64,000 nt of DNA from Sclerodactyla briareus. Lineage: Eukaryota; Echinodermata; Holothuroidea; Dendrochirotida; Sclerodactylidae. The DNA is taken from contig JAODTK010005556.1 of assembly GCA_026419785.1 (NCBI GenBank), forward strand, positions 124,001 through 188,000, written 5' to 3'. The notes beneath the pieces are model-generated. The model did not search any database, was not told where the DNA came from, and worked only from the letters and a program-made list of their open reading frames with translations. Both the position numbers and the translations under genes were made by a program. The first letter of the stretch is position 1. Each line of letters begins with the position of its first letter. Shown here piece by piece: positions 1-64,000 of the stretch.

Positions 1-3000
1 TGCCCTGTTCATACCACTGCAGCGCAGTCAGTTGTTGTAAAATCTCTTGATCAGTTGACATTTAGTGAACTACGTGACATTTCAGTTAACAGCATGTGGC
101 ACAAACAGATCATTTGGCTCGTATCACATTAACAATAAAAGAAAACATTCTGCCTATTGTATCAGTGTGCCTGAATGAATGCTTTAATATCAGAGAATTT
201 TTTATCATGCAGAGGTTGTTCCTTCATATTAATAATAATAATACTAATAAATAGGTTCTTGATATCGCACGAAATACCAAGAGGTCTCTAGGCACTTAAC
301 AAACCATAAAGGTTTTTTTCGAATTAAACGGATGAAATGAAAATGGAACAGTATAACTGTCAATAGCAGGTCCTTTCAGATCTGCAATGAGATACATGCA
401 GAAGTTAAATGGTTATGTTGAATTCATGGAAGAAGCCAGCATAGCATTGCTCCCTGTGACTGGCACAGAGTTTAATTTCGAAAATAATTTGTAATAATTG
501 TTCTCTTCCCACAACTTTGGCACTTCCTTTCCATTTTCTAAGTCTTGTTCATTTGGTGATGCATGTTGGTATTTTTTTTTCTTACCAATTTACATGGACT
601 ATCAAACGAAAAATGAGATAGTCATTGCATAAATTCGTATTTGACCAATGTTGAGCATATGCTCAAGTTTGTAAAGGGCAGCCATTGTCAATTCCCATGT
701 GAAATCGAACAACGAATAATGTCACGATTTTCCACATATCCACTCAAATCTGATATCCGAAGGCTTCACTGGAGATTGGAGATGACGGATATGAGAAGGC
801 CGGTAAAGTTACGTGAATAATTGGTCAGAGCAGGTCTCCTTACGGTTCGTGATCCGAGCTATAGGTCTGGTATAATCAGCATGCATGGTCCACTTGCTAG
901 CCTTTGTCCCTAGTACTATCCATTGAATCCTAGTTACATCCAAGTGCTACAGGTATGGTCTCGATAAGTATCTGGTGATTTTAGTCTTCATGTGGCTTTT
1001 TACAGGTAACATGGCCTCGCGTTGATATGTGCGCCTAGCACTCAATCGTAATATTCTCTTAATTAGAAACCAGATCCAAATAGGTGGTACCACCATTAAT
1101 CACCTTCTCATGCTTTTCAGAATCATAGCTGAATCGCATAGAGCTGAATTGCATTGCTGAGCTGCATAGCATTTGGTATCAGTCTGGAGTGTTGCTGAAT
1201 TTTGATGATTTTTTAGGGAAATTAACCACTGGGTGAAAAAGAAACAAGGTAATTGATTGAAGTTGAATTTTGCTATTAAAAAAAGCAGTCACACAAGATG
1301 AAAGAGATTCACGATTTTGTAATTAGGCTGAAACTTAGGGATATATTAGTGTTGTTGGGTGAAGGATGGGTGTGCATATCAATGGTAATTAAAGATTGTT
1401 GTCATTTTATTTGTACGTTCATTTCCTCCTTATATGTTGCCAATATATGTCATTCTGACTGCTTTTTCTGCATACTGGACAAGGACTTTGGAGGCTTGCA
1501 ATACTCCAGTAGGAAGGAGGAACATGGTATGGCAGGGAATTTGGTCTATTGGGTTTGGACCTATAGAGATAGTTTCCTTTCCCCACGCTATCCTCTAATA
1601 TATCCAAACCTGCAGTTGTCCTTTAAGGCATGCTGACTTGAATGTTGTTCTTCAATTCTCCAAAGTCTCTGCACAGAATTCTTGTAAATTCTCCCTACAT
1701 TTTGTTGATACGGTCTGTGATTGGTTACCAAAAATTGTTCAACTTGTCATTTGTACCATTATGGCATGATTGCAAGTATTTAAGAGGCAAAGTTATAATT
1801 CTGTATTCCTGCGAGACCTGTGAGACAGTATAATTTTAATTCCCTATTCAAAATGAATATTCAAAAATACTATTTCTTAATGTGGAGTTGCACAAATAGT
1901 ATTCCTGTTTATTTTCAACTCTGACCGACCTGCGCCGGCCACCACAATAAGGTTACATCATGCAAACAATGGCGTCGACGATTGCACAAGACTTCAAACC
2001 GCCTCGAACATAACATGTCATCCAACACTTTGACAGAAACATCATGGCCCCTAAAAACCAGCACCTTTTGACCATTTTAATGAGTGTTTGGTTTTTATTC
2101 CTCATAAATATTTGCATGGATTGAGTCGTTGCTTTCTATGCAGTCACCATCCCTGTGTGGTCGTCATGAATCTACCGATAAAGCTTCCCTAGGTGTTTGG
2201 CAGCCGGCATTGGAATGGGTCGGTTCGTGCCATGCTGATACAGTGTACCGTGCCTTGTTGAATAATGAGTGATGTCTAAGTGTGTTTAGGTGTGATGGTA
2301 TTGGCTAGTACTGGTAATGGGATGTTGGTATGAATATTAGCATGCGTTTATGGCTTGGGGGATTTCTATTTTCGGAAAGATATGTGCGAATTTGAAAACT
2401 GCATGTGCCATTAAACTTTTTTAGTTGCATCATCCAAAAGCAACAGTTTATATTGCAGGCCAGTAATTGTAGGAGACTAACTGTGTGTGATGGCCTCCTC
2501 TTAGCTGTTCTTCTAGGTGCTCTCGAGAGCTCCTTATACCAAGCCAAGGTGTTCACTGATCTCAGTAGATGGACTGTAAAGAGACTGTTCCTTCTATTCG
2601 ACATTATAGGATCTAGTAACCCTTGTCAGAGACTCAACCGCTGCCATACCGGGCCAGACAACACTTATGGAAGGACAGGGCCTCCTCCTACTACCTCGCC
2701 TATACTTGCGGTATGCCCTGTTTCTTCGGCAAACAACTGTGCCTAGCAGGTCTGACTCATCCTCCAATTCCCTGAAGTACCCGCAAGACAGTGAAACTAT
2801 GAGCTTGAGGCCACAGGGCTAGCACGCTGAGTCCCATGCAGTTGAAGCATTGTTAATAGGTTTCATCGACTAGCTGGCAGGTCTTACGCTAAAAAAAAAC
2901 CCACCACTCCACTACGCTAACCTGTTATTTATCTCCAAGGCCCTGGATAATTTGTAATGGGTGGAACAGTTAATGTCCACAGTTACATGCTAATAACCTT

Positions 3001-3261
3001 CTATATTGATTAATCCTTCAACTCTGAACATTACCTATGGCTGGATTTTATACGTGGAGGATCTATGTTTAATATCCTGTCAGGGTACATCATGTGGAAA
3101 GGGGGAGGGGGGGGGGGGGTAAATTGGGATACACAAAAGATTGATAACTTCTTCGGACATCCCAATTCGCACTGGACTCCCAACATTCAACATGTTGTTG
3201 TGCTTGTACATTGTGTACGTAAAATTATATATATTTCTGTCTGTGTCTCTCTCTCCGGCAG
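1..3261. other. Upstream stretch, no exon recognised
   Basis: Probably intron, or sequence 5' of the linker exon. No conserved ferlin C2A block is visible in any frame. It contains short AAT-rich runs near 230-250, an isolated match (about 1610-1635) to the terminal inverted repeat seen at 20.2, 49.8 and 58.3 kb, and a G run at about 3101-3118. The open frames of 60-113 codons here have no recognisable similarity, no conserved motif and no consistent splice context. Confidence 0.5.
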
Positions 3262-3386
3262 GGTCTAAGGATTGATGCTACTTCTGAGGTCATGTCACAG
3301 ATGGATCTGCTCATGAGCCTACCAGCCTACAAGAAACTGGGGCCAATAGGGATAGAGGAGCCACTGCCAAAGAGGCAGACTTCCAG
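3262..3386 (+). CDS. otof: ferlin exon: linker before C2B
   Basis: An open exon bounded by a pyrimidine-rich acceptor (ccggcag) and the donor cag|gttgag. It encodes about 41 residues with SEVMSQMDLLMSLPAYKKLG and EEPLPKRQ. It sits just 5' of the first C2B exon and in the same orientation. I do not recall a close match in the vertebrate otoferlin linker, which diverges fast, so the assignment rests on position, splice sites and an uninterrupted frame. Confidence 0.6.
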
Positions 3387-3875
3387 GTTGAGTGATAGTC
3401 ATTATGTTCTTCACTTAATTTCACATCCAATTTGAATTTGAGGGGGGAGGGGAGGGGCACGGATAAATTCCTGGTGAGCATTAGAGTGGGGCAAAGTTAA
3501 TTGGGGGGTTGGGGGTTGAAATGGAGAATATACCAACTGTATACTGCTAGGTCAACACAAATGTTAGAAATGGTGGGCTGAGAAAATTCCAGTCAACAGA
3601 CATTTTTTGAGGCATTGATGGGGGGAGGTAGGGGGGGGAGCTGAGTGAAGCACCCCCAGCGGCAGCTTACGAGGACAGGTTAAAAAAACATACCCGACCC
3701 TAGATCACCAGAAATGCCTTCCCAGCCTACGGACAGGCATCACTTTGTCTTTGTTGGTCACTTTATCGCCACATAGCTCCCTACCACCATTAACCCCACT
3801 CCTCTCTCTGTTTGCGGGACCTTGGTTGAAACAAAATCACATAGGACTCTCACCACATTACCTTGTCTCTTTCAG

Positions 3876-4004
3876 GTGAATATCAGCATCCACGGAGGGC
3901 AAGCAGCTGATTGGCCTTGACATTGATCCCCTAGTTCAGTGCTGTGGGGGGCCAGAAGAAACTAACACAGGTCCAGGGTCAAACAAACAACCATTCTTCA
4001 ATGA
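3876..4004 (+). CDS. otof: ferlin exon: first half of C2B
   Basis: Acceptor ctctttcag. The tail lies before a gtaatc donor. Conserved pieces appear in different frames: ISIHG, then KQLIGLDIDPLV (vertebrate form RQLVGLNMDPVV), then VGGQKKLTQVQG, then PFFNE (vertebrate PYYNE). At least two 1-base shifts, near 3905 and in 3930-3975, separate these pieces. Together they cover the beta strands of C2B up to the NE(Y)FVFDFH segment, which continues in the next exon. Confidence 0.8.
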
Positions 4005-5213
4005 GTAATCATCGCAATGGGCGGAGTGGGAATTGGTGCATTCTTCGAACTATATATACCGTATATAACAGTAAAAACGCGTTCTTTCGGTTCCACGAGT
4101 GGTTGACTTTGAGTGGTGACTTCGGGAATTATCTGATGAACCTCCAAGTCCACGACTGTTTCAAAATGGCGACCCCCATTCGATATGCAATCAGAAATCG
4201 AGAGTCATTCTGAAATCTGTCATCCATGAATAGGTAAGTTATGTGAATAACTTTGTAGATGAGAGGATTAGGACCTGAATTCAAGCAGTTGAATTAAAAA
4301 AGTCTCATACGTTTGGAGCAATTTCAGTCCAAATTAGGGTAGCGTCGAATGTTGAAAAGCAGGAGCTTTTCGTGTAATTCCGCGTAACCACTACCCTATA
4401 CATTGCAATGATACAGTGGAGTTTTTATATAGCCGCTCAACCCCGCTGTATTGTACAAATGTTGGTGTCAAAGAACCCATTCACCAGTGTGCACGCGTTG
4501 GTACGGTAATAGCAGTTCGTAGAACACAGCATATGTTACTCTGCCTGGTCCATTGATGTTCTTGAAACTGTGTCATACTGTCTTCGTGGTGTTACTTGTC
4601 CGCTTGTTCACAAATTTTATATCAAGGTCATATAGTGCTGTTATAATAAAAACAGTAGCATCTGTAACATCTGTTGAAAAAATGCATAACGGACACCCAA
4701 ACAGTAATTCTTCGATGGATTTGACCAACCGAACCCCATGCGCATTGACCTTTGGGACTCTATCCCATGTCAAGTCCAGGTCACATGTCCAATAAAGGGA
4801 TACAATATGCCACTGTGTGAAATTGCCCTCTTAGTCATTCTGTGATGGTTTAGCAAATTGACTAAACTGATGTAACACTGGTCATTGACTGCTAAGATGT
4901 TTTTGGCCATATGAAGATCAAGGTCATTACAGTGGCACAATAGGCTATTGTCCGAAACTGCCTTTTTGGCCTGATGATCTTGATCATTTGACACATAATT
5001 TGTACTTCCGTCTTGGTACATTTGTGCTGTTTGAGGCTACAGCACCATGGGTGCTCTAGTTGATTTTTTTTTTCAACCCTGTGTGTTCATCGTTTAGGAC
5101 CTGGAATATTTTCTTTTGATTGTACAAATGTATGTGTACCTTTTTTGTGCCCACTCTGTACCTTTAACTTGATTCAGTTTTCAGCTTACCTCTTTTTTCA
5201 TCTTTATTTGCAG

Positions 5214-5274
5214 TGATGGTGTTCGAGTTCCACGAGCCTGCCCTGTGATCTTTGATAAGATCATAGAAATTACT
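5214..5274 (+). CDS. otof: ferlin exon: middle of C2B
   Basis: Acceptor tttgcag and strong donor act|gtgagt. One frame gives MVFEFHEPAL and another gives VIFDKIIEIT, matching the contiguous vertebrate stretch [20 protein letters not shown]. A single missing base near 5245-5252 would restore continuity. This is one of the clearest cases of an indel between two conserved halves. Confidence 0.88.
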
Positions 5275-6109
5275 GTGAGTAAAAGTGACATTGTTCTTCA
5301 TGATTTTCCCCATAGCAGTTTCCACTAAGAAGGGGTGGGTGGGGGGGGGGGTAGGGTTAACAAGGCAAAGTCATGCGTGAACACAAAAAACAGTGTATTC
5401 AGGGATCAGAGGGCGAGGGGAAATTGTGATGTACAGAGGGACTAGAGTTTACCTCATCAACTTTTCATCAATGCTACTTCTCATTCCTGCGAAACATCAG
5501 TACTTAGGCACAGGGTGTAGATGAAACACAACTAATCATCAGCCGGAGATATGAATGTTTGTCGATGTTGTGGATGCCACAGTTCGTGGAATGCGAGTCG
5601 GATATACCACACAGGAGACATGCAGCATTTTTGTCTGAAGGAATACAGAAGCCTCAAAGATGTGACCTGTTCTTTAATGCCTAATTGCATGGTTACTGTG
5701 CTTGGGTCATTAGAGAAGAGAATGGCAAGAGGTGAGGGGAGGGCGTGGAGTGGAGTGAAGGGGGGTGGATTGGGGTAGATAAGTGGTTCCAAAGAATTGG
5801 TAGCATTGCCAGGGCATCCTGCCAAAGTCTCCTATGGAGGTGGGGGGTGGTGGGATGGGGGTGGTGAATAGGGTAATGAATATGTTTCCGAAGAGATCTG
5901 ATAACATTGCCATGCATCCTGCCAAAGTTTTATGATGCAATCCGACAGATAAATAATGGAAAAAAAATCACAGATGCAAGAAGCGCTCTGTAGAGGTGAC
6001 TGTTTTGTGATGGCAATTTGCACTCTTCCCGTAGCTTTGTTCATAGGAAATTTAACGACGGTATGCATTCTTCAAACATCCGTTACATATTCTTTCTTAT
6101 TACATACCA

Positions 6110-6201
6110 CGACAGCCAGTCCACTCTAAGAACATCTCAGTTCAGGTACAGTGATAGGCAGCTTCAAGATAGGCGTCGGGGGACCGTCTACAGGGCTCCA
6201 G
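6110..6201 (+). CDS. otof: ferlin exon: end of C2B
   Basis: Encodes HDSQSTLRTS, then SGTVIGSFK and then a VGTVYRAP-like end across a frameshift. The vertebrate equivalent is [23 protein letters not shown]. The donor cag|gtgagt at 6202 is strong. The acceptor is uncertain, because no clean AG lies directly before the first conserved residue; a shorter start at 6141 is possible. Confidence 0.78.
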
Positions 6202-7499
6202 GTGAGTCAGTAGCAAGGGGGCTGGGTGTACCATCTCTGTGTGGCTTGAAAAAGGTTCAAATAGAGAGATTACAAATTTACAGATTTTTCAAAATTTTCA
6301 AGATTCCACAATTAACTGGTCTAATGGCCTTGAACATATTTTCACCCAGAAATGTTGTAGATTGGGTTCGTAGCAATAGTATGATAATGATTCTAGAGGG
6401 TAGTTATTGGGCCCCACCTGAATGCCTTTGATGGTTACATCATGAGATGATAAATGCTGTTATGTCAAAGGTTCATAGGGTACACTGGCCACTCGACTTG
6501 CGTGTACAGTGTCAAAACAATCTCTCCGATGTAAAACTACACATCTTGGGTAGCCAGCGCGAAATTTCACGAATTCTCCCCCATACTTATCAACATAACA
6601 TATTAAGAGTTGCCATGAATTGGTTGCATGGTCCAGAGTGGTGACAGTTTATAAATAGCCCTAGTGTATAGAGCTATGGGAGCATCTCACTAAACTTCCG
6701 AGCTGTTCATGTTGAGCCTGTGCACATACGATTTGAGAAGGCCTATTGATTCGTTTTAGGGATTCAGGAACACTTCAAGCCCATCTACTCGGCCATGCAA
6801 TTGACCTGTCACCTTGAATGGCCTGAATAGGGGCCTCAGAGCAGGGGGCCGCTGTACTTGTATTCCATCCTTGCTCCTAAGCTGTCACCAATGGTGATTT
6901 AGGCTCCGTTTGGCGCCCAGATCCGCTTTTTGGCTCCCATGAGCAGTGGATTAAACTCCCATACATATTGGAAGAATTGGTTCTTCTGCGAACTGGCCTT
7001 CGCCGATGGTAATAATTCCAGACGCTAGCGTGGAACGGAAAGGCGGACCCTTCTTGACTTCCTGAGAAACATAGCAGACTGTGAGCACACTGCACCCATG
7101 CGGAGGTTTAGAGTGCACCATGAATGAAAAGTTTGAGTCTCATGACCCAATGTTAAGGAGAAATGTTTGTGCAGAGAACGTAGTTCTTCGCCAAATTTTA
7201 GCCATTTATAGCAATTTTGGGCTTAAAACATGCTTAATTCCATCTACAATCATTAAATTGCATCCCCTCCCAGGGGATGGCAGTGGGCTGTCGCCTCTGA
7301 TAGAGTTCCCCCATCTGCGGATACCATGTGTGGGAGCTGTATCAGCTCTTTCGGAAGTTTGACACTTTCTCCCATAGACTCAACATTTCTACTGTTGTTG
7401 CCAATATTTGCGATGATATGTGTGAGTGCTTGCCAGTGTCTCAAATCACCATGATTTGAATGACAGGTCAATATCCCAGCTATTTCGAATCTCCCACAG

Positions 7500-7627
7500 A
7501 TCACAGTTTTCAAATCGCAGTGGGCCATCCTCATCGACCCCAACGACATCAATGGTGGACCCAAGGGTTACCTGAAATTGGACATCGCTGTGTATCGGAT
7601 GGGGGATGACTCAAACCGGCCAACCAA
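7500..7627 (+). CDS. otof: ferlin exon: FerI segment after C2B
   Basis: Acceptor ctcccacag, donor ccaa|gtaatg. The long in-frame block contains WAILIDPNDINGGPKGYLKL followed by DIAVYRMGDD, against vertebrate [20 protein letters not shown] and DVAVVGKGD. The first residues (DHSFQ, vertebrate EHQFH) are in a different frame, so one base is gained or lost near 7520. FerI is a ferlin-specific segment between C2B and C2C. Confidence 0.92.
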
Positions 7628-8573
7628 GTAATGAGTACAGGCTGATGTTGAAGCGTACGTCACCTAACTTTCTTCACCAATTAGAATCACTTGTCTTTAG
7701 ATCCCATTTCTAGTTCTCTGCCTGAGATATAACCCAAACTACTTTTACCCACTTGTTCTAGGCATAGAATCCTCCCCTGGGGAGATTTGTAATACTGCTG
7801 GTTTCACTGGGCTCCACCTTTCGATCTTCACATGACCAAAGATCTCCGCATAAAAATCGGTGTGAATCTAGTCAGTTGAAGGGTTTAGAATATTGTTTGA
7901 ATGCAAGACGAAGTTGAATAATCCTTATAGGACACACCTGGGTGACAAGACTGAGCGTCCCTACGAGGTCACGGCGGGGAGACAAATCAGCCCCATCTGA
8001 TGTATTACAGGGGGGACTGCTAATTAATGCAACTGCAAAGGTGAGCATAGTCATCAGTTTACCCCAAACCAGAAGGTATCTGTTTTCTGTTTGGGTACTG
8101 CCCAACACTCTAGTGGAGCCAAACAGGCAGGAGACTATAGAAAGGACATCAGTTGCACAGTTCATTCAATAGTTTGGTGGTCTGGTTCTGAAGCTGCTAG
8201 GAATGGTACTTGCAGTTATGTAGTGATTGTTCTTGGCCGGGATGAGTACTTGTGGCAGTCTTCATTGGTGCCATTACTTGGTATGAGTTGGGATGAGAGT
8301 GCCTTGATAGTCCTCAACTGTAGGAAGAGCCCTATCCCTGTGGAAAATTGACAGTTCTTCTTTCTTAGTCGAGGCCATCAAAATGTGCAGCATAGTGGTG
8401 ACACGACGTCTAGTTTGCGGGATAGTGCCCCACATAAGGCAATAGGGTAGGCAAACCATCCAGTGCCCCACAACCTGGAAATCTTTACGCAGACATGAAG
8501 TTTAGGTTGTATCACATCAAAACTCATGATATCTTCATATATTCTTCATTCATATTTTTTTCTTGTATTGCAG

Positions 8574-8749
8574 AACCTCTTGTTACCAGATAACACCCCT
8601 CTTTTCGACCAAGGCCAACTCGCGTCAGGAATACAGGGCAGAGGGGCTGCCCATCATGAACGCTGGTCTAGTGTCGTGAGTCAAGAAGATCTTCACGGGA
8701 TGTCAAGACCTGTGGTCGCCTACGTGCCGGTCGGGTCGTTGGTCAGACG
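8574..8749 (+). CDS. otof: ferlin exon: start of C2C
   Basis: Acceptor ttgtattgcag. It begins NLLLPD (vertebrate NLLLPEG), then in another frame EYRAEGLPIMNAGLVS (vertebrate IYRAEGLPRMNTSLMA), an in-frame TGA at 8677-8679, VKKIFTG, and DLV..AYV..GQT pieces at the end. A donor g|gtgatc at 8750 suits the vertebrate exon break before GKTSV. At least three disruptions occur within 176 bases although the residues stay conserved. Confidence 0.87.
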
Positions 8750-9372
8750 GTGATCCACGGCAATAAATTGGCATACTTTTTGGTCAAAGTGACAGGTCAG
8801 CACTGGTCTGCTTTGTGGTCTCAGTTTCGGGCTGAATAACATCGCCTTTGCTGTCATCACTTGATAATGGACAGTCAGATCAGTGGCTAACCTAGCCCTG
8901 GCTGCAAGTCTACGGTAAGTTTCCTTGACATAATTGACACCTGTGTGTAAATCAGGGAAACACCAATAACGTTTTTTCACAGCTATGCATTGCTGGTATA
9001 ATCCACCATTCTAACAGACACAATAGAACTGCTCCTGTAGCACTTTACTGTAAGAGTGGATTTTGTCTTTTGCTGAGTTTTGCATGAATACTCCTATATA
9101 CATTGCTGACGCTGGTGTCATCCATCCTTGCCTGTCAGAAGTCTGCCGGTATCTGGGCCACAGTCCGTTTTTAAATCATATTTGCCAACTCGCCTATCTG
9201 GCAGCAATGGCAAAATAATGTTTCTATTTCTTTGGGTCCTACAGGTGAGTAACCCAACTGTAGTTGTGCTAGACAATGCCACTCACAATGGCAAATGACT
9301 GTTGGTCGGTGCCACAGGTCCCTGTATCGTTACCCATTCCTATGCTTACCATCACGGACTGTTCTCACACAG

Positions 9373-9565
9373 GCAAGACGTCGGTCAAGAAGAATAGGTA
9401 CGACCCAGCTTGGACATGAGCGGTGTCTAGTGAATGTTTCCCCCTCCCCCCCCCCCCCCCGCTATGCCGCCGAATAAGCTCCAACTGAGGACAAGGACAG
9501 CGTGATGGTAGGCAATAGGCAACCAGCTATATCGACCTGACTCAAATATCAATGACGGAAATGAA
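9373..9565 (+). CDS. otof: ferlin exon: middle of C2C
   Basis: Acceptor ctcacacag. It reads GKTSVKKNRYDPAWT (vertebrate GKTSVQKSSYEPLWN), then SECFP, a run of about a dozen C, NKLQLR, DKDSVM, AIGNQLYIDLTQIS and NDGNE in alternating frames. These match the vertebrate order TDLFPP, KRMKVQIRDSDKVND, VAIGTHFIDLRKIS, NDGD. The C run at 9440-9461 and a TGA at 9416-9418 mark the main breaks. The donor is gaa|gtgtag. Confidence 0.85.
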
Positions 9566-10059
9566 GTGTAGGATGTCGCTTCAAAATCTATCAAGTTGAT
9601 GATAGAAATCTGCCCTGATCATAGGAAGTGGTAACCAGATAGTATGTGGCAGCCAAGTTTAGTATTTATGGAGAGAAGAGTGGTGGAGGGGCATGAAGAA
9701 GCAAAAAGCATTTAAGGGACTTTTGTATTGATTGTAAAACTTATTGGTCGTTATTTTAGGACTTTTTATGTGTTTTATCTGTTAATACTGTATGTGATGT
9801 TCGTTTGACATAGATGTCTGCATGAACTAGTTGGTTTTTTTGTAGTGAATAAACAATCCACGCTCGTGCAACCAGGCGAGACACTTTTTTTGTCGATCGC
9901 CTTGTCTCATTGATATACTTGCGAGCAAGAATTGAATCTACTCAAGGCCCAGCAGGGGCCAGACCTGGATACTGCATGTTTTTTTTGTCAGCTGCAGTCC
10001 CTCCACCAGTACTGGAGTGAGGCAATGCCCCTCTGGCGTTGGCTCTAATGTGCAGTGGG

Positions 10060-11325
10060 CATCGTCTAGGCACCGGGATTTTGCGCGATTTTGAACGGCA
10101 AAATGCGCTCTCCCATTTCCCCAAAATGCGCGATATTGCCCAAAAAAGCCAAAATGCGCGATCGGTTTTCGATTCGGAATTCAAAGTATATTATTTAACA
10201 CTCAAACACATGACAAACTCATGCTTTCTTGGAAAAAGGAAGAATCGCAATTATGCTCTTCCAAAATTCGCGAAAAATGGAATTTCCATCTCCTAAGTAA
10301 CAACTACACTCTGGAAGTTGCATTTAAAAAACAATCGATTCTTCAAAGATCATTTTTAAGGTCACGTAACTTCTGACGATATTTGAGAATATCTCAAAAT
10401 TGGGAATATGAAAAAATGAACTTGAACTTATTCCGCCAACTACACGATCACGAATTTTACCAAACAGCGATGCAGCTCAAGTATACGGCAAATAACATAA
10501 CGAGGAGCACACATGGCCCATGCCTTATCGATCAGGGACCGCCGATTGCTAATTATTAGCGATATGCTGTTAAAACACAAGTCACGTACCACCGCAGGCT
10601 AGGCCAGCTCTGTGATCCGATCCACGTCACTAAATTAGGCTCTGGCTATCAGAGCACCTTGTCTGAGTCGGGGGGATTAAACTGACCAATGGAAAAATTG
10701 CCGCACCGGGGATCACCGATCCCCGGTGATAGTGTACTGTATACGGAAAGTTCAGGGGGAACGAAGTGATAGGAATCAACAGGGTAACTCACCAACTTCA
10801 GGACTGTCTCGTGCACGCACTACAACATTACAGAGAACAATATTAATAGTCCTCTACAGCGTCGGTTCACCTGTGATCGATCCCGCTCACGTAATCCCGC
10901 GGGACGGGAGTCTGGGCAGGAATGTTAACGGCATATTGTGGCACAATAAATTATAGGAAGTGCCAACGATCTGTTGATAGGGGTCATGCAGTGTGTGTAT
11001 GAGCGGAGATTTCAAGCGGATATGCAGTTGCTATGAAACTTTTAAAAATACATCGAAAACGTTTGTCTGAAACTACAGGGGAAGGTGAGTAATGAAGACT
11101 TCCTAGGCCTGCGCTGTGTAATTTAGGTTCATTAGCACCAGCAATTCTTGGTGATTTGGATTATTACTGGTTGTTTGTTTAGGGGATTTTTTTTAAATGG
11201 AAAAAATATTGGATTCACGAAACACCATAAGTGCGTGATTGGAATTGTAAAATGCGCGACGAAGAATAGAACTGCGCGATTTTTGGCGATTTGGCGATTC
11301 TGCGCCAAAATACCAGTCCTAGTAC
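10060..11325. mobile_element. Candidate non-autonomous DNA transposon, GCGC-rich ends
   Basis: The left end reads ctaggcaccgggattttgcg. The reverse complement of the right end reads ctaggactggtattttggcg. Behind both ends lie several copies of aaatgcgcgat-like motifs (10080-10170 and 11245-11310) in opposite orientation. This suggests imperfect terminal inverted repeats about 1.26 kb apart. No transposase-like reading frame is visible between them, and no target-site duplication is certain. It lies in the intron between two C2C exons. Confidence 0.45.
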
Positions 11326-11827
11326 ATAGTCAAAGCAGATTGCAAACTCTCAAATGGCCTACCCGCTTTTGTCTGAGAGTGACTGTCATTAATTGGTCTG
11401 TTGGGCACATGCATTCAGTCTTCATTTTGGACTAATTTGCTCATGCTAGATTATGAAATTCATGATTTACATGAGATTTGTGAGGTGATCTTAAGTTGTA
11501 GAATCTAGGGGAAATTACATGATGTCTCCGGGGAGATATGGGTGGTTCATTTGTATAATTTAGGCAAATTTTCTGAAATGACCTAATGCACAAGAACTTG
11601 TATCTATCTGGGGTTTGTTCATGCAACTAGGTTAGACCCTTCAGGTGGTTGTTTGTAAAGACTGCTAGCTCCTTTCACGGTTTGTCATACAACTTCAGGT
11701 TGACTATGCAGAATATACTACAAAACAATGGCTATGGATAGGGTTTATGGGGGGGGGGGGTTGGAGATTAGTCTATACATTTATATGTCCATTAGATATT
11801 TTAATGACAATTGGTGATCTCTGTCAG

Positions 11828-12051
11828 GGGTTTGAGCCAACAAGCTTGGACCCAGTGGATAAACCTTAGGGTCGACCGGCAGAGTAAACACAATGGATCT
11901 GATAAGCAGCTCATGAGGGGGGTTATTATGGCCCTAGGGGTTGCATGTTCCGAGGAGGCTAATGGTGGCCCCGGTGAAGACTGACTACAAGACGCGCCCT
12001 GGAGTTCTGGAGAATCGGTGTTACAACAGAGAGTTGTCTGCGTATATCAGA
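11828..12051 (+). CDS. otof: ferlin exon: end of C2C, source of a tandem array
   Basis: Acceptor ctctgtcag. Pieces in different frames are GFEPT, KLGPSG, GSTG (vertebrate GFLPTLGPAWVNMYGSTRN), then RGVIMALGVACSEEANGGP (vertebrate FRARLLLGLAVEIVDTSNP), and an end matching TPISE as PISE in the repeat consensus. The last ~98 bases, from about 11954, recur with the intron start in every ~178-bp unit of the array that follows. The donor here reads atatcag|agtatgag; the array consensus is atatcagag|gtatgag. Confidence 0.78.
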
Positions 12052-13640
12052 GTATGAGAGGTGGACTAGAGAGGGCCACCGACAAGAGAAGGGAGAGGGG
12101 GGGGGGCAGCCGGGGAGGAGGAGGAAGGGTTGTATGTGCAAAAGAGGCTACTGGTTAGCCGTTGACAAAAACATACAAGACGCTCCTGGAGTCTGGAGGA
12201 ATCTGTGTACTTACAACAGAGAGGTGTGCCTATATCAGAGGGTATGGAGTGATACTAGAAAGGGGTGGGAGGGGCATGAGGGGGGGGGGGGGGGGAGGGA
12301 ACGGTGTATGTACCACAAGAGGTTATTGGTTAGCAGACAAACAAATACAGACAGCTCCCTGGAGTATGGAGGAATCTGTCTACAAAAGAGAGTTGTTGCC
12401 TATATCAGAGGTATGAGAGGTATACTAGAAAGGGGGGTGGGAGGGGCATGAGGGGGGAGGGGGGGGGGGAGGGGGGAGGAACGGTTGTATACCACCAAGT
12501 GGTTATTGGTACCATGACAAAAACAACATACAAGACAGCTTCCTGGAGTCTGGAGGAATCGTGTTACAACAGAGAGTTGTCTGGCATATATCAGGGTTGA
12601 GATGCAGGATATACTAGAAAGGGGTGGGAGGGCAATAGGGGGGGGGGGGTGGGTGGGTTGAGGAGGTGCTATGTACCACAAGAGGTTTGGTATCCATGAC
12701 AAACAAATACAAGACAGCTCCCCCTGGAGTATGGAGGAAGCTGTGTACAACAGAGAGTGTCTGCCTATTCAGCGGTTGAGAGTATACTAGAAGAAAGGGG
12801 TGGGTAGGGGATGAGGGGGGGGAGCGGAGGAACGGTTGCTATGTACACAAGAGGTTATTGGTAGCAATGACAACAAAATACAAGACAGCTGCATGGAGTC
12901 TGGGAGGAATTCTGTGTTACAACAGAGTTGTCTGCCTATATCAGAGGTATGAGAGGTGTATACTATGCAAGGGGTGGGAGGGGCATGAGGGGGGGGGGGG
13001 GAGGACTGGTGGTATGGACCACACGAGGTTATTGGTAGCAATGACAAACAACAGACTAGGGGGGGGGGGGGACAGCTTCCTGGAGTCTGGAGGAATCTGT
13101 TACAACAGGAGTTGTCTGCCATATATCAGAGGTATGAGGTAACTAGGACAGGGGGTGGGGGTGGAGGGGCAGAGGGGGGGTTGGGGAGGAACCGGTTGTA
13201 TGTTACCACAAGAGGTTATTGGTAGCCATGACAAACAATATACAAGACAGCTTCCTGGAGTCTGGAGGAATCTGTGTTACAACAGAGTGATACAATAACA
13301 ACAGAAGTATATAAAACAGAGGTTATGAGGTTGGACTAGAGGGGGTGGGAGGGGGTGCTGACAGTCGGGGAGGGAGGAAAGTTGGGGGAGGAGTGAAAGG
13401 GCGTATGAACCAACAGAGGCTACTGTTAGCGTACAAACAGCATACAAGACAGTTCCCGCAGTCAGACGAAATCTGTGTAACAACAGAGAGTTGACTGCCT
13501 ATAACAGAGCTGAGAGGGTAGACTAGAGGGGGTCAGTGGGGGAAGGAGGTAGGGTTGTATGTACCGAAAAAGGCTACTGGTAGCCATGACAAACGACATG
13601 CAGACAGCTCCTGGCATCTAGAGTCGGAGTCAAGCAGACG
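11954..13640 (+). repeat. ~178-bp minisatellite built from an exon-intron junction
   Basis: About nine to ten imperfect copies. Each unit contains a copy of the last ~98 bases of the C2C exon (landmarks gaggttattggtagcc, tacaagacagct, ggagtctggaggaatc, tgttacaacagagagttgtc, tatatcagag), followed by ~80 bases of intron start (gtatgagaggtatactag, a GGGGTGGGAGGGGCATGAG stretch and a run of 8-18 G). The first unit is the exon itself (11954-12051). Copies differ mostly by 1-base indels. Every copy retains a donor-like cag(ag)|gtatgag. Confidence 0.88.
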
Positions 13641-14941
13641 CTGTCTCTTGCAGATGGCAGTGAGGATAGGCTATGGGAGGGAGAGGATGAGTTTGTCACT
13701 GTGAAGTCCATAAGTCGTTTCATGGGCGAATGAAAAATAGTTGGTGGGGTTCTGTGTCTAGATGCAGGTTATCTATGTTTTATCATTTGAATTTTCTCAA
13801 TTGGCTTTAATTAATAGCCATGTGGGGTTATTAATCCTTTGCATAAAGGGATTGATTCTGTTATACAACCGAGGTTCGCTTCTTTCTCAGGGCTGTTGCC
13901 AGTGGGAGGAGTGTTCCTCCTTGATAAACTGATCGGATCTCCTGAACACAATTCCAGCTTTCTTCTTTCTCACGAATGCTTGGCCGTAAGGAGGAGTTAT
14001 CTTCTGGCACAATCTTCTTGCATCCAATGATTGAAGTTGAGCTTGGACCAGAAACCGATCTCTCTGAGTTTCTCTATCGGGGGTAATGCCTAAGATAGCA
14101 AACACTTTAGAAGTATAGGCACAGCAGGGTTTTCAGTTTTGTCTTATCCAGTGGCTGAAAATGATGACTCGTTCCTGACCCATCCCTAATGAGCATCCCT
14201 GGTCAACGATCTCATAAGAATTACAAGAAACAATGATGGGGAATGGAATGTGTCTTGTTTAGGCAATCTATATTGATATCAACTTCCTAGTTGATTGGAG
14301 GATTATTCCCTTTCCTGAAGTCTCTCAGAGGGAACGCTATTACGTGTTGGGCTCTGCAGGTGACACTCCCTGCCACCCACCCACCCCTGCCACCCTCCAT
14401 CAACTCCATCTCTCCATTCCACCCACTTTTGGTCAGGTCACAGTTGTCTTGCCACTTTCCGGGAAACATTTGCAGCAATTTGGAGATATCACACTTTCGA
14501 GGTCTCGCAGAGATATGGGAGTCTTCACTGGCGAGTAATAGGAATTTGAATTTGCCAGGAATATAAGGTAGGAGTTCAATCAGGACTTCAATGAGTGCGA
14601 GGCTCTCACCTCGGGATGTGGTATATTACCCCAAATTTCTCAAAGATTTTAGGATAACTAGAATGATGGTAGAACCATTCACTTTAAGACAGGCAGTGGA
14701 TGTGGATATGGTAGGAGAGGATTCGAAAATAGTTCTTTGCACTGTGCGGGAATTCATCACTCCAAAGAGTTCAGGGAACATGGGAGCGGTGGGGGGGGGG
14801 GGGGTTGTCAAGGATTCATGACGCCTCGACCTCTAGGGGGACATTCATACATGGTGTGGTTTGACCTTGTAGGAACATTAGTAATAGAGTGGAGGAGGCA
14901 TGAACCACAAAGAGGATTACCATATATTTCATTCCTTGCAG
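13641..14941. other. Intron, an expected ferlin exon not located
   Basis: The vertebrate protein has a FerB-proximal segment (EEFFLFGAFLEASMID) between the C2C exon and the GNYGN exon, so at least one exon should lie here. A weak candidate is 14291-14359 (acceptor cttcctag, donor gcag|gtgaca, encoding RERYYVLGSA). I do not consider it supported. A G run lies at 14789-14802. Confidence 0.4.
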
Positions 14942-15266
14942 GGAATTTTGGAAACAAGATAGATGGCAAGAACCTATCATATCGGGCGGGGCAGTGTAGG
15001 AGGTACAGACGATGACGATGATGATGAGGAGGCATCTCTGATCAAGAACGATCCGACCCCTGACGTACCCGAGGTGTCTGTCTCTACCACGCCCCCCATG
15101 AACCCCGAAACGACCGAAGACGACAACTACAGGTACCTGAACCTAGCGAACAAAAGCAGTGTGTAATACATCAAGTTCCCTGCAGAGGAACCACCGACGG
15201 GAGGGACAGGGACTGTAAACCCCCAATTATCAACATCCTCAAGAGGGATAGCAAAGGAAGAAACTG
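14942..15266 (+). CDS. otof: ferlin exon: acidic linker and start of FerA
   Basis: Acceptor attccttgcag. It reads GNFGNKIDGKN (vertebrate GNYGNEVDG), then after a shift near 14990 an acidic DDDDDDEEASLI, VSVSTTPPMNP (vertebrate ASVSSTPPMRP), DDNYRYLNLANKSSV, an in-frame TAA at 15164-15166, YIKFP (vertebrate IYIKSWW) and, after another shift, DRDCKPPIINILKRDSK (vertebrate RRRLYNANIMDHIADK). The final ~33 bases recur in each unit of the next array. The donor region is aaactg|tgtagg here and aaactg|gtgagt in the repeats. Confidence 0.88.
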
Positions 15267-16430
15267 TGTAGGTCAACATTGACTGAGGCTGTACAGTAAG
15301 AACATCCATAATGGTATGGGAAAGAACTGGTGAGTCAACATTGACTGAGGCTGTACAGTAAAAACATCCTTACAGTACAGATCCTTAACGGTGTTGTATA
15401 AGCAAAGAAGAAACTGGTGAGTCAACATTGGCTGAGGTTGTACAGTAAGATCATCCTTAACAGGATTGCAAAGAAGAAACTGGTGAGTCAACATTGGCTT
15501 AGGCTTTACAGTAACAACATCCTTAACAGGATGGCAAAGAACTGGTGAGTCAACATTGACTGAGGCTGTACAGTAACAACATCCTCAACAGGATGGCAAA
15601 GAACTGGTGAGTCAACATTGGCTGAGGCTTTAAAGTAACAACATCCTTAACAGGATGGCACAACTGGTGAGTTCAACATGCTTCGGCTTAAGTAACAACA
15701 TCATAACACGCTTGCATAGAAATGGTGAGTCAACATTGACTAAGGTACAGTAAGAACATCCCTAACAGGATCGCAGAAAAACGGGTAAGTCAACATGGCT
15801 GAGGCTTAACGTAACAAATCCTTCCCGGGTAGCAAAGAAACTGTGAGTAAAATTGGTTAGTTCTTCATCAGTAACACCATCCCAACAGGATTCATAGAAA
15901 CGGTGAGTAAATTGACTGAGATGGTCAGTAAACAACATCCTCAAACAGGAAGCAAAGAATGGTGAGTCAACATGACTGCGCTGTACCGTAACAACATTCA
16001 ACAGGAGGCAAGGGAACTGTGAGTCAACATTGGCTGAGGTTGTACAGTAACAACATCCCTAAAGCATGGAAAAGACATGGGAGCGTCAACATTGGCTTAG
16101 GCTTGGAAGTAACAACTTTCCTTGAGAGGATAGCAAAGAGATGGTGAGTAAACACTGGCTGATATCGTTGTATAGAACTGATATCTTTAACAGGATGGAA
16201 AGAAAACTGGGAGTCCACATTGGTGAGGCTGTTCATGCAGTAACAACCTCCTTAAAGGATGGCAAAGAAATGAGGAGCATCATGACTGAGGCTGTACAGC
16301 CACAATATCTTTAACAGGATCGCAAAAAGAAGGGTGTAGTCAACAGTGATTGGGCTGTACAGTGACAGCACTCTCAACAGGATGGCGAAGAAACGTGTGA
16401 GTCAACAATTCATTAAGTTGTACAAAGATA
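15233..16430 (+). repeat. ~63-bp minisatellite built from an exon-intron junction
   Basis: About 18 imperfect copies. Each unit carries a copy of the last ~33 bases of the FerA-start exon (aacatcctcaacaggatggc then aaagaaactg) and ~30 bases of intron start (gtgagtcaacattg, gctgaggctgtacagtaac). Spacing of gtgagtcaaca is 56-65 with one 88, consistent with a 63-bp consensus with deletions. At 63 bp the unit is a multiple of three and the copies with ttggct are open on the + strand; those with ttgact have a TGA. Confidence 0.9.
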
Positions 16431-16578
16431 ATGTGTTGCTTGTGTGATGATTTTCTGGTCTAGCGAGTATTGCTTCTCTTAGTTCTGCAATGAATCAGAA
16501 AATAAACCATCAATGTCGAGAGGGCAGTTGCATTAGAGATTCCCCTTTATATCTTGCCAACCACTTCTTGATTCACAG

Positions 16579-16679
16579 GAGGAGGGTATCAGGAAGTCGG
16601 TAACGGCTCTCCAAAGACAACCCCCAAAACAGAGAAAGGATGCGAAGGCTAGCCCAGCGATTCAATCCCACAGCTGCCA
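16579..16679 (+). CDS. otof: ferlin exon: FerA
   Basis: Acceptor gattcacag, donor gctgcca|gtgagg. It opens EEGIRKSVTALQRQP (vertebrate EEGLNDIQEMIKTEK) and, in a second frame, continues ERMRRLAQRFNP (vertebrate ERRLRGVLEEL). A one-base shift lies in the C/A-rich stretch near 16620-16630. The match is weaker than for other exons, but position and splice phase fit. Confidence 0.7.
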
Positions 16680-16984
16680 GTGAGGAGATTTTAAAGTCGT
16701 CTACCTCTTGTGGATTTGGCATCAACTGTATTTACTTCAGGAGGTAGCGAGTACTTGATAATGCGGCAGTCAACTATAAGCCAAGCAAAGTGTTTTGGGG
16801 TCCAAGCCCTTCTGACAAGTGATCTTAAAACGTATGCTGATCCAAGTAACTTCGACATGCATGTCAGTGGGAGATTTTGACTAATTTTCTGTTTAATGGG
16901 CCCCATATTAGCTACTATTCAAAACTCCTTTCTGAACAAAAAGTTTGGATGGAAGGCTCTGCAAGCAAATCAAGTCAAGTTTGG

Positions 16985-17310
16985 TTCATGTTTACTAGAC
17001 GCCTCTCTCTACGTGGCTCTACTTGCAATTGCAATGGATCGTTCTGTCTTCACTCCATGTTTCTGCCTGTAATGCAGTGGAATTGTGGGTTTCTGGGTTT
17101 TGTTTCAGGAGATTGCAGTAAGTTCGTCAGTCGGCTTGTGAGCTAAGTTCCAATGTTTACTAGACGCCTCTCTCTACGTGGCTCTACTTGCAATGCAATG
17201 GATGAGTTTGGTCTTCACTCCATGGTTCTCCTGTAATGCAGTGGACTGTGGGTTTCTGGGTTTTGTTTCAGGAGATTTGCAGTAAGTCTCGTCAGTCGGC
17301 TGTGAGCAGT
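16985..17310 (+). repeat. ~165-bp direct duplication
   Basis: Two adjacent copies (about 16985-17148 and 17152-17310) share tgtttactagacgcctctct, acgtggctctacttgcaat, tgggttttgtttcaggagat and gtcagtcggct. They differ by a few indels. The pair lies in the FerA intron directly before the 35-bp minisatellite. Confidence 0.85.
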
Positions 17311-17324
17311 CACATTGGACATGA

Positions 17325-18055
17325 ATTCTTTGCTCCTCCTGTCTGAGAGTCATCCATGCTTCTTCGCTCCTCCTGTCTGAGGGTCATCCATGCATTCTGC
17401 GCTCCTCCTGTCTGAGGATCATCCATGCATTCTTCGCTCCTCCTGTCTGAGGATCATCATGCATTCTTCGCTCTCCTGTCTGAGGGTCATCCATGCATTC
17501 TTCGCTCCTCCTGTCTGAGGGTCATCCATGCATTCTTCGCTCCTCTGTCTGAGGATCATCCATGCATTCTTCGCTCTCCTGTCTGAGGGTCATCCATGCA
17601 TTCTGCGCTCCTCCTGTCTGAGGATCATCATGCATTCTTCGCTCCTCCTGTCTGAGGGTCATCCATGCATTCTGCGCTCCTCCTGTCTGAGGATCATCCA
17701 TGCATCTTCGCTCCTCCTGTCTGAGGATCATCCATGCATTCTTCGCTCCTCCTGTCTGAGGATATCCATGCATTCTGCGCTCCTCCTGTCTGAGGGTCAT
17801 CCATGCATTCTGCGCTCCTCCTGTCTGAGGATCATCCATGCATTCTTCGCTCCTCTGTCTGAGGATCATCCAGCATTCTTCGCTCCTCCTGTCTGAGGAT
17901 CATCCATGCATTCTTTGCTCCTCCTGTCTGAGGGTCATCCATGCATTCTCGCTCCTCCTGTCTGAGGGTCATCCATGCATTCTTCGCTCCTCCTGTCTGA
18001 GGATCATCCATGCATTCTTCGCTCCTCCGTCTGAGGATCATCCATACATTTCTGT
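17325..18055 (+). repeat. 35-bp minisatellite
   Basis: About 20 copies of a 35-bp unit with landmarks cattcttcgctcctcctgtc and tgagg(a/g)tcatccatg. Variation is a g/a alternation (gggtcat or ggatcat), ttc/tgc changes and single-base deletions. Long open frames appear on both strands only because the unit contains no stop in several frames. No exon or donor copy is recognisable in the unit, unlike the three junction arrays. Confidence 0.93.
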
Positions 18056-18178
18056 TTGTCACAAGAAGTCCATGGATGAATAAATGGTTGAGAATCTAGG
18101 TCTTAGGTAATCACGTGATGCAGCAATCAGTGGAGTTCAGTTGGAATGTACTCAATCTATTTATCTATTCAATTCCAG

Positions 18179-18275
18179 GAACTACTCAAAGCTGACAAAG
18201 GCAACGGGAGGTGGCTCCACCGCTGGAAAAACGAAACTTGATAAGGAGAGGCAGAAGTGGGTCAAGAAAGAGTTG
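18179..18275 (+). CDS. otof: ferlin exon: FerA, intact
   Basis: Acceptor aattccag, donor ttg|gtaagc. An uninterrupted frame encodes NYSKLTKATGGGSTAGKTKL followed by DKERQKWVKKEL. The vertebrate counterpart is FLSLADKDQGHSSRTRL then DRERLKSCMREL. It is a good example of an exon with no indel. Confidence 0.9.
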
Positions 18276-18539
18276 GTAAGCTTTTCAATTCTGTTTTTCG
18301 TCTTCATGCTCATGTGCATGTAGCTTGACCTACAGAACCTACAAATTTTGGTCCGTTGACATGAGGTTCCACTGAAATGTGTTGGTGAAAAAAGAAGCAT
18401 CTTATTGGGAACCTTCTGAGAGGTTACTTGTAATCACAAGTGGGCTGGTTACGGCAGCCATGTGATGAGATGTCCCCAGAAGACATGTTGTGTATAACTT
18501 GAGATGTGCGCTATGGTGCGGGCAGGCCAAGCGAGTTAC

Positions 18540-18620
18540 CATTGACCAGAGGGTAATGGCCTTTAGCCTTTTTAGACCGTATTATGGTCAAAAGCGCTAT
18601 ATAAGAACTTAATTATTATT
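18540..18620 (+). mobile_element. 3' end of a SINE-like element
   Basis: The segment ending aagcgctatataagaactt followed by an AATTATTATTATT tail resembles the 3' end of SINE or MITE families widespread in invertebrates, where a GCGCTATATAA motif precedes an ATT repeat. A related end (agagcgccctataaatg then TTATTATATTGTTATTA) lies at about 34015-34060. No tRNA-like head is recognisable. Confidence 0.4.
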
Positions 18621-18654
18621 ATTAAAACATCATGTCCAAATATTAAATTTGTAG

Positions 18655-18776
18655 GAGGACCTAGTGAAACAAGCTAAAGAGCAGAACAAGGGCAAGAAAT
18701 GGACCCACAAGATGATAAAAGAGAAACTGAAGGCAACAGAGGCTACCTCTCACGGGTCAAGTTCCTGGCTACGGAG
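18655..18776 (+). CDS. otof: ferlin exon: end of FerA
   Basis: Acceptor aatttgtag, donor gag|gtatgg. It reads EDLVKQAKEQNKGKKWTHKM, then IKEKLK, then after a shift near 18740-18750 GYLSRVKFLATE, matching vertebrate LQKLRFLADE. Charged and helical, as expected for FerA. One base gained or lost explains the break. Confidence 0.87.
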
Positions 18777-19613
18777 GTATGGAGATTTACATTGTTTACC
18801 TTAAGGTCTCATATGCTCTTTTATGCACTCACAAAAGAGAAATTTGTCTGGAATCATATATGATAATTATGGAGTTATATCTTGCAGTGTTGTACATTAC
18901 ACATATTTTGCAAATATTGTGACTTACTTTGTTGTGAATCTATGTTTGATGCTGAGCATGGTTCGTCAAATTGTGGGTCACATCTGCATCACTCTCCCTA
19001 AATGATCAGTCACAAAGCTGACTCGGTGGGGGAGGGGGGGGGGGGTTATTTTACTCAGATTATGCAGGAAAAGGTAGGGAAAGCTGCTCTCAGCTGCCTA
19101 CCAATGGTCATTTCCAAGGAATTGTAAGTAATCTGAGTGACTCATCAGGGGTGCGTCTGTGTGCGAGAATTATCTGACAATGACTCGCTTGGTCCAGGGT
19201 ATAGGATGCGTGTCATAAAATTAACGAGTGCATCACCACGTGAAGTACCACAGCAGCCTGCCCAATGTAAACTCAAAGCAAAACCTGGTACTAACAAAGG
19301 AAATTCCCTTAAACCTCGATAAAAATAGACACAAAGTGTCTCAAAGTATACGGCATAAGGCATTCATTGGTATATTTTGCCAGTGATACCTTGCATCATT
19401 CTGACACAGAGGTTGGAAAGAATACGATATGTATCAGAATAATCAGTTGACAATGTCTTGTTCGTTGCATATGATAACATCCGGGAGGCGAGTATTTTCC
19501 ATATTTTTGTATTCATGCTCACTTTGTTCAGATTTCTCGCAGTGTATTTCATAACCATGTTAGGCACTCCTTGCAGTTGATCAATTGTTGGTACGTGCTG
19601 CTCTATATTCCAG

Positions 19614-19765
19614 CCCCAGGACAGTATTCCTGATCTCTTCATCTGGCTACTGAGTGGGGGTAAGCGCATCGCCTGTGCCAGGATACCCGCGGGGAGATTG
19701 TATTCTCTGTTGTCGACGAGGAGATGGGGGAAAACTGCGGGAGGATGCAGACGGCGTTCCTCATG
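19614..19765 (+). CDS. otof: ferlin exon: start of FerB
   Basis: Acceptor tatattccag, donor atg|gtgagc. Frame 1 reads PQDSIPDLFIWLLSGGKRIA and CARIPAG. The frame after position ~19692 reads EIVFSVVDEEMGENCGRMQT. The vertebrate counterpart is [42 protein letters not shown]. One extra G in the GGGG at 19689-19693 would join the halves exactly, which points to a homopolymer miscall. Confidence 0.93.
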
Positions 19766-20192
19766 GTGAGCACGTTCAGATGTAATGATAGTAAAACAAA
19801 AGCCCAGTGCAAATGCAGTGCGTGTTCACATGGTGATGTGAATTTTTCTGCAGATAGTTCTCAGTTTTCAGTCAATTGATATGTGAATCAAAATACGGAC
19901 CTATGGTTCCACAACTTTCTAACTTTGCGTCCGATACATCTGCCTACATCAGGCACTATCTGCTTTAGTCCAAACCAGGTCATTCCCCTGATGACAAATC
20001 TGCAAGTCTGGTGGTATCGGACGTGCAAGCATACAAAGTTGCAAAAAAGGAAAGTCCAGATATGGTTTCATTATTTTATTTTAGTTATCATTACTACATT
20101 CTTTTGCAGATGTTACTTTGATCTAGAACTGCATGGTACACACTGTAGCAATCTCGGAGAATAACTGGCTGCTGTTAGTAAGTCCTGGTTGT

Positions 20193-20420
20193 ACTTAAAG
20201 GACAACTGCAGTGCAGGGTCAACTATAATAGCTGAAAAATAACAGAATGTGTCAGTCCCAACATTCAAACAATTCTCCTTAACAGAGTTAGAAGCCTACA
20301 AATGTTGCGTGTGTGTATTGCACAAGATTCCATCATGCAATAGTTATCGATGTCATACTCGTACAACCCTGCAAATATTTTTTGTCTCCTGTTGAAATGG
20401 ACATTTCATTATCAGGTCTG
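20193..20420 (-). mobile_element. Inverted-repeat element copy, reverse orientation, truncated
   Basis: It begins ttaaaggacaactgcag and matches the reverse complement of the right part of the element at 58274-58818. Shared blocks, in order, are agctga(a)aaa, aatgtgtcagtcc, attctcctta, tgcacaagat, atcatgcaat and gatgtcatac. The left part of the element is absent, so this copy is truncated. It lies in the intron between two FerB exons. Confidence 0.7.
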
Positions 20421-20571
20421 TCAACTGAAGATCTAAAAAAATAGGGAATCATTCTATATGGCTTCACAACTGTGAGAAAGTGAGGACGTTGCTAGTTGAA
20501 TGGTTGAAGAAAGTGTGATTAAATCTTCCAAACTAATCCAGCAAGCAATCTCTTGTTGCTCCTCTTTTCAG

Positions 20572-20764
20572 TTCCCTGGTAAGAAAGGAGATTCTGCTGA
20601 GGGTTACGCTATCCAGGCTAAGCTGGAGCTGTGTCTGTGGCTGGGCCTCAACAAACACCGAAGGACATGCTCAAGAATCTGCCCCAGGGCTACGACCAAC
20701 CCTCCACAGCTCAAGAACTGCCTCAACCCCTCGTACCTGCCGCCTGCCACGATAACGTACAATC
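20572..20764 (+). CDS. otof: ferlin exon: FerB core
   Basis: Acceptor cctcttttcag, donor aatc|gtgagt. It encodes FPGKKGDSAEGYAIQAKLEL then CLWLGLNKHRR, against vertebrate [20 protein letters not shown] then YLWLGLSKQRK. After two compensating shifts (near 20665 and 20720-20740) it reads DMLKNLPQGYD and then PPATITYN (vertebrate PPVSLVYT). This is the most diagnostic ferlin block in the window. Confidence 0.95.
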
Positions 20765-22330
20765 GTGAGTTGATTTAATTGTCTGTAGTGTCATATTAGA
20801 CCACTCGAACTTGAATATCAGAACACAAGAACTCGGCCCTCAACCCTCTTGAGCTCAAGAAACGGATATCTGAACAAAATAGATGACCTGATCTAATCTT
20901 ATCCATATTCATTAGCAGTCATGGTTATTCAAATCCTTTCTCTAATAACCTATACATACCTATCAGCTGATCAAGGTGTCACATTCATTATTCCTGGTTC
21001 CTGGTTGGTTAATTATGAATAGTTAGATTGTCTGACCATCAATATTCATTTAAAGTCCGTAACTATTCACATCCTTTCTTCCGAGCCCAAACTCGGAGGA
21101 ATCAATGCAGTTATGACAGTGTGCGAGAGTGTATGTGACTCATTGACTCATTGATTGTGAACATGACAACTGGGCCAGGCATGAGTGGATGAAGCTAATA
21201 CCTGGTATGTATGCTCCCCATGCTGAGTACATGAACCCTATCGTTTTGGGGTCAGGTCAAATGTCATCTCGAGTCGCCAGCGGTCAAACTCGTTAGGAAC
21301 ATGAGGAGTCCAGCATGCCTGATCTGGTAAGGTTAAATTTTTATACAATATACACTGCTTTCTTATGGAGAGTACAAGAACCCTATTTATTTTGATACAC
21401 ATTCTGTGCAATTTCTGATAAAAATTGGAATCAACCGAAGAAAAATTTGGGGCAGTTCTAGTTGTAAACGGATGAGTTGTCAGGGCCTGGAAGGACAAAG
21501 CTCATTGTTAGTTTTCCATGGTGAGTCTAATAAATCCATTATTTCAGGGTCAGGTCATTTGCACTGATCAGGAGAAATTTTAGTGTGGATCATCTTTACT
21601 TGTGGGAAGTAGACAAAGCCTATTGTTTTGGGAGATAGAAGCTATTGGGAAAATAGGGAAATATAAGAGAAAAATGGATCTTGATTATAGGACAAGCTCA
21701 AAGGACACTGCAGCGTGATTATACAGGGGCTAATTTATAGTTGGATCCAAAACTGAAGGGGTCAGGGCCAAACCGGAAGTCCATAGGACTTTTGTTACAG
21801 AGCTTATATTCATTGCAGTCAGGGGTGATATTTTTTTAACAGGACAAAAAGAAAAAAGAAATGAAATGTGGAAGCGTGAAACAGATGATATTTTAAGCAT
21901 TTTAGTTGTATGCACAATTATCATCCATGCCTGGATGAATTTAGCTTGTACTTCGAATGTATGTTCTCGGGTGACTGTGCTGTTCTGAAGGTTTGGGTTG
22001 GGGTAAGCAGAGGTGTGGAGTCTTGTTAATACAAGTCATGAATGCTTCGTGTCCATTTCGGGTGCACCTTGGCTATATTATTGCTTTTGTCCAGATGGGT
22101 ACTATAGTTTTAAGTAAATATAGAGAGTTTGTAAAGAACGGTCATTTTTTATCCAGTGCTAAATGAGTATACATGATTCCAATTGCTAAAATTTATGTCA
22201 TTTGATGAAAGTTACAGAAACAATTGGAAGGATTACTAGGCCGTTCAGCTCCCTATTTTGAAAGTGAATCATCTTACCTAATCTTATCAGTGTTCATTAG
22301 TACCCACGAATATTCACATCCTTCCTCCAG

Positions 22331-22458
22331 TAAACCAACACCTACCCGCTTAGAATGCCATATCGACCAGGCCAGGTCCCTTGTTTGATCCGCCGGTCCG
22401 GTCCTCTTCTCCGATCCTTTTAGCCAGGGTGGTCATGCTGATCAGAGCAACTACCAAG
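22331..22458 (+). CDS. otof: ferlin exon: start of C2D, source of the 47-bp array
   Basis: Acceptor ccttcctccag, donor accaag|gtattg. It reads YPLR, then CHIDQARSL (vertebrate AHMYQARSL), FSDPF (vertebrate LSDPF, the first calcium-loop region of C2D), ARVVMLIRATTK (vertebrate ARVFFINQSQ). Several 1-base shifts separate these. The last ~28 bases resemble the second half of the 47-bp unit that begins immediately after the donor. Confidence 0.85.
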
Positions 22459-25400
22459 GTATTGCAAATCCTCATAGATTTGCTGGGTGTGAGCAAACAG
22501 ACCAAGGTATTAAAATCCTCCTAGATCTGCTGGATGTGGCAAACAGACCAGGCGGTATGAACATCCTCATATATCCGCTGACGTGAGAAAACAGACCAAG
22601 ATATGACATCCTTCATAGCTCTGCTGGATGTGAGCAAACAGAACCAAGGTATTACATCCTCAGAGATCCCTGGATGTGGAGCAAACATACCACGTATGAC
22701 CATCCTCATAGATCTGCTTGATGTGAGCAAACAGACCGAGGTATGAACATCCATAGATCTGCTGGATGTGAAGCAAACAACCAGGTTGAATGTCCTCATA
22801 GCTCTGCTGGATGTGCTCAACAGAACCAAGGTATGAACATCCTTCATAGATCTGCTGAATGTGCGAACAGACCAAGGTATGAACTCCTCATAAATTGTGG
22901 AATGTGAGCAAACAGACCAAGGTTGAACATCCTCATAGATCCGCTGAATGTGAGCAAACAGACAAAGGTATGACTCCTCATAGATCTGCTGGATGGAGCA
23001 AATCGACAAGGGATGAACGTCCTCATAGATCTGCTGGAATGTTAGCACACAGACCAGGTAGAACATCCTCTAGTCTGCTGATGTGGAGCAAACAGACCAG
23101 GTATGAAGGTCCTCAGAGATCTGCTGGAATGTGAGCAAACAACCAAGGTAGACATCCTCATAGACCTGCGAATGTGATCAAACAGACAAGGTATGAACAT
23201 CCTCATAGATCTGCTGGTTGTGAGCAAACAGACCAAGTATGAAGGTCCTCATGGATCTGCTGGATGTGAGCGCATAGCCCGGTATGAAACCTCATAAATC
23301 CGCTGGATGTGAGCAAACAGACCAAGGTTGAAGGTCCTCATAGATCGCTTGGATTTGAGCAAATAGACCAGGTATGACATCCTCATAGATCTGCGATGTG
23401 AGCAAACAGACAAGGTATGACATCCTCATAGATCTGCTGGATGGAGCACACAACCACGTATAAGGTCCCTCATAGATCTGCTGATGATGAGAGCAAACAG
23501 ACCAAGGTATTAACATCGTCATAGATCCGCTGGGTGTGAGCAAACCAAGACCAAGGTATGAAGGTCCTCATACATCTGCTGGATGTGGGCAAATAAGACC
23601 AATGTAGGACATCCTCATAGCATCTTGCTAGATTTGAGGGCAACGACCAAGGTATGAACATCCTCATAGATTCCGCTGGTATGTGAGCAAACGGACCAAA
23701 GTATGAACCTCTCATAGATCTTCTGGTTGTGAGCAAACAGACCAAGGTATGAACATTCTCATAGATCTGCTGGATGTGAGCAAACAGACAAGGTAATGAA
23801 CATCCTCTAGAATCTGCTGGTTGTGAGCAAACAGACCAAGTAGGCACTCCCCCCCCCCTCAAGATCTGCTGGATTGTGAGCAAACGACCAAGTTATGAAC
23901 ATCCTTATAGATCTGCTGGATGTGAACAACAGACCAAGGTATAACATCCTCTAGATTCTACTGGATTGGTGAGCAAATAGACCAGGTATGAACGCCTCAT
24001 AGCTTGCTGGATTTGAACAACAGACCAAAAGTAGACATCCTCATAGATCGGCTGGTTGTGAGCAAACAGACCAAGGTATCATCCTCTAGATCTGCTGGAT
24101 GTGAGCGAACAGACCAAGGTATGAACATTCTCTAGATTCTCTGATTTGAGGTACCAGACCAGATATGAACAGTCCTCATAGATCTTGCTGGGGTTGAGCA
24201 AATAGACCAAGGTATGAATGTCCTCATAGGATCTGCTGGATGTGAGCAAATAGACCAAGGTCTGAACATCCTCATAGATCTGCTGGGGTGTGAGCAAATG
24301 ATCCAGGTATGAAGTCCTCATGATGGTCTGGATGTTGAGCAAATAGAACGCAAGGAAGAACATCTCATAGATCTGCTTTGGTGAGCAAATAGGCCAAGGT
24401 ATGAACAATCCTCATAGATCTGCTGGATGTGCGCAAACAGACCAAGGTATGAATATCCTCATAGATCTGCTGGATGGGACACATAGACAAGGTATGACGT
24501 CCTCATAGATCTGCTGGATGTTTAGCAAATAGACCAATATGAACATCCTCAAGTTGCTGGATGTGAGCAAACAGACCAGGTACTGAACATCCTCATAGAA
24601 GATCTGCTGGATGTGAGCGAATAGACCAAGGTATGAAGGTCCTCATACATCTGCTGGATGTGAGCAAAAAGACCAAGGATGAACATCCTCATAGATCTGG
24701 CTGGTGTGCGCAAATAGACCAGAGGTATGAACGTCCTCATAATATCTGCTGGATTGAGCAATAGACCAAGGTATTGATCATCCTCATAGATCTTGCTGCT
24801 GGATGAGAGCAAATAGACCAAGGTATGAACATCCTCATAGATCTGCTGAATGTGAGAACAGACAGGATGAACATCCTCATAGATTGCTGGATCTGAGCAA
24901 ACAGACCAAGGTAAGAAACAATCCTCATAGATCCGCTGGATGTGAGCAAAACAGAAGGTATGAACATCATCATAGATCTGCTGAATGTGAGCAAACAGAC
25001 AAAGGTATGAACATTCCTCATAGATCTGAGGGATGCGAGCAACGACCAAGGTTGAAGGTCTCATAGATCGCTGGATGTGACAAACACCACCAAGGATGAA
25101 CATCCGCATAGATGCTGAATGTGAGCAACACAGACAAGGTATGAACATCCTCATAATCTTGCTGGATGTGAGCAAACAGACCAAGGGCTGAAACATACTC
25201 ATAGATCGCTGTGAATGCTGAGAACAACGACAAAGGTATGACCATCCTCATAGATCTGTGGATGTGAGCAAAAAGACCACGTATTGAACGTCCTCATAGA
25301 TTGCTGAATGTGAGCCAACAGACAAGGATTGAAAATCCTGCCAATCTGATGATGAGAGCAAACAGACCAAGGTATTGAAGGTCCTAATAGATTGCGGGAT

Positions 25401-27150
25401 GTGAGCAAACAAACAAAGGTAGGAACATCACCTCATAGGATCTGATGAATGTGGGCAAACAGACCAAGGTATGAACATCCTCATAGATCGCGGGATGTGA
25501 GCAAACAGACCAAGGTATGAAGGTCCTCATACATCTGCTGGATGTGAGCGAAGAGACAAGGTATGAAATCCTATAGATCCGCGGATTGTGAGCAAACGAC
25601 AAGTAGAAGGTCCTCATAGATCTGCATGGATGTGAGCAATGGGACCAAGGGGAGGGAAAAATCCTCATAGATTGCTGAATGGAGCAAACGACCCAAGGTA
25701 TGAACATCCTCATAATATGCTGGAGTGAGCAACAGACCAAGTATGAAGGTCCTCATAGATCTGCTGGATGTGAGCAAATGACCAAGGTATGAACATCGCA
25801 TAGATCCGCTGTGTGAGCATAACAGACCAGGTATGAAGGTCCTCATACATCTGCTGGATGTGGGCCAAATAAGACCAAGGCTATTGAAAATCTCATAGCT
25901 CTGATCGATGTGAGCAACAGACCAAGGTAGAACAGCCTAATAGATCGCTGGAGTGAGCAACGGCCCAAGTAGGAACATCTCTAGATCTGCTGGATGTGAG
26001 CAAACAGGACCAAGTATGCAACATCCGCATATGATCTGCTGGATGTGGGCAAAACAGGACAAGGTATGACACATCCCATAGATCGGTGGATTGAGCAACA
26101 GACCAAGGATGAAATCCTCATAGACTGCTGGATGTGAGCAACAGCCAAGGTATGAACATCCTATAGATTGCTGGATGTGAACAAACAGACCAAGGTATAA
26201 CATCCTCATAGATCTACTGGATGTGAGCAAATGAACAAAGGTTGAACGGCATCAACGACTCTGCTGGATGTGAACAAACAGACCAAGGTATGAACATCCT
26301 CATAGCTCGCTGGTTGTGAGCAAACAGACCAAGGTATGAACATCCTCATAGATCGGCTGGATGTGAGCAACAGACCAAGGTTGAACCATCCTATAGATCT
26401 CTGGATGTGAGTTACAACAGACAAGATATGAACATCCTTCATAGATCTGTGGGTGGAGCAAATAGACCAGGTCTGATGTCTCATAGATCTGTGGATGTGA
26501 GCAAATAGACCAAGGTGAACATTCCTCCAGAGATCTGCTGGGTGTGAGGCAAATTGATCAAGGTATGGAAGGTCCTCATAGATTGCGGATGTGAGAAATA
26601 GACCAAGGAAATGAACATCCTCATAGATCTCGCTGGGTGTGAGCAAAGCCAAGGTATGAACATCCTCATAGATCTGCTTGATGTGAGCAAACAGACCGAG
26701 GTATGAACATGTCATAGAGTCGCTGGATGAGAGCAAATAGACCAAGGTATGAACGTCCTCATAGTATGCAGGATGTGAGCAAATAGGACCAAAGTATGAA
26801 CATCTCAAAGATTTGCTGGTGTGAGCAACAGACCAAGGGATGAACATACTATAGATCTGCTGGATTGTGAGCAAATAGACCGAGGTATGAACGTCCCATT
26901 AAATTGCTGGATGTGAGCAAAAAGACCAAGGTATGAACATCCTCATAGATCTGCTGGGTGTGAGAAATAGACCAAGGTATGAACGTCCTCATAGATATGC
27001 TGGATGTGAGCAATAGACCAAGGTATGACATCCGCATAGGATCGCTGGATGTGAGCAAATAGGACCAAGGTATGAACATCCTCAGAGATCTGCGAATGTG
27101 AGCAAACAGACCAAGGTATGAAACCTCCTCATAGATTGCTGCATGTGAAT
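22459..27150 (+). repeat. 47-bp minisatellite, ~100 copies, starts at a splice donor
   Basis: A 4.7-kb array with a 47-bp consensus: gtatgaacatcctcatagat, ctgctggatgtgagcaaaca, gaccaag. It starts at the first intron base after the C2D exon (accaag|gtattg). The second half of each unit resembles the exon's own tail (exon: tgctgatcagagcaa, ctaccaag). Each unit therefore ends in a donor-like ccaag|gtatga. Copies vary mainly by single-base deletions, plus subtypes aacatcctc, aaggtcctc and aacgtcctc. The short reverse-strand frames it creates are not genes. Confidence 0.93.
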
Positions 27151-28083
27151 TTCACCCGAAGTTTATTTGCATGGTATGTGTGCGTCATCTCAAGTCAGCC
27201 ACAGATTGGTCTGGGATGTGTGCTGCTTTAATTGTGTGCATCCCAGGTGAAGAGCAGAGAGATGCTTGTGAGCTTTCGATATTTGTACTGTCTTGTCAGT
27301 GTTAACATTCACTAGAAGTTATCGAAGGTGGGTTTAATGAGCTCAATAAAGTAATTAGGAAGTTCCGTAACTATTGTGCTTCCTACACACTGGATTCGAA
27401 TGATAGTTTAGGGCAGGCCGTCACCACTGGCTTACAGGTCAATAGATAAGTTTTATTTACTACTACCTGTGCTTCTTCATGCCCATGCTATTTGAAATGT
27501 AGAATGTCTTGTGAGCTTGAAGCAATATTTTGATAGCTGACAACAATTGCACGGCGGTTTGTCTTTGCTAATATTGGCCAGACTTCCTCCACCTTCTATG
27601 ACCTCGATTGTATTACATTAGGAAGGTCTGTAACTCACGTTTCATGCCCACTGTGCTTTGCGAACCAATGGTTTAGGCATGTACATTAACTCACAGATCA
27701 ATAACATAACTTGTTAGTTACCAATAACTAGTGTCCTTCTCCATGCCCCGTTCTAATTACCCAGATAAATATTGTTGGTAGCATGTGGGGGAGGGGTTGG
27801 TGTATGTGTTCATAGTCCAATGAGGGATTTATAGTTCACAGATCTCAGAGCTGAAATGTTGGCGGGCGAGTCTCGACGGGTTGACTTATGGAATAAAGTG
27901 GGGGTGGGGGGGGGGTTGTGCAAAAGAAACCCAATAATTGGCAGTTACTGGGTAAACTGCTAATTAGATGAGCATCAGGAGGTGAGTATGGTCCTAGGAA
28001 ATAGCAGTTGTACCAAAACCAGTAGGGATTAGGGATCAAATTAGTTTGTTCTAATACAAACCAATGGTTGTGTTCGCTTTCAG
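27151..28083. other. Rest of C2D intron
   Basis: No exon is visible. It contains a G run at about 27900-27914 and an imperfect ~240-base internal similarity (two stretches each with gaagttccgtaact or gaaggtctgtaact-like text followed by a cccactgtgcttt-like block, 27357 and 27619). Confidence 0.45.
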
Positions 28084-28217
28084 GTCATCGAAGAAGATTT
28101 TATCAGTCCACATGGGCGAGTTGCTGGTTCTGAACGATGTCGCGATCCACGGAGAGCGGAGGACTTCAAAGAGAGACCCCCATTGGTGGCGGTAGCGATA
28201 TTTGATGTCGAGTTGGG
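28084..28217 (+). CDS. otof: ferlin exon: middle of C2D
   Basis: Acceptor cgctttcag, donor ttggg|gtatgt. It reads VIEEDFISP, then MGELLVLNDVAIHGERR, then ERPPLVAVAIFDVELG. The vertebrate counterpart is EVLNETLCPTW, DQMLVFDNLELYGEAHE, DDPPIIVIEIYDQDSMG. Frameshifts lie near 28110 and 28165. The intron before it holds the 47-bp array. Confidence 0.9.
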
Positions 28218-29379
28218 GTATGTAAAGGGTTGGACATATACCACTGATCTTAAGGGTATGAATTGCTATTTTCAACTTTTCTAATAACATGGGATTGCGA
28301 TTGCTGAATATGAAGATCTGAAATATTTTTCAGCAGTGTATGAAAAGGCTCCGCAATAGATTATGGAGCGCCACAGGTCGGAATTATAGTTGATCGTAAT
28401 GCGCCACTGATCATTCCATTTACATGTATTGTATGTGTCTGTCATGTCTATTGTGCCACTGCCTGATACAATGCACCACAAATGGTGCATGCACCGTCAT
28501 TTGAGGAAGCATGGTATAGAAATGATAAGAAAATGCACAATGTGGGACTACTCAAAGGACAGAAGATGTTACATATATTGACATTCTGTAGGACCTGTCA
28601 CGAGATAAAAACTCTCACAACAGAACATTGTACATTTCCCCCCCCAAAATAATAATAAGATATAATCCTCTGAAATAGTTAGGTTGGTTCACATGTCTTG
28701 AAATATACACATTGGTATCAGAACCTGGTGAGGAGCAGTAATGGGTGCAATGATTCGAAGTATTACTGAGGTAATTTAAATTCCAAATAAAAAAGTGTGA
28801 ATGACCAAATTATGATAGTGATTCCTGTGTGTACTAACATTTCTGTACTTCACAGTTAGGTGTGTACGCATAACAACAATGTAAGCATGTACAGGTATTA
28901 TTCCAATTCAGAAATCTGAGACGGAATGTCAGAATGTTGAAAATGTTGGAGAATTTATTAATTTTTATGGCAATATGTTGAATTGTTGGTCGTAAAGTTC
29001 CTATGTCTGCAGGCAGACGTCCTTTCAACTACAAAGGTGAAGGGGACATTGATGAAGACCACACAAACTCAAATTGTAGGTAATTTTAGCATGTGGGCTT
29101 GTTGAGCTCAATCTACGATGAGGTTTTTTTTGGCACCACAGGGGAAGTGTTGCCAAAGTGTTTTGGTTATCATTACATTATCGAACTAGAAAAATGTCGG
29201 GCGGTGTAACGCCAGACGTATATATCCCGCATATCTATTCAAGAAATTTTGGTGAACATTGCTAAACCGGGACAATTATTCGTGGAAGAAGACATTCAAA
29301 GACTTGTGAAGCGACAACGTTTACAGGTAAATGGGTCAGGCCATATATGCACTTGTTAATTGTTATGAGGCCCCCTACA

Positions 29380-31080
29380 GCCCCGGGACAAGGGGGCCTC
29401 CTAAATAGCACATTATTCAAGATTCGAAAACATTTAAACACATGGCCACCCGACAAGAGGTCAAATTCAGGTCAGAGGTCACACACATGCAGGTCAACAT
29501 TATATCACAATGGTGAACCAATCAGCCTTCGCAGATATTCCAATTTCCGGGATAGCCAAAAAACAGTTTTTGACCCCTAAGTGACATTGAAGACTTTAAT
29601 GATATGACAATTTTTACTGAATCTTGTTACTCTCCATGTGATCAGCCAATCCTAGGAGGCATTTGCATTCTGCTGAAACACACCAGTGCTATGGCAGAAA
29701 AAGTACTCAAATAGTTTTTCGATCCCTAAGTGACTTAAGACCTTCAGTGACAGGGCGGTTTTTATGAAAAATGTTACAACTCCATGTGATACATCCACTC
29801 CTAGAAGTATATTGAATTCCAATGACATGTCCAATGTTATTGCGAAAAAAAGGGTATAAAAATTTAACTTTGACCCCTTGTAAACTACCAAAGAGTAAGT
29901 GCCCGATCGGAGCGGGAGTTGTTTCTATCAATAAAGGACACAAGCCAATCACAGATGCCAAAAAATAACCAGTTTTCTATTTTTTTGCCCGTAACTCCTT
30001 CAAATAAGCACATTTATTCAAGATTTGACTCACCCACTTGACACCGGACAGAGATCAAATTCAGGTCAGAGGTGGTCACACAACATGCAGGTCAAACAAT
30101 TATATCACAATGGTGAACCATCCAGCCTTCGCAGATATTCAAATTTTCCGATTATAGCCAAAAACAGTTTGTGACACCTAAGTGAACTCGAATGACTTTA
30201 ATGATATGGACAGTTTTTATGAGAAATTGTGACTCTCCTGTGATGACATCACTCCCAAGGAGCATTTGCATCTGATGAACACACCCAGTTTGCTATGGCC
30301 GAGAAAGTACTAAATCAGTTTTTGACCCCTAAGTGCCGTAATGACTTCAATGCATGGCGGTTGTTTTATGAAAATTGTACCACTCCATGTGATGCATCCA
30401 CTCCTAGAAGCATATTGCATTCCAATGACTGTCCAAGTTTATTGCAAAAAGGTATAAAATTGAACTTTGACCCCTTGTAACTACCTGGAAGAAAAGTATG
30501 CATCCGATCGAATCGGGAGTTTGTTTCCCCTCCCTCCATCAAGTCACCAAAGCTCCTATCACATTCAAAAATACCAGTTTCTACTTTTTTTGCCAGTACT
30601 CCTTAACTATAGCCACCGTTATTCATATTCGCACCTTTAACCAACTTACCACCCGACAGAGGTCAATTCAGGTCATAGGTCAACACATGGGGGTCAACAA
30701 TATATAACAATGGTGAAACCATCCCAGCCTCGCAGATATTCAATTCTCCGATTATAGCCAAAAAACTTTTTGACCCCTAAGTGACCCCCGAATGACCTTC
30801 AATGATATGACGTTTTTTAGGAGAATTGTTACTCTCCATGTTATACTCACGCCTAGGAGCTGTGCATTCGAGAAACAACACAACCAGTGCTATTGGGAAA
30901 AAGTACTAAAATCAGGTTTTGACCCCTAAGTGACCTTTGATGACCTTATGACATGGCGGTTTTTTATGAAAATTATTACACTTCCATTGATGCAGCCATC
31001 TCCTAGTCGCATATTGCATTCCAATTCACAAGTCCAATGTTATTGCGAAAAAGTATTAAACACATCATTTTGACTGATCA
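29380..31080 (+). repeat. ~600-bp unit in three tandem copies
   Basis: The landmark tcaaattcaggtcagaggt occurs at 29459, 30056 and (as tcaattcaggtcataggt) 30662, about 600 bases apart. Each unit also contains gcctcgcagatattc-like text, gacccctaagtgac twice, actccatgtgat, and aactttgaccccttgtaa. Inside each unit two related halves occur (gacccctaagtgac ... atgacatggcggtttttatg). Third-copy divergence is highest. The function is unknown; it lies in the 7.6-kb C2D intron. Confidence 0.85.
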
Positions 31081-31580
31081 GGACAACTAATATGCAAATT
31101 AGTCCCACAAATTTACCCTCAGTGATCTCGATGCTATTTAATAAATTTATCAGGACTGGGAGTAGGTCCTATTCACAAAGTTCGTATAAATCCCTAAAAG
31201 TTGAGAAATAATGCATTAATTGTTCTAATTCATGCTAACGAATATGTAAATAAACACACATAATGACCTACAGTGATTTCAATGCAATTGAATAAATTTA
31301 TCGGGGATGTTAGAAGGTCCCTACCACCAAGTTTCGTGGAATCCAACAAAGTTTATAATTTGCCTAATTGCTAATGGGCCAACTATTCTGCAAATAGTCA
31401 TGCAAGATGACTCCCGTGACCTCGGCCACATCAGGGAAAAATTCAGCGGCATGATAGTTGGCCCTATCACCAAGTTCATGAAAATCAATGAAGTTTGAAT
31501 ATCACATAAATTCTGCTATATTAGGCTACTGGCCAAAACAATGCAAACTTGACCTCGGATGACCTTGAATGTCGCCATGT
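31080..31580 (+). repeat. ~165-bp degenerate tandem repeat
   Basis: Three to four diverged copies share the order gatgacct(c)agtgat(c/t)tc, aataaatttatc(a/g)gg, tagg(t)cc(c)ta(t/c)caccaagttc, aatc(c)a(a)(t/c)gaagttt. It adjoins the 600-bp units and may be related to their GACC-rich halves. Confidence 0.6.
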
Positions 31581-34500
31581 TTTTCGGCTCCAAACACTAC
31601 CCACAACCACACGTTTCGTGTAAACGCACAAGTGAAATTTGCGAAAAAACGCAAAATAGAGGGCAACAAATATACGATACAGCATATTTTCGAACTTATT
31701 GAGATTTTATCATACGGGATATGTGTACCAAGGTTTGGGTCAATCGGATAAGAGTGTTAAAGAATGAGAGCGCTACGCATAAAGTTTCGGCGGCGGCGAC
31801 AGTAGGAATGGGGCGGCAATAGAATTGGACCATTGGCGATTTGTCACTTTATACCACATGGAGCAAATTACTCAAATACTTCAAGTAGCTCCGAATGCAG
31901 TGAGTTCCTTCCAAAAACTTCAAAACTGTCAAACAGGGTAATTCGCTGGCCATTTTATACTTAATTAAGTAATTTGAGTACCCCGGACAAAGGTACATTT
32001 TTAAAGGAATTGAATATGCAATCAACAACTCTTTCTCTTCCAAAGTTTGATGAATGCTTGGAAAAAAATCGCTAATACTCCATATAATTATAATTTCAAT
32101 GTTTAAGTTTTCGAAAACTATGAAGTCGTTCCGGGTTTAATCAAGGCAAAGAAGATCCAGCTTGTTGGACAGATATAATTTGTAAGTAGAAAGTATACAG
32201 GGGAGGCATACTCTAGGCACACAAATCATGGAGGCAAAAAAACGGTGTAGGTTTCGGGGTGTGTTGATGCGAGGGGCGCTACCAGAAGAGGTTGACTAGG
32301 TGGAGAGAAACGAGTGGGGCGAGTCCTTCATGCCAATGAGCGAAAGAAAGTAACAACTGAGAGCGTTCCCAATTTATGGCATAGATGTACTCCTTAACCT
32401 ATGAATTATAGAATGAAGAACAAAACCAAAAACAGAAAAGTTCACTCTGAAGGCAAAGTCTAGCAATGAAGTCTTTGGTGTTTGGCGGAATGGCCAGGGT
32501 GGCCTCCTCGAGTTTGAAGTACGCGCTAGTGCGATTCATCATTTTACAGTAGACTTGGCAGCATCCTTTCATATGTGGATGGTAAGAGGGTGTGTATAGC
32601 TTATAAATTGGTGGAAAATGGAAGTCACTCATAAAACTTCCCTAAGAACTGATAATGATATTTAATATGGAAGAACAAAAAACATCAGTAATTGTACGAT
32701 CGTTCTTTATTATAATGTTTGCTTTTGCTCTCTGTACTCTAATAATCCATTGTTTATTTTATATCGTGGGAATGCAGATTGCGAGGTAAATGTAGTATCT
32801 TCCCCTGCTTACCCCTCCCCCTCCCCCAGCATGTGTAATATATGTAGATCTGCGCCTTATTCACATTCCATCCACAGGTCCATCGTCAGATTCCCCTGAA
32901 GGCCTGCCCCAGTACAGGGAATCAACGCCCCTTAATAAACTGGAATTGTAGCGGCATGCTTTAGAAACTAATGGCAATGGTTTTCATTCTCATCATCAAC
33001 AATGCAACTTTACGTAGCTTATATTCACACCATGGAAAGCTGAGTAGAAATCAATAAAATTGATTCAATGCTAATAGAATTATACTCTTTGGGATGTTGA
33101 AGATTTCTTCTGGCAGAAGAAAGTTGCAAAATGGTTTCTATTTTTACTCTCAGCATGTTCTCTTTTGTTCTGTGTGTTCCAGCCATGGAGCTCTTATATA
33201 CTGGAGAGGACAAGGCAGGCAAAGATGTAACATTTTGAAAAAATATGAAGAAAAAAAATGTCCCCGTCGGAGCCACACTGAACGACAAGCAAATTGATTG
33301 TAAACATGGAAATCGTGTCAGCACTTACAGTTTTACGCAAAATTGTAGGCAGGTTGCTATGAAGACAACTTCTAAGTAGAGCAACATGGATGGTAAAAGT
33401 GCCAGTATGTGTGCATGTAGTGTGGGGGACATTTTGATGGTCTAGGCTATAGGTAGGGTTGCTGCATGACGAAAAGTTGGTTGTTCATACCTCGTACTAG
33501 ACATAGCAGAGTTATTGAAACAAAACGTATTGGTATTTCAAGAATCCTACGTACTCGTGTCAATCTGTATATGAGTGTTATCATCGGAGTGACCTCGCTC
33601 GTTTCCGTCGTATACCGCTAGAATGTTAGTCATAGAACTTTGATCTAAAAAACTAAGAGTTATTGCATGGCATGCTGCCTTCTTCAATATCACTCTGGCA
33701 ATTAATTAACATTCAGACCAAAGTTACCAGGGCATGTCTGCTGGTGTGATGACTGGTTTGTAGGCATATGTAAACACATCTCATGCAAGTGATAGTTCTA
33801 TGCATCTGCATGTGGCAGTTTAGTTTCTATGCTCATACAAGTCTATACATATCATTTCTAATTATTCTACTCTCAATAAAATGTACTGCAAGTTGTCCAT
33901 ACTCTCAACGCTTTAACATAGAATTGCCTACCATGTCTTTTTGTCCTTCTGATAAGCATCATGAAGGCAGTGGGATAATCCTATTATTTTTTTCGTTAGT
34001 GTGCTGTGTTCTTTGTAGAGCGCCCTATAAATGCCTGTTATTATATTGTTATTAATCCTGTTAATGCCACAGGTGACTTTGATTGTTACTACACCGTGTG
34101 GCGGTCGTCAACATAGCAGTTTTGAGCAGAATTAATAATTATGCTTGTTGGTGCACCCCCTCTAATGGCCATTCACAGTTGAATAGATCACAACAAAATC
34201 TTCCGACAATATGATGACAGATATGACATGGGTTCATTGGAAAATTTACATTTACATTACACATTAGTTACATTCATGTGAAGTGCCAACCGTCTTGGGA
34301 ATGGGGATGCAGCTATATCTCTGAGGAGATTCCTTATAGTGCCGTAAAAAAAACGATCACATGACAATTAATGTTTACTACAATTTTTTTGATGACTGCC
34401 TCGTCTTCACTGAAATTGTATAAAGGGAAGCGAATGAGAAAAAAAAAAAACTTCCCGATGGCCTGAATGCAATAGGTGGCATTGGGAAGCACCTACTATT

Positions 34501-35130
34501 ACATCTAGGCGCAGGTGAATGATTTTAATCATGTTGATCAAAGTCAGTGATAAAAAACACTGATTCAAAGCCCCTTCCCCCAAATTTCCTTTTTGTTGAG
34601 AAGTGTTTTTTAAAGTGAAATGAATTATTGGGAATCAGTCACAAATACCAATTTACTCATGTAGACGTATAGTCATCTAAACAATGCTATGTAGGTATTC
34701 CTGAACACTGTTATAAGTGATTGTGCAAGAAACAAGAATTAGGTTTTCCATCACTCCCATTCAAATGGCATGTTTAGGTCAGAATTTATTGCGATGATTT
34801 TCTGTCTCTAATTCAATTCTATCATTCATTACAAGCGGAAGTGTAGCGCACAATTTCAAACTCTCATTTACCTTTCCACCCATTTTAAAACGTAGTGAGA
34901 TTTTCAAACAGATTGTATTTCCTCTGAAGGATCTGATAAACTAAGGCTTCAGAACTGTTAAAACTGAAAATGCTTCTAGCAACAGTGAATGCCTAGGACT
35001 GATGTCCATATCATTTAGATTTGACTCAAGTCAAAGAATATGAAGTATTGAATAAAAAATGAGAAGAAAGAAGGAAAACCCACCCTGTATAGGAGGCATT
35101 GAAAGGGTTGATTGCTAGGTGAGAGTGTAA
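31581..35130. other. C2D intron, nothing recognised except a SINE-like 3' end
   Basis: About 3.5 kb without an exon, known RNA or clear repeat, apart from the SINE-like end near 34015-34060. Short open frames exist on both strands, but none has splice context matching the ferlin or a recognisable motif. Confidence 0.45.
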
Positions 35131-35330
35131 TATTCCAACCTATTGTCCTTGGGCCTCTGGTTGGTATCCAGCCTATTGTCCTTACCCTCTGGTTGGTATC
35201 CAGCCTATTGTCCTTACCCTCTGGTGGTATCCAGCCTATTGTCCTTACCCTCTGGTTGGTATCCAGCCTATTGTCCTTACCCTCTGGTTGGTATCCAATC
35301 TATTGTCCTTAGCCCCTTGGTTGGTAGAAC
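35131..35330 (+). repeat. 32-bp minisatellite
   Basis: About six copies of a 32-bp unit with landmarks ttggtatccagcctattgtc and cttaccctctgg. It lies about 520 bases before the last C2D exon. Copies are nearly identical, unlike the older arrays. Confidence 0.9.
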
Positions 35331-35428
35331 CAGGGGGTTAAGAAGTTTAAGGAAGTATAAGAAACGGCTCATGGTCCCACATTAAACTAACACTGATTGA
35401 AGTTGGTGTGGTTCTACCAAGGGGTTAA
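35310..35428. repeat. Short inverted repeat flanking ~85 bases
   Basis: The text ccccttggttggtagaacc at about 35311-35330 is mirrored by ggttctaccaaggggtt at about 35410-35427. The enclosed ~85 bases could be a tiny inverted-repeat element that inserted at the end of the 32-bp array. Confidence 0.5.
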
Positions 35429-35845
35429 AAAACTAGAATCAATAAATTGCAATTGATGAGGGGGCAAATCTTGTTATTTTTACCATTTTGATGCCAATTT
35501 TTGCACATGTGACAAAAAGATTTTGTCTTCATTCTACTGAAAATAGCTCTCCCCTAGCGATTCCTTCAGTTTAGGCCTCATTGGCAGTAGTATGACTCAT
35601 ATACTTGTGGTTGAAAGAGCTTCATCGCACTGAAGTAAACAGAAAGAGAAGTACTCGATATGTACTGTTGAATGGCTACATGGGCACAATTTTAACTGAT
35701 TACTAGAAGAGTAAAATCCCGGTTGCCAGCAAATAGCATGTTGGGCGAAGGCAGTGCGGAAATGATTTTTTAATACAAGTCAGTTTCAAGTGGAGAAACC
35801 TCCTTATGGTATTACTGCCTACAAACTTGGTAATCCCATCTACAG

Positions 35846-35972
35846 GACGACTGCGAGTTTATTGGCCGAGCGCTGATTCAGCCGATAATCAAGCTGTCTA
35901 GCGAGCCGTATGAGAGCCGTTCTTCCCAAAGCTTCTCCAGGTGCACCATGTGTACCGGGGCACCGTCAGGTG
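35846..35972 (+). CDS. otof: ferlin exon: end of C2D
   Basis: Acceptor catctacag, donor aggtg|gtgagt. It reads DDCEFIGRALIQPIIKLSSE (vertebrate KADFMGRTFAKPLVKMADE) and, after a shift near 35928, FPKLLQVHHVYRGTVR (vertebrate FPPQLEYYQIYRGNAT). The vertebrate segment that follows (AGDLLAAFELLQ) was not found downstream, so a short exon may be missing or too diverged to see. Confidence 0.9.
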
Positions 35973-36104
35973 GTGAGTACTGAGCGGTCGAGATGATCCA
36001 GGTATTGTAACAACAGGATCTGTAACATGATGGATATCATTCAGGAGGAGGGAGGGACATAAACACTCAATGTTGGCATGGTCATTCGCAGTGTTGTAAC
36101 AAAT

Positions 36105-36260
36105 CACTAAATTTGACTTGAGTCATGACTTCCAGGAATTTATGTAGCTCAAGTCGAGTCACCGACTTGAGTCACTGTTCTCTTTAAAAGGGGAGAATTT
36201 CCACAAAGTTGTTCGAGTCATTGCATATTGAAAAAAGTAGTGACTCGAGTAATGACCAAA
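36105..36260. repeat. Cluster of GACTTGAGTCA-type palindromic motifs
   Basis: Six or more copies of (ac)ttgagtca or gactcgagt in both orientations (for example ttgacttgagtcatgact, gtcgagtcaccgacttgagt, gtgactcgagtaatgac) lie within 150 bases. This is typical of decayed inverted-repeat transposon ends. AP-1-like TGAGTCA cores occur as a by-product. Confidence 0.5.
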
Positions 36261-36923
36261 AAACGTTCAGTTGTTTTGATTCTCTTGGTTATGTGCGGCT
36301 TTGGGTCTTTCGGGGAGTTTGTCCTCCCTGACCCTTTCCCACTATAAACTGAACTAAGGCTAGCTATGGAGCACTGGAAACTTGTCTGTAAATGATATCA
36401 GTGGGTAGCCACAGAAAGGATTCTTCTGGGTCTTCCCCTCTTCCCCCTCCACCCCCACCCTGGGGCCCACATGACCCATGTAATCGAAACATTTGAGCAC
36501 AAAACCACAAAAACCCAAAAAACTGCATGTTCAGCAGCTGTTCTTGCATAATTTGGCTCCATTTTGCATGTAGGGTCTATAAATTGCATTCTTGCCGTTT
36601 AATTGTAGGGGAGGAGGTTGCTCTGTATTTCAGGGTGATTTTCGACCCACTCGATGGTGATATCGACTCACTGCAAAAGGGAATCAGATGACCTGAAAGT
36701 TGGTCAGCAGTATCATTGGCTCATGGTGAATATGGGATGGGTGCTGGAATTTGAGGTATTAAAAAAGGTCGTCTTGAAAAGGTCATCATGAGCCCACCAG
36801 AATTACCTTGTGGCCAGCTTGCTGACCTCGCAGTTACCCCGGTCAAATGAATCTACTAAATTGGTGCACCATGTCCAGAGGCCTCATCCCCTTTAATGGG
36901 CGTCTATTTTTATTTATGTACAG

Positions 36924-37062
36924 CGAACGGCGGTGAACTGCCAGCGGACGTCCCGCCGATCGATGTACCAGAGCCCGAAGAGCCTCCCAAGAAGAACGAG
37001 CCCCCTCCCCCGATACCATCCCGGATACCATCAAACCAAAGATGAGGCGGTACAGGATTGAG
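36924..37062 (+). CDS. otof: ferlin exon: proline-rich linker before C2de
   Basis: Acceptor tttatgtacag, donor gag|gtaacc. It reads NGGELPADVPPIDVPEPEEP, PKKNEPPPPIP and, after a shift near 37025, DTIKPKMRRYRIE (vertebrate GIRPVLSKYRVE). The vertebrate linker here is likewise proline-rich. It joins in phase 0 to the next, intact exon (RYRIE then ILFWG). Confidence 0.9.
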
Positions 37063-37742
37063 GTAACCAAGAAAAGTTAAACCATCAATAATTGACTTGT
37101 TTTTCAGGAATTGTGGGAGAATTCTGTGAGTTCTGTTGTTCTTCTTAGGTTGCTATGGTTTCAGGGTCGTTTAGTCCCTTCTGACCCTTTCCTACCAAAT
37201 TGAACTACCTGTTGTTCTCTTGTTGGGCGCTCCTCTTGAGAGAACTGGAGCACAGAAAATCGGGGGGTAGGCAATTTGCATGTCGTTGTCTGTATTGATA
37301 GCCCACCTCCAAGTGAGGGTTACTGCCAAGGTGGAGTGACCTATTCTGTTGTACCTGGTGAGGGATTCACAGTTGATGACAAAATGTGAAATGTCCTGGG
37401 ACCTGCACCCTGTCAGGCCCCTTAGATAGATATCCAATCAGCAAGTAGAATATGGTAAAATACAACAGAGGAATCAATGATATTATAAATCATCACATTA
37501 GGAATTGGGTGAGGGGGAATCAGTATTCCAACTGTCAGTACTGTATATTCTTAACCCTCACTGACCGGATAGATGATACCAAACCACAGCTCTAGGGCAT
37601 CTGTGACAGGGACTGTGAAGCTTCCAATTTTATAAATATATACTTACCATTCGTATATGTTGCTGAGAGAGGAGGCAAGGCAGAAAAAGAAAACGAGATT
37701 AAACAAGTCAGAATTATGCAACATTTTCTTTCTTAACAACAG

Positions 37743-37904
37743 ATCCTCTTCTGGGGTATGCGTGAGGTGAAGCGGCTCCAGTTGATGACAGTGGACAAAC
37801 CACGGGTGGACGTCGAGTGTGGTGGAGTGACCATCAACTCATCTATAATACCCAGCGCCACAAAGAACCCTAACTTCCCGGACAATGTCCGAGTCATGGA
37901 TGTG
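37743..37904 (+). CDS. otof: ferlin exon: C2de, intact
   Basis: Acceptor cttaacaacag, donor gtg|gtgagt, 162 bases, phase 0 at both ends, 54 codons uninterrupted. It contains ILFWGMREVKRLQLMTVDKP, RVDVECGG, SSIIPSATKNPNFPDNV. The vertebrate counterpart is [45 protein letters not shown]. This exon shows that the gene is under coding constraint. Confidence 0.97.
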
Positions 37905-38733
37905 GTGAGTTGGTGGGGGCTGGTGGTAGATTTGAACGATGACAGGGGGACCAGACAGTCCGTTTCACTATGCAATGCGTTTTACATCAGTTAGTTAATC
38001 ACCATGTTACTTTTTATTGTCAATTTATTTAAATGCTGTTGAAAAGCAGGTTTGTTGACAGGGACATCAAATGCTCCCCCATCTCTTTCTGCAATTATGA
38101 TGAACATCACAGAAAGAAATGAAACGGCCTAACCATACTGTGAAATTGATAAAATCAATGCATAGGCAAACATTACCTGAATAATTATGTATAGGGCATG
38201 CTATTTTGGGCAGGCTAAAGTATTTGAACTTCTAATTGTACTCATCAAAGCTGTCATTACAAACAGAGAAAGAAAACCAGAATCCCAGCCCTCCTGTGCA
38301 TTCTGTACTGGACTGCCCCAGGGTCTTCTAATCATCAACCACTCTTCACAATATGGAGAGCTGATGACAACACCTCTTTGTACTGGGTTTTACGTTCCAG
38401 TAGTGTCTGTCACTGGGCTATCGGTGAGTTCAGGGGTTCAAATACAGGGGAGCTGCAGGTGATTCTATCTAAACCCCTGGAATGGACCAGATTATCCCCC
38501 TGAAAATAACCAAATCAGCCATGAAAATTCAGAAAAATGTTTTAAATAGGAGCAAGATAGCCATTGAAAGTCCCCAAAGTTCACGGAAAGTAGTCACTGA
38601 AATGATAAAGTATTTGCAGCCCAGTGTAGGTTCACTACCGTGGTCAATCAGTGATCTAAAACAGGTGACTATATCGATGATTATACACTTGTCAATTGCA
38701 TGAAGAACCTCCAGTACCCTGGGCCTGGTCATC

Positions 38734-38895
38734 CGAGTGAGGGTCAGTCGAGTGTAGGTCAGTCGAGTGTGGGTTAAGTTGAGTGTGGGTCAGTCGAGTG
38801 TAGTCAGTCGAGTGTGGGTCAGTCGAGTGTAGGTCAGTCGAGTGTAGTTCAGTCGAGTGTAGTTCAGTCGAGTGTAGTTCAGTCGAGTGTGGGTC
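38734..38895 (+). repeat. 16-bp minisatellite
   Basis: About ten copies of gtcagtcgagtgtagg or gtcagtcgagtgtggg, with two copies carrying a 1-3 base change. It lies in the intron between the two C2de exons. Confidence 0.9.
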
Positions 38896-39162
38896 ATTGT
38901 GAATCCCAAGTGACTCACATTCCTCCTAGTCTGTGTCAGTTGACACTGGTTGGAATATGTTATTTTACTCTATCAGATTTATATAGAAAATGGTAGAAAA
39001 AGCTGGCTTACTTGTGGGTATTTTACAAGAAATTGGAAGAAATCTGAGGGGTGAGTCAATGTGCAACGATTAGCATACCCCACATCTTACAATGATCACC
39101 TTGTCCCGGCGGTATATCATATACAATGACAAGTCATTTTACTTTATTGTGTATGCCGGGAG

Positions 39163-39350
39163 TTACCAGAGAATGAGTTCTACTCCCACCCCTCACATTC
39201 CGAGTGGTTGACTGTCGCCAGTTTGGGCGCTTCACCCTGGTGGGCACCCACGTTGTGAACAGCCTCGCACAGTTCAAGATGGTCAAGAAGGAGGAGCCCG
39301 TCATAGAGCCTCCCAAGAAATCACGATCACGGAGTTATAAATCTGAATGA
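39163..39350 (+). CDS. otof: ferlin exon: C2de end, runs into a stop
   Basis: It begins [10 protein letters not shown] (vertebrate LPENELLHPP). After a shift near 39197 it reads [40 protein letters not shown] and a basic tail [10 protein letters not shown] ending at TGA 39348-39350. The vertebrate counterpart is [20 protein letters not shown]. No convincing donor is visible after NSLAQF, and retrotransposon-derived sequence starts at about the stop. The 3' end of this exon is therefore uncertain: either a donor is hidden, or this is an alternative terminal exon. Confidence 0.85.
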
Positions 39351-39842
39351 ATCACATCCAAATTACGCAACAGGAAAGGCTACAATCTACGAGGCTCATG
39401 TACGTAGCCTCTTTATGCTGGATGTATGCCTCTCCAACAACTCTACAACCTTTCAAGTCCCTCCAAAACGAAGCGCTTCGCATCATCGGTATGAGTGAAA
39501 CTGAGGCACGGTGGAAACTCAACATTCATTCTCTCAGTCACCGACGAAATGTAGCAGCCTTGAATACCCTGTACAAAATGTACACAGGGTCATGTCCTTC
39601 AGACTTGAAGACGATGCTACCTCTTCCCTATGTGAAGCAACGCCCCACTCGAAGCAGCGAGTCTATGCCAAGCCACGCTTTCTCGGTATCTCCCTTAAAG
39701 AACCCACTCCACAGGTCGGATTTTTATCCACACTGCAGTCCAATTGTGGAATAACCTGCCCCGAAATGTAGATGGAGCAATAAGTGATGGTGTACAGGCT
39801 TTCGAGGTTTGTGCACACAAGCACTTGCAGTCCATGCAGTGA
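39351..39842 (+). pseudogene. Non-LTR retrotransposon fragment, C-terminal end of the RT polyprotein
   Basis: It reads SLQNEALRIIGMSETEARWK, HRRNVAALNTLYKMYTGSCP, SDLKTMLP and, after a frameshift near 39715, FIHTAVQLWNNLPRNVDGAI, then VQAFEVCAHKHLQSMQ and a stop. The Q(N)xALRII..., RR..L..LYK and TAVxLWNxLP...F pattern is the usual C-terminal region of jockey/CR1-type ORF2 proteins. No catalytic RT motif is included. It starts within a few bases of the stop that ends the preceding ferlin exon. Confidence 0.85.
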
Positions 39843-40760
39843 AGAAGACACTGAAATCTTCTGTGATCTGTGGACAATTGATTGGCTTTTGAGGGTCTTC
39901 TTTTATAGCGTTTTGCCACCCATCTGTGTTTGGGTTCTCCCCCCTTCCCCCCACTCGCTATTATTCACTTTAGCATGTTATATACAAATATTGAAAAGCT
40001 CTATATGCGGTGGTAAGGGTATGAGATGTGATGAGATCATCATGGTTTGAGGCCTTCCACGATGTGTTCATTGGCAATTGTTGAGGCAGTTGATTGCCCT
40101 ACTTGCTCCCAGGTGCAAATGGGGGCACGTAAACAACCTTAGCACCACTAAGCATTGATTCAACTGCTTACACGTTGAGTTGTCAGAGGTCTGCGATGTT
40201 CTAATGACCCATGGTCGTACACTGGGTGCATTTTTAGTCGACTGTTAGTGTAGATACTCACATCGAGTCAGGTGACGCCATTACATCATCTAACAGAGCC
40301 AACAGTCCCCAGTAGACTGATAGTTTAGGCCATGACCACTGCTAGCACTGATTCCGTGTACAAAATTACCTCTACCTTGAAAACACAGCTGATTACTGAA
40401 CACGTGACCCCTCCTGCTCAAGTCGGCATGCAAAACAGTCGACCAAAATGCGCCCGATGTAAAATCTCTTTAAACAGCCACTGGGCCCTATATATTTTAT
40501 GAGACAATTGAACCAGAATTGACTGAAACACTCTCACGTTTCAATCTGGTAGAGACATTGCTGCCTTCAAACTTGTGATGTCTTCCATCATGAAAATTTA
40601 TAGCATGTTAATCATAATATAAGCAATAAGTGCAGTTTTTAGGGGCTTTTGCATTGCTTTGGTGAACCCCTTCCCCTATAGCATGAGATCCTTCGATGAA
40701 AGTTAATCAATAGGAAGAGAGCGGTTTTGACATCATAACACATCATTCTCTCTTGTACAG
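39843..40760. other. Intron, nothing recognised
   Basis: No exon, repeat or mobile element is evident. The 3' untranslated part of the preceding retrotransposon may extend some way into it, but no tail or target duplication was found. Confidence 0.4.
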
Positions 40761-41051
40761 GTCATGCCTCGGCAGAGCAACTGAACCCTGCGGTGCCCGC
40801 CATAGAAGGGAGCAACGGCAAAATCCCATCAACAGAGACCATCATACAGGTGGATCCTCTGTCTAAGGACAACCAGCAACAGGGCGACGTAGCAATCACT
40901 ATGCCGCCTAACGGGGATGTCCCTGCCGGAGGGGAAACCCCTGCCAATGGGGAAGTCCCTCAAGATGGGGAAGCACTATGCTGGGGAGGATGATGGAGAG
41001 GGGGGTGATGAAGCTGGTGAGGAAGATGCAGCCAAGCAAGTTGATGGAGCA
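40761..41051 (+). CDS. otof: ferlin exon: charged linker after C2de
   Basis: Acceptor tcttgtacag, donor gca|gtgagt, 291 bases. A long open frame reads HASAEQLNPAVPAIEGSNG, ETIIQVDPLSKD and a Gly/Pro-rich NGDVPAGGETPANGEVPQDG. After a shift near 40970 an acidic GEDDGEGGDEAGEEDAAK follows. Vertebrate otoferlin has a charged, poorly conserved linker at this point, so the call rests on position, splice signals and composition. Confidence 0.75.
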
Positions 41052-41089
41052 GTGAGTAACATTATCAGCCGTTTTTGTCGCCCAGTTGT

Positions 41090-42060
41090 TCGATTCCCCG
41101 GAAGAAATTATACACTAATTGCACGTTCATCAGGACATTGATTTGCAGAACCAGCACAAATACAAAACAAGAGAGCAATCACCAGAGTTGCAGGATCTCA
41201 TCGGCAAATGTGGAACTATTCATTTGTTTCTACGTGCTAACGTTTTCGCGAGTTGCAAATGGACAAAATTTATCAAAATAGAAAATGTATGAACACCGCC
41301 ATTTTCCCCAAAAAATATTAAATTCATGGAAATTCAGTTAATTTGCAGGCATAAATGCTGGGAACCCTTCGTTTTGATACTTTGTACGTTCTTCTGAAAT
41401 TTTGAATCATGCAGTCCTCCCAATATCTAAATATACCAAAGACTGAACAGATTTTCAGAAATTCTCAAATTTGGCAAAAAAATTATTTTACCCCCTAAAA
41501 TTGACATGTTTTCGTAATTTGGGCTGATTGCATGGAAAAGTTGTTATTTGTGCCTTTTACATTGCTACAAAGTTTGAAATATTCAGCCATTGGAATAAGG
41601 AAATATCTTAAAAAAAGTGAAAAACTTGTAAAAATGAGAAATTGCCCCAAAATTTGTCTTTTGCCTCCTAAATTTCCCAATTTTGATATTTTCCGTCTAA
41701 TTTGAGAGCAATTATGTGCTTAGTGACCATTCAAGCGTGCGCAAATTTCACTTTGTTCAGCCACTCCAAAATGGATATATTTGCGAAAAAAACCATAAAA
41801 AATCTGATGGACACGCAAACGCACAAACACACACACGCACGCAAAACACACAAACGGACACTTTTGCAAATGTACCTCATTGCTGGATCACCCGGCACCC
41901 ATGGGTACCCCACCAATGGGTACCCCTCAGTGGATAGTTCCAAACCACCACTATGGTTACCATAGCAACCGTTGCTATGGCAACCAGCAACAGTTAATAT
42001 AGGTGAATTGGCAAATTGATTGAAAAATCTTTCGGCCCTTCGGGACCGATGAGATAATTA
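41090..42060 (+). repeat. Dispersed ~0.9-kb repeat, copy 1
   Basis: It is similar along its length to 59335-60080. Shared blocks in order are acaagagagcaatcaccaga, gttgcaggatctc, ggctgattgcatgg, tgtgccttttacattg, aaatatctta, cactccaaaatggatatatt, gacacgcaaacgcacaaaca, tcattgctggatcacc, gcaaccagcaacagttaata and a cggcccttcgggaccgatga-like end. The CA-rich microsatellite at 41810-41865 lies inside. No coding capacity was recognised. Confidence 0.85.
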
Positions 42061-43894
42061 TATGCATATGTCCAGAGCGCGTTTTGCCTACAAATGAACA
42101 GGAGCAGAAAGACATACACAAATATATGAAGGAACACCCCACTCACCCACTCATGTGAGCACATGCCTGGGAGGCACCTAGCCGCATACTTCTCGCGACT
42201 TCCAATAACCCGGCCTCCTCCGCAGGCAAGCGACCAGGTCCGGGCCTGGCCCATCACCCCCCAACTCCCTGAGGCGGACATCCCTAAACCTCCGGATCCT
42301 GTTCTCACAGGACTCGAACACCCCCATTTAATGTTCAGGACTCAATCTGTTGGCCGTTCGCACATCAGAGAAGGCAGAAATTGTGACAGAACTTAAAAAT
42401 CCTTCCTGGGTTAAAATCCCTCTTCCAAATTTCACTGTGATTATCTTAGGACACAAAATCACGAAGTTGGTCAGAACCGCAGGCACAGTCTTATCAGGGT
42501 ACAGGCTCTCCAATTAGTAGTATAGGTTGAACGGATGTCCGCTGCCAAGAGTGAATGCCAGTGGAGGGAGAATTGCATCCAGACTCAGGATTTGAATGGG
42601 ACATACCTATACATAGACTAAAGAGGAACCTGTGTCCCGCCTCGACATGTTGACTTTGTGGTTATTCAATGCTTGATCGCTTGCTCCAAAGCTGACGGGG
42701 AGATGTACATGCATCAGCAGTGGTTTCCTGCTCACATCAATGTGGCCTGTGTCATATATCCCACTTTGGGGATATATGGTTTTGCTTTTTCCGTAACCGC
42801 CGCATGCGCCGCATCCGCAATGTGTCGGCCTTGGGTCCACATTGTGTCTGCGGCATCCGCATTGCGTCCACGTGTCCGCTGCCAAAAGATTTTTCTGTTA
42901 ACGCAATAAGTCCCTGACGCTTTATGCGATTTATCTGAACTGGGCACCCACATCCGCCGTAGGTAAATCTCGGAAGAGTTCAAAAGTGGGCTTTGTGCCA
43001 TGATTGCTTCCTTTCATTTTGCAGGTTCTACACAAAAATTATGAAACATGAAACTCGGTGGGTGTGGACTTTAGACAGTTCGGAAGGAACATGGCAATGA
43101 CTCTAAGGTCACTGGAGGTCAAATTTGCGAAATATTTATGATTTTAATCACTTTGCTGGACTTACAAGTTAGAGACTTGGTTGGTGTGGACTTTAGTTGC
43201 TCCCGAAAAAATGGCGTTGCGAAATTTTGCAGTTCTTCAAACTTTGCTGCATTCCAACAAAACTTGGTAAATGTAGATACAGCTGGTTCCAAACTACATA
43301 AAGGTTGAATAATTGAATAAACCTCCTTCCTTTGGTCGTGGTGTCATCCTTTTGATGTATAAATCCTTGATAACCATCATGGCCTTACATTGTTCAAAAA
43401 TGTGGATATAGATGTTGGCAGTTTACCCGCCATGCGATGTTCAGTCATCACCTGTCTTCGCTCTCACTGCACCACTGATTCTTGGACAGGAGTGGAGTTA
43501 CCAGGGTTTCTGTTAACCTGGGATTCCGGGTCCCTGACGCACGGATATTCCCAGGGACGCACAAGAATAACTCTGGTTACTATATTAAACTGGAGAGGGT
43601 GTGAACCAGTGATTCATGGTTAACTTGGAGACTGTTAGTGAGCACAAAATAGAAAATGGGTGCTGCACTATAGCATGTTACATTCATACCTAATGTACAT
43701 TCAGCATTGTTGTTGTTCCCATAGAAACGGGCATTGTAGACCCATTTTCGTGCCAAAAGCCTGAAATGTGACCACACCTGAACGATTCATGTTATAGGCT
43801 GTTAGAAAAGAGATGCAGTTAGATGAACACTGCAATCACTGTTCCTCTGACCAGTAATAGAGAACAGCATTGCGGAAGCTCAAAGAAATGTATC

Positions 43895-44225
43895 ATCATC
43901 ATTATCATAAACAGTTTTACGTCAGTGTTCCATGCTGGCATGGGTTAGACGGGGGACTCTGACGGCAAGCCCGCTTCCACTCTACCCTATTTTGTGCGAG
44001 AGCACTGTCTCTACCAATTACTGCTAGATCACTATGAACAACCTCTTCCCAGGTCTTCCGGGGCCTACCTCTACCACGCCGACCTGTTACCTTGATCTCC
44101 CTAGACTTCTTTACGCAGTTATCATCCTGCATTCTTTCGACGTGGCCAAACCACCTCAACCTGCGGCTCTGGACACACTCGCTGTAATATAACTCAATTC
44201 CATCTGACAAAAAACATCATCGAGG
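43895..44225 (-). pseudogene. Non-LTR retrotransposon 3' fragment (RT C-terminus)
   Basis: On the - strand it reads SRRLRWFGHVERMQDDNCVK, KSREIKVTGRRGRGRPRKTW, EEVVHSDLAVIG. The RLRWFGHVERM...GRRGRGRPRKTW pattern is the well-known C-terminal end of reverse transcriptases in many invertebrate non-LTR elements. The adjacent 3' sequence (catgctggcatgggttagac) matches the corresponding part of the element at 47550-49200, so both belong to one family. It is short and 5'-truncated, as usual for LINEs. Confidence 0.9.
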
Positions 44226-45354
44226 GTGACATACAACTTTATGAAGCAAAGACAATTGACATTGAGCTTCAACCGGAGGGTGTCATCGAGCAAAATTTTA
44301 TCATTTCAAATCATATAGGGAGATCATTGTACATCCTTACAACTCTTCGGTGGGAGGGGGGGTGCAGCCGGATTCGCAACGTAGTTTCTTCCAATTGGCA
44401 GCTAGCATGAATAGGTGCTTCAGTACAGCATAGCTGGGACTTGGTCCTAAGGCATCATTTTACCTCTTTCGTAATCAGGCTAAGTCAACTGCTCGTACAC
44501 CAAGTTCAGTCTCAGTAGTTGTGTTCCCCATGATGAGCCTATTATAGGGGAAAATTATATTTATTGTTCACAAGTCTAAATTTGGCGCCCTCACAATTAA
44601 TTTGCAGATTATGCAGCTGTCACTCACCAGTAACAATAGCAGTACCCATTTCAGCACCCATTGTGCAATTTGAATAAGTTTCAGCACTTCACCCCTCCTG
44701 TTATCACATCTGTGATCAATTGCACAGGAGAAGAGCTAGTATTGCTTGAAAGCCTAATAAAACAGCTTCAAAACAGCAACTTTAGCTAGAAAGGCATGAA
44801 TAAAACAGCCAATGAGTTTTGTTGATTTTGGTTCTCCGTTTAGTAATTGGAGGAGAGGAAATTTGACCGGAATCCTCATATATTTTCGAGATTCACTGCG
44901 CTCCCAACTCACCTTTTTAAGCTCATCTGATTATCAGTTGCCCTAGTAACTCCATCTTATCAGGCTGCTTTTGCAACCCTGCCCCTAACTCGCGCATAAT
45001 TGACACTTCGTAGGGACACCATTCTTATTCGCCCATTACGTCGAAGTGATGTAAGCAAGACTGCTTCCTGGGACGACAGAGATAGCTCCTTCTCCCTGAG
45101 GGAGGGCATTATCTTAGCCGGGGTTTGACGGTCAGACTGTGAGGATCTTGGACACACGGCTGCTCGACAACTTCTGGCGGTCTCTCCAACCGTGGCTGCT
45201 GAGTCAAGGCTCCTTCGAGTCCAAGCTCAGTTCTGGGGGTTGGCGAAGGGTGCGTGGATGGCTGGCCTGTTTGAGGTAGGCTGCTCATGACCTTTCTCGA
45301 GGTCAAAGGTTGCCTGTTGCAAGGAATAACTTTGCCTTTCATGTTCCCATTCAG

Positions 45355-45474
45355 GGAGGAGTCATGCCAAGAAGTATAGAAGGAGAGACGGTGAGAAGAA
45401 GAAACCAGAGGAGGATGAGACGACCCTGGACTGGTGGACACCGGTACTACGCCACCCTCGCTGTCATGAAGAGG
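45355..45474 (+). CDS. otof: ferlin exon: Lys-rich linker with LDWW motif
   Basis: Acceptor cccattcag, donor agg|gtatgt. It reads KKYRRRDGEKKKPEEDETTL, DWW and, after a shift near 45452, YYATLAVMKR. Vertebrate otoferlin has KKKKKKG, EEPDESMLDWW, KYFASIDTMKE at the same place. The LDWW..YYAT match fixes the assignment. Confidence 0.9.
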
Positions 45475-46887
45475 GTATGTTGCACCATGATGCTAAACCT
45501 GCATCACATCTGGATGTAACTAGAATTTAAACACTATGAATAGATCTAGTGAAATTCAGGATTTTGCTATATACCCCTAAATGATAGATTGAATGGCTGT
45601 TTATTGTCAGGGCACTATTTGGATGAATGGTAATCCAGGTGCTTTTGGGATGAGTGGTATTGTGTTTGTATTTGGATGTATCTCAGACTAGTTTGTACAA
45701 GGTTAAGCCTGGGTCACCCTTGTCTGACTCAACATTCGGTTCAACCTCCAATTGGGAAACGCATTCTGAAAAATGATTGCATAGGTTACTGTAACTGCAA
45801 CAATGTTCAATTGTCTTGAATACATCATCAGCTTGAGCTGTTGAAACAATAATCTCTGTCATTTTCGAAGTTTCATTTCATTTATTCATTCGTTTATTAA
45901 ATCGCAGAATGAACATATATACATATTATATAGATTGAATAATTACTCTAAATAAATGGGAAGGCTTGACAAGGTATGTACTTTCCATAGATAAAGGAAT
46001 AAATACGTAATAACTAGCATGAGCTTCATATAACGGATGCATGAACATTGTTAAAACACAAGCCTTATGTTGAATTGCATAAGTGGGACCGCAGGCAACA
46101 GTGCTCACACAAGTTGTGCACCTTTCATTTGGAATGATGAAACAGATCTACAAATTATTGTATTCATATATTAAATACGGGGATATTGCATTTATAGGTG
46201 TGGAGAATATGGCCATAGAAATTTGCCTTTGAAAATAACAAAATACCACAAAATCTTTCCGAAGAAAATATAAAATTCAATAAAAAGAAGTGAAGACAGT
46301 GTCATGGCACAGGCATTTTCAACACCACTACCTTTAGTTATTGGGCATAAAGTTATTGTCTCGCCTGAAAAAAAAAATCAGGAAGAGACTTAGGGATCAT
46401 TAAATAGGGTAAGTACTTATTTCATGTAATTTATTGAGCTCGTCAGCAAAATAATGGATGACCGTAGGTGCTATGGTGATTTGGATTGGCATGTAGGTAT
46501 GAGGTAGATAAACTAATAAGATCTCCAGCATGGAATATGCTGAGTTCTCTAATCTAATTTTTAACAAAGATTCAGGGTCTCCGGAGGTCATTCAATTTGC
46601 CTGAATCGCATAATTTATGCACAATTTCAAAGTTTGCCGGAATTGCAACTTGAATGAAACTTAGTGGGTATGGTTTACCTTCAGTCCCCAACCTTATTGA
46701 ACATAGACTTGAGGTCACTGGAAAAGTTATTGTTTGCATGGTGACTGAAAGAAAAAAAACAACTGATTGTACAACCACGCTAGACACTGGTGGCGATTGC
46801 CTTTTTTTTCTAAGGAACATGCCAGACAATCTGAAAGTAGCATTTAAAGTCAGAAGAAATTTATACTGAACTTTTCTTTATTAATAG

Positions 46888-46963
46888 CAAGCTTCTGAGA
46901 ATCCACCTCAAGAGGTTGATTCTGATGATGAGGGAGAGGCTATCGTTCCTGTTCCAGCTCCAG
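46888..46963 (+). CDS. otof: ferlin exon: acidic linker
   Basis: Acceptor ttaatag, donor ccag|gtaggc, 76 bases. It reads QASENPPQEVDSDDEGEAIV then PVPAP. It follows the LDWW exon and corresponds in position to the vertebrate acidic stretch LEEKEEVDNTEG. The frame is uninterrupted. A second copy of its 3' junction may lie about 165 bases downstream. Confidence 0.75.
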
Positions 46964-47549
46964 GTAGGCCCAGAACATCCCCCAAGGGGAGGGGGGTGAG
47001 GGTGGCAGCATGTGCACTGATGTTTTGATGGAGGCGCCGTGGTTTAGAAATGATACCCCTTATGATGGTCTGTGTAGCTCGGGGTGCACATGCGGGATTG
47101 GTTCGGTGTTACTCTCTTTACCAGCTTCAGGTGTAGGCCCCCCCCCCAGATCACCCCGGGGAGGCAGCACCTGTGTTGGAGGTGATGGTGACTCCTGTGT
47201 GTTTGATCATGTTCCTGATACAAATCTTTGTCATCTCATGGGTCCTAAAGGGCTGGATCATGAGTTATTGTAGTCAGTGTGCTATTCCACTTTTATATTT
47301 GTCGTTCCAATAACAATAGTTGCTATGGTAACAATTGTGGTGGATACCAACTCTCTGAGGGGTTTTCCATGCGGGAGGGGACGCATGGGTGGGTGACTTG
47401 CAATGAACTGCATCCGAAAGTGTCTATTGGTGTGTGATTGTGTTTATGTGGTTTGACTTCTATACAATGGGTTTTCCGTGCATTTTTGAGAAATTCCCAT
47501 CGATTTGGGGGTCGAAAATGTTGTTTTTAGACATAATTTGATGAATGTT

Positions 47550-49200
<1,651 letters not shown>

Positions 49201-49265
49201 GCTGCGTGCCCAGTGAGTGGGTACTACCCCTTGACTCATCACAGAATGAATAAATTAGTTATACA

Positions 49266-49838
49266 GTCAACAAAGGGCTGTATCGTGGAGAATGAAAACT
49301 ATATCTATAGGATCAAACCACATTTCATTCAATAACGATGATCTTATTTGGAGTTATTGGCCTTAAGTTTGGTCCAGTGGGCAGAAAAAAGTGGGTAGAT
49401 CCCAATGTGCAATAGATGTCAAACATGGACAATAAGAAAATTATGTTATGTATTTCATTGTTTCATTTTGTTAAATAAATCAACATTTAGCAGAAGTTTT
49501 GTCTTTCTCTCACCAAAGTAACCATCACACCTACCAACCCACTACAGCAATCCTCTCCCATGACCCAAATGCTTTTTTGAATGAAATTAATGTTTGAATT
49601 TCAGAAGAAAACACAAATGTTCGAAGGCTAGTGCAAGTATGAGACCTATTTCTTATTTGCTTGGATGGGATGCCTTTTGATCTTGCACATACCATGCTTT
49701 CAAAGACACCACTTTTGATGGACGTAACTCCGTAATGTAAAGTTTGTATGAACTTCCGGTTTTGACTGACACATTCAGTTGTATCAAGCTATCATATTAG
49801 CCCCTTAATAATTCACCCTGCAGTTGTCTTCCTTTAAC
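49266..49838 (+). mobile_element. Inverted-repeat element, copy with damaged left end
   Basis: It is collinear with 58274-58818. Shared blocks are tggagaatg, tatagat/tatag, tggagttat(t/c)ggcctt, tttggtc, agaagttttgtctttctctc, accaa(c)gtaaccatca, cctaccaacccact(a/g)cag, caatcctctccc, ttgatcttgc and the right end aattcaccctgcagttgtc then cctttaa. The left terminal inverted repeat is largely lost. No coding capacity is seen, so it is non-autonomous. It lies in the intron before the Lys-rich exon. Confidence 0.8.
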
Positions 49839-49984
49839 TATCATCAAGAGCTATTCCTATTTTAAACTTGCAAGATGTTTGGGGATAGAAGATATTGAAT
49901 AGTTCTACATTTTCAAGGATGACCATGAGATCCTCCCTCAACTCCCCCGGGATTGGCCTCATGTTCAAATTTTCCCCTGCCTAG

Positions 49985-50062
49985 AAATAAAGAAAAAGAA
50001 GAAGAAGAAAGAAAAGAAGAGAAGTCATCAGATGATGACGGTATCGATATGACATGTTCGAG
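49985..50062 (+). CDS. otof: ferlin exon: Lys-rich linker
   Basis: Acceptor ctgcctag, donor cgag|gtaaga. In the frame set by the previous exon it reads IKKKKKKKEKK. After a shift in the A-rich run (near 50020) it reads SSDDDGIDMTCS. The vertebrate linker here is likewise lysine-rich (KEEKKKKTQSSGSG). The alternative frame reads an equally charged KEKEEEERKEEK, so the exact frame is uncertain. Confidence 0.7.
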
Positions 50063-50639
50063 GTAAGACGAAACACCAGATTTCAAGGCTCAGGAATGTC
50101 ACAAGTAGGACTCAGTCCTTATGGATCTCCATTCACCTTACTGGGTATTCAGTGAATTAATGTGGGTCAGCAGTCCCAGGGAAAGGAACAATATATTGGA
50201 GGCATTACTCCAGTTTTCCAAAAGATTGAATTCCCAAACTTCAAATTTATCTAAAAGTTCAGAAACATATCAACTCAGAGCTGTTGCTCTGGATGGGTCA
50301 ACCACTGCTCCCTATAAGCTGTGTGTTTCTACATCAGAATGTGATGAAATTCTTCATGAAATGTAACTGAAATCAGTATCTCCCATGTTTCAGCAGGGGG
50401 GTAATCCATGATTCATTGGACCTGATGGTCCTTATTCCTGATGTATATATTTTAGGTTAACATCACAACAAATTGTTTGACAACATAAAAACTTGTGATC
50501 TAGTGTCGCGAGCTTTATCAAGGGGTGTTCATCAGAGCCATTTATATTTCTCAACAAGGCATCCATGTCATTCATGTCATATTGTTTCGTCATCTTCAGC
50601 CCAAAAAGGGTGGGAATTCCAATGTGGAGTATATGGGTG

Positions 50640-51270
50640 TTATTTCTCAGTGTCCCATAAGATGTTTCAATGCACACTCAAACTCTTCCCTGCAACACTA
50701 TTTTATTCATTTGTTTTTCAACTCCAGAGTTCTCTGAATTCAATCTTGAAATTTGTGCACGCAAACGTATTGTGATTACTGCTGTCTTCTTGTTGGGAGT
50801 CTGTTGTTCACCATAACAGCTTTCCAAGCATGCTAAACACATTTGATTAAAATATACATCTCCTAACAAGAGTGTAATCATTTTTTTTTGAGACTTCGAT
50901 TCCTGATGCCCTTACATCCTATTTATTTATTTGGTATGTAAATTTGCTAATTCGGTGTACTGTCAACAGGTTCTTGCTACTTTTCAGTGTCCCATTCGGA
51001 TGTTTCAATGCACACACACTCTCTTCCCTGCCAACACTATTTGTTTGTTGCTGTTGTTTTTCCACCATGAAGTTCTCTCAACTTAACTGTTGAAATCATT
51101 TGGCATGAAAACAATTTTGGTTTACCACTACCATGTTACTTGAATTGTGTTCACCATTACACACTTCTAAAGACATGCCAACTCTTCGTAAAACATACTA
51201 TCTCCTAACAAGTGTTCATTATTTTATTTTTTCGTAGAAAATTCGATTTCTGATGGTATGAAATTCATGC
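50640..51270 (+). repeat. ~335-bp direct duplication
   Basis: Copies at about 50645-50925 and 50985-51260 share cccat(a/t)(a/c)(a/g)gatgtttcaatgc, actcttccctgc(c)aacact, gttctct(g/c)aa, tgttcacca(t), and atctcctaacaag(a)gtg. The copies differ by perhaps a fifth of positions, so the duplication is old. Confidence 0.75.
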
Positions 51271-51339
51271 TGAGTTCACAGTCTAGTGTCAACAATTCCT
51301 TGCTATAAAATGAGTGTCACTTCAGCAAGATTACATTGC

Positions 51340-53170
51340 TCTGAGCTGGACAGTTGATAATTTTCAGCCATTTGTAACTCATCTAAAGAATGGCAACAAA
51401 GTACTAGAAGTAGGCTGCCTCCTACTGGTTTCAAAATGGCTTATGGCTGGGATGGTGGTCATTAGCCAGTATGAATCATAACTCAATTCCCTAGGTCTGA
51501 TGAGTATGATTCATGTCTATCTCATGAATGTCCAAAAAAGGTGTTAAAAAACTAGATGCCTGGGGGGATGAACCAGTAACAGCTAGATAGGAGCAAGTGC
51601 AGACAGCAGAACGTCTTGATAGGTGCGCGACAGCAAAATGGCATGTGGCGAATACACTGCATGTTTTTTGCCATTTCACATTATTGTTTGTTCACATTTA
51701 ACTGACCGCTACTGACAGCTGTCATAACCATGAAATGACTTGGAACATTGTCTATCACATTGGCCTAATATTTGCTATCAGTGCCCAGCAAAAACAAGTA
51801 TGCGCTTCAACCATCCAAAGACTGGCAGGGAACGTGGAACACACTCCCACGAAAAAGATCCCAATGAGAAAGTTTGGGACCGAAGATGTAATGTAAACAA
51901 ATCTTGCAGAGGCAGGGGACTAATGTAAACTAGGGCGAGAGGTGATGAAAGGACAATAGCTTTTATTGTCAACTAGGCTGCAATCTGGACCCCTTCTGCA
52001 GATAAGGTGAACACTGATCAGCAGAGGATGGAAGTAATAATGTAAACAAACTTGTATGGCAGTCAGAGAGCTCAAATTGGAAATTGGGGTGATTAATGGG
52101 ATTCAATTGAACTCTAATCACACTGTGCAAACAAAATGCTACTCAGCCTAGCCAGTGGCATGCTCCATCCACCCACCAAGTTTCAACCTGATCGCATGTT
52201 TTGGTTCAGAAGTTACGAATGAACGTGACAAACGAACTAACGAATGAACAAACGAACAAACAACGAACGGACTGGACGGAGGACATTGATGACTTGTAGA
52301 GATGCTCTCCGAGCTGAAGGGGTAATGAGTAAAGCCAAGAAGCAAATTAGGGAAGAGCATATAGGATAAAAAAAATGGGGAATTCTCTAGGACGAGTGTT
52401 AAAGAAGTAATAAAAGGCCAATTTGTAGTGAAATTGACAATCTTCAGCAATTTAGTTGTGTATTGGATCATCAAAATATGGCAAAGTTGCTTAGGTATTA
52501 GAAGAACATACCTGACTGGTTCCAAATGGCTGATGGCTAGGGATGGTAGGAATTACTCAGTACAAATCATAAGCCCTTATCTCGGGAGATAAGGGCTATG
52601 AGAATAGTAGAGCGGTATCAGTGTCGCTTTGCATGCAACAGGTACTGGGTTCGATTTCCAGCCGATTCGCAGCGGGCGTTTTTCAGAAGTGCGCTGTACT
52701 TGCAGTTCGGACTGGCGTGTTTCTGGTTTAGGTGTTCCTGGTCCTGCTGTTGAGCAGTTGCTTGGTAATGTCGGGGGGTTGTTTCGGGGGCCTGAAAGGG
52801 TCTCGCCGGTTCGGCTTTGAGCAGTCGCGTCGAACATCTTCCGCTCCCTCCAGGTTCTGAGAAAGTGGTCAGGTCCTGGCGTTCACTGGTCGTCCGTCAG
52901 ATGGGACGTAAAATTGCGGTCCCGGGAGCAGGGATTGGTGTCACCCGGCCTCGACTCATCTGAGCACTAGTCGGGATTCAGGAAGAGATGCGAGTTTTCG
53001 CCGGTGATCATAAACGATAAAAAAAATTCGGTTAGGTCACGAGAGTCAGATTGGCTTCCTGAACCCGTAGCAATCAAATCAAATCAAATCTCTTTACAGG
53101 CCTGATGAAGTATGCTTCATTTCTATCCCTTGAATGTCAAAAATAGGTGTTTATACCCTAAGGTGCCTTA
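51340..53170 (+). repeat. Diverged direct duplication, second copy interrupted by a SINE-like insert
   Basis: The segment at 51345-51565 (gacagttgataattttcagc ... tggtttcaaaatggcttatg, ggatggt, atgaatcataa, tctgatgagtatg, ctcatgaatgtccaaaa, aggtgtt) recurs at 52430-52575 plus 53098-53165 (gacaatcttcagcaa ... tggttccaaatggctgatgg, ggatggt, acaaatcataa, cctgatgaagtatg, cttgaatgtcaaaaa, taggtgttt). The two halves of the second copy are separated by ~520 bases. Confidence 0.8.
52575..53097 (+). mobile_element. tRNA-derived SINE-like insertion
   Basis: The head has tRNA promoter features: gtagagcggtatcagtgtcg (D-arm and A-box-like) and ggtactgggttcgatttcc (T-arm, B box), about 30 bases apart. A ~350-base body follows, and the 3' end is a run of (aaatc) units, aatcaaatcaaatc. 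It interrupts one copy of a local duplication, whose other copy (51345-51565) acts as an empty site. At the left junction there is a perfect 12-bp inverted repeat (52572-52583 with 52586-52597). Confidence 0.7.
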
Positions 53171-53728
53171 ACAGTAAAAGCATAGGTAGAAAAAAGAATG
53201 AATGAGCCTAAATGCCAAATTAGGAGAACAATATAGGATGATATAAAGTTAATCTACGGACAAATGGTAAAGAGTAATAAGACAATCCTACACTTTTCAT
53301 CCTTAAACATTCCCATACATACCATTTAGTGAGTAGTATACTTTTTTATGTCTCTGTATGGTACATCGTTCAACAAATTATTGTCGATCCGTTATGTTTG
53401 GCTCTTTGTCTGATCAGTCCTCTACTAAATTGTTCAGTTTTAAGTATTATTTGCATTCAGTCTGATAATTCTGATTCCTTTCCACCCTCCCCTCTGCATA
53501 TTTTATTTAATCTCCCTCCCATGATTTACCCTAACAGATTGTTGCCCTCTTTGTCCATCCTTCCTTTTTGTGGGTGCTCATTCCAGCCCCTTACCGTCAG
53601 CTGTTACCAACTGCCCATGCAGTCTCTCCATATTCCCTGCAGGGGGGGGGGGGGGAGAGGGGGTTGGTGAGGGGCTTGTACCTGGGGGCTCTCCTGTCAC
53701 ACTCTGTTCTTTGGTCTTTCCTATCCAG

Positions 53729-53794
53729 CCCCTCTTGCCCAAAGAACCTCCCCAGGTCAAGCCAAAGAAGAAACGTGTGGAAAATGACCAAAAG
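53729..53794 (+). CDS. otof: ferlin exon: Pro/Lys linker
   Basis: Acceptor ttcctatccag, donor aaaag|gttaca (weak). 66 bases, 22 codons: PLLPKEPPQVKPKKKRVEND then QK. The vertebrate segment before the C2E lead-in is APEKKKPKIDELK. Phase 0 at both ends fits the following 30-base exon. Its phase does not fit the preceding exon as printed, so another small exon or an indel may lie between. Confidence 0.65.
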
Positions 53795-55189
53795 GTTACA
53801 TTCGGGCTATACACACTATCTTGTTATACTGCTGGATAGAGGGGGCATTAATCACTAACAGTTGCCCTGTCTGCTGACACCTGTAGGACTACCAACCCCC
53901 CCCCTCTCCTCCCCTCCCCCCCCCCTCAAAAAAAAACTGATTGTGCTTGGCATTATTCAGAAGTCTGAAAAACCTCAAGTTTCTTGTGATCTATGAGGAA
54001 TATTACCGAATGGATCGATGATTTGAAAGGCTATCTAATAACAGTCTATCTGATGATAGTACCAGGTTTATGCCTGAACCGGTACAAGGCAATTGTAATG
54101 GATTTGCAGGAAGAAAAATCTGTCACAAGTATATTTGAATGGATTTGAAGGAGGCATAATCTTGATTCCTTGGTCTTTCGAAGGTATGCCTGTCGTTTTA
54201 ATCACATAGCGTCATTTGTTCACTTGTTCAGATTTAGTCCAACTACATTGCTCATTCATACTCATTGACTGATTTTCAGACAAGTTACTGAGAACATTTT
54301 TCTCTTAAAATTGATCTTCCAGGGCCTAATTTTACACATGTGTCTTTCCCCCATGTTAATGATGGAAAAGTGGGTCAGTACAAATCAGTACAAATCATTT
54401 GATTTCTGTTAGGGTTAATTGGTTAGATTCACCTTCACAAAATGAATAATTATGGTCATCTTATATCATATGATATTATTATGTCTAGACCGAAACCATA
54501 TTGCACTCACAATCATTCGTGAATCGAAATAGCCAAAAACAATTGGAACCCAAGACTTACGTATTCCCCAAGATGTGCAGACAATTCCACTGGGTTGGTA
54601 AATTCTACCAGTGATGCACTATTATGTATTCCCTGTAGGTATACCTAACCATAAACCCTGTAGCAGCCCAAGTTCTTGCACCCAAATTTGGCAACCCGGC
54701 CATCTCTGGCATTTCATTTTGGCAACCCATTCTGTGTTCAATCATGATTAATCCGTTAAAGTACTGGACTTCCAGTGAGGTTTTGAGTGATGCTTTGGGA
54801 ATCTCTGTTTATGGGCTGGTAAGATGACTTTCTCTCCCATATTTATCTAACTGGATTGGTATAATAATTCTCATACTTGCAAATTTGACTACTATAATAT
54901 CATTGGTTGACCTGTATTCTTGAATGTACTGTCTCGCAATTCTTCCAAGAAAAATACAACTTCGACCAGAATTATCAACATTCTGTTTGAATAATTACTA
55001 TACTGAGCTCTATAGTTTATTCACAGTTTTGAGCTCACTTCGACCATGTGCTAATTGAGCTATTGCATCGTGCTTGTCTATTCATTTATTATTGATCTAT
55101 CTGTTCACAATTGATTCTAATTTCTAATTTCTAATTTTGGGGGGGGCCCATTGTAGAAATATGGAAATGATGTGAAGGACATGAAAGTT
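53795..55189. other. Start of the ~8.8-kb intron before the microexon
   Basis: A C-rich run lies at 53898-53926 next to an A run. No exon, RNA gene or repeat family is otherwise recognised. Confidence 0.45.
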
Positions 55190-56235
55190 GGTATTACCAG
55201 TGACCAATGTTACATATGGAGTGTTTAGGCATTGAGGTCAAAGGTCATCTAGTGGTCATTTGAGAAAAAAAAAACATGATCATTTTGAAGGGCATATGAC
55301 AAAATGATTCTTCCACAGATGGGAAAATGATAGTTAGTCAGTATTATCATTACCTACAGTACATATGGGGGTGTTCATAATTTTTGAGGTCAAAGGTCTC
55401 CTTAGGGTTATTTTGGCCATCTTGTTTGAACAGTCAAGCAGCTTCTACCCATACAGAATAGATAGGATGCTCATGAAAGTTGGGTCTTTATTAAAGGTTG
55501 GTCCATAGTACAAATGGCAAGTTCAAAAATTTGAAGTCGAAGGTCATTGTATGGGTCACTTCCTGCAAATTTATTTGAAAGGTCGAAGTGGCTTCCATTG
55601 CTATAGAAAAAGAAGATGATCTTGTAAGTTCATCAGTGTTATCATTGACCAAAGGTACATATGGGCTGCTCATGAATTTGAGACAAAAGTCATCTTGGGG
55701 TCTATTTGAGCCATAATGATTGAATATTCAAGCAACTTCTATTTCTACAGAAAAGATTAAATAAATAAATAATATGAAAATGGTCAGTATTATTGTCATT
55801 GACCATTGTACTTGGGTTGGGTGTTAATGAATTTGAGATGTAAATTTTCCTGGTGGTCAATTTTGGCCATTTTGTTCTATTGCTCAAGAAGCTTCTTTAC
55901 CTCCTGCAGAATAGATTTATGATCATGAAGGTTGGTCGTATTACTATTGACCAATTGGAACATATGCTTTGAATTTGAGGTCATCTAGAGGTCAATTCTG
56001 ACCATTTTGTTTGAATGGTCGAGCTGCTTCAACTCTTATAATTGATGCTCCAAATCATTATATAATCATGTGAGTTGTCACTATTGTCATTGACCAACGA
56101 TAATGAGTAAAATGAGTATGGGATGTCTGAGAATTTTAGATTGAAGTTCATCTAGGGGTAAATTTTGGCCATTTTAGGCAATTTTTTTGGCCAATTTGCG
56201 CATTTTGAGAGGTCAAGCACTTCCACTTCTACAGA
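55190..56235 (+). repeat. AGGTCA-rich degenerate tandem repeat, ~160-bp unit
   Basis: Six to seven diverged copies run through the order: aagttggt(c)(a/t)tta, cattgacca, gtacatatgg(g), atgaatttgag(g)t, caaaggtcatct, ggggtcaattt(t)ggcc, attttgtttgaat, ggtcaagc(a)gcttct, tacagaatag. Several units contain a direct repeat of AGGTCA separated by one base (for example 55231-55245, gaggtcaaaggtcat). No coding capacity is seen. Confidence 0.75.
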
Positions 56236-57317
56236 ATAAAGTGGATAATCATGAAATTCAATTCACTTTCATAATTATTATCATGTATTTAATAATAATT
56301 AGGGGGAGTTTGAGGGTCGTCCATTGGCCAACTTTGGTATTTCATGCCCTGACATGCACTAATAAATTGCCGCATGTTGCCTAACTCATTGCAAACTTTC
56401 GTAGTTACCTGAATATTGAAAAAATCTGATGGATTTCTTATAAACAATTTGAAAGTATCCTTTTGACATCACTCTTAACTGTTAAAAATTGATAGGTGAG
56501 CTATACTGTGTTATTGGCATTCTTGTTTGCTTGATGCATGGTGTTATTTCTTTCAAACAGAAGAATCTCAAGGTGACTAGATTTTACCCACGAATATCAT
56601 GTGACATTCTCAAAGATTGTGTAATATTGCTATTCCTCTTAGAATTATACTGTCAAAAGTCTTTGATTATTTTATAACCTTTCGAAACATTTTGTCTCCC
56701 TCTCTTCGTCAGGATGATGGGGTAACTATTTGTTTTACCGACTAAACTCGGAGCTATTGCAAATTACCCATGACACAGGCTCCCCATTTCTGCTATAGCA
56801 ATTGCTAGGAGTTATTATCCAGCCATGCACCATATTGACAACTCAACAATGCAGTAGCTTCAGCTTGCAGTATTTTTTAGCTAGCAGCATGCAGCTTTAG
56901 GCTGCTTTTAGTTTTATGTGATTGTAGGCTGGTACTCACTGACATTTGAGGTCTATGCACACCTTTTCAGGGCATGTTATTATTAGTGGTATATTTATGA
57001 AGCTTTTCCATTCTTTCCTGATGACGTTAGTATATCAACATTTTGTATTGTCCATTTCCTTTTTTCACCCTCATTTCCTGTTCTTTGAGTGCTTTGATTT
57101 GTTGCCTTGTTTCTCTCTCTCTGCAATTTCCTGAGCAGTTTGTGTATATTATTATAGTCTATTTTTTCATGAGTCTGATATCTGTTGGTTTTGTACTCAA
57201 TTGGCCACACGGGAACATCTTTTTGCCAATTCACACAACAAACACATGAAGGTTACTTCTCTAGACCAGAGTCAAATTGCTTCATTGAACACCCCATGAC
57301 CTAGAGGTTCATGACTA

Positions 57318-57515
57318 TTGGAGATCGGTTAGCTCCTCCGGTAGAGCTTCCGGATTGCTGATTGGAAGATTGCGAGTTCGGGAATTCCAAAGGCCAGTCA
57401 GCTTCTCCACAAGGGCCTTGGTGCAAGCGCTTTATCCGCAGGTGCTCCTTCACCTTTGTGCTATTTGGGGACCTGTGAGAACTACAGGTGCAATTTTAAC
57501 TTCTGCAATTTGCTT
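57318..57515 (+). mobile_element. tRNA-derived SINE-like element
   Basis: The head reads ggttagctcctccggtagag (A-box-like D-arm) and, about 35 bases on, gcgagttcgggaattcc (B-box-like T-arm). An unrelated body then ends in cttctgcaattt-like text. It differs from the 52.6-kb element. The tRNA-like head carries extra bases in the T loop and lacks a foldable acceptor stem, so it is not a tRNA gene. Confidence 0.55.
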
Positions 57516-58273
57516 CAGTTTGTGAGAGTTTGTACCGGCTTCTATGATCTCTTAGTTGCTTCCTCCACTTACCTGGAGAGACGCTCGATAAGTCTCAGAT
57601 ATTTTTTACACCTCCCTTCTAAGGGGTAATAGTAATTTAAAATTTTATCCATGCAAATCACACAAGGTTTCAATGCACCAACACAAACTACAGATGAACC
57701 TACAAAATAGTAGCAACAAAACCATTTAGTTAAATGACTAATGGCAGTATAAGAACTGAGAGAAAGCAACAACACATGTATAACATGTGTGGAGTGATGT
57801 GTCATTATTGAAACATTGCCCACCCATTTGTTTGTCTGGGTGTTCCAAAGGTTGTGGATCGTTAATGAATGCCCGCTTAGTGCGGGATCAAAATAAAACA
57901 CAAATGTCTCTTTTGGATGAACAAGAAGTGTGATTTTAATATAGCTTTCCTTTCTTGATGTTAACACTGAAGTTATAGTTGCTAATTTGTAGTTAATCAG
58001 AAGGCAATATTTAATAATTGTTGCCATGGAAGCACAACCCAGACAAAACAGCAGGTGGAGAACACTGGCCCACCTCCGACTAATACACCCAGAACAAAAG
58101 ACTCTTAATTGGTTCCTATACCCTCATTAATATGTACATACTAATAATTGGTTGAAGGCTTTCCTTCACCAGCTTCCATTTACAATTCACATAATATCTA
58201 GTGGTTGATGGTGCTACTAATCCGGCCTTCCTCAGGTAGCGGGTTTATTTAAGCAGGATTTCGTCCTCTTACT

Positions 58274-58818
58274 CAAAGGACAACTGCAGGATTGAATACA
58301 TCACATGGAGAATGGGACCTGTATAGATAGGTCACCCATTTCAATACTATGTTCCCATATGGAGTTATCGGCCTTCAGTTTGGTCTATTATGCAAAGAAA
58401 TTGAGAGTTTCCCAATTGCGTAATGCTAATGACATCACACTTGGAGAAACCGGGAGTTATGTTATTGTATTTCATTGGCTGTGTTGATGAGGTCAACATT
58501 TCGCAGAAGTTTTTGCCTTTCTCTCACCAAACGTAACCATCAACACCTACCAACCCACTGCAGCAATCCTCTCCCGTAGCCTAAATGCTTTTCAAAGTTA
58601 AAATAATGTGTGAATTCCAATAGAATAAAAAATGTTGGAAGGGTGTGCAAGTATGACATCATTATTATTGCATGGTGGATGATTTTTGATCTTGCGCACA
58701 GGCACCAAAACCAAAAGCCTGCACCCAATAAGGAGAGTGTATGAACTGGGGTTTAGGACTGACGCATTCAGTTTTTTCTCCAGCTCTCTTTATAATTCAT
58801 CCCGCAGTTGTCCTTTAA
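58274..58818 (+). mobile_element. Inverted-repeat element, best copy (~545 bp)
   Basis: The left end aaaggacaactgcaggattg is mirrored by the right end, whose reverse complement reads aaaggacaactgcgggatg, giving terminal inverted repeats of about 20 bases. The interior matches the copies at 49266-49838 and, reversed, 20193-20420. No transposase is encoded. An obvious target-site duplication is not visible, so the superfamily stays open. Confidence 0.82.
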
Positions 58819-59334
58819 ACTGGAGGCGGTAGTACCTTGTAATGAGAATACCTGCAGTTAATATGCTGCTATTGGATCTGTTCTTGAAGAAATCACTGCC
58901 ATTTGCTTGAATAACGAATTCTCCTTCTAGATGTGATCTCTCTTTCAAAGAAAGCGCTGTGAGTGTAAATAGGCCTACCTTTCGATTTAGAAACTAGGAA
59001 ACAAAAAACTGAAACTGATTATTCTCAGTCCATTCAGGATTTTCAGATGTGAATGGTATCTGCTCTTGAATGTCAGTGCACTATAGTGCAGGAAGGTCCA
59101 GGTATCAAAGTCTGGTTTTACATGGTGGATCGCTAATTTCAGAGACAGGTTTAGTGGTTCTTTTTAAACTTCTTAAATGGAGTATATGTCTCCCTTCAGA
59201 TTTGAGATAGATTCCAGGTTGGTTCCCAGTAAAGCCTCCAAATAAGCATTACCAGGCTTTTCCAGAGTATAATGAACAATTTTCTATTTAATTTGATTCC
59301 CACTCAGACATATTTTGCTCTTTGCCTTCTTAAC

Positions 59335-60080
59335 CAACTCAGCAATAATAAAAACAAGAGGGCAATCTCAGGAGTTGCAGGATCTCGTTAGGATCTCTGA
59401 AAATGTGAAATTTATTAAATATGTCTGGAAACAGCAGTTCCACCTCCAAAGAGAATTCGTGATCAAAGACATTTCGAGAAATTTCCCCCATAAATGTTGG
59501 AAAAACCCTAAATATATTGGAAGAATATTTGACCATATTTGACCAAAAATCAAGTTTTCCTCCCATAAATCCACATTTTAGGAATTTTTGGCTGATTGCA
59601 GGGGAAAAATTGTACTTTGTGCCTTTTAACATTGTTATAAAATTTGAAACATTGGAATCAGCAAATATCTTGAAGAATAGTGAAAAATGGGTAACAATGA
59701 AAAATTGTCTCAAAATACGTTCCTTCCCTTAATTTGTGTTTCCGACTATTTAGGCATGTGTAAAATGTTACAATGTTGGCCCACTCCGAACTGGCGATAT
59801 TTGCAAAAAAAAACATAAAATCTAACAGACATGCAAACACTCACACAAATAATGTACACAAATTAACTGACACTTTTTCAAGTGTGCCTCATTGCTGGAC
59901 CACCAATTGGGCACCCCATCATAGCGCACCTCTCAATGGATATATAATTCTTAACAACAACAATTGTTACAACAATAGCAATAGTTGCTTTGACAGCCAG
60001 CAACAGTAAATATAGCTGAAATGGCAAACTGACTGCAATACCTCCTTTGGCCTTTGGAGATTGATGGGATGATAATAACA
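59335..60080 (+). repeat. Dispersed ~0.8-kb repeat, copy 2
   Basis: It is the counterpart of 41090-42060. Shared blocks are aaaacaagagggcaatctca, gagttgcaggatctcgt, tttttggctgattgcaggg, tttgtgccttttaacattg, cccactccgaactggcgata, catgcaaacactcacaca, cctcattgctggaccacc, ccagcaacagtaaatatagc and cctttggcctttggagattg. It ends in an AATAATA-rich tail (60070-60120), which suggests a retroposed origin. Confidence 0.83.
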
Positions 60081-60119
60081 ACAATAATAAAATGTCAATG
60101 ATAATAATTATAATAATAG

Positions 60120-62587
60120 TGAAGCATCTTGTATTTAGTTATTCATGTTCTATGCCTCCGCATCATGTGTTCCGCGTAGGACGCACCAGAACGAGTTTGA
60201 GCGAAATCTGACTTACGGTTGTTGAGATATTGGCATTCCAGGAATTTTCTTTCAGGCCATGTACTGTTTGTTTGATTTGTTTGTTTGATGGGATCCTTCC
60301 ATTGTGGGAGCTCGGCAGACTCCCTGTACGGGATATAAACGCCAAGCTGGCAGGACTATCCTTGTGCAAACTGACACACGACTTAAAGTAAAATGGTCAC
60401 GGAAAAACACTTTTTATAATTTTGTTGGAAATGTTATCAAAAGATACAAATGGTCATTTGAATTGGCAAAAACTGACTCCAGAGGCAGTAAAAATGTGAT
60501 TTTGTACCTGTACAGAGGGCCTTTGTGACGTCCCGAGGTACCTTCCTGCTAGATGTGCCATGTTCCTACTGTCCGAATTGTTCGTATCCAACATGCCGCG
60601 TCTGAAGATTATTGAACATTGCCCACCCGAAATCAAGCACTGACGTGAAGAGTACGCATGTTCCAATTTTTGCGCATGCGTCTAATGAGCTGCGGAGAAT
60701 CTGTACAGAAACAACGCACACTCACGCGTCTGTTTCTCTGAAGCCAGGTTTTGGCACGATGTTTGTTAGCGCGTGGAATGAAAGAAACACGCTGCCTGCC
60801 CTTTGATGCTTTTTCTAGGATATTTCATGTGCGGTGTTCTGGCCAAGGCATTATTTATATTATATATATATATATATATATATCCAACTACTTCAGCCAA
60901 TGAAATGCAGTACACAACATAAATCAAATTATTTTTTTTGGTGGATGCATTATGTAACATACAGGAACAGTCAATGATTTTATAGAAAATTTATTTCATG
61001 ACCATTGTACTTCCATGATTGAGGTGTCACAGCAATCTAGGAACTGGGCGACAGTTTTGATGTTTGAGCTGGTTCGCAAACCCATGACTCCATTGTTGGA
61101 AGCTACAGGAATATAACCACCAGATCATAGGCTCATGTCTACTCGTTCTGGACAGTACCCGCCCAAGTAACAAGACAAACAAAGTTTTGGCAAAATCATA
61201 TGATTGTTGAGATATTGTGCTCAGTGCTCTACATGAGTATTGGGTGGGCTCATCAATATAGGGTCCCATGCACAGTTGAAGGGAAGGCCGGTGGGGGCTG
61301 CCATTCTATAACAATTTCGGCGTAAAAACCAATATGGAAACCAAACCAACTATTCTCATACCTTCAAGGTGATGTATGTATGGCACTGTATACTAACTGT
61401 TGTAGAGCCACTAGCTGCATGTATAGCACCCAATGATAATCTGCCTCTATTAGTTGTGCAATAATTAGATTAGTCTTGTATGCTGAATAATTCCGGAGCA
61501 TCTAAAGAGTAAAGTAGTGCTTCATATGCTATTGTAATCATATCTTGCCGACTATTTTCTTGATAGACATCTTGTCTAAGGATGGGTTAGCGCTTCATGT
61601 CTTGAAGATGGTGATATTTGACACTGTACTGGTAACCAGTGCAGTGTTGTATGATTATTGTGTTTTGTTGTTGGTCATATGTAGTAGAAGAAGCAGTCAC
61701 AGTTGATAGACAGCTGTTTAATTGCTCAGGAAATGTAACTGATTCAAGATATGATATTGCAGATCAGTGCAACATTTGCTTTTTGAGTGATAACCACCAA
61801 CACACCACACATCATCCAGTTTCAATCCAGGTGGGTCCCTGAAAAAGTGGGGATTTGATGGAGCAGAATTTCTATAGGGGGCATGGCCTCCCTTAACCCA
61901 GACCTCAGTTTATAGACATGAGTGATCCTGAAAGCTAGGGCAGGCAGTGTCAGATTCCAGCTAGACTGGTAGCGAGTCTATTTTGGAGAAGATTTGGCCT
62001 GACTGTGACACCACATACCATCATGCCAAAGGCTCTGAAATGTAACCTACAAACCAGTGTCTATGATAACCTCGCAGCACAGCTATCTGCAAGAGGTGGT
62101 GTGGGGGGGAGGAGGGGGGGGGGTGGTGTGAGAGTGAGAGACAGGTGAGGGGAGGGAGAGGCCAGCACCTGTTAGCTAGATGAACTGCCTTGCTTGCTTG
62201 AATGATGACTACCAATACACTGTATGGACACATGACGTCATGCTTCATTCATGGGCAAAGGGAGGGGTTGGGTGATGGTACTAATGGTGTTGGTGGGATG
62301 TCCGATGGCAAAATGAAATACTATGCTTGAATAATGACTGCCAACACACTACCATATACGACCACATGTCATTATACTAAAGATTTCAAAACTGGAACTC
62401 ACAGACCATGTGTATGGCATGATCTAGCTCATTTCAATCTATCGCAGGCAGAATAGGGATGGGGAGGCGGGGGGGGGGGGGGGGGGGCTGTGCCTGGTTG
62501 ATAAATTACTATTCCAACTATTCATTCCTCTTCTAGTATAGCAGAGATTTCCTGGTATTTGTTATCCTTTCATTTGCTTATTTGCAG
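60120..62587. other. End of the intron before the microexon
   Basis: A (TA)n microsatellite lies at about 60857-60882 and G-rich runs at 62100-62125 and 62468-62488. No exon or other element is recognised. Confidence 0.45.
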
Positions 62588-62617
62588 GATGACTATGCTG
62601 ATATCTGCAAACTGCAG
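62588..62617 (+). CDS. otof: ferlin microexon, 30 bases
   Basis: Acceptor tatttgcag, donor cag|gtgagt. Ten codons, DDYADICKLQ, phase 0 on both sides. It joins directly to IYPCELE in the next exon. The vertebrate protein has KIDELK before VYPKELE. Both splice sites are strong, which supports a real microexon. Confidence 0.8.
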
Positions 62618-63174
62618 GTGAGTCTCTCTATCTATTCTTTAATCAGGGAACAACCAGATTGAGCTCCTGTTGATGCACTGTTGTATCGCTACTTGTTTGC
62701 TTGGGCGAGCTTTAATCATCCTGATCAATAGACAGCTCAGTTAACAGAACGTCCTCCATCTATGTTTCAGTCATACTATTGACCTTTAGGAATGCTACCC
62801 TAATTGTCTTATCTTTTGGAACTCGAGCAGGTCAGCGCCCTTGCTGGATGATCATAGAATAGGCTGATTCCATCAGGTCCTGATTATGCTGCACTAATGT
62901 GACTATGCAGCATGCAGGCCTGAAGCAGTGGGCGAAAAATTTGCCACTTACAGCTAGCTCCCCCATTTCCTACGATTCAAAATGCTTGGCATTTACAATG
63001 TGGGTCAGTTCACAAAGTTGAGCTACTGTGCTATTGACACTGATCTTGATAGGAGATAGTATGATGCAATTTTGTGCATATAGCCTTGGGTCATGACAAT
63101 TTGGACTGGATATATTTCTAGGATGGTTCACCGTATGTATTTATTTATTCTTTGACCTTTTCCCTATTGTGTAG

Positions 63175-63306
63175 ATCTACCCCTGTGAGCTAGAGGCAGT
63201 TCCTGAGTTCTATGGGTTCAAGGAGTTCCTCCATACCTTTGACATCCTCAGAGGCAAAAACACAGGCGAGGAGGACGATGGGAGCAGGACGGTCGGTAAA
63301 CTCAAG
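63175..63306 (+). CDS. otof: ferlin exon: lead-in to C2E, intact
   Basis: Acceptor cctattgtgtag, donor aag|gtgagg, 132 bases, 44 uninterrupted codons, phase 0. It contains IYPCELEAVPEFYGF, KEFLHTFDILRGKNTGEEDD and GSRTVGKLK. The vertebrate counterpart is VYPKELESEFDNF, EDWLHTFNLLRGKTGDDED, ERIVGRFKG. This is the last exon in the window; C2E itself must begin within a short distance beyond it. Confidence 0.97.
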
Positions 63307-63744
63307 GTGAGGTTGATGGTTGCAATGGTATCTTTCAATGTGGTTTGAACTCAACAAGATGTGTTCGTTAGGATTATAGTTAGGGGGAGGTGTGCAGGGG
63401 TGTAGCCGAGGAGTTTGTACATTGTATATATATCATCCTCGAGGCCAAAACTAGGCCGAGGCCAGGCAAATTTGAGGCCGAGGTCGGCCTCGACTACATT
63501 CCTGGAGGTAAGCTTAGAAAAGTACTCGAAATATAAAAAAAAACACAAGGAACAAAAAAAAAACTCAAAATATGTTATTAGTGGGAATGTATCTTGATAG
63601 CTATGGTAATGTTTCATTTTAACCACTACTGAGCTTGAACTCACATGTTTGAACTAATAACTGTAGGTTCCTGGAACTAACTAATCTGCTGTATGCTACA
63701 TTATTGCAGTTCAAACTACTTTGCTGGTAAAACATTTAAGGTGG

Positions 63745-63814
63745 TCAATGAGAACAGGAGAGTTGAGAACCACCCTGGTGGGTGGTTCTTGATCAACTCT
63801 CCTGTTCTCATTGA
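63745..63814. repeat. Near-perfect hairpin, ~30-bp arms
   Basis: The left arm at 63745-63774 (tcaatgagaacaggagagtt, gagaaccacc) pairs with the right arm at 63781-63814 (ggtggttcttgatcaactct, cctgttctcattga). The only mismatch is a 4-base extra in the right arm. The loop is about 6-7 bases (ctggtg). It lies in the intron after the last visible exon. Confidence 0.9.
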
Positions 63815-64000
63815 ACCAGACGGAGTCAAAGCATAGAGGCTAATCATAGAGGCTGTTCAGGGCACCTAGTGATTATTTCACAGATTGAGGCAGTCCAGTT
63901 CTTAGTTAAGGTGGCTCAAAATGCCAGAAAAGGAATGTGTGGTAGTTCTAGCCACCCCCCCCCCCCCATATGTGTGGTCACTGCAGTTGGCATGTGAAAC

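Follow-up and report, generated by a model that had tools for sequence, protein, structure and literature searches.

The question raised by this locus is why three minisatellites of different unit length, in a single gene, should each carry copies of an exon–intron junction. The original prediction held that the three arrays start in an exon tail and duplicate the 5' splice junction, and it proposed a common cause. The window, by which we mean the whole 64,000-nt stretch of DNA analysed, carries an otoferlin-type gene on the + strand, identified by homology (tblastn of the Apostichopus japonicus otoferlin-like protein record P0001). A 51-residue exon piece gave P0001 as its top match (91% identity over 63% of the query), followed by proteins of the crinoid Anneissia and the starfish Acanthaster, and a translated stretch of the window matched the solved structures of otoferlin, myoferlin and dysferlin over one exon. 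Exons of P0001 were placed by tblastn on the + strand from approximately 7500 to 63306, reaching residue 1172 of 2069; the otoferlin-like gene therefore continues past the window. Weak matches to other echinoderm proteins point to two more exons upstream of about position 7500.

Exon boundaries were mapped by hand from homology ends and GT/AG, giving 22 donors and 23 acceptors, since anchors s and t lack a donor and anchor u lacks an acceptor. Donors were placed at a GT beside the homology end, so that an intact GT at the 19 donors away from the arrays exists by construction and is no evidence. A frameshift-tolerant alignment of 19 of the 24 mapped exons (a, b, t, u and v left out) gave identities to A. 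japonicus of 0.45–0.90, with 34 frameshifts and 3 in-frame stops; relative to P0001, the 16 exons away from the arrays contain 23 frameshifts in 2046 nt, and the three array exons contain 11 in 565 nt. A pseudogene was considered and set aside as less likely, since the scattered single-base slips fit sequence error better. The arrays, the exons that flank them and a control array are as follows:

11828–12052, + strand: exon f, the tail of which is taken as the template of array 1 (P0001 residues 174–246, identity 0.73, 8 frameshifts)
12053–13640, + strand: array 1, approximately 8–9 further copies of a 169-nt unit (exonic at least 113 nt; intronic at most 56 nt, G-rich)
13973–14082, + strand: exon g, next after array 1 (tblastn match to P0001 250–280 at 13982–14071)
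14942–15266, + strand: exon h, the last ~45 nt of which are taken as the template of array 2 (P0001 284–363 aligns to 14944–15190)
15267–16420, + strand: array 2, approximately 18 copies of a 63-nt unit (45 nt exon and 18 nt intron)
16579–16679, + strand: exon i, next after array 2, beginning EEG (identity 0.45, 4 frameshifts)
17320–18050, + strand: 35-nt intronic minisatellite, the control array, with no mapped splice site (Tandem Repeats Finder and alignment)
22354–22458, + strand: exon n, the last ~26 nt of which are taken as the template of array 3 (P0001 612–641 aligns to 22356–22448)
22459–27146, + strand: array 3, approximately 101 copies of a 47-nt unit (26–28 nt exon and 19–21 nt intron)
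28084–28217, + strand: exon o, next after array 3, reading VIEE...FDVEL (homology to P0001)

Each of the three repeat units consists of an exon tail, the 5' splice junction and 18 to at most 56 nt of intron. Tandem Repeats Finder (TRF) with lenient settings located the arrays at 12082–13288, 15408–16424 and 22436–27148, and wrap-around alignment revealed poorer copies that extend array 2 back to about 15225 and array 1 on to about 13640. The predicted unit lengths of 63 and 47 bp stand, while the 178 bp given for array 1 is refined to 169 nt; the corresponding TRF periods are 62, 46 and 174–187. Including the partial first copy within the exon, wrap-around alignment gives copy counts of 9.6 (169-nt unit), 19.0 (63-nt unit) and 102.1 (47-nt unit). 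The unit donors read GAG/GTATGA (array 1), CTG/GTGAGT (array 2, whose unit amounts to 21 open codons) and AAG/GTATGA (array 3), and the arrays adjoin authentic exon ends of their own gene at 12052, 15266 and 22458, respectively.

The exonic parts of the units encode LYVPQEVIGSHDKQIQDSFLESGGICVTTESCLPISE (array 1), RLYSNNILNRMAKKL (array 2) and LLDVSKQTK (array 3), all in the phase of the gene. Their best ungapped places in P0001 are residues 210–246, 367–381 and 637–645, and the residues that follow directly (TAAG, EEG and TIEE) are those that open the next exon, which implies phase 0 at all three junctions; the array 1 peptide, for example, ends ...SCLPISE, immediately before TAAG of P0001. 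The unit peptides score 95, 56 and 31 in P0001, with best scores of 32, 32 and 28 among 300 shuffled units each, so that the margin for array 3 is small. Of the five proteins compared (P0001 and four further echinoderm proteins), all carry the array 1 and array 2 peptides at the homologous position, whereas that of array 3 is found there in P0001 alone; array 3 is thus the least certain of the three in its exonic part. At the DNA level, the array 1 unit matches its first-copy exon with a score of 142 (maximum of 500 shuffles, 50), while the scores of array 2 (40, shuffle maximum 39) and array 3 (26, shuffle maximum 27) are not above chance, and the case for these two arrays accordingly rests on protein register and end position.

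The composition, register and position of the units were observed directly, and together they bear out the predicted start in exon tails and duplication of the 5' splice junction; the observation holds more strongly than first stated. The arrays are real and recurrent within the otoferlin-like gene, and they are of a known kind. P0001 has single copies of these peptides and no repeats at these points; in our reading, the array accordingly derives from the exon. Exon g lies downstream of array 1, which therefore lies in an intron; the start of this exon is TNAGRKEE-like when read with an assumed one-base slip, and the assembly has no intact AG before it. The tail of exon h past 15190 is unaligned to P0001 and was placed by unit register and a weak DNA match, and the final 10 nt of exon n were placed by unit register. 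In the assembly, the donor of the first copy is TATGAG in array 1 and TGTAGG in array 2, neither with GT at +1.

Turning to the distribution of such repeats over the gene, junction copies within 1500 nt were found at 3 of the 22 mapped donors and at 0 of the 23 acceptors, and no comparable copies lie within that distance of any other mapped boundary. Local-copy scores downstream of the donors of exons f, h and n were 75, 61 and 50, against at most 27 on either side of the other 19 donors and at most 30 at the 23 acceptors. Across 400 random positions outside the arrays, the mean was 22, with 95th and 99th percentiles of 30 and 45 and a maximum of 89, the last of which indicates that other local repeats exist in the window.

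For the placement test, nine arrays were hand-picked from the lenient TRF list (score at least 200), leaving out periods below 10, nested rows, period multiples and the poly-G run at 48686–48813; arrays 1–3 were taken to begin where their exonic template begins. In a separate step of the analysis, 8000 candidates were scored and 2063 matched, of which the best 120 were listed. Besides the minisatellites discussed here, the nine-array count includes a 601-bp unit (2.8 copies), a 165-bp unit (1.9) and a 97-bp unit (1.9). The prediction had counted three of three arrays at exon 3' ends, which was a selected count: a donor is contained in 3 of the nine arrays, or in 3 of the seven with at least 2.5 copies, and an acceptor in none. 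The part of that claim which called the coincidence unlikely by chance fared better, with random placement giving three or more donor hits at P 0.0012 (seven arrays), 0.0036 (nine, rigid shift) and 0.0041 (nine, independent), values to be discounted because they were computed post hoc on the window that suggested the idea. Within that limit, random placement is an unlikely explanation for the repeated appearance of one architecture, which all three arrays have in common. The statement that the other minisatellites do not span donors was also upheld: no mapped exon boundary lies inside the 35-, 32- or 15-bp arrays. The 15-bp array (38727–38896) has the unit GGTCAGTCGAGTGTA, with a donor-like AG/GTCAGT; it begins approximately 820 bp past an exon end and is therefore not a boundary duplication.

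An association with donors would be expected if active 5' splice sites, through U1-bound pausing or R-loops, raised the local rate of tandem duplication. The containment of a donor in three of the seven to nine arrays (placement P 0.001–0.004), the lack of any array at the 23 acceptors and the shortness of the intronic part past the donor in arrays 2 and 3 (18 nt and 19–21 nt) point in this direction. Against it, the test is post hoc and confined to one gene, three donors against no acceptor is a 1-in-8 split by a one-sided sign count, and acceptors are hit too in the amphioxus repeats discussed below, as far as the available part of the report goes (PMC3087553). Base skew does not suggest R-loops as the common cause that had been put forward: G skew is strong around array 1 only (+0.42 in 12001–14000), falling to +0.07 in 14001–16000 and lying between +0.01 and +0.15 in 22001–28000. 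We therefore regard triggering by donors as unlikely.

A second proposal was that spare donors are selected, the copies acting as reserve or decoy U1 sites for back-up splicing, as a guard against early polyadenylation or, in array 2, for a regulated exon extension of 21 codons. With a scoring matrix built on the 19 other donors (threshold 5.56), donor-like 9-mers occur at 13.2, 12.1 and 11.9 per kb in arrays 1–3, against 3.85 per kb elsewhere and 0 in the 35-nt array; at about three times the density found elsewhere, they would offer the spliceosome many sites to choose among. This density is what reserve sites would produce, as is the open, in-frame unit of array 2 (a chance of approximately 0.12 for a unit of that size), but the consensus donor of array 3 scores 5.5, just under the threshold. 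Use of a downstream donor would lead at once to V-stop in arrays 1 and 3 and to 21 extra codons in array 2, and the peptides are single-copy in the A. japonicus protein record.

Conservation within the arrays likewise gives spare donors no clear support. The donor GT is intact in 7 of 9, 15 of 18 and 84 of 101 full copies of arrays 1, 2 and 3, where the medians for any adjacent pair of unit positions are 7, 13 and 82 copies; 9 of 62 pairs in array 2 and 16 of 46 in array 3 are better kept than the donor GT. The GT thus stands somewhat above the pair median in arrays 2 and 3, and mild constraint is possible. All nine donor positions equal the consensus in 2, 6 and 37 full copies, respectively, and in none of the three arrays is the difference between these positions and the others of the unit significant (p at least 0.20). 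For array 3, donor positions average 4.2 substitutions against 7.0 at the remaining positions (p 0.20), and 6.2 deletions against 3.8 (p 0.61). Exonic and intronic parts of the units vary alike. Third codon positions of the exonic parts show no concentration of changes in arrays 1 and 3 and a slight excess in array 2 (38 against 32 and 27 changes). The variation pattern fits neutral minisatellites, with array noise limiting the test, and selection for spare donors is, in our assessment, very unlikely. An exonised protein repeat in array 2 was considered separately and set aside as less likely, as the third-position excess is only slight and the A. japonicus record contains no such insert.

The quality of the sequence bears on the copy numbers and on the reading that the arrays are mostly an assembly or read artefact, with copies multiplied or stitched by the assembler. 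Relative to its consensus, array 3 carries 6.5% substitutions, 2.3% insertions and 4.2% deletions, and arrays 1 and 2 are noisier; the nearby 35-nt array is much cleaner (2.6%, 0% and 1.6%), which speaks against an artefact. Divergence in array 3 is 0.11–0.15 by ten-copy blocks and 0.06 in the last single copy, amid heavy noise, with the most variable positions being 8, 9 and 39 and, less so, 22, 27 and 28. Its variant pattern recurs 49 copies further on (z 11.3, the second-highest value being 4.3 at lag 5), clearly for copies 14–52 against 63–101 and weakly for the first 13 (4 of 39 shared, against an expectation of 2.1). At this lag, 38 of 62 variants at the six positions are shared, compared with 12 of 96 other substitutions, and the indels do not recur (7 of 97 deletions and 1 of 51 insertions), the values at neighbouring lags being 4–8 of 91–99 deletions and 0–2 insertions. 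The halves are 82.9% identical at lag 49 and 82.6–83.0% at neighbouring lags, so that the doubling is read from the variant pattern and not from overall identity.

Either a large part of array 3 was duplicated in the animal itself, or two versions of a shorter array were joined during assembly; we lean towards the latter, although old divergence following a true doubling would also bring the halves to about 83% identity. Copy numbers are soft as a result, and this longest array may be over-assembled. The numerous, unshared indels favour sequencing error as a component of the array noise, and frameshifts occur in single-copy exons too (the 23 noted above). For these reasons, no biological conclusion can be drawn from this sequence about the missing GT at the first donors of arrays 1 and 2. 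While the lag-49 pattern with unshared indels and the frameshifts away from the arrays are what an artefact would leave, an assembler that can extend a repeat is hardly likely to create three distinct arrays, each in register with its own exon end, and the lag-49 identity of the halves is not above that of neighbouring lags. A predominantly artefactual origin is accordingly very unlikely. Elsewhere in the window, a run of almost pure G (128 bases, 48686–48813, 96% matches) is possibly an assembly fault.

Minisatellites that carry splice donors have counterparts elsewhere. Turri and colleagues reportedly described, in 1995, a minisatellite with multiple splice donors in the transcript of the interferon-induced 6-16 gene, which we take to be IFI6, and the human CBS 31-bp VNTR presumably lies at the exon 13/intron 13 boundary. 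The available part of one account gives this VNTR as c.1444_1467+7, that is, 24 exonic and 7 intronic nt, in 16–21 copies (PMC2630376); its unit, like ours, comprises an exon tail and a donor, whereas CBS has one array, a shorter unit and known population polymorphism. In the portions available of two amphioxus studies, minisatellite-like duplications of exon–intron boundaries are termed mirages, with cases in Adh3, troponin C and the globins BflGb6 and BflGb9 and with repeats of PGBD5 compared with them; unit lengths are 10–72 bp (Adh3), 150–160 and 157 bp (globins) and 60 and 108 bp (PGBD5) (PMC3087553, PMC3902484). According to the same portion of the first, the repeats occur at both exon ends, and Adh3 data and globin RT-PCR suggest that regular splicing is undisturbed by them (PMC3087553). 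The claim that no such class had been described is thus contradicted. From what is available of a further report, variable tandem repeats at exon–intron boundaries may form new introns in human paralogs (PMC2812944); the likeness is a tandem duplication across an intron–exon boundary, one duplication having there given a new intron.

To judge from those accounts, the arrays resemble mirages in that the tandem unit contains an exon–intron boundary and many copies keep splice signals. Further marks of mirages would be copy numbers that vary between haplotypes or cells and a homogenised centre flanked by more diverged edge copies. The arrays described here differ in being found in what is probably an echinoderm, three in one gene and at donors only; going by the best protein match, the host is most likely a sea cucumber and not one of the cephalochordates, the reported host group of mirages. 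Copies number approximately 9, 18 and 50–100 here, against the 6 and 3 units given for BflGb6 in the text available. Probably new, then, are the phylum, the finding of three such repeats in a single gene and the copy numbers. Among the titles listed in searches of open-licence literature, none reports an echinoderm case, although one may exist; the available parts of PMC13228809, PMC6823432 and PMC4039745 have no bearing on echinoderm donor-spanning repeats.

We consider it likely that the arrays are mirage-type minisatellites, tolerated as the first donor remains usable. At three places in one gene, the last coding bases of an exon and its 5' splice site would have undergone a short tandem duplication, and slippage or unequal exchange would then have multiplied the copies within the intron. 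With the exon and its donor still in front, splicing could keep using the first donor, and the copies would leave with the intron, which is why the arrays could survive in a conserved coding gene. We infer duplication followed by slippage, use of the first donor, neutrality and a sea cucumber as host; if the GT loss and the unaligned tails of exons h and n are real, the first donor may not be the one used. That such arrays are a recurrent, genome-wide form of minisatellite birth in echinoderms and lancelets, biased to exon ends and making spare 5' splice sites frequent in conserved genes, is possible but doubtful. If mirages do occur in echinoderms too, they would be no lancelet oddity but a wider animal way of seeding splice-junction minisatellites. 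They would serve as a source of alternative donors, of exon extension and of intron gain, and as a natural experiment on how the spliceosome settles on the first among many near-identical donors; for gene annotation in long-read assemblies they would be a trap.

Other searches and repeats in the window were also recorded. An exact 28-mer of array 3 had no match in viral_contigs, from which records near the window may be omitted; no structured RNA matched Rfam at gathering score, and Pfam on three frames of 35000–45000 returned a single match, to a baculovirus family, below its cutoff. The 165-bp unit forms a tandem pair (92% alike, 16988–17307) directly before the 35-nt array in the same intron. 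The 601-bp unit (2.8 copies, 78% match) occupies 29397–31060 in the intron after exon o, with no mapped splice site inside, and two of its copies contain inner repeats of 148–149 bp. Finally, an 18-bp repeat in an open frame at 40913–40987, beside a linker exon matched at 40769–40924 (PNGDVPAGGETPANGEVPQ), is probably a coding minisatellite.
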